Of a DNA stretch of 33,249 bases, positions 1 through 33,249 are shown one piece after another. This stretch comes from Kiloniellaceae bacterium. GTDB lineage: Bacteria > Pseudomonadota > Alphaproteobacteria > Kiloniellales > Kiloniellaceae. A program made the translations under genes and the position numbers. The notes under the pieces are model-generated. The model had not been told where the DNA came from, did no database searches, and saw only the letters and a list, made by a program, of their open reading frames with translations. Each line of letters opens with the position of its first letter. The stretch's first letter is position 1. Location: NCBI GenBank assembly GCA_028280915.1, contig JANQKX010000122.1, forward strand, positions 1 to 33,249, in the 5' to 3' direction.

Positions 1-185
1 CAGGCCACGCCGGCGGCGCTGGTGGGCGCTTTGGCGGACGAGCTTCTGCGCGCGCGCCAAGACAGCGGCGCTTCCTCGACGTTTTGGGCCGTCTTGACGT
101 CGAAATCCTCTTCCAAGATGCGTTCGATGGCTTCCAGGCTGCGGACCTCGTCGTCGACAACCAAAACCGTGGGCAGGTCGATCAT
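1..185 (-). CDS. hoxA: N-terminus of a HoxA/HupR-like (NtrC family) response regulator, truncated by the window edge and possibly disrupted
   Basis: Minus-strand ATG at 185 overlaps the hypX stop (ATGA). Translation MIDLPTVLVVDDEVRSLEAIERILEEDFDVKTAQNVEEA is a receiver N-terminus with the DD pair. Homology is lost after about codon 42. Confidence 0.6.
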   Translation of the reverse strand, partial: MIDLPTVLVVDDEVRSLEAIERILEEDFDVKTAQNVEEAPLSWRARRSSSAKAPTSAAGVA

Positions 186-1882
186 GACGCATTCCTCCAC
201 GCGCTTGCTTTTTGCGCCCTGCGGTGCCGCGCGATGGTCACCGGGGTTCTCGATTTGGGCACCTTGTGGACGAAGTTGTAGCGGGCCACGTGGTAGCTGG
301 GGTCGAAGCCATAGAAGTTCAGGTGCATGCGTGCCAGCTCTTCCCGGCGGTAGTCGGCCAAGGGCTTTTCCGCTTCCGCGGCGTCCCGCGAGCGCTGCTT
401 GGCGAAAAGCCCTGCCTCGAGGTCGCCGCCAGCGGCCAGGGCGGCCGCGTCGTCGAGAATCTGTGTCAGGAAATCATCACGAGCTGCATCGAAAACTTTG
501 TCGGCCAGCCCAAGGGCCAAGGCCTCCCGCGATCCCATGGGCAGGCGGGCTTGGGCGATCTTTTGGGCCTTTTCCGGCCCGGCGCAGCGCGGCAGGGAAT
601 AGGTCCAGAACTCGGAACCATAGAGGTTTCCCATGTCCTTGTAGTGGGGATTGAGCACCACACCCGCGCGCAGCCAAACCCGGTCGCAGGCACGGGCGAG
701 AAAAACCCCGCCCGCCCCCGCATTGCCTCTTAAGGCAGCAATGGTTACCTTGTCGCGAGTCCGCAAGATGGCCTCGGCCAGGTCGTCGATGGCGTTGATG
801 TTACGCCACGATTCATCGGCGGCGCTGTCGCCGGCCTCGATCAGGTTCAGGTTTAAACCGTTGGACCAAAACTCCGGCCCACCGGCGAGCACGAGCACCT
901 TGGCCGGGCTCTGCCTCGCGGCCTCATAGGCAGCCAACAGAGCTTCGCACTGGGCCGTTCCCATGGCGCCGTTGTAAAAATCGAAGTGCAGCAGCCCTAC
1001 AGCGCCATGGCGCTCAAAGCGGATCTCCGGATAGGCATGAGGCGCGCTCGGGGTGACTGCCGGCAGATTTTGGCAGACATCGGCCAACACCCGCGTGGCC
1101 GGCAGTTTAAAGGGGTGCTGGTGAGCCCGGTCCCGCAGGTGGCCGATCCACACCGCGCCATCGACCGTCGCCCGGGCGATCGCCGGGCCGCAGCGGGCAA
1201 CGAGCGTCCCTGGTTCCCCTTGGAGGCCATCGGCCGGGTGGGCATCGAAGAGATAGACATCCCGGCCGAACATCCGGTCCTGAAGCCCGGGCGTGCCATC
1301 GGCACTGTTGATCTTGCGCAGCACGGTGTCCGTGGTATCCCGTGACCAATCGATGGCCCGGTCCGCCTGCTTGACGGGGCCGCGCCAGATGGCGTTGGCC
1401 ACCTGGATGTCCGGCGGCGTTTGGCCATAGGCTTCCAGATGATTGAGCGCGGCGTGAACCGCCTCGACCGCCGCCTCGGTGACCTCATGGCGATAGAGGC
1501 TGGACTTGCTCCCCGGCCGCAAGGTGAAGTTGGACGTGGCCCAGACCGGGCCCCCGTCCATCTCCCCCGTGGCCTGCAAGACGGTCACGCCCCAAGTCTT
1601 TTCGTCCCGCAGAATGGCCCAATCCAGGGACGCCGGCCCCCGATCGCCCAGGGGCCCCGGATGCACGATCAGGCAGAGATGATTTTTCCAAACGGCTTCC
1701 GGGATGGCACGCTTCAGGAAGGGCGCGATGATTACATCCGGCTGGGCCAAGGTAACGGCTTCCTGGGTCACGCCGTCGTTGATATCCAGTTCGACCGTCA
1801 CCTGGTGCCCCCGCTCGCTCAGCTCCACGAAGAGGCGCTGCGCCAGGGAGTTGAAGCCATGGGTCAGGAAGAGGATACGCAT
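182..1882 (-). CDS. hypX: HypX/HoxX hydrogenase maturation factor (formyltransferase-like N-terminus, enoyl-CoA hydratase-like C-terminus)
   Basis: 566 aa ORF: MRILFLTHGFNSLAQRLFVEL...IVHPGPLGDRGPASLDWAI, C-terminal crotonase-like region with LRGNAGAGGVFLARACD; located after hypE. Confidence 0.93.
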   Translation of the reverse strand: MRILFLTHGFNSLAQRLFVELSERGHQVTVELDINDGVTQEAVTLAQPDVIIAPFLKRAIPEAVWKNHLCLIVHPGPLGDRGPASLDWAILRDEKTWGVTVLQATGEMDGGPVWATSNFTLRPGSKSSLYRHEVTEAAVEAVHAALNHLEAYGQTPPDIQVANAIWRGPVKQADRAIDWSRDTTDTVLRKINSADGTPGLQDRMFGRDVYLFDAHPADGLQGEPGTLVARCGPAIARATVDGAVWIGHLRDRAHQHPFKLPATRVLADVCQNLPAVTPSAPHAYPEIRFERHGAVGLLHFDFYNGAMGTAQCEALLAAYEAARQSPAKVLVLAGGPEFWSNGLNLNLIEAGDSAADESWRNINAIDDLAEAILRTRDKVTIAALRGNAGAGGVFLARACDRVWLRAGVVLNPHYKDMGNLYGSEFWTYSLPRCAGPEKAQKIAQARLPMGSREALALGLADKVFDAARDDFLTQILDDAAALAAGGDLEAGLFAKQRSRDAAEAEKPLADYRREELARMHLNFYGFDPSYHVARYNFVHKVPKSRTPVTIARHRRAQKASAWRNAS

Positions 1883-1884
1883 GA

Positions 1885-2937
1885 TCAGCAGATCCGCGGC
1901 AGCTGCTCGCCGGCCAGCCAGTCCACGATGCGCTCGCCACCCAGGCGGGTCTGCATACGCACGAAGCCGTGGGCGTCTTCCCGCACCTGGCCGATGATCG
2001 CCCCGTCCCGCCCCAGAGGATGGGCGCGGAGGGCCTTAAGGGCCGTCTCGGCCTGTTCGGCGGGGCAGATCACCACCATTTTGCCTTCGTTGGCCACGTA
2101 TAGAGGATCGAGCCCCAGCAGTTCGCAGGCGCCCAAAACCTCTTGTTTGATGGGAAGGGCCTGTTCCTTCAGCACCATGCCCACGCCCGCCTGGCCGGCG
2201 ATCTCGTTCAAGGTGGTGGCCAGACCGCCGCGGGTCGGGTCGCGCAGGCAATGGATGTTGCCGTCCACCGCCGACACCAAATGCCCGACCAGATCGTGCA
2301 GGGCCGCGCTGTCGGAGAGCAATTCGGTCTCAAAGTCCAGATTCTCGCGCTTGGACAGGACCGCCACGCCATGGTCGCCAATGCTGCCGTTGATCAAGAT
2401 CGCATCGCCGGGCCGCGCCCGGTCGCCGGAAATCTCGAGCCCCGGAGGCACCACGCCCACGCCGGTGGTGGTAATGAACACGCCATCGCCCTTGCCCCGC
2501 TCCACCACCTTGGTATCCCCGGTGACGATGGGCACGCCGGCGGCCTTGGCGGCGGCCGCCATGCTCGCCACGATCCGGTCCAGGTCCGCCAAGGGAAAAC
2601 CCTCTTCCAAGATGAATCCGGCGGACAAATAGAGCGGCTTGGCGCCGGCCATGGCCACATCGTTGATGGTCCCGTGCACCGACAATGACCCGATGTCGCC
2701 ACCGGGGAAAAACAGGGGCGAGATGACATGGCCGTCAGTGCTCATCACCAAGCGGCCCGGCGGTGGATCGAAGGCGGCCTGGTCATTGCCCTGGCGCAAA
2801 ATCTCATTATCGAAATGGCGCAGGAACAATTCCTCGATCAGCCGGGCCATGGCCCGCCCGCCGCTGCCGTGGCTCATGTCGACCGCGTCATTTTTTAGGT
2901 TCAGACGCCCCGGGTGGCGCCGGTTCATCATGTTCAT
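1885..2937 (-). CDS. hypE: HypE, carbamoyl dehydratase for CN ligand synthesis
   Basis: 350 aa; SHGSGGRAM, TDGHVISPLFFPGGDIGSLSVHGTINDVAM, and the conserved C-terminal PRIC. Confidence 0.97.
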   Translation of the reverse strand: MNMMNRRHPGRLNLKNDAVDMSHGSGGRAMARLIEELFLRHFDNEILRQGNDQAAFDPPPGRLVMSTDGHVISPLFFPGGDIGSLSVHGTINDVAMAGAKPLYLSAGFILEEGFPLADLDRIVASMAAAAKAAGVPIVTGDTKVVERGKGDGVFITTTGVGVVPPGLEISGDRARPGDAILINGSIGDHGVAVLSKRENLDFETELLSDSAALHDLVGHLVSAVDGNIHCLRDPTRGGLATTLNEIAGQAGVGMVLKEQALPIKQEVLGACELLGLDPLYVANEGKMVVICPAEQAETALKALRAHPLGRDGAIIGQVREDAHGFVRMQTRLGGERIVDWLAGEQLPRIC

Positions 2938-4094
2938 GCCGCCATGCCCCCCTGTTTAACCGTGGCAGCCTCCGGCGCGGCGAAGCGGCGATAGGTCCAG
3001 TAGGCCGCGCAGGCCCCTTCGGAAGAGACCATACAAGAGCCCATGGGGTTGTCGGGCGTGCAGACCTTGCCGAAGAGCTTACAGTCCGTGGGCTTTTTGA
3101 CGCCACGGATGATGGACGGGCACTCGCAGGATTTCACATCTGCGATCTGCCGGGGCTGCAGTCCGAAGCGCCGCTCCGCATCGAAGGTCCCATAGGCCTC
3201 TTTAATCTTCAGGGCGCTATAGGGCACTTGGCCCAGGCCGCGCCATTCGAAAACCCGGCGCAGTTCAAAAACTTCGGCGACCAGGCGCTGGGCCTTGGCG
3301 TTGCCGCCAGTGGTGACAACCCGGCTGTATTGATTTTCCACTTCATGGCGTCCCTCATTTAGCTGACGGGTCACCATCAGGGTGGCCTGCAGCACGTCCA
3401 AGGGCTCGAAGCCGGTGATCACCACGGGGCGCTGAAACTCCTCGGCAAAAAAGTGATAGGGCAAGGTGCCGATGATGGAACTCACGTGAGAGGGTCCCAG
3501 GAAGCCGTCGATGGCCACTGTTCCCATCTCCCGCACTTCCGGGGATTCCAGAATATGCTGGATGGCCGAGGGGGTCAGGACATGGTTACAGTAGACGGAA
3601 AAATTCTTCAGGCCTTCCCGTTGGGCCTGCTGGATGGCCACGGCCGTGGGCGGCGTGGTGGTCTCGAAGCCGATGGCGAAGAACACCACCTCCCGGTCGG
3701 GGTTGTCCCGGGCGATCTTCAGGGCGTCCTGGGTCGAATAGACCATGCGGATGTCCGCGCCCTCGGCCTTCGCTTTGATCAGGCTGCGCCGTTTGCGGGC
3801 CGGCACGCGCATCATGTCCCCATAAGTGGCCAGGATCACGCTGTTCTTTTCAGCCAGCTCCATGGCACCGTCCAGGCGGCCGACGGGCAACACGCAAACC
3901 GGGCAACCTGGCCCGTGTACGAAGCGCACGTTCTTGGGCACCAGATCCTGAACCCCATAGCGGAAAATGGCGTGGGTGTGGCCGCCGCAAAACTCCATGA
4001 TGTTATAGCGCCGCTCGGGCCGGGCCTCCCGGGCAATGGCCTGGGCGAGAGATTGGGCCAGTTCCTGGTCGCGGAATTCGTCGACGTATTTCAT
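2934..4094 (-). CDS. hypD: HypD, Fe(CN)2CO assembly scaffold
   Basis: Start reassigned to ATG at 4094 (MKYVDEFRDQELAQ), which overlaps the hypC stop. Contains EFCGGHTHAIFRYG, GPGCPVCVLP and GFETTTPPTA. The longer listed ORF (to 4337) reads through hypC out of frame. Confidence 0.97.
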   Translation of the reverse strand: MKYVDEFRDQELAQSLAQAIAREARPERRYNIMEFCGGHTHAIFRYGVQDLVPKNVRFVHGPGCPVCVLPVGRLDGAMELAEKNSVILATYGDMMRVPARKRRSLIKAKAEGADIRMVYSTQDALKIARDNPDREVVFFAIGFETTTPPTAVAIQQAQREGLKNFSVYCNHVLTPSAIQHILESPEVREMGTVAIDGFLGPSHVSSIIGTLPYHFFAEEFQRPVVITGFEPLDVLQATLMVTRQLNEGRHEVENQYSRVVTTGGNAKAQRLVAEVFELRRVFEWRGLGQVPYSALKIKEAYGTFDAERRFGLQPRQIADVKSCECPSIIRGVKKPTDCKLFGKVCTPDNPMGSCMVSSEGACAAYWTYRRFAAPEAATVKQGGMAA

Positions 4095-4339
4095 GCCGTC
4101 ATCTCCTCGATCTCCTCGGCCAAGAGACCCGCCTCGGCCATCAGCGCCAGCGTGCGGCTTGCCTCCTCCGGGCTGACTTTGTGCAGGGCATACCCCACGT
4201 GGACCAAAACGAAATCGCCGATGGTCACATGTTCCAACAAAGCCGTCGAGATGGTCTTTTTCACCCCGCCCAGGGAAACCACGGCGGTATCCGCGGCGCT
4301 GTCGACGGCGATCACTTCGGCGGGAATGGCCAAGCACAT
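4091..4339 (-). CDS. hypC: HypC hydrogenase chaperone
   Basis: 82 aa MCLAIPAEVIAVDSAADTAVVSLGGVKKTIS...; N-terminal MCLAIP. Start at 4339, inside longer listed ORFs. Confidence 0.95.
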   Translation of the reverse strand: MCLAIPAEVIAVDSAADTAVVSLGGVKKTISTALLEHVTIGDFVLVHVGYALHKVSPEEASRTLALMAEAGLLAEEIEEMTA

Positions 4340-4349
4340 GGGGCGCCTC

Positions 4350-5225
4350 CTACTTGGCGGCCGCGGCGGAACGGCCGGTCGCGGTCTCTGTCGCGGCCAC
4401 CATCCGCGCCGCCGTGATCCAGGCGCACCAGTCCTCCATGCCCTCGCCCGACTGGGCCGAGACCAGCAGCACCTTGATCCCCGGGTTGACCCGGCGGGCA
4501 TAGTCGATACAGCACTCCACATCGAAATTGAGGTAGGGCAAAAGATCGGTCTTGGACAGCAGCATCAAATCGGCGGCATGGAACATGTCCGGATACTTCA
4601 GCGGCTTGTCCTCGCCCTCGGTCACGGAGAGGATCGCCACCTTGTGGGCTTCCCCCAGATCGAACGCGGCGGGGCACACCAGATTGCCCACGTTTTCGAT
4701 GAAAACCAGCCCGCCGGCCGCCGGCTGCAAGGTCTCCAGGGCATGGCCGACCATGTGACCGTCCAGATGGCAGCCCTTGCCCGTATTGATCTGCAGCGCC
4801 GGCACCTCCGTTGCCCGGATCCGCTCCGCGTCGTTGGCGGTCTGCTGGTCGCCCTCGATCACACAGACGGGCAAATGGTCCTTCAGGCGCTTGATGGTTT
4901 CCACCAAAAGAGTGGTTTTACCCGAACCGGGGCTGGACACCAGGTTCAGGGCCAAGATACCCCGATCATTGAAGAAGCGGCGGTTGGCCGCGGCATAGAC
5001 GTCATTCTTGGAAAGGATGTCCTTTTCAATGGCCACCATGCGGCTTTGACTGAGCCCCGGCGCATGGGCACGGGCCGGGCCCGCGCCGTAGTTGTGGGTT
5101 TGGTGGTCGTGGGTGTGGTGATGGTGGTGATCATCACCGTTTCCATGGGCATGAGCATGATCATGCTTATGGCTGTGACATTCGATTTTGACGTTTTCCG
5201 AACCGCATCCGCATACCGTACACAT
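4350..5225 (-). CDS. hypB: HypB, GTPase and nickel-binding protein for Ni insertion
   Basis: MCTVCGCG N-terminus, His-rich stretch [29 protein letters not shown]-loop [23 protein letters not shown]. Confidence 0.97.
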
Positions 5226-5566
5226 CAGTCCACCTCCAAATCCTTGATCCGCATCTCGTCACCGCCGGTGACCTGCAATTGGAAACTACCGCACTTGGGA
5301 CAGGGGTCGTAGCGTTGGGTCACCGCGACCGTTTCCCCGCAGGGCAAACACCAGGCCTGACCTTCCGTTTCGATGATCTCCAGCTCGGCCCGGTCGGCGA
5401 TGGTATCTCTGCTGACCACCTCGAAGCTAAAACGCAAGGCCTCGATCTCCACACCGGCCAGCGGCCCCACTTCCAGCCGCACCCGCTTTACCCGGGCGAA
5501 ATTCTGGGCCGCCGCCTGCTCTTGCAAGATCCCCAAAATGCTTTCGCTGAGGGCCATTTCGTGCAT
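5225..5566 (-). CDS. hypA: HypA, nickel/zinc-binding maturation protein
   Basis: [18 protein letters not shown] start at 5566; zinc site CLPCG...CPKCG. Confidence 0.95.
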
Positions 5567-6738
5567 CAGTGAATCCTCAGTTCGTACCCGAGGCAGGGGT
5601 CGATGGCATCGATCACCAATCCGGCCTTGCGGGCCAAATCCTCTCCATCGCACGCCGTTACCGCCGCCAGGCTGGACGCCGCCACACCCGCGGTCTGAAA
5701 GTTCCATTGGGTGGGCGCCACGATACGATAGTCCACGGCGACGCCATCGTCGACCTCAACCCCGTGAATGAGCAAACCGCGCGCGGCCGCTACCTGGGCA
5801 AGGCCTCGCCCCGGATGGGACGATGGCGCCCGGGAATTCCCATCTCCCCTCATTTTCTCTCGGAGCGCGCGAAGGTCATCACCCGCTTGGGCCAAGTCGA
5901 AAAGCCGGGCCACCGCGCGTGCCAAAAGGCCGTTGCCATGGGCCGCCATCACCGCCGCGACCAGCGGCGCCCCGGCATGACGGGATAGGATGGTGGATTC
6001 GCAAGCCCGGTCCCGCCATTTCGGGGCACCGTCGTCAAAGCCGCTTTCGGTGGCGAAGAGCCATTCAGCCAGGTCGTCCTCCTCCAACGCGGGCAGATGG
6101 GTGCCGTCGCATTGTCCAAGATCGGCCCAGCCCCTCTCCAGCAGGGCCTTGACGAAGGCAGCGCCCAGGCAATGGGCGCTCTCCGCCCAGCGGCATAGAT
6201 CGGCGCAAGTTTCCAAGGCCCTGAACTGAGCCGCCGGCACGCCTAGCGCAAACCGCTCGATCAAGGCCTGATGCCGGTCAATGGCCTGGTCCCAGGCCGC
6301 CCCGTCCAGTTGGCACGCTCCGCCCACGGCAAAGGGCGCCTGTACACCGAAGAGGGCCTTTTGGAACACCGGGATCATGCCATTGATCTGCAGCAGATCT
6401 TCCTTGTCGCAGTCGACCTCCACTAGCGCGGACCAACGCAAGGCCATGCCCAACATGAGCTCACGGGTGGTCTCCACCCTGACCAGGGCGTCCCGCGCCG
6501 CCTGGGTCGCCTGGCTTGGAGGCACGGCCAGGGCCCGCTCCACCGCATGGCTGGCGGCATACCCCTGAGCCTTCGCACAGATACTGAACAAAAGGGGCAT
6601 GGCTGTGGGAATCTCGGCGGCCGCACGGCCCTTGAAAACCTCGGCGACCCGGGGTGGCCGTCTTGATACGATCCCCACCTTCGCGATGCCGTCGCCCGCG
6701 CGGTGGAGGTCAATGATCAGCCGGCCCTCGCGGATCAT
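5566..6738 (-). CDS. hupK: HupK/HoxV-like accessory protein, degenerate large-subunit relative
   Basis: 390 aa; position between hupJ and hypA; C-terminal DPCLGYELRIH resembles the large-subunit DPCLACSTH motif. Confidence 0.85.
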   Translation of the reverse strand: MIREGRLIIDLHRAGDGIAKVGIVSRRPPRVAEVFKGRAAAEIPTAMPLLFSICAKAQGYAASHAVERALAVPPSQATQAARDALVRVETTRELMLGMALRWSALVEVDCDKEDLLQINGMIPVFQKALFGVQAPFAVGGACQLDGAAWDQAIDRHQALIERFALGVPAAQFRALETCADLCRWAESAHCLGAAFVKALLERGWADLGQCDGTHLPALEEDDLAEWLFATESGFDDGAPKWRDRACESTILSRHAGAPLVAAVMAAHGNGLLARAVARLFDLAQAGDDLRALREKMRGDGNSRAPSSHPGRGLAQVAAARGLLIHGVEVDDGVAVDYRIVAPTQWNFQTAGVAASSLAAVTACDGEDLARKAGLVIDAIDPCLGYELRIH

Positions 6739-7298
6739 GCCTCCGTCCCCTCCTTCTCGTCCCGGGGGACGAGCAGCCGCCGGCGACTCACCGGACCCTT
6801 GGCCTTTTGAGCACCCAAATGCCGGGTCATGTCCGCCATCGGCCCTTGGCCCCTGGCTAGAGAGTACATCATGCTGTCCGGGGCGGGCGCCGACGGGGTT
6901 TCGTCCTGCTGCAGGACGGCCCCAAGCGCGGCGTTGGCGGTGATCTCAGCCGCTTTTTGATCGCTGAATTCCAGCACGGGCGAAAACAGGGAACACATGA
7001 GAAAACGGCCCAAGCCGGCTTCCTCGCTGACCATGAAGTCAAAGCGCCCCGCCGGCAGGATGTGAGACTTGGTATCCCCCACCTGGCCCGAGATTTCCCG
7101 GCCGTCCCCGGGCAGCAACACGATGTTCATGAACCACGGGGTGATCAGGATCCCGATCCAGTCGGCGCCATGGGTGCGAAACCCCACCGCTTTGACCGTC
7201 AGCCTGCCATTGACGATCGGCACGTCGTGCATGCGGGTTCGATAGATCTCCGCAAAAGTGGTCTCCAATCGGGCCGTGACAGCCGCGGCATCGTCCAT
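6735..7298 (-). CDS. hupJ: HupJ, [NiFe]-hydrogenase assembly chaperone (HybE family)
   Basis: Start reassigned to ATG at 7298 (MDDAAAVTARLETTFAEIYRTRMHDVPIVN); contains WIGILITPWFMNIVLLPG and DFMVSEEAGLGRFLMCSLFSPV. Confidence 0.9.
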   Translation of the reverse strand: MDDAAAVTARLETTFAEIYRTRMHDVPIVNGRLTVKAVGFRTHGADWIGILITPWFMNIVLLPGDGREISGQVGDTKSHILPAGRFDFMVSEEAGLGRFLMCSLFSPVLEFSDQKAAEITANAALGAVLQQDETPSAPAPDSMMYSLARGQGPMADMTRHLGAQKAKGPVSRRRLLVPRDEKEGTEA

Positions 7299-7299
7299 A

Positions 7300-7524
7300 T
7301 CAGACCTCCTCCAGCACCAGAAAGTCTTCCCGGCGCCCGTCGCAGTTGGGGCAGCTCCAATGATCGGGAAGCTGGGTGAAGGGCGTGCCCGGCGGGATCT
7401 GCCAGTAGTCATCCCCTTCCCGAGGATCGTAGACATACCAGCAAATTTTACATTCCAAGCGGGTTTGCGGCGTTACTTTCGTACTGTCGCCCCCATAGGA
7501 ACCGCCGAAAAAATGGTCCCTCAC
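7300..7524 (-). CDS. hupI: HupI rubredoxin
   Basis: 74 aa with CKICWYVYDPREGD and CPNCDGRREDF (two CxxC rubredoxin knuckles). Confidence 0.95.
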   Translation of the reverse strand: MRDHFFGGSYGGDSTKVTPQTRLECKICWYVYDPREGDDYWQIPPGTPFTQLPDHWSCPNCDGRREDFLVLEEV

Positions 7525-8390
7525 CGGTAAACTCCCAAGATTTCCGCCAGGCGTTCGGCGCTGTCGTCAATATCCTCTTGGGCGGCGCAGGCCACATCGG
7601 GAATGACGCTCACCTCGATGGTGTTCAAGATCAAAGCCTCGCGGGAATTGAAATACTGCACCCACCACACATGACGGGTGTGGCTATTGGTGATGCGGCA
7701 GTTGCCGTAGCCCCGCGATAAGATACTCACCTGGCCCCGCCCGATTTTTTGATCCAAATAGACCATATCCTCTTCGGTCAGCGGCAGTAGCGAAAGATTG
7801 ATGACGTGGGGCATTTTGGCCTCGTCAGCCAAGGCCGCCGCATCAAAGTTGTCAGTCGCGTCGGCCAATTCGGTCAACAGCGCCGGCGCGTTGGCCACGC
7901 CGTCGGGCCAGGTCTCGGCGTTTGCCGGCGAGCGCTCCCGCCCCGTTCTTTGCGCCAAGTCCAATACGGTGCCCGGAAAGGCGGCGATCTCGATCAGATC
8001 GCGGCGCAGTTTGCCTTGGGAATCGGTTTCGTAGAGGCGCCAAACCCCGGCCAAGACAGATTCCTGCACTTGCACCTTGGCCCCGGCGACCGCACTGACC
8101 TCGCCTTCGCCCAGCACTTGATTGATGAAGGCCTTGTTGGCGCCATCCAAAGCCGTGAGATCGAAAACCCGTCCGGCTTGGGAAACCTCAAAAGCGGAAA
8201 GCGTTTTTTGGACCTCCGCCAAGAGATCCAACGCGGTCTCCACCCCGTTCACCTCTTCCGGCTCGGGCATCATGGGCATGGCGTAGGTCACCATATCGTC
8301 GGGCATTTCCATGTAGTCGAACTCGACGCCATCCGGCTCCGACGGCTGGCTTCCCGGACCGGTGACGGGAAAGGGATCATAAGCGCTCAT
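7521..8390 (-). CDS. hupH: HupH hydrogenase expression/formation protein
   Basis: 289 aa; GRGQVSILSRGYGNCRITNSHTRHVWWVQYFNSREALILNTIEVSVIPDVACAAQEDIDDSAERL typical of HupH/HyaF. Confidence 0.92.
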   Translation of the reverse strand: MSAYDPFPVTGPGSQPSEPDGVEFDYMEMPDDMVTYAMPMMPEPEEVNGVETALDLLAEVQKTLSAFEVSQAGRVFDLTALDGANKAFINQVLGEGEVSAVAGAKVQVQESVLAGVWRLYETDSQGKLRRDLIEIAAFPGTVLDLAQRTGRERSPANAETWPDGVANAPALLTELADATDNFDAAALADEAKMPHVINLSLLPLTEEDMVYLDQKIGRGQVSILSRGYGNCRITNSHTRHVWWVQYFNSREALILNTIEVSVIPDVACAAQEDIDDSAERLAEILGVYR

Positions 8391-8851
8391 GATGGGGCCC
8401 CTGATGCCGTGGTGGTGTCAGCGTTGCCCTTGGTCGCGGGATAGCAACCTTGCGGAAACTTGAACGGCGGTGGCGCCGAGGGCTCCCGGGCCAGAATCTC
8501 GCCGATGTCCCTAAGGTAGTCCTGCCAGTCCTGCACCCGGGAAATCACCCCCAGATAGTCTTTGAATTTGAGAAAGACCAAGGTGGGGAAGGTGTTGAAG
8601 CGAAAGCGACGCTGCAATTGCTTTTCCGTTTCCCCCCGTGCCACCACACCGGGCACGAAGCGGCCGCCAAAGGCCGCCACCAGTTGGGGCAGGATGACCG
8701 CCACGTCGTCGCTTTCCGCCAGGCGGGCCGCATCGCCGGTGAAAAACAGCACAGAGAAGGTATTTTTGTTCAAAAAGTCGTCCACATTGGTCTCGTCGAT
8801 CAGGGCATAGCCGTGATCGTCGATCAGCATCTGTGCCAAAGGTGAAAACAT
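8387..8851 (-). CDS. hupG: HupG, thioredoxin-like accessory protein (HyaE family)
   Basis: 154 aa; FFTGDAARLAESDDVAVILPQLVAAF, FRFNTFPTLVFLK; position between hupF and hupH. Confidence 0.88.
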   Translation of the reverse strand: MFSPLAQMLIDDHGYALIDETNVDDFLNKNTFSVLFFTGDAARLAESDDVAVILPQLVAAFGGRFVPGVVARGETEKQLQRRFRFNTFPTLVFLKFKDYLGVISRVQDWQDYLRDIGEILAREPSAPPPFKFPQGCYPATKGNADTTTASGAPS

Positions 8852-8877
8852 CTCCCGTCCTTTCTCTCGGCTGGCCG

Positions 8878-9201
8878 TTATGGCTCGGCGGTTTGGGCTT
8901 GTTGGCGGAGGAATTCAGGCAACTCGGGCTCTCGATCGACCAAATCGGGGAACAGTACATCGATTTGCTGCCGGTCTCCGCCATCCAGCGCGATCGTAAG
9001 GGCTCCCAATGCGTCGGTAATCTGCCGCGCCCGTTCCTCCGAGACCTGCTCGCGCGCCGCGCCAAGAAACACCAGAACCCAGGCACCGATGGGCAGATCG
9101 CCGACCAGGGCCATGTCCACGTCTTCAACCCGTCCGGTCGTTTCACAGATCGCGCGCCCCTCCCGCCGCTCTACGATCTGCATGGGGATGGCGATACACA
9201 T
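8878..9201 (-). CDS. hupF: HupF, HypC-family chaperone
   Basis: 107 aa MCIAIPMQIVERREGRAICETTG with C-terminal extension. Confidence 0.92.
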   Translation of the reverse strand: MCIAIPMQIVERREGRAICETTGRVEDVDMALVGDLPIGAWVLVFLGAAREQVSEERARQITDALGALTIALDGGDRQQIDVLFPDLVDREPELPEFLRQQAQTAEP

Positions 9202-9824
9202 CAGCGCGCCTCATCCGGCATGAAGCGGGCATCGCCGTGACGGCAGGCCTCCTGCTCGGAAGGACGCTGGTTTTCGTAGCTCCGGAGCCCGGTTTCGGCG
9301 GTGGAGATACCCACATGGTCGCCGAGAGGCCGCGGGCGCTTAACCGCGTGGATGCCCAGACCTTGCAAATAGGATAAAGCGTGCCGGATCGCCGGTTCGA
9401 TCTGATCCTTGACCGCCGGGCGCAAGCTGCCGCCGAAATCTTCCAGTTCCACGGGCTGCACGCCGATCAAAAGCAGGTGCGCGGGGTAATCCCCCATCAT
9501 CTCGGCCATGGCCAAGACTTCCTGAAAGCCCGTCTGGTGCAGGCTCATTTTCTTGGCGCCCAGGAACTTTGGCACCTCATCCCCCTCGACCAGCTTCATC
9601 CGGCCCGGGGTGAGGCCATAGTCGACCGCGTCAAAGACCACCAGAATGTCCGTGGCGCGAATGTGCTCGACCAGGTAGATCCCCTGGGTCCCGCCATCCA
9701 TCAGCCGGACGCCGTCGGGAAAGGCGTATTGGCGGTGCAGACACTCGACGGCGCGAACACCGAAGCCCTCGTCCGCCCACAGCAGGTTTCCTATGCCCAG
9801 AATGAGAGCGCGGGGTTCGCCCAT
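9201..9824 (-). CDS. hupD: HupD, hydrogenase maturation endopeptidase
   Basis: ALILGIGNLLWADEGFGVRAVE, MDGGTQGIYLVE, FDAVDYGLTPG, SLHQTGFQEVLA. Confidence 0.95.
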   Translation of the reverse strand: MGEPRALILGIGNLLWADEGFGVRAVECLHRQYAFPDGVRLMDGGTQGIYLVEHIRATDILVVFDAVDYGLTPGRMKLVEGDEVPKFLGAKKMSLHQTGFQEVLAMAEMMGDYPAHLLLIGVQPVELEDFGGSLRPAVKDQIEPAIRHALSYLQGLGIHAVKRPRPLGDHVGISTAETGLRSYENQRPSEQEACRHGDARFMPDEAR

Positions 9825-9862
9825 GTCATCCTCCCATATTCTTGTCGTTTTACCGTCTTCTT

Positions 9863-9878
9863 TGCAAAGCCGGTGCCA
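9863..9878 (-). promoter_or_regulatory. Predicted sigma54 promoter of hupD
   Basis: Minus-strand reading TGGCAC-CGGCT-TTGCA matches TGGCAC-N5-TTGCA exactly; about 40 bp upstream of the hupD ATG. Confidence 0.8.
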
Positions 9879-9957
9879 GTTTGGCCCTCCGCGATAAAGC
9901 CTTGAGTTTTATGGGTTTTACGGCAATTCGAAATTCTGGGATATGATCTAGCGCAAA

Positions 9958-9985
9958 CCACTCTTCCATTTTTTTGGAAAAGTGG
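9958..9985. repeat. Inverted repeat upstream of the hupD sigma54 promoter; possible activator-binding site
   Basis: CCACTCTTCC-ATTTTTTT-GGAAAAGTGG, 10 bp arms with one mismatch, 80-107 bp upstream of the -24 element. Confidence 0.5.
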
Positions 9986-10081
9986 AAAGAAACCATCCAA
10001 ATCGAGGCCGTGGCGCGTTGAGCCTCATGCCTTGGCAGGCCAAAAGTGGCAGCTTGCTTATCAACTCGGCCCAAAACACTC

Positions 10082-10114
10082 AAAAAAAGCGGGGGCGGTA
10101 GTGACCGACCCCCG
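10082..10114 (-). terminator. Intrinsic terminator downstream of hupC
   Basis: Minus-strand reading CGGGGGTCGGT-CACT-ACCGCCCCCG (10 bp stem, one bulge) followed by C and TTTTTTT. Confidence 0.85.
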
Positions 10115-10155
10115 GAAGTTGATAAGGAAGAAGCAGATTTTCTTGAGACTTAGGA

Positions 10156-10902
10156 TCAGTCCAGGTCGTCCGCCGGGCGGGTGTCCTTGAACATGCGCCA
10201 GCCGGAAATCATGGAACTCACGATGCTTTGGCGCGACATGATGTCTTCCCGGATCGCCACGTAGACGTGGATGATCACAAAGATGACGATGTACCACATG
10301 CCCAGGTGATGGAAGGTGTGCAGGTCCTGGCTGTTGCCGAACAGCGGGATCACCCAGCTGGAAAACAGAACGTACTGCCAGGAATCCATGCCGGTACCCT
10401 CCCCATAGAGGGCCAGGCCCGTGATCATCATGAACACCAAGCCCCACAGCAACATGACGTGCATCACCAAGGTCGCCAGCGGGTTGTGGCCGATGTATTT
10501 CTTGGGCTCGCGCTCCAGGAAGCTGTACCACCGCACTTCGTGCCAGACCTCCCGCCACCAGGCTCCGCTCCAGACCTTGGGAAGGAACATTTGTCGGGCA
10601 TGGTGATTGCCCACGATGGCCCAATAAACCCGCAGGAGAAAGCCCACGATCAGAATGTAGCCCGCGGCGAAATGGGCAAAGCGGATGTAGCCCATGAGGA
10701 AGTTGTCGCTGGCCTCCCCGGGCACCGACGGCAAGGGCGACGCGATGAAATAGCCGGTCACGCAGAGCACGAGGATGGACAGGGCGTTCACCCAGTGCCA
10801 CAGGCGCACCGGCGCCTCATAAACATAGACGGCTTCTTGCAGTTGGCCCTCGCCCGCCCTGTCATCGATGGGGGCGTCGGTTTGTGTGTTCACGCTCATC
10901 AC
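10156..10902 (-). CDS. hupC: HupC, cytochrome b subunit of [NiFe]-hydrogenase
   Basis: 248 aa, multiple TM segments; YVYEAPVRLWHWVNALSILVLCVTGYFI, FHHLGMWYIVIFVIIHVYVAIREDIMSRQSIVSSMISGWR. Confidence 0.95.
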   Translation of the reverse strand: MMSVNTQTDAPIDDRAGEGQLQEAVYVYEAPVRLWHWVNALSILVLCVTGYFIASPLPSVPGEASDNFLMGYIRFAHFAAGYILIVGFLLRVYWAIVGNHHARQMFLPKVWSGAWWREVWHEVRWYSFLEREPKKYIGHNPLATLVMHVMLLWGLVFMMITGLALYGEGTGMDSWQYVLFSSWVIPLFGNSQDLHTFHHLGMWYIVIFVIIHVYVAIREDIMSRQSIVSSMISGWRMFKDTRPADDLD

Positions 10903-10912
10903 ATGCCCCCTT

Positions 10913-12709
10913 TCAGCGCACCTTGACCTTGGCCAGCTCCCGCCCGTCTTCGCTCATCACGTGGGTCGAGCAAGCCAGGCAAGGATCGAAGCTGTGAATC
11001 GTACGCAGGATTTCCACCGGTTCCTCCGCCCGCGCCACCTTGGTGTTGAGCAGGGAAGCCTCAAAAGCGCCGATGTTGCCTTCGTTGTCCCGCGGGCTGC
11101 CGTTCCAGGTGGTGGGCACCACGCACTGGTAAAGGTCGATCTTGGCATCCTTAATCTTGATCCAGTGGGCCAAGGCCCCGCGTGGCGCCTCGGTGAAGCC
11201 CACGCCCTTAACCTCCGACGGCCAGGTCTTGGGGTCCCACATGGTCACGTTAGCGGTGTTGGAATCCCCCGCCTTGACGTTGGCGATGAGCTTATCCTGG
11301 AAGTACTTCATCTTGTGGGCCGCCCACTGGGCCTCCAAGGCACGGGCCGCGGTCCGGCCCAGGGTGGAGAACAGGGCGTCCACCGGCACGTCCAGTGTTT
11401 TCAGCACCAGCTGGATTTGCTCGGTATAGTCCTCCCGCCCCATGGCATAACCGATGATGTAGCGGGCCAAGGGGCCCACCTCCATGGCGTGGCCTTTCCA
11501 GCGGGGCGCCTTGATCCAGGAGTACTTGCCGCTTTCGTCCAGCTCTTCAATGTGCGTCCGCGAGCCCTTGGTGGCCGGCCCCAGCTCATAGTTGGGCTCG
11601 GTGACCCCATCCCAAGGATGCAGGCCCTTGCTCTCATCCGCGTAGCTGTACCAGGAATGGGGCACGAACTCTTGGATCTGGTTGGGGTCGCGCAGGTCCA
11701 CCTCGTGCACTTCTTCCAATTTACCGTTGATGATGGCCCCGCGGGGCATCATCAGATTTTCCGGCGAATAGTCGCTGGCATTCTCGGGAATATCCCCATA
11801 GGACAGCACCGATTGGTTGGCCAAACCACCGCCATAGAGCCAGCCCTTGTAAAACTGGCCGATGGCCAAGAGGTCCGGAATGTAAACATTGTCGATGAAC
11901 TCGATGGTCTGGTCGATGACCGAGTTCACGAAATTGAGCCGCTCCATGTTGACGGCGCCCACCGCGCCCGTATCGTTCACGTTGATGGAACAGGGCACGC
12001 CGCCCACCAGCCAATTGGGGTGGGGATCCTTGCCGCCATAGACGGTGCGGATTTTCATGATGTGGGCCTGGAAATCCAGCGCTTCCAGATAGTGGGTCAC
12101 GGCCATCAAATTGGCTTCCGGCGGCAAGAGATAGGCCGGGTTGGTCCAGTAGCCGTTCTTGAAGGGCCCCAGCTGGCCGCTTTCGACAAACTTTAGCAAG
12201 CGATTTTGAATGTCCCTGAAATATCCGGGAGAGGATTTGGCGTGCTTGGGCGCCACGGCCATTTGCAGCTCCGAGGTGGCCTTGGGGTCGGCCTTCAAGG
12301 CCGTGATCGGATTGACCCAATCCAGGGCATGCAAATGGTAAAAATGCACCAGATGGTCATGCACCTGCAGGCAGAGCTGCATGATGTTGCGGATTGAGTT
12401 GGCGTTGTCCGGGATCTCAATGCCCAGGGCGTCTTCCACGCAGCGCACCGAGGTCAAGGCATGGGTGCCCGTGCACACGCCGCAAATGCGCTGGGTGAAG
12501 GCCCAGGCATCGCGCGGGTCGCGGCCTTTCAGGATCACTTCCAGCCCCCGCCACATGGTGCCGGTGGAGACCGCGTTGCGGATGATGTTATCGTCATCCA
12601 CGTTTACCTCGCAGCGCATGTGGCCTTCGATGCGGGTGACCGGATCTACCACGACACGCTGACCGGATTTGTCGAGGGTAAAGCCGTTCGGCGTTTGCAT
12701 GGTGCTCAT
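10913..12709 (-). CDS. hupL: HupL, [NiFe]-hydrogenase large subunit
   Basis: [17 protein letters not shown]-terminal and [25 protein letters not shown]-terminal NiFe motifs with cleavable tail. Confidence 0.99.
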
Positions 12710-13785
12710 TTGTCCTGCCCTCCCTTTTCAGTCAAGCGTTTCACCGCGCTGATGCCGGCATGCACGGCGACCCCGGCGCCAACCACGCCGGCCGCCGCCA
12801 GGCCCACGTCGTCGGCGTTGGCTTCGACGCCAAACTGGTGAATATTTGTCAAGCGATCGTAGAAAGATCCGTTGTCCCAGAAGCCGTCTTCCGAGCAACC
12901 GATGCAGCCATGGCCCGACTGAATCGGGAATGAGAGACCGCCGTTCCATCTGACCGTGGAACAGGCGTTATAAGTGGTCGGACCCTTGCAGCCCATTTTA
13001 TAGAGGCAATAGCCCTTGCGCGCGCCCTCGTCGTCCCAGGCCTCCACGAATTGTCCCGCGTCGAAATGGGGCCGGCGATAGCACTTGTCGTGAATGCGCT
13101 GGCTATAGAACATCTTCGGGCGGCCCTGGCGGTCCAGGTCCGGCAGTTGGCCAAAGGTCGCCATATAGGTCACCACCGCGGTCATCACCTCCGGAATGGG
13201 CGGGCACCCGGGCACCTTCACGATGGGTTTGTCGGTGATCACCTTGTGGATGGGCACCGCCTGGGTCGGGTTCGGCCGGGCCGCCTGCACACAGCCCCAG
13301 GAGGCGCAGGACCCCCAGGAGATGATGGCCTTACAGTCCTGGGCGGCGAATCTCAGTTGGTCCAGGTAAGGCTTGCCCGCGATGATGCAGTACATGCCGT
13401 CTTCGTTCAGCGGCGGATTGCCTTCGCAGGCGAGGATGTATTCGCCTTTATAGTCCCGAACGATTTCCTCGATGATGGCCTCGGCCTGGTGTCCGGCCGC
13501 CGCCATGATGGTGTCATCGTAATCCAGGGAGATCATGGACAAGATCACGTCCTTGGCCAGGGGGTGGGCCGAGCGGATAAAGGCTTCCGAGCAGCAGGTG
13601 CATTCCAGACCATGCAGCCACAGCACCGGGGTGCGCGGCTTGGTTTCCAAGGCATGGGCCATCTTGGACGCCATGGACGGCCCCATGCCCATGGCCGCCG
13701 CAGTCAGGCTGCAGAATTTCAGGAAGCTCCGGCGGGTTACCCCCTGGCGCCGCAGCACGTCGTAAAAGGTCTCTCTCATGATCAT
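12706..13785 (-). CDS. hupS: HupS, [NiFe]-hydrogenase small subunit with Tat signal
   Basis: Tat motif [35 protein letters not shown]-terminal hydrophobic anchor. Start is likely at 13785 or 13779 because GGGAGGG, a probable RBS, lies inside the longer ORF that begins at 13794. Confidence 0.98.
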
Positions 13786-13875
13786 CCCTCCCATTGCCCT
13801 TTTGCCAAGCCCCGACGGGGCAAGGCCCTAAAAGACACGGCCGGGCAGTTCGCCGGCTTCTTTCAAGGCCCATCA

Positions 13876-13891
13876 TGCAAGGCCCGGGCCA
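13876..13891 (-). promoter_or_regulatory. Predicted sigma54 promoter of hupSLC
   Basis: Minus-strand reading TGGCCC-GGGCC-TTGCA: GG/GC core with correct spacing, 5/6 match at -24; about 90 bp upstream of the hupS start. Confidence 0.68.
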
Positions 13892-14279
13892 GTTTCTGAT
13901 TTTTGTTTATTGTTAAGCAGTTGGGCCGAATTCGGAAGGCAGCAAACATCGGCGCCATGGTATCTCGTTTCCGATCCCGCCGCTGAATGGAAAGCAAGTT
14001 TCCAATTGATCCGAGCCAATTCACCCGGACAACAATTTTCGCAGCGAAGCAAGACTGCGGCCGTGCAATTGATCGAACCGGCGCCCGCCAACACCATCGT
14101 TCAAGAAGCCGTCGGGCGCGCCGCGCGTACGGCAAGTGGGAAAGCAAAGAGGGCGTTCAGAAGACGTTAATCTGCCTGAAAGAAAGCGTTCATGTTGGAG
14201 TCATGACCAATTCATCAATTGGGTGTTAGAGCATTGGGAAACCGCTCAACAGAACGCGTTATTGAGGGAGATATGGCAT

Positions 14280-14640
14280 GACCAACGGTGTTTCTGATTT
14301 TTGCGTTGATGTTCCGGCCAATGATGACTTGCGAGATCGGGCCGCTCATCAATCTGCTGCGGCGCAGTCCGGGCCGGGCATTGACCGTGGGTTTGGCCGC
14401 CCCCCGATGACAGCACCGTTGAGGCCGTGGCCCGCGAGTACGGCTTAGGTGGCCTGTTGGAGCACGGTGTCGCACTTAAAACGGGTAATCTGTGAAAGCA
14501 AGGCAACAATCCTTGTGGTGACACATGACCCGGCCTTGGCCTATTGTTGTGAGAGTGTGTGGATCGTGGATCAGGTTCGGATCGAGGCGGCAGGCAATCC
14601 CCGGCGAATATTGGAACGAAATCTAAACTCGGTGGCTTAA
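14280..14640 (+). pseudogene. Degraded ABC-transporter ATP-binding protein remnant
   Basis: C-terminal KATILVVTHDPALAYCCESVWIVDQVRIEA (H-loop region) ending at TAA 14640; upstream frame reads DSTVEAVAREYGLGGLLEHGVALKTG. No P-loop, signature or Walker B seen between fragments. Confidence 0.5.
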
Positions 14641-14686
14641 ATTCGTCGCATTGGGTCACAAATGGTCCGGAAAGGACAGGTCGACG

Positions 14687-16276
14687 ATGCGCATGGTATC
14701 AAAACTATATCTTTCCTTCGGAATACTATTGGTGATCAGCCTGGCCAGCGTTGTCCTGGCCATCTGGAGCGCGCGCCAGTTCGCCGACGCCCAGAAACGC
14801 ACTGATTTCGCCCAACAACAGTATGAAACCTATCTGTCCCTGTCCAACCACACCTATCACCTGTTTAAGCAGTTCGCCGATGCCATGCTCATCGGGGACC
14901 GGGACGAGGGCTTGGGGGAACGGCGACTAATCGAAGAGATCAAGAAGGACATCGCCTTTTTGCGCCGCCTCACAGGACAAGAGATTCAGTTCGTCGGGGA
15001 AGAGGAAGAAGAAGAGATCGAGGAACTGGACCGCATCTCCCTCATAGACCACCAAATCAACGCCCTCTTGCGCGAGTATGATGCCTTTGTGAACGCGTCG
15101 GAAACCGACACCCTGCCCACCAACTGGCGGCGGCTTTCCCTGGTGTTGGATGAAAAGGTGGAGCGGCATTTCAATATCTTAATCGAGGAGGCACTGGAAG
15201 ACGAAGCATCGGAAGTGGCCGCGGTTCGCGCCTATTCCGCGCGGCAATCGAGAAACTTTCAGTTGGCGGCCGCCGGCTTCGGGCTCATTGCCGTGATCGC
15301 GGCGGGGCTAAGCCTGCTGATACTGGTGCGCAACATTCGTGGACCCATCGACAAGCTGATCGGCGGCGCGCGGGCATTGGCAGCGGGCGATCTGGACCAT
15401 CGCATCGCCGAGGGCGGTAAAACTGAGCTGGAGGATGTGGGGCGCGCCTTCAATCGCATGGCCGACGAACTGTCCCAAAGGGCCGCCGTCTTGGCAGGGA
15501 CAAACGCGGAACTGGAGCGAGCCGTCAAACGCCGGACCGGGGAACTAGAACAAGTCTTGGCGGAATTGAAGGCCAACGAAAACAACCGCCGGCGCTTGTT
15601 GGCCGATGTCAGCCACGAGTTGCGCACGCCCTTGACCATCATCAAAGGCGAGGCCGACATTGCCCTGCGCGGCGGTGAAAAATCCCCGCAGTTTTATCGG
15701 GAAGCCTTGGAGAAGTCCCGCGACGCCGCCGTTCACACCGCGCGTATCGTCGACGATCTGCTGTTTATCGCCCGGCGGGAAGTGGGCGAGACCCGCCTTA
15801 AACTCGAACGGGTCAACCTAGCCGGTCTGTTGCCTGAAATCATCGAAGAGGCTAGCGCCCTCATCAGCACGAAGCACTTGGAACTGACGATCAACTGTCC
15901 GCAAGACAACACCATGGCCAGCATCGATCCCAATCGTATCCGGCAAGTGATCGTTATCCTGTTGGACAACGCGGTGCGGTATGGGGCTTCGGAAGTGGAG
16001 ATCGGACTCCACGAGGCGGTCTCGGGCTTTGCCATTTTGGTTTCAGACAACGGTCCGGGCATGACGGAGGAGGAGATTTCCCGGGCCTTTGACCGGTTTT
16101 TCAGGGGCAGCAACGCCACCGAGCGCTACCAAGACGGCGCCGGCCTTGGACTTCCCGTCGCCAAGGCCATCGTGGAGGCTCACGACGGCACCATTGGCAT
16201 CACCTGCGAGGAAGGCAAAGGCACGACGATTACCATCATGCTGCCTCAACGCACCAAACTCAAAGCCGTCTCATGA
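14687..16276 (+). CDS. Membrane sensor histidine kinase (HAMP, HisKA, HATPase_c)
   Basis: Two TM segments, HAMP, H-box DVSHELRTPLTIIKGEAD, DNGPGMTEEEI and GAGLGLPVAKAI. Probable start MRMVSKLYLSFG at 14687. Confidence 0.94.
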   Translation: MRMVSKLYLSFGILLVISLASVVLAIWSARQFADAQKRTDFAQQQYETYLSLSNHTYHLFKQFADAMLIGDRDEGLGERRLIEEIKKDIAFLRRLTGQEIQFVGEEEEEEIEELDRISLIDHQINALLREYDAFVNASETDTLPTNWRRLSLVLDEKVERHFNILIEEALEDEASEVAAVRAYSARQSRNFQLAAAGFGLIAVIAAGLSLLILVRNIRGPIDKLIGGARALAAGDLDHRIAEGGKTELEDVGRAFNRMADELSQRAAVLAGTNAELERAVKRRTGELEQVLAELKANENNRRRLLADVSHELRTPLTIIKGEADIALRGGEKSPQFYREALEKSRDAAVHTARIVDDLLFIARREVGETRLKLERVNLAGLLPEIIEEASALISTKHLELTINCPQDNTMASIDPNRIRQVIVILLDNAVRYGASEVEIGLHEAVSGFAILVSDNGPGMTEEEISRAFDRFFRGSNATERYQDGAGLGLPVAKAIVEAHDGTIGITCEEGKGTTITIMLPQRTKLKAVS

Positions 16277-16956
16277 ATTTGCTTTTGGTCGAGGACGAGG
16301 CCGCTGTCGCCAGTTTTTTAAGACGGGGCCTGAGGTCCGAGGGCTGGACCGTCTCGCTGGCAGGTAGCGGCGAAACAGCCCTTGAGATGTTGGCCGGCCA
16401 CTCTTTTGACATCGTGGTTTTGGACCTCATGCTGCCGGGCCTATCGGGTCAGGAGGTTTGCCAGCGGACCCGGGCCAAAGGCGATGTCACGCCGATTCTC
16501 ATGTTGACGGCCCTCGGCGACCCAAAAGATCGGGTGGCCGGCCTGCGGCTGGGCGCCGATGACTATCTTCCAAAACCATTCGACTTTGACGAGTTGATCG
16601 CCCGCATCGAAGCCTTGATCCGTCGGGCGGGCTATGTGGAAGCCAGGGGCACCGAAACCAACTTGCTGGTGGTGGGCGAACTGACCTTCGACACCCAATC
16701 CCTTCAAGTGACCTGCGCCGGCCGCACCATCGAGTTATCCGCCCGGGAGCGGGAGATGCTTCATCTCCTCATGTCCAACCCGGGCAAGGTTTTTTCACGG
16801 GAGCTGATCCTCAACAGTCTTTGGAACGTTCATGAAGATCCCTTGACCAACGTCGTGGACGTTTACATGAGCCGTTTGCGCAAAAAGCTGGGGCCACATG
16901 GGGACATGATCAACACGGTTCGCGGCGCGGGATACCGTATATCCGCCAAACCATGA
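16273..16956 (+). CDS. OmpR/PhoB-family response regulator
   Basis: LLVEDEAAVASFL, VVLDLMLPGLSG, MLTALGDPKDRV, winged-helix C-terminus NVVDVYMSRLRKKLG; ATGA overlap with the kinase gene. Confidence 0.96.
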   Translation: MNLLLVEDEAAVASFLRRGLRSEGWTVSLAGSGETALEMLAGHSFDIVVLDLMLPGLSGQEVCQRTRAKGDVTPILMLTALGDPKDRVAGLRLGADDYLPKPFDFDELIARIEALIRRAGYVEARGTETNLLVVGELTFDTQSLQVTCAGRTIELSAREREMLHLLMSNPGKVFSRELILNSLWNVHEDPLTNVVDVYMSRLRKKLGPHGDMINTVRGAGYRISAKP

Positions 16957-16966
16957 AGATGCCTTT

Positions 16967-18154
16967 TTAGAGCGCGGCCGCCTTTCGGAACGAACCCGTG
17001 GCCGTTTGCCCTTGTTCCAACGCGCCCTTCATGCGTTGGGCATACCACTGGCCAAAATGGGCAACATTCGGCTCCAGATCCAGGCAATACCGCCCCGCCA
17101 CGGCGAAGGGAGATTCCTGGCCCCGCTGCTGACGCTCCAGCGCCGGGAGGTCTTCCGCCAGAGCGGCGTCCATGCGCTGATAGTAAACGTCGGCCCGCCT
17201 CTCGAAATCTTCTTGCGCGACCGTCGACTTGGGAAAACAGACCGATTGGACCACGCGGCAGCGGTTGGCTTCCAGCGGCGTGGCTTCATAGACCCAGACC
17301 GCCTCCGTGCTGGCGGCAAAGGTCATGTTGGGAAACAGCCAGGTGTAGCGGGTGCCGCGCGCCGCCCGGCCGGTCAGGCCGGGTATTGGCGGCAGGATAT
17401 GCTCTTGCGCCGACTCAAGCAGCCCGCCGCTGCCCTCCGTCGCACCGAACTGGCTGGCGTAGCGGCCGGTGACGGTGTCGTGCCCATCGGGCGGGGCGTA
17501 GATACTGTCGATGGAATCGGGATGGACGAAAGGCAGATGATAATATTCGTTGAAGACCTCAAGGAATGCCTTCCAATTACACTCGGCCTCGAGTTCAACA
17601 CGGCGGGTCAGAACCAAATCGGGCAGGGACCAAGGGGCATGCAGAGCGGCGAAGTCCCCTAGCCAGGCGTCGATCCCTTCCGTCTCCCCGTTCAGACAGA
17701 TGAAAGCAAAACCTTCGCGCTCCGCCGCCCGGAATTCGAACAGCCCGTACCTTGACTTATCGAAGGACCCATCCTTGGGCATATGGGGCGCTCCCATCAA
17801 GCGCCCGTCCAGGGTATAGGTCCAGCAGTGAAAGGGGCAGCTGATGGTTTTGACCTTGCCGGTCCCCTCCAGGAGTTCGGATCCACGGTGGCGGCAGGTG
17901 TTGGAAAAAACCCTTAGTTGGCCCGTTCGATCCCGCAGCACGATCAGTGGAATACCGGCGATGTTCAGCGCCGAATACTCCCCCGGCGACTTCCATTGGT
18001 CGTGACGGCCGATGCCGATCCAGGACGAAGAGAACACGGCATCCCGCTCCAATCGCGCCAGATCCGGGTCATGGTAACAAGCCGGCGGCAGGGTCGCGGA
18101 GGTGGCAATGGGCGCCTGAACCGCGGCGAACTGGGCGTAAGCATCAATGGTCAT
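16967..18154 (-). CDS. Rieske [2Fe-2S] ring-hydroxylating-type oxygenase, alpha subunit
   Basis: Rieske motif NTCRHRGS...CPFHCWTY; mononuclear Fe site NWKAFLEVFNEYYHLPFVHPDSI. Confidence 0.93.
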   Translation of the reverse strand: MTIDAYAQFAAVQAPIATSATLPPACYHDPDLARLERDAVFSSSWIGIGRHDQWKSPGEYSALNIAGIPLIVLRDRTGQLRVFSNTCRHRGSELLEGTGKVKTISCPFHCWTYTLDGRLMGAPHMPKDGSFDKSRYGLFEFRAAEREGFAFICLNGETEGIDAWLGDFAALHAPWSLPDLVLTRRVELEAECNWKAFLEVFNEYYHLPFVHPDSIDSIYAPPDGHDTVTGRYASQFGATEGSGGLLESAQEHILPPIPGLTGRAARGTRYTWLFPNMTFAASTEAVWVYEATPLEANRCRVVQSVCFPKSTVAQEDFERRADVYYQRMDAALAEDLPALERQQRGQESPFAVAGRYCLDLEPNVAHFGQWYAQRMKGALEQGQTATGSFRKAAAL

Positions 18155-18792
18155 CGGATAACCTCCTGGCCGATCGCATTACGAGACGCCGCCATGGGGC
18201 CGGATGTCAAGGGTTCCCGCTCTCCCGGACGCAGGACGTCGGGATCAAAGGGTGTCCGCCCGAAGACGTCCATGACCAAGGGCCGAAAAAAAGCCAATGG
18301 CAGGTCGTCATACTCAGGATCGAAACTGCTCTGATCCCAGCGCTCGCAAAATTCCACGCAGTCGTCGAAATAGGGATTCTCCCGATACGCGTCCCGGACA
18401 TGCCGGTTTCCGCCCCGCAGGTGGGCGTAGTAATACTTTTGAAAGTCCGCATGGACTTGGATGACCCAGGTACACTGTTCCCGCACGAAGGGCGCCAGCA
18501 CATTGGCCGCGTAGTCACCGTGATTATAGGGGGCGTAGAGATCGCCGATATCGTGCAGCAAGGCCGAGACCACCCAATCAACGTCCGCCCCGTCCCGCCA
18601 GGCCCGTGTCGCAGACTGAACGGAATGGCCGAGGCGCGAAACCTGATATCCCGAAAAGCTGTCGTCGAGGGCGGTCAGAGAATCGAACAACCGCTCCCCA
18701 ACCTTCTCGGCGAAAGAGACTTCAAGCCCCTCCAGGAAGCGATAGTCATCGGCATCCCCTTGCTTCATCTCGGTGAATTTGACGTGCTCCAT
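18151..18792 (-). CDS. HD-domain protein, possibly PhnZ/TmpB-like mixed-valent diiron oxygenase
   Basis: H...HD...H...H...D pattern: LGHSVQSATRAW, SALLHDIGDLYAP, YNHGDY, QVHADFQKYYY, WDQSSFD. ATGA overlap with the Rieske gene. Confidence 0.75.
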   Translation of the reverse strand: MEHVKFTEMKQGDADDYRFLEGLEVSFAEKVGERLFDSLTALDDSFSGYQVSRLGHSVQSATRAWRDGADVDWVVSALLHDIGDLYAPYNHGDYAANVLAPFVREQCTWVIQVHADFQKYYYAHLRGGNRHVRDAYRENPYFDDCVEFCERWDQSSFDPEYDDLPLAFFRPLVMDVFGRTPFDPDVLRPGEREPLTSGPMAASRNAIGQEVIR

Positions 18793-18836
18793 GCCCCTTC
18801 CCTTTCCGGTGTTTGCCCCGTGCCCGGGCGCACTCT

Positions 18837-18864
18837 AAATGAAATAAATGAAATGGGATTTCAT
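18837..18864. promoter_or_regulatory. Repeated/inverted operator-like element in the HD-Rieske / LysR divergent region
   Basis: AAATGAAAT-AAATGAAAT tandem repeat, the second copy pairing as ATGAAAT-GGG-ATTTCAT. Confidence 0.5.
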
Positions 18865-18899
18865 CGTACCGGACAAGCGATAAATTTACACCACTCGAC

Positions 18900-18914
18900 A
18901 TAAGATTAACTTAT
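18900..18914. promoter_or_regulatory. LysR-type dyad next to the regulator start
   Basis: ATAAG-N5-CTTAT perfect inverted repeat (T-N11-A class) 4 bp before the LysR ATG. Confidence 0.5.
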
Positions 18915-18918
18915 ATCT

Positions 18919-19824
18919 ATGATTCGGATCATGCCCCGCTCCCTGCCGCCTCTGATCTGGTTTCGCACTTTCGACTGCGCCGCGCGTCATGGGAGTTTTT
19001 CGCGGGCCGCCCAGGAATTAAACCTGACCCAGTCCGCCGTCAGTCAGCACATCCGGTCTTTGGAAACCCGGCTCGGCGCCACCCTTTTCACCCGCCAGGC
19101 GCGAGGCGTGGCCTTGACCGATGGCGGGCGCCAGCTGCTGACCTACGTGGCCGGCGCCATGGCCGATCTCAACGCGGCGGCCGAACTTTTCTCCGGCCGA
19201 AAACAGGAATCGGTACTGGAAGTGGCCTGTTCCAGCAGTTTCGCCCGGCTTTGGCTGTGCCGGCACATCGGCTCTTTCCAAGAGTCCCATCCCGGCACCG
19301 GGGTTCGGATCGTCAGCGCGCTTTGGCCGGACGAATACACCCGGGTCAAAGCCGATGTCCAAATCCGATACGGTCCGGCGGAGCTTGTGGGTGAGGGTGC
19401 GGAACAACTTTTGGAGGACGTGGTTATACCCGTTTGCCATCCGGACCTGGCGCCGGACGCCAAGGCGGGGGACGGGATGCGGGATGCCCTGCTCATTCAT
19501 GTCCTCGGAACGGAGAATACCTGGGACCGCTGGTCCCAACACCACGGCACCCCGCCGGATGCGCCCCCGGCTCTCCACGTGGACGCCGACGAACTCGCCA
19601 TTGAACTGGCGGAACAAAAACAGGGCATTGCCTTATGCGGACGCTTGCTGTGCCAGCCCTTGATCCAAGAAGGCCGTCTTCACAGTCCCTTCCCCGGCGA
19701 GATGCCGAGCAACGAGAACTACTACGTGGCCCTGGGCGGCACCGAAAAATCCAAAGACCGCGCCCAACAGTTCAGGAAATGGATTCTGGAAACCGTAGGC
19801 CAATCGGTCAGGACAAGGTCCTAA
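18919..19824 (+). CDS. LysR-family transcriptional regulator (GcvA-like)
   Basis: LPPLIWFRTFDCAARHGSFSRAAQELNLTQSAVSQHIRSLETRLGATLFTR HTH region. Confidence 0.94.
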   Translation: MIRIMPRSLPPLIWFRTFDCAARHGSFSRAAQELNLTQSAVSQHIRSLETRLGATLFTRQARGVALTDGGRQLLTYVAGAMADLNAAAELFSGRKQESVLEVACSSSFARLWLCRHIGSFQESHPGTGVRIVSALWPDEYTRVKADVQIRYGPAELVGEGAEQLLEDVVIPVCHPDLAPDAKAGDGMRDALLIHVLGTENTWDRWSQHHGTPPDAPPALHVDADELAIELAEQKQGIALCGRLLCQPLIQEGRLHSPFPGEMPSNENYYVALGGTEKSKDRAQQFRKWILETVGQSVRTRS

Positions 19825-19850
19825 TCCTCACCGAGGCATGATCGACCGGT

Positions 19851-21347
19851 TTACCCGGTCAGCGACTTGATAAAGCCGTCGACCTGTCCCTGTAAGCTCT
19901 CGGCCAATCCGGACAGCTCGGTGGAGGCGCTCAGAACATCATGGGTCGCCCGCCCGGCCTCCGACGAGGCTTCGGACACGGCCGTGATGTTCTCGGCCAC
20001 TTCCTGGGTCGCGGCGTTTTGCTCTTCCACCGCGGCGGCCACCGCCGTGGAAATTTCATGCACTTCTCGAATGGTTTTGCCGATGGTTTCGTTGGCTTCC
20101 ACGGCAGCACCGGTTGAGCTTTGAATTTCTTGGATCAGGGCGCTGATGTCTTCGGTTGCCTTGGCCGTCTGATTGGCCAGGGCCTTGACCTCCGAGGCGA
20201 CAACGGCAAAACCCTTGCCCGCCTCCCCGGCGCGGGCGGCTTCGATGGTCGCGTTGAGGGCCAAAAGATTGGTCTGCCCGGCAATATCTTGGATCATGTT
20301 GATCACGTTGCCGATCTTTTCAGCGGATTGGGCCAAGCCATTGATCATCTCGTTGCCACGGTGAGCCTCCGACAAGGCCTCGTTGGCAACGGAGGCGGCT
20401 TGGGAAACCTGACGGGAGATTTCACTGATGGAACTATGCAGTTCCTCCGACGCGGAGGCGACAGTACCCGCCCTCGAGTTTGTCTGTTCGGCGATGCCCT
20501 GCAAGGTCGAAGCGCTGGCCTGCAGCTCCGTCGCCGCGGCCGACACCGATCCCATGACCGAGGATACGGTATCCGCCATCTTAATGTTCTCGGTAACAAT
20601 GGACCAGGTGACCATGGGGCCGATGTACTCGCCCGCAGCATCGTTGATGGCCGCCACATTCAGATCCAACTTTTGGTCGCCAACGCCGATGATGGCCCGG
20701 TGCGGCAGATTGCTGGGATCGGCCAGAAGCTGGCGCTGATGGGGCGGATGTTTATGAAAAACGTCGATACATTGGCCTTTGAGCTGATCTACCGGAACAG
20801 GCAGCGCGGACTGAAGCGGGCGCAGGGTCTCCACACTGGTCTGATTGATGAAATTGATCTCCAGGGAATCCTTGTCCGCCATCATGACGTTGATGGGCAT
20901 GCGGTCCACCATCTGCAGGAGCTTTTGCGTTTCCGCTTCCTGCCGCACCTGATCGGTAATCACCGACCAGGTCAGCATGGGGCCGTGGTAGCGCCCGTTG
21001 GGATCGAACAGCGCCGTGACCAGGAGATCCAGCCATTCCCCACCGATGGTAATGCGTGTCTTGAACGGCAAATTGCCCGGGTCGGCGAGCAGTTGGCGCT
21101 GATGCTGGGGCGTTTTATGAAAGATATCGATGCTCTGCCCCAAAATATCGTCAGCCTTACATGGCAGCACGTGTTCTATTTTCCGCAGCGCCTCAAGGGA
21201 GGACTGGTTCATATAGGTGATGCGAAAATCCGTCAGCTCGCACAACATGACGCTGACCGGCATGGCATCGACCATGCCTCGATATGAGCGGTCGTCGCCG
21301 GCGGACCGAGCGACACCGCGCTTGTTGAAGATACTGATCGCTGCCAT
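19851..21347 (-). CDS. Soluble methyl-accepting chemotaxis protein with two PAS-like domains
   Basis: MCP hairpin [43 protein letters not shown]; two homologous N-terminal modules with [16 protein letters not shown]; no apparent TM segment. Confidence 0.93.
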
Positions 21348-21401
21348 GACTTATGTCCTCACATTTTGGAACGCTTGATCGTTTATCCGGTTTGACAAAC
21401 A

Positions 21402-21455
21402 AACATTTACATCAAATTAAAAATTTGTTCTTTTTCAATGACTTGCGTAAATGTT
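21402..21455. repeat. Inverted repeat upstream of the chemoreceptor gene
   Basis: AACATTTAC (21402-21410) and GTAAATGTT (21447-21455), perfect 9 bp arms, AT-rich spacer. Confidence 0.45.
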
Positions 21456-21986
21456 GTTTTTCATCACACCCAACATCTCTGGGATGACAGGATTTAAATT
21501 CTTAGGTAGATGCAGCATAACCGAATAGCTTGTTGCGTGTTGAACGATGGGATTCATGCCCACGTCATCAATCATCCGGCGCCGCCAAAAAACGGAGACA
21601 CCATGTTTGGCTCTAACGGCGGGGCTCCGTGACACAAACCGGTCAAGGAATTCCCCATCAACGAGTCAACAACTAGGCGCCCATTGCCTTTGACTACCCT
21701 GGAGTACATGCCGCCCCCGTGGTTTAAGCTCAATTTTCCACGCAGCGGCAACGCGGTTGCGAAACAACCAAACGATACGAAAGTCTTTGCCTGTGGCGAC
21801 TAGGCCTTTGGTATGGGAAAGGCTGCCCCCAAAGACCGCCCCACGCCTGACCGCTTGCAAAAAACAGAAACGACCCCGCCGCCGAATTTGACGATTTTTT
21901 GATGTGGTCGGTTTTGGGTCTCACGAATATTACCGGCAAACAATCAAAGCGACCGGCCGTCATTCTAAACCTAGTCAGGGACCAGT

Positions 21987-22217
21987 ATGATCGAAATGAC
22001 TTCAAATCGCCGATACGGCAGACCGTCCGTTCCATATGACCAGGCCCGGTCCGAACGGGTGGTGACCTTCCTCACCCCCTCGGAGATGACGTCCCTGAAA
22101 CGGCTGGCCGATGAATCCGCGGCCTCGCTCTCGGCCACCCTCCATCGCCTGGTCGTCCGGGAGCTTAAGGTACAAAGCCAAAAACAGTCAAAATCCGAAA
22201 GGAGAGTCGATCAATGA
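21987..22217 (+). CDS. Small ribbon-helix-helix-like protein
   Basis: 76 aa; RVVTFLTPSEMTSLKRLADESAASLSATLHRLVVREL has beta-helix-helix character; ATGA overlap with the sulfatase gene. Confidence 0.6.
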   Translation: MIEMTSNRRYGRPSVPYDQARSERVVTFLTPSEMTSLKRLADESAASLSATLHRLVVRELKVQSQKQSKSERRVDQ

Positions 22218-23857
22218 GAAGAACACTTTTGTCCCTTGCCGCGTTGGCTTTAACAACTCCCGCCATGGCGCAAAATCAAGCGATCGTCCACGACGGGGAG
22301 TACCGCTTCCTCAAGGCCCAGTTGGGCGAGCAATGGGCCGCGCAGGACCAAGGTATCCAGGCCCGCTTGGATCAGATTCACCAGGCCAACGGGGGCAAGC
22401 CGCCCAACATCATCTACATTCTCATCGACGACGTGAGCTTTGGTCAGATGGGCGACCGGACCCTGAACTACGTCACCGGCATCGATACGCCCAACATCAA
22501 CGCCTTCGCCACCGAAGGCCTGTCGTTAATGCGCATGTACACCGAACCCTCTTGCACCCCCACCCGCACTGCCTTTTTGACGGGGCGCCATCCGGTCCGG
22601 GCCGGCGTGGAAGAAGTCAAGGTCGCCCTAGTCGGCGAGGGCTTGGCCGCCGGTGAGGTCACCCTGCCGGAGATACTGAAGCAAGCGGGATACAATACGG
22701 CGCACGTGGGCAAATGGCACCAGGGCGATATCGAAGAAGCCTTTCCCCATAACCAGGGCTTCGACTGGGCCGCTTTTCCCGTGCACCAGCAAGTGCAGCT
22801 GAGTTTGATGACCCGCGAATCCCTCCAGGCCAATAACATGCTGGGCTACCATGCCGCCGGCCAATCAAATCAATTCTCGATGGATCAGCGCTTCAAGCCC
22901 TACGGCCTGGTCACGGGTCTGGAAGCCGAAGCGGGCGGACTGGCCCGGGAAATCGACTTGGAGCCCGGCGAGGAGTGGTCACAGGCCCACTACGAGCGCA
23001 TGAACCAACGCTATCAAACCCAAGCCATGGAACAGCTGGCCCGCTTGGCCGATGAGGAGGCGCCCTTTTTTCTACAGTATTGGCCGCTTTATCCCCTCAA
23101 CTTTGCCTACCCGGATCAAGCAATCTCCCGGAACGGCGGTTTTCATGCCGACAAACTTCAGTTGCTGGACGGGTGGATCGGCGAGCTGCTCGATGCCGTC
23201 GAAACCGCCGGGGTGGCCGACAACACCATTGTGATGCTGATGGCCGACAATGGGCTCATGTATCACTACGAGGGTACGTCGGGGCTGAACCAACTCATCT
23301 ATCGTGGCGGCAAAACCCAGCACCTGGAAGGGGGCGTGCGCACCAACGCCTTTATCCGCTGGCCTGGTGTCATCGAAGCCAGCAGCGCCGCTGGTGACAT
23401 TATTCACGTCAGCGATCTCTTCACGACCTTCGCCCGTATCGCCGGCGCGTCGGACTTCATTCCCCGGGACCGGGTGATTGACGGGCTCGACCAAACGGCA
23501 TTGCTGTTGGAGGGCGAAGGCAACTCGCGCCGCGACTATGTCTATATCTACGAAGGCCCCGTTTTGCGTTCGGTGGTCAAGCAGGAGTTCAAGATGCACC
23601 TGCCGCCCCCCGGTGTCCCCGGCGCGGCCGCACCGGTCTTCAACGTGTTGCGCGATCCCCGCGAGCAGTATCCGCAGATCGGCACCGCTCTTTGGTCGGG
23701 CGCCAGCTTTCAAGACATGGTGAAACGGCACAACTTGATGATCGCCCAGTATCCCCACTTGCCTCTGGGTAAGGGCGTGCCCTATGAAGGCATCGAGAAC
23801 CTGAGGCCGGAAAGCGAGGAAGCGCGCGCCGTGTTTTCTTCCTGGCAAGCCAAGTAA
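22214..23857 (+). CDS. Exported type I sulfatase/arylsulfatase
   Basis: Signal peptide MRRTLLSLAALALTTPAMAQ; PPNIIYILIDDVSFGQMGD; FGly motif CTPTRTAFLTGRHPVRAG; HVGKWH; ADNG. Confidence 0.92.
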   Translation: MRRTLLSLAALALTTPAMAQNQAIVHDGEYRFLKAQLGEQWAAQDQGIQARLDQIHQANGGKPPNIIYILIDDVSFGQMGDRTLNYVTGIDTPNINAFATEGLSLMRMYTEPSCTPTRTAFLTGRHPVRAGVEEVKVALVGEGLAAGEVTLPEILKQAGYNTAHVGKWHQGDIEEAFPHNQGFDWAAFPVHQQVQLSLMTRESLQANNMLGYHAAGQSNQFSMDQRFKPYGLVTGLEAEAGGLAREIDLEPGEEWSQAHYERMNQRYQTQAMEQLARLADEEAPFFLQYWPLYPLNFAYPDQAISRNGGFHADKLQLLDGWIGELLDAVETAGVADNTIVMLMADNGLMYHYEGTSGLNQLIYRGGKTQHLEGGVRTNAFIRWPGVIEASSAAGDIIHVSDLFTTFARIAGASDFIPRDRVIDGLDQTALLLEGEGNSRRDYVYIYEGPVLRSVVKQEFKMHLPPPGVPGAAAPVFNVLRDPREQYPQIGTALWSGASFQDMVKRHNLMIAQYPHLPLGKGVPYEGIENLRPESEEARAVFSSWQAK

Positions 23858-23913
23858 CGCTCTTGTTCAACTAACGCTCTTGGCCAATCAACGTTCTTGT
23901 CCAATCAACGTTC
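23855..23913 (+). repeat. 17-18 bp tandem repeat between sulfatase and beta-barrel genes
   Basis: TAACGCTCTTGTTCAAC / TAACGCTCTTGGCCAATC / AACGTTCTTGTCCAATC / partial AACGTTC, ending before GGGGAGG. Confidence 0.75.
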
Positions 23914-23927
23914 TGGGGAGGTAAGAG

Positions 23928-24704
23928 GTGGGGCAATCCAAGTTGCCAAATCTGATCCTAGTGTCGGTCTTGGGGGTTGTCCTCGGCCTGTTTTCCAAAG
24001 TGGTCATGGCCGAGGAAACCGAGGAGTCCCAGTGGGACTTTACGGCAGCCCCCTATATCTGGTTCACCTCCCTGCAAGGAGACGTGGCCACCATTCCGGG
24101 CATCCCGCCGGCCGATGTGGACGCCAGTTTCGGAGATCTTTGGGATAACACGAACCTGGCCGCCATGGGATACTTCGAAGCCCGCAACGGCCGTTGGGGG
24201 ATCGGCGCCGATCTGGTTTACTTCGACCTGACCGCCGACGGCGGCGGCCCCACCAACGCCTTCTCCGGCACGGAAATGGATCTCAAGGCCTTCATCGCCA
24301 CCTTTGGGCCCTTTTACCGCGCCGCGGCCGAAAAAGACTATTCCGTGGACGTGATGGCCGGCGCGCGCACCTGGGTGACGGACACCCGTTTATCCCTGTC
24401 CGCAGGCACCCTGCCCGGCCGCTCGGCGGACGCCAAGGAAAACTGGGTGGACCCGGTTATCGGCGCACGGGGCGCTTTTGCCCTGGATGAACACGTCAGT
24501 TTGCGCGGCTATGCGGACGTGGGCGGCTTTGGCGTTTCCTCCGACATCACCTATCAACTCATGGGATTGGTATCTTATTCCTTCAATGATTGGATCACCG
24601 GGGAACTGGGCTATCGCTTCTTGCATGTGGATTACAGCAACGACGCCTACAAGCTGGACGCCAATTTCCATGGGCCCCTTTTGGGCGTGCGCTTCTTGTT
24701 TTGA
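23928..24704 (+). CDS. Putative outer-membrane beta-barrel protein
   Basis: GTG start after GGGGAGG; signal peptide; WDFTAAPYIWFTSLQGDV, GELGYRFLHVDYSNDAYKLDANFHGPLLGVRFLF ending in aromatic F. Confidence 0.78.
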   Translation: MGQSKLPNLILVSVLGVVLGLFSKVVMAEETEESQWDFTAAPYIWFTSLQGDVATIPGIPPADVDASFGDLWDNTNLAAMGYFEARNGRWGIGADLVYFDLTADGGGPTNAFSGTEMDLKAFIATFGPFYRAAAEKDYSVDVMAGARTWVTDTRLSLSAGTLPGRSADAKENWVDPVIGARGAFALDEHVSLRGYADVGGFGVSSDITYQLMGLVSYSFNDWITGELGYRFLHVDYSNDAYKLDANFHGPLLGVRFLF

Positions 24705-24800
24705 CGGAAGCCAAATCACGAGCCACATCACCGAAAAAGGGTTTCTTCCCCCCTCACGACCGGCGGAAGATTCGGGGCCGGCAACGTGGGCTTCGACAGC

Positions 24801-25829
24801 TCAGACAGGGTCGCGGATGAGCGGGCAGGTGGAGCAATGTATGCCGCCGCCGTTGAGCTGCATCTTATCGTAGGGGATCTCGATCAACTCAATGCCCTGA
24901 CGTTCCAGCTCATCGCGCGTACCCGCCGACATGCCATGGGGCATCACGTATTTCCCCGGCCGTATGGCCAGGCCGTTGATGATCCAAGGATTGTCCTCCG
25001 GAGTGGTCTCCACGGCCCGGATGCCCAGTTCCTTGAGCTTTTGCAAGAAGGTATAGGAAAGACCGGTGGGGTCCACCAGGGCCAAATCCACATCCACCAT
25101 CACGAAATGCCCGTCGATATGGATGCTGTAACCGGGCAGGTCCACCACGATGAGCTCCACCCCTTGGCGGGCCAGAACCTCGGCCACTTGAGCGATCGCC
25201 TCGTCATTGACCCGGATACCCCGCCCCACAACGGCGGTTTTTGAATTGAGCCAGGCAAAGCTGCCGCCCTCCATCATGCCGGTGCCGGAAACGGTGGCCA
25301 GAATGGGCATGCCCGCCTTGGTCAAGGTGCGGCTCACGTCCAACTCCTCGCCGTGGCGCAGGCGGGGCGCCAAGCGGCTCACGATGGCCCCACCCTTGAC
25401 GGCAAAGGAGGAATCCCGGGTATAGCAAGATTTGAAACGATGGCCCGAGACACCCTCCAAATGGATCACCTCGATGCCCTCGGCTTCGAGCAGTCGCACC
25501 AAGCCGTCATGCTGGGCCTGCATCTCGCTCAAGGGCGGGATCTCCTCGGATTGCCAGTACCAGCCGGACTTGGGGCCACCGAAGCCGCCGGTTTCCTCAA
25601 TGTACTTTGTCGGGTCGATGATACCGAACTCCTCGCCCGGGCGGTGGACCATGACGGCGCGGATTTGACCCACGTCGTTGTCGCAGCCCCAAACCCGTCC
25701 CCAAATTTTCTCCATGCGGTCGGGATGATCGAAGGCCGGCTCCGGCTGGGAGCCGAAAAGCTTCATGGTCGCGGAATAGATATCCCTACGCTTGGTCCGC
25801 GGAGGTGTGGAATCGTTTTGGGATGACAT
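24801..25829 (-). CDS. Amidinotransferase/DDAH/arginine deiminase-superfamily guanidine-modifying enzyme
   Basis: CYTRDSSF, MMEGGSFAWL, SIHIDGHFVMVDVDLALV, NGGGIHCSTCPL (catalytic Cys). Confidence 0.83.
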   Translation of the reverse strand: MSSQNDSTPPRTKRRDIYSATMKLFGSQPEPAFDHPDRMEKIWGRVWGCDNDVGQIRAVMVHRPGEEFGIIDPTKYIEETGGFGGPKSGWYWQSEEIPPLSEMQAQHDGLVRLLEAEGIEVIHLEGVSGHRFKSCYTRDSSFAVKGGAIVSRLAPRLRHGEELDVSRTLTKAGMPILATVSGTGMMEGGSFAWLNSKTAVVGRGIRVNDEAIAQVAEVLARQGVELIVVDLPGYSIHIDGHFVMVDVDLALVDPTGLSYTFLQKLKELGIRAVETTPEDNPWIINGLAIRPGKYVMPHGMSAGTRDELERQGIELIEIPYDKMQLNGGGIHCSTCPLIRDPV

Positions 25830-25844
25830 GGCAGTCCTCTTTTC

Positions 25845-26732
25845 TTAACTATCGATCGCCGATTGGGAGTCCGGGTCGAGGAAATCACGCAACCCGTCTC
25901 CGATCAAGGTAAAGGCCAAGGCGGTCAGGGCCAGGCCCAATCCGGGAAAAGCCGCCAACCACCAATGGTTGGGCTGGTGGGTTAGCGCGCTGAAGATCAT
26001 GGCGCCCCATTCCGGCGTGGGCGGCTGCGCCCCCAGGCCGAGAAAGGAGAGGCCCGCGGCCGACAGCATCACCAGGCCCGCGTCGGAGGTGGCTTGAACC
26101 ACGATCAGGGGCAGGACGACCGGCAGGATGCACTTGACCATCACCCGGCCGTGGGACGCGCCGAGGCAGCGATAGGCCGCCACATAGTCCTCGGTCTTGA
26201 TACTGAGCACCCGCGAGCGCACCAGCCGGGCATACCACGGCCAAAACACGACCCCCAGGGCGAAGGTGGTGGTCACCAGGGTGCCGCCAAAGGTCGCCGA
26301 TATGGCGGCCGCCAGAATGAGCGCCGGAAAGGCCAGGAACACATCCGTGATGCGCATCAAGGTCTCGTCCACCCAGCCCCCCATGTAGCCAGCCACGATC
26401 CCCACCGTGGTCCCGATGATCGTGGCCATGATCAAAACCGTCAGGGTGATTGACAGACTGATGGGCGCACCGGCGAGAACGCGGGACAACATGTCCCGGC
26501 CGGTCTTGTCGGTGCCGAAGGGATGGGCCAGGGACGGCGCCTGCAAGCGTTCGCTCAGGGAGATTTTAAGCGGATCCTGGGGTGTCCAAACAAAGTCAAA
26601 AAGATGCCCGACGAGCCCGAGCAGGCTGATGACCAAAATGAGCAAGGCGATGCCGCAGCCCAGTAGGTTGAAGGGCGATCGCCCCGCGAAACCCGCAATC
26701 CGGTTTTGCCTGATGGCGCCGATCAAGGTCAT
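25845..26732 (-). CDS. ABC transporter permease, DppC-like
   Basis: PFGTDKTGRDMLSRVLAGAPISL; EAA-like loop AYRCLGASHGRVMVKCILPVVLP. Confidence 0.94.
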   Translation of the reverse strand: MTLIGAIRQNRIAGFAGRSPFNLLGCGIALLILVISLLGLVGHLFDFVWTPQDPLKISLSERLQAPSLAHPFGTDKTGRDMLSRVLAGAPISLSITLTVLIMATIIGTTVGIVAGYMGGWVDETLMRITDVFLAFPALILAAAISATFGGTLVTTTFALGVVFWPWYARLVRSRVLSIKTEDYVAAYRCLGASHGRVMVKCILPVVLPLIVVQATSDAGLVMLSAAGLSFLGLGAQPPTPEWGAMIFSALTHQPNHWWLAAFPGLGLALTALAFTLIGDGLRDFLDPDSQSAIDS

Positions 26733-27739
26733 TTCAGGACAATCCGCGGATCAAGCCCGGTGTAGGCCAAATCAATCGCCAAATTGATCAGCATATAACA
26801 GATGGAGACGATCAAGGTAATGGCCATAATGGCGTTGTAGTCGGTCGAGGAGATGGCGGCCGCCGTGTAACGGCCCAAGCCGGGCCATTGAAAGATGAGT
26901 TCCACAAAAACCGCGCCGCCGATGAGAAATCCGAAATTCAAGCCCAAGAGGGTAATGGTGGGCGGCAGGGCGTTGCGCAGGGCATGCTTGACATAAATCC
27001 GATAGGGCGACAGCCCCTTCGCCCGGGCGGTCCTGATGAAATCCTTGGACAGGATGCCCAGCATGGTAGCCCGCACCATGCGAAACAGTAAAGCAGCCGT
27101 AGGGATACTGAGCACCACCGCCGGCAAGATGAGATGGGTCAGCGCCGCCGTGAACAGCGCCATGTCCCCCGCCAGCAGGGAATCGATGATCATGAACCCC
27201 GTCACATCGGGCGGCGGGGTCGCCCCGGTGGGCAGGCGCCCGGCAAAGGGCAGCCAGCCCAACACCCAGGCGAACAGCAACTGAGCCAAGAGCGCGACCC
27301 AGAAATCCGGCAAGGAAAGACCCAGGGCGGAGGTGAAGCGGCCCGTCGCATCGGTGATCCCGTTGGCCCGAATGGCCGCGATGGTGCCGAAGACAAAACC
27401 CAAGGTGACACCGATCAGCAAGCTGAACAAAACCAGCTCAAGCGTCGCGGGAAAGAACTGAACGATGTCATCCAGGACCGGCCGCCGGGTCGAGATCGAT
27501 TGCCCGAAGTCGCCCTGCAGCACCTGATGAACATATTGGAAAAACTGTGCCGGCAGACTCTCGTTCAGCCCCATGGCCTCCTTGACCGCTTCGACCTGTT
27601 CGGCGTTGGCGCGCGGCCCCGCCAACAGCCGTGCCGGATCGCCTGGCAAGACCCGTGCCAGAATAAAGGTCAAGAGCAAGACCCCGGCCAGCATCAAGAG
27701 GGTCGTTGCCAGGCGTTTGGCGAAATAGCGTCTCATCAC
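26729..27739 (-). CDS. ABC transporter permease, DppB-like
   Basis: MRRYFAKRLATTLLMLAGVLLLTFILARVLPGDPA; TARAKGLSPYRIYVKHALRNALPP. Confidence 0.95.
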   Translation of the reverse strand: MMRRYFAKRLATTLLMLAGVLLLTFILARVLPGDPARLLAGPRANAEQVEAVKEAMGLNESLPAQFFQYVHQVLQGDFGQSISTRRPVLDDIVQFFPATLELVLFSLLIGVTLGFVFGTIAAIRANGITDATGRFTSALGLSLPDFWVALLAQLLFAWVLGWLPFAGRLPTGATPPPDVTGFMIIDSLLAGDMALFTAALTHLILPAVVLSIPTAALLFRMVRATMLGILSKDFIRTARAKGLSPYRIYVKHALRNALPPTITLLGLNFGFLIGGAVFVELIFQWPGLGRYTAAAISSTDYNAIMAITLIVSICYMLINLAIDLAYTGLDPRIVLK

Positions 27740-27776
27740 CGTAGCGTCATAGGGCGCTTGCCGAAGCGGGTTCGGT

Positions 27777-29417
27777 CTAGGTTTTACGCCGCAGGGCGTT
27801 CATATCCAGGGTCAGGACATACATGGGGTTGATCACGATGCCTTCGATATTACTGCGGTGTCCCCAGATGCCACGCTCTTGGGAAACGGGGACCCACGGC
27901 GGGTCCTCGACCGCCAGGATTTGTTGCAAACGCTCCGAGGTCTGGATGACCTGGGGGTCCGTCACATCCGCTTGATAGAGGCTGCTGATCAGATCCGTCG
28001 CTTCCGGGTTGGCATAGCGGCCCACGTTGCCATCACCGCTGCTGGCCTCGCCGGAAAACAGGCCCCAGGCATAATCGAACGGATGATTCCAATTGGGCCA
28101 CCAGGAGAAAAAGAAAAAGTCGGGCCGGTCCTCGGCCGGCGCGTCACCAAAATAATCGTCCAGAAAACCGGAGTAGGACTTTTCGACGAGTTTTAAAGTG
28201 ACACCGATTTCCGACAGCCAGGCTTGAAAGAGCTCCCCTTCCAGCGTTGCGTCTCCTTCGAAAAACTCGAAGACCAGTTCCTGAGAACGATCGAAGCCCG
28301 CTTCGGTGAGCAGGCGGTCCGCCTCGGCCAAATCAAAGGCCGGCTTCTTGATCTCCGGATTGATGGTGGCGATGGAGATGGGAAAAACACCCGCCGGCAG
28401 ATCGGCCGTGTCCAGCTTCACGTCATGCACATAGGCCGCCGCGTCAAAAGCATGGCAAAAGGCCCGGCGGACCCGCGAATCGCTCAGGCGGCCGTCGCAT
28501 GCCATGGCGATGTAGGAAATCTCCGACGACCCGCCCTCGGTCTTGCCATAGCTGGGATCATCGCCCAGCTGGATGATGTCTTCCGGTTCGCCCGGCAGGA
28601 TGATATCCGCTTCCCCGCTGGCCAGCATTTGCTGGCGGGTCGCGGAAACGGGCACGGTTTTGATGATGATGCGCTCGAACTGGCCATCATCCCAGCCGCC
28701 CCAAAAATCGGGATTTCGTTTGTAAACGGCTTCCTGGCCCGGGTCCAAGCGCTCCAGCATGTAAGGTCCCGTGCCCACCGGATTGGACCGCAGGTAGTCC
28801 GAGCCCAGGTCGTCCGGCCCCTTGGAATGACTCTCGGCGGCCGTCGGGCTGACAATGCCAAAGCCGTATTGCCCGGCCGCTTCCAAACCGAAATAGGGCC
28901 GCGGTTCGCCGAAATTGATCGCCAAGGTCAGATCATCCGAGATCGTGATGGCGTTCTCCGGGTCCTCCAGCGCCCAGTTGAAGCCCAAGCCGGTTGGATG
29001 GGTCACGGTGCGCACAATGGACTTTTTGACCGCGGCGGCATCACAGACCGTGCCATCGTGGAACGTGACCCCGTCGCGGATTTTGAATGTCCAGACTGTG
29101 TGATCAGCGTTGTGCTCCACGGTTTCGGCTAGCCAGGGCTGGTATTCGTCCACCAGCGTGCCCTTCAGGCGCGTCAGATTGTCATAAACCGGGAACAGCC
29201 CGAAGGCCCAGTTCAGGTTCGTGGCCGGGTCCAAGTCCTCGATCGCGGCGGCAACCGCGATCACCAGCGTGCCCGAATTACCGTTGGAGTCCTGGGCCAT
29301 GGCCGCGGACGGCATGAGGGACGACCACCCCAGCGCCGACAGGGTTGTCGCCGTGGAGGCCAGAAAGCTTCTCCGGGATAAAGGGCGGCTGGCGCCAGGA
29401 AGGTGTTTGAACGTCAT
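27777..29417 (-). CDS. Extracellular solute-binding protein family 5, Tat-type signal
   Basis: Probable start MTFKHLPGASRPLSRRSFLAST at 29417; KIRDGVTFHDGTVCDAAAVKKSI; NPVGTGPYMLERLDPG. Confidence 0.94.
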   Translation of the reverse strand: MTFKHLPGASRPLSRRSFLASTATTLSALGWSSLMPSAAMAQDSNGNSGTLVIAVAAAIEDLDPATNLNWAFGLFPVYDNLTRLKGTLVDEYQPWLAETVEHNADHTVWTFKIRDGVTFHDGTVCDAAAVKKSIVRTVTHPTGLGFNWALEDPENAITISDDLTLAINFGEPRPYFGLEAAGQYGFGIVSPTAAESHSKGPDDLGSDYLRSNPVGTGPYMLERLDPGQEAVYKRNPDFWGGWDDGQFERIIIKTVPVSATRQQMLASGEADIILPGEPEDIIQLGDDPSYGKTEGGSSEISYIAMACDGRLSDSRVRRAFCHAFDAAAYVHDVKLDTADLPAGVFPISIATINPEIKKPAFDLAEADRLLTEAGFDRSQELVFEFFEGDATLEGELFQAWLSEIGVTLKLVEKSYSGFLDDYFGDAPAEDRPDFFFFSWWPNWNHPFDYAWGLFSGEASSGDGNVGRYANPEATDLISSLYQADVTDPQVIQTSERLQQILAVEDPPWVPVSQERGIWGHRSNIEGIVINPMYVLTLDMNALRRKT

Positions 29418-29643
29418 TTTTCGCCTCCGATCGGTGTTCGACAAAAAGTCCAACAGATGAAAATTATTCGCTTATCTTTAGATCAGGCATGTGATTCCAC
29501 GAGATGGGCAGCCCTGAATCCACGAAAAACTGCCGAAAAAGAGAATACTTTAATCCCCCCACACTGCACAAATGAAAGCATTTGGCATAATTAATTAAAT
29601 TTTTTCATGGGACGTGATTGCGCTTTTACGCCAGGATGCCACC

Positions 29644-30615
29644 ATGTTGATTCAGGCGGAAAATCTGCACGTGGGATACAGGTCCGGCACGGGCACGGCC
29701 TGGGCGGTCAAGAACTTTAGTTTGGCGGCCACCTATGCGGATTCGGTTGGAATTGTTGGGGAATCCGGCAGCGGCAAGAGCACGGCGGCTCTCGCTCTAA
29801 TGGGATTGCTGACCCATCGGCGTGACTGCGTGGTCAAGGGAGACGTGTTTTTCGAAGGCCGCTCCCTGTTGCGGGAAGCACCGGCCGGTCTGCGTAAACT
29901 GTGGGGCGACCGTATGTCCATGGTGTTCCAAGACCCCATGAGCGCCCTCAATCCGGTCATGCGGATCGAAGAGCAGATCCTGGAACTTGTCCGCTGTCAT
30001 CGCCGCATGGACAAAAAAAAGGCCCGGGACTTGGCGATCACCTGGTTCAACGACGTGGGCCTGCCCGATCCGCAGAATATCTTGAGACGCTATCCGCATC
30101 AGCTGTCGGGCGGACAGCTGCAACGGGTCATGATCGCCATGGCATTGATCTGCGAGCCCGATGTGATCTTCGCGGACGAGCCGACAACGGCCTTGGATCT
30201 GACGATCCAGTCCCAGATCCTCTCGATCCTGACGCGGCTTTGCGCCGATTTCGGCGTGACCTTGGTGCTGGTGACCCATGATCTGGCCGTGGTCGCGGAG
30301 ACCACGCGCTACACGATCGTGATGTATTCGGGCAGCATCGTGGAACAGGGCAAGACCGAAGACGTGCTCGGCAGGCCCCAGCACCCCTACACCCGCGGAC
30401 TGATCGCGGCCATGCCCCGGATCGAAACTGGTACACAGCGGCTGCCGGCCATCGCCGGCGCCCCCATGACACCCTCGGCGGAATGGAGTGGCTGCCGCTT
30501 TGCCCCCCGCTGCCCCATGGCTGAGGAAATCTGCCAAAAGAGCCGCCCGGGGATGGCGGCGACGGCCCGGGAAAATCTGGCCAGCCATGCCGCTGCCTGC
30601 CACTTTGCCCAATAG
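29644..30615 (+). CDS. ABC transporter ATP-binding protein, DppD-like
   Basis: VGESGSGKSTAAL, LSGGQLQRVMIAMAL, VIFADEPTTALDLTIQSQIL; C-terminal oligopeptide motif GCRFAPRCPMAEEIC. Probable start MLIQAENLHVG at 29644. Confidence 0.96.
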   Translation: MLIQAENLHVGYRSGTGTAWAVKNFSLAATYADSVGIVGESGSGKSTAALALMGLLTHRRDCVVKGDVFFEGRSLLREAPAGLRKLWGDRMSMVFQDPMSALNPVMRIEEQILELVRCHRRMDKKKARDLAITWFNDVGLPDPQNILRRYPHQLSGGQLQRVMIAMALICEPDVIFADEPTTALDLTIQSQILSILTRLCADFGVTLVLVTHDLAVVAETTRYTIVMYSGSIVEQGKTEDVLGRPQHPYTRGLIAAMPRIETGTQRLPAIAGAPMTPSAEWSGCRFAPRCPMAEEICQKSRPGMAATARENLASHAAACHFAQ

Positions 30616-30663
30616 GGGGCCAATAGCGACCGTGAGCGGGCCTAGCCGAGAGGGATCGGAAGG

Positions 30664-31668
30664 ATGACAGCAACAGAATCCGCGCCCTTACTGGAGGTGT
30701 CGAACCTCCACGCCGGTTTTGGTCCGGTTCGCGTGATCGAAGATGTTTCCCTGCGTTTGCGGGAAAAGGAAATCGTCGGCTTGATCGGCGAGTCCGGCAG
30801 CGGCAAAACCACCCTCGGCCGCCTCGTTCTCAAGATGCTCGAACCGGACCAGGGGGACATCACCTATCGGGGCAGGAGCATCAACGGCCTGACCGGCCGG
30901 GCGCTGAAAGACTACCGGCGGCAGGTACAGATGGTCTTTCAAAACCCCTACGGGTCACTGCATCCCTTGCAAAAAATCGGACGCCTTTTGGAGGAAGCGC
31001 TGGAAATCCACCGGATGGGCGATAAAGCCAGCCGCCGTGCCCGCGTCGAGGAACTGCTAAAAAGCGTGGGCCTGAGCCATCGGGACGGGAACAAAAGACC
31101 ATCTGAGTTTTCCGGCGGCCAGCGCCAACGAATCGCCATCGCACGGGCTTTGGCCTTGGGGCCGGATCTCATGGTCGCCGACGAACCGGTCTCCGCGCTG
31201 GATCTTTCGGTTCAAGCGCAGATCCTCAACCTGCTGAAGGATTTGAACGAGCGGCAGGGCCTGGCCATTCTTTTCATCTCCCACGACCTTTCGGTAGTGC
31301 GCTTTCTGTGCAGCCGGGTTTTTGTGATGTATTTGGGCACCATCGTGGAAGAAGGACCAGCCCACCAGGTCTTGGCGCGCCCGGCGCATCCCTACACCAT
31401 GGCCCTTTGCGAGTCAGCGCCGCGCATTGAAAACGCCGGCAGCCAGGCGGTCATCCGTCCGTCCATCGACGGCGAGGTTCCGGGCAGCGCCAACCGCCCT
31501 AGCGGGTGCCCTTTTCATCCCCGCTGCGCCTTGCGCCACCGGGTTCCCGATCAGGAATTGTGCAAGCGGGACAAGCCCGCGCTCCGCCCGCGCGCAGATG
31601 GCGGAAGCGTCGCCTGTCACTACACCGACTTGCTCCAGGGCCATGCGGTATCAGGAGAGCGCCGCTAA
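30664..31668 (+). CDS. ABC transporter ATP-binding protein, DppF-like
   Basis: IGESGSGKTTLGRL, FSGGQRQRIAIARAL, MVADEPVSALDLSVQAQIL, GCPFHPRCALRH. Confidence 0.96.
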   Translation: MTATESAPLLEVSNLHAGFGPVRVIEDVSLRLREKEIVGLIGESGSGKTTLGRLVLKMLEPDQGDITYRGRSINGLTGRALKDYRRQVQMVFQNPYGSLHPLQKIGRLLEEALEIHRMGDKASRRARVEELLKSVGLSHRDGNKRPSEFSGGQRQRIAIARALALGPDLMVADEPVSALDLSVQAQILNLLKDLNERQGLAILFISHDLSVVRFLCSRVFVMYLGTIVEEGPAHQVLARPAHPYTMALCESAPRIENAGSQAVIRPSIDGEVPGSANRPSGCPFHPRCALRHRVPDQELCKRDKPALRPRADGGSVACHYTDLLQGHAVSGERR

Positions 31669-32597
31669 GCCAGGTGAAAACCCAAGCCCTCAAGGGCCGC
31701 TTTGGTTTTTTCCGCCTCTTCCAAAAGCCAATCCCGGGTTCGCGAGACCGCGGCGCTTTTCAGAGAATCCGAGTGATAAACCAGGCGATACTTTTCCGGC
31801 GCCTTTAGAATCACGGGAGACAGAGGCATCAAGACCCCGCTGGCAATGTCCCGCTCCGCCAGAACCAGGCTGCCCAACGCCACGCCCTGGCCGTAAACCG
31901 CGGCATCAAGGGCCAAGCCGGGCTCGCTGTACCGTGCCCCCGCCAGGGGATCGCTCAGGCTTATCTCGGCATGGCGCAGCCAATCGCTCCAGGCGATCTG
32001 GCGCTCGTCATGGAGCAGTTGCTGCCGTCCCAAAAATCCCGCTAGGTCGGCGGCCTCCGACAAGGAATGAAGATCCCGATGACAGAGCGGCACCACCGCG
32101 TCATCCAGCAGATCCTCACAGGTCCAATTGGGGATGGGCTCATCCGACAGGGCGATGGCCAAGTGGGCCTCCGTGGTTTCCAGATCCGGAAACTCATCAA
32201 AGGAATCGATCCAGGTTTCGATGTCGCTGTATTTGGCCCGCAGCCCGGACAAGCGGGGCGTGAGCCAGCGGGCGGCAAAGCTCTGCGGGGCGTAGATGAC
32301 CACCGCGCTGGATTCCAGATAAATGGCCATGCGCCGGCTGCCCCGATCGAGCATGCGCAGGACCTTGACGGTGGTGTTGAAAAAATCGCTGCCCGCGTCG
32401 GTCAGTTCCACCGACCGGCCGACCCGCATGAAAAGCGGTTGCTGAAAATAGTCCTCGAGGACGCGGATTTGGTGGCTGATCGCCGATTGGGTCAAAAACA
32501 AGTCGTCGGCCGCGCGGGAAAAACTGCCCAAACGCGCGGCGGCTTCAAAGCCGCGCAACGAGGTCAAAGGTGGCAAGCGCGGGAAATGCTCGTTCAT
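31665..32597 (-). CDS. LysR-family transcriptional regulator (GcvA-like)
   Basis: LPPLTSLRGFEAAARLGSFSRAADDLFLTQSAISHQIRVLEDYFQQPLF; divergent from the aminotransferase gene. Confidence 0.94.
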   Translation of the reverse strand: MNEHFPRLPPLTSLRGFEAAARLGSFSRAADDLFLTQSAISHQIRVLEDYFQQPLFMRVGRSVELTDAGSDFFNTTVKVLRMLDRGSRRMAIYLESSAVVIYAPQSFAARWLTPRLSGLRAKYSDIETWIDSFDEFPDLETTEAHLAIALSDEPIPNWTCEDLLDDAVVPLCHRDLHSLSEAADLAGFLGRQQLLHDERQIAWSDWLRHAEISLSDPLAGARYSEPGLALDAAVYGQGVALGSLVLAERDIASGVLMPLSPVILKAPEKYRLVYHSDSLKSAAVSRTRDWLLEEAEKTKAALEGLGFHLA

Positions 32598-32751
32598 GAA
32601 TTTTTTTTGCCAATATCACAAAAACATTGCGTTTGTGCCCCCAACAACACTGAGTTTACCTTAATGCAGTCAGATTGGGCAACACAAGCTCATTCATAAA
32701 TTTCACCAATCCCTTTGCGGGAATGGAACCGTTTTTGTTCGGGAGAGCGCC

Positions 32752-33249
32752 ATGAACCACCCACAGGCCAATGATCTTTCTGTCGAGATTTGGGAAAAGG
32801 ACAGGGCGCATTTCCTTCACCCCTGGACTCACTTCGACTCCTTCCGCGAAGAAGGCTCGTTGGTCATGGAGCAAGCCTCCGGGGTGTACCTCTCCGACAT
32901 GAACGGCAATCGTTACCTGGATGGTATCGGCGGCTTGTGGTGCATGAACATCGGCTATGGCCGGCAAGAGATGGTGGAAGCCATCGCCGCCCAGGTGGCA
33001 AAGCTCACCTACGCCAATCCCTTCTGCGACGTTACCAACCCGCCCGCCGCGCTCTTGGCGGCGCGCCTTGCCGAACTGGCGCCGGGTGATCTCAATCACG
33101 TCATGTTTTCCTGCGGCGGCTCCACGGCCAACGACAGTGCCTATCGCTTGATCCAGTATTATCACGGCTGCCGGGGCAACGGGGAGCGCCAGATCGTCTT
33201 GTCAAGGCGGGGAGCCTATCACGGCAGCACTTATTTGGCCCAATCCATC
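32752..33249 (+). CDS. Class III (omega-type) aminotransferase, truncated by the window end
   Basis: ATG at 32752: MNHPQANDLSVEIWEKDRAHFLHPWTHFDSF...YLDGIGGLWCMNIGYG...VMFSCGGSTANDSAYRLIQYY...RRGAYHGST, open to the window end. Confidence 0.9.
   Translation, partial: MNHPQANDLSVEIWEKDRAHFLHPWTHFDSFREEGSLVMEQASGVYLSDMNGNRYLDGIGGLWCMNIGYGRQEMVEAIAAQVAKLTYANPFCDVTNPPAALLAARLAELAPGDLNHVMFSCGGSTANDSAYRLIQYYHGCRGNGERQIVLSRRGAYHGSTYLAQSI

Follow-up and report, generated by a model that had tools for sequence, protein, structure and literature searches.

The window, by which the whole 33,249-nucleotide stretch of contig JANQKX010000122.1 is meant, carries a gene for an HD-domain protein directly followed by a gene for a Rieske oxygenase alpha subunit, with a LysR-type regulator gene diverging from the HD gene, as shown in Table 1. 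The ATGA overlap of the two genes, which had been claimed from the sequence alone, was confirmed and suggests their translational coupling, with the HD gene upstream. The LysR protein matched the Pfam families HTH_1 and LysR_substrate as well as the GcvA subfamily (1.5e-67) and chol_sulf_TF (3e-53), the latter two under cut-off, and an orthologue with 53–57% identity occupies the same position in three further loci (L003–L005). In the LysR–HD intergenic region, the block TTTATCGCTTGTCCGG is conserved as TTTATCGATTGTCCAG in L003–L005, and an AT-rich palindrome comparable to that of the window was observed in L003 and L004. The LysR–HD–Rieske order was seen again in L003, L004, L005 and L100/L162. 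No reductase gene adjoins the Rieske–HD pair, and no CntB gene lies beside the Rieske gene of the window.

Table 1. Genes and candidate regulatory elements of the Rieske–HD locus (positions in the window).
Feature	Position	Strand	Length	Basis
Rieske non-heme iron oxygenase alpha subunit	16967..18154	-	395 aa	Pfam, PDB match, residue pattern
HD-domain putative mixed-valent diiron oxygenase	18151..18792	-	213 aa	Profile, fold, conservation
Overlap ATGA, holding the HD stop and the Rieske start	18151..18154	-		Sequence
Intergenic block TTTATCGCTTGTCCGG (TTTATCGmTTGTCCrG), candidate promoter/operator element	18869..18884	-		
Candidate LysR operator, ATAAG-N5-CTTAT palindrome (T-N11-A type), LysR–HD intergenic region	18900..18914			
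LysR-type regulator, divergent, GcvA / choline-sulfate-regulator-like	18919..19824	+	301 aa	

The Rieske protein was matched by the Pfam families Ring_hydroxyl_A (2e-35) and Rieske (9e-18), and its best sequence match in the PDB was the carnitine monooxygenase CntA (8e-35). The residues of the Rieske centre (C87, H89, C106 and H109), the bridging glutamate (E203) and the 2-His-1-Asp ligands of the mononuclear iron (H206, H211 and D335) are all present, and F201, which is kept in L003, L004, L005 and L162, occupies the position of CntA Tyr203. In group V Rieske enzymes an aromatic residue at position 203 marks group Va (carnitine, choline, benzalkonium) and Asn marks group Vb (betaine demethylases), and the Y203F form of CntA is active (PMC7948474). 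F201 and E203, both kept in L003, L004, L005 and L162, make up the group Va signature, in which position 203 of CntA is aromatic and Glu205 forms the bridge. The sequence-only reading had proposed a partner of the betaine/choline type, which holds in that the protein is nearest to the Rieske enzymes of quaternary ammonium compounds, but its residues appear to place it closer to CntA of group Va than to the betaine demethylases. It differs from CntA in having an HD partner and a low identity, 23–24% over the fold match of a poor AF2 model (pLDDT 61), whose first fold matches were the stachydrine demethylase Stc2 and CntA. An assignment as the glycine betaine demethylase GbcA was rejected, with 153.7 bits against a cut-off of 670 and with the diagnostic position occupied by an aromatic residue rather than Asn; another gene of the same genome scores 498 bits for GbcA.

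For the HD protein, a single-sequence search of the PDB gave weak matches to PhnZ (5e-5) and TmpB (0.01), and Pfam gave a weak match to MIOX (0.0015, below the gathering score). The profile search, in which 48 HD relatives were compared with the PDB, recovered PhnZ (6e-12) and TmpB (1e-10), and all further matches were at 0.1 or above. The AF2 model (pLDDT 95.9, pTM 0.91) was matched by Foldseek below 0.001 in the PDB by ten PhnZ/TmpB chains only (1e-6 to 1e-5), the next match being the HD domain of PgpH at 0.63, and the top structural match was PhnZ 4n6w (TM 0.60/0.70, 21% identity over the match). By its modelled fold, the HD protein belongs with PhnZ and TmpB, as had been proposed, and not with the HD phosphohydrolases. 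Judged from its sequence, however, it is neither PhnZ nor TmpB: it reached 37 bits (2e-9) against a cut-off of 214.6 for NCBIfam Phn-HD, it missed two further curated NCBIfam cut-offs (27.9 versus 300 and 23.9 versus 300 bits), lying far under that of TmpB, and in the tree its clade is split from the TmpB family with support of 100/100. A 2020 review lists three characterised HD-domain oxygenases only, MIOX, PhnZ and TmpB, and in its tandem pathways the hydroxylase is Fe/2OG-dependent (PMC8177086). The members of the present clade are publicly annotated as phosphohydrolase, HD domain-containing or hypothetical protein. In a literature search that covered mainly open-access papers, and that is therefore weak evidence of novelty, neither the clade, nor an HD member of a carnitine operon, nor a Rieske–HD pair was found described.

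The predicted iron ligands of the HD protein (H56, H80, D81, H91, H114 and D153) lie in the motifs GH56S, LLH80D81, NH91G, QVH114ADF and WD153Q. This six-ligand set, already pointed out in the sequence-only reading, is invariant across an alignment of 122 clade members and is therefore not a product of chance, and the spacing of 24 residues from H56 to H80, given there as that of PhnZ, indeed equals PhnZ H34–H58 in the PDB alignment. Also invariant in the 122 members are R53, Q59, D84, Q118, W109, F148 and F157, and almost all members keep D158 and Y49. The six ligands and Q59 are common to the clade and 12 TmpB-family proteins, whereas R53, D84, Q118, W109, F148 and F157 are clade-specific invariants. 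The YxxE sequence, the O2-gating loop of PhnZ and TmpB (PMC8177086), has Y and E in 12 of 12 TmpB-family proteins, but reads F46-x-x-Y49 in the window and F, L or another residue followed by x-x-Y in the clade; a distant HD relative in L156 retains a YxxE-like sequence. With this loop absent, oxygenase activity is not assured. All substrate-pocket positions checked differ from the 12 TmpB-family proteins, and the columns of PhnZ H62, K108 and R158, which we take to be phosphonate-pocket contacts, are held by D84, Q118 and E150 in the window. Since D84 and Q118 are themselves invariant, a different specificity is likelier than decay, and the changed pocket accordingly looks like altered specificity at the level of the alignment. 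With its ligand set and modelled fold, the HD protein looks like a bond-cutting diiron oxygenase.

The clade is common in Alphaproteobacteria, being present in 43 of 63 genomes of the window's order. In the tree, the window type comprises the window, L003, L004, L005 and L100 (support 100/89) and falls within a group of HD genes from carnitine operons (98/96). Seven HD genes were observed in or adjoining BKACE / carnitine 3-dehydrogenase operons, such as that of L007, which stands between BKACE and carnitine 3-dehydrogenase (764 bits, cut-off 592); the carnitine operons with an HD gene hold no hydroxylase, which indicates that tandem action is not universal. In L162, of the window's family, genes for GbdR-like, acyl-CoA dehydrogenase, acyl-CoA ligase and crotonobetainyl-CoA hydratase-like proteins lie a few genes on from LysR–HD–Rieske, and the dehydrogenase, ligase and hydratase-like proteins share 61, 53 and 81% identity with their counterparts in the carnitine operon of L007. 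The window's own genome holds a second clade member, 48% identical, beside the corrinoid activator RACo and a GbdR-like regulator (L129:212-3974, contig C342), and the RACo–HD–GbdR-like arrangement recurs within the window's taxonomic order (L119–L128). It also holds, on another contig, a bona fide TmpB (G000:C306:17896-18450; 308.9 bits, cut-off 300), so that one genome houses HD enzymes of both the phosphonate type and the new type.

The genome scan yielded 77 usable loci, over which neighbourhoods were counted. A hydroxylase was the immediate neighbour of the HD gene at 37 of 152 positions (24%), versus 5 of 735 (0.7%) at positions 2–8, an approximately 35-fold difference, and in 34 of the 77 loci it was co-directional with the HD gene and at most 160 bp away. 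Hydroxylase–HD adjacency is thus conserved and strongly enriched, and with the recurrent LysR–HD–Rieske order the conserved pairing named earlier as a check is present; neither of the outcomes named in advance as speaking against the assignment, a grouping with phosphohydrolases and a lack of conserved pairing, was observed. Five partner superfamilies were found, namely PhyH Fe/2OG, the most frequent, TauD Fe/2OG, Rieske, membrane diiron fatty-acid hydroxylase and AibH2-like Mn/Fe. The TauD partner, used by one related branch of the clade, is closest to TmpA (347 bits versus a cut-off of 400). In three Mesorhizobium loci (L038, L073 and L078) an AibH2-like PF04909 protein with six of six Mn/Fe ligand motifs is followed by a small Rieske ferredoxin and then the HD gene; such hydroxylases are partners of relatives only and not of the window's HD protein. 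These loci (L038:6512-8636, with L073 and L078) may give a hint as to which class of substrates the AibH2-like family, so far uncharacterised, acts on (PMC10401708). The exact Rieske–HD pair is rare, with five loci of the window type, and other Rieske branches are paired with HD genes in L067, L155/L161 and L156/L160. In L160 (G421:C14, 5377-10430), and also in L161, a PhyH gene, two tandem HD genes, a Rieske gene, an SDR gene and a second PhyH gene stand together; at least one HD protein of these clusters has a YxxE-like sequence and the Rieske protein lacks the group Va aromatic residue, so that a different substrate is likely. In nearly half of the first set of HD genes, neither a hydroxylase nor a carnitine-operon gene was recognised as a neighbour, which likewise argues against tandem action in all cases.

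We consider it somewhat probable that the pair is an aerobic catabolic cassette that breaks down, in two steps, a trimethylammonium compound akin to carnitine, gamma-butyrobetaine or choline, and that is controlled by the divergent LysR protein. On the basis of homology and residues, the first step would be the hydroxylation of a substrate carbon by the Rieske enzyme, which would receive electrons from a reductase encoded elsewhere and hold the substrate with F201 facing the ammonium group. The HD protein would then carry an Fe(II)/Fe(III) pair, of which one iron may bind the new hydroxyl and a neighbouring group while the other activates O2; hydrogen would be abstracted from the hydroxylated carbon and the adjacent C–C bond cut in a four-electron oxidation without external reductant, as in PhnZ, TmpB and MIOX, giving a shorter betaine acid. 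From the chemistry of MIOX and PhnZ we infer that a C–C bond would be cut. Such a cassette would resemble TmpA/TmpB of the 2-trimethylammonioethylphosphonate pathway in the pairing of hydroxylase and HD diiron oxygenase genes, in ligand set and fold, and in a presumed trimethylammonium-type substrate; it differs in that the hydroxylase is a Rieske and not an Fe/2OG enzyme. PhnY*/PhnZ of the 2-aminoethylphosphonate pathway shares the tandem logic, again with another hydroxylase class. MIOX is likewise an HD-domain mixed-valent diiron oxygenase and cleaves C–C bonds, but it is larger, works without a partner hydroxylase and was not among the significant fold matches of the HD protein.

The sequential hydroxylation and C–C or C–P cleavage suggested earlier is narrowed by these data: C–P cleavage is disfavoured, while C–C cleavage and the substrate are what we infer. 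If the Rieske enzyme stood in for PhnY or TmpA, and if the HD protein, as a divergent TmpB/PhnZ, used an alpha-hydroxyphosphonate, it would fit that PhnZ and TmpB are the nearest characterised relatives of the HD protein and that some relatives have a TmpA-like TauD partner, but the replaced residues relative to the 12 TmpB-family proteins (Y to F, L or other, E to Y, H to D84, K to Q118 and R to E150), the TmpB over cut-off elsewhere in the genome, the window, in which phosphonate genes were not recognised, and the carnitine-operon setting of the relatives all argue against it; C–P cleavage by the pair is therefore unlikely as read from the pocket residues, and this version of the pathway seems quite improbable. 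An ordinary HD phosphohydrolase or nucleotidase with incidental hydroxylase adjacency, which the public annotation as phosphohydrolase or HD domain-containing protein favours, was rejected on fold, ligand set and neighbourhood and is given a low probability, since phosphohydrolase fold matches were at E 0.6 or worse, the H..HD..H..H..D oxygenase set is complete and invariant, and hydroxylase neighbours are enriched as counted above.

The two proteins may also act in separate steps, the Rieske enzyme demethylating or cleaving a C–N bond like CntA or GbcA, and the HD protein handling another intermediate of carnitine or betaine breakdown. CntA and GbcA are not known to need an HD partner, no HD gene lies in the vicinity in L157/L158, where the nearest homologues of the Rieske protein outside the pair are encoded (55%), and the occurrence of HD genes in hydroxylase-free carnitine operons points the same way, but the ATGA coupling speaks against such independence, and the recurrent adjacency of HD genes to five hydroxylase superfamilies is difficult to account for if the HD protein does not require a hydroxylated substrate; this reading is held to be unlikely. 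There is a slim chance that trimethyllysine is the substrate, being hydroxylated at position 3 and then cut by the HD protein at C2–C3 of the amino alcohol to gamma-butyrobetaine, which would feed the neighbouring butyrobetaine/carnitine genes. Such a route would account for the variable hydroxylases and for the HD gene inside butyrobetaine-to-betaine operons, and has a chemical precedent in MIOX-like diol cleavage (PMC8177086), but it is pure conjecture, with the hydroxylase-free carnitine operons against it. Under the preferred two-step reading, a need of the HD enzyme for hydroxylated substrate would explain why such varied hydroxylases stand beside HD genes, and a compound already hydroxylated in the carnitine operons would explain why no hydroxylase is needed there.

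More tentatively, and with a chance short of even, the clade may represent widespread undescribed diiron oxygenases for C–C cleavage of hydroxylated trimethylammonium compounds of the carnitine family, joined in evolution to at least five chemically unrelated hydroxylases, so that hydroxylation followed by cleavage would be a general strategy beyond phosphonates. If these are C–C cleaving quaternary-amine oxygenases, a missing branch of carnitine, butyrobetaine and choline metabolism becomes testable, and the changing hydroxylase partner would be a natural experiment on the substrate need of the HD enzyme.

Further genes were observed in the window. An amidinotransferase/dimethylargininase-like gene lies with an oligopeptide-type ABC transporter at 24801-31668; an oligopeptide-type binding protein (27777-29315) was rejected as a part of the system, having 24% identity to the pair-adjacent one in L003–L005, of which it is not an orthologue. 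At 22214-24704, a gene for a secreted sulfatase (Pfam Sulfatase 9e-38) precedes one that probably encodes an outer-membrane protein, and a large [NiFe] hydrogenase cluster with structural and maturation genes occupies 182-13785 on the minus strand.
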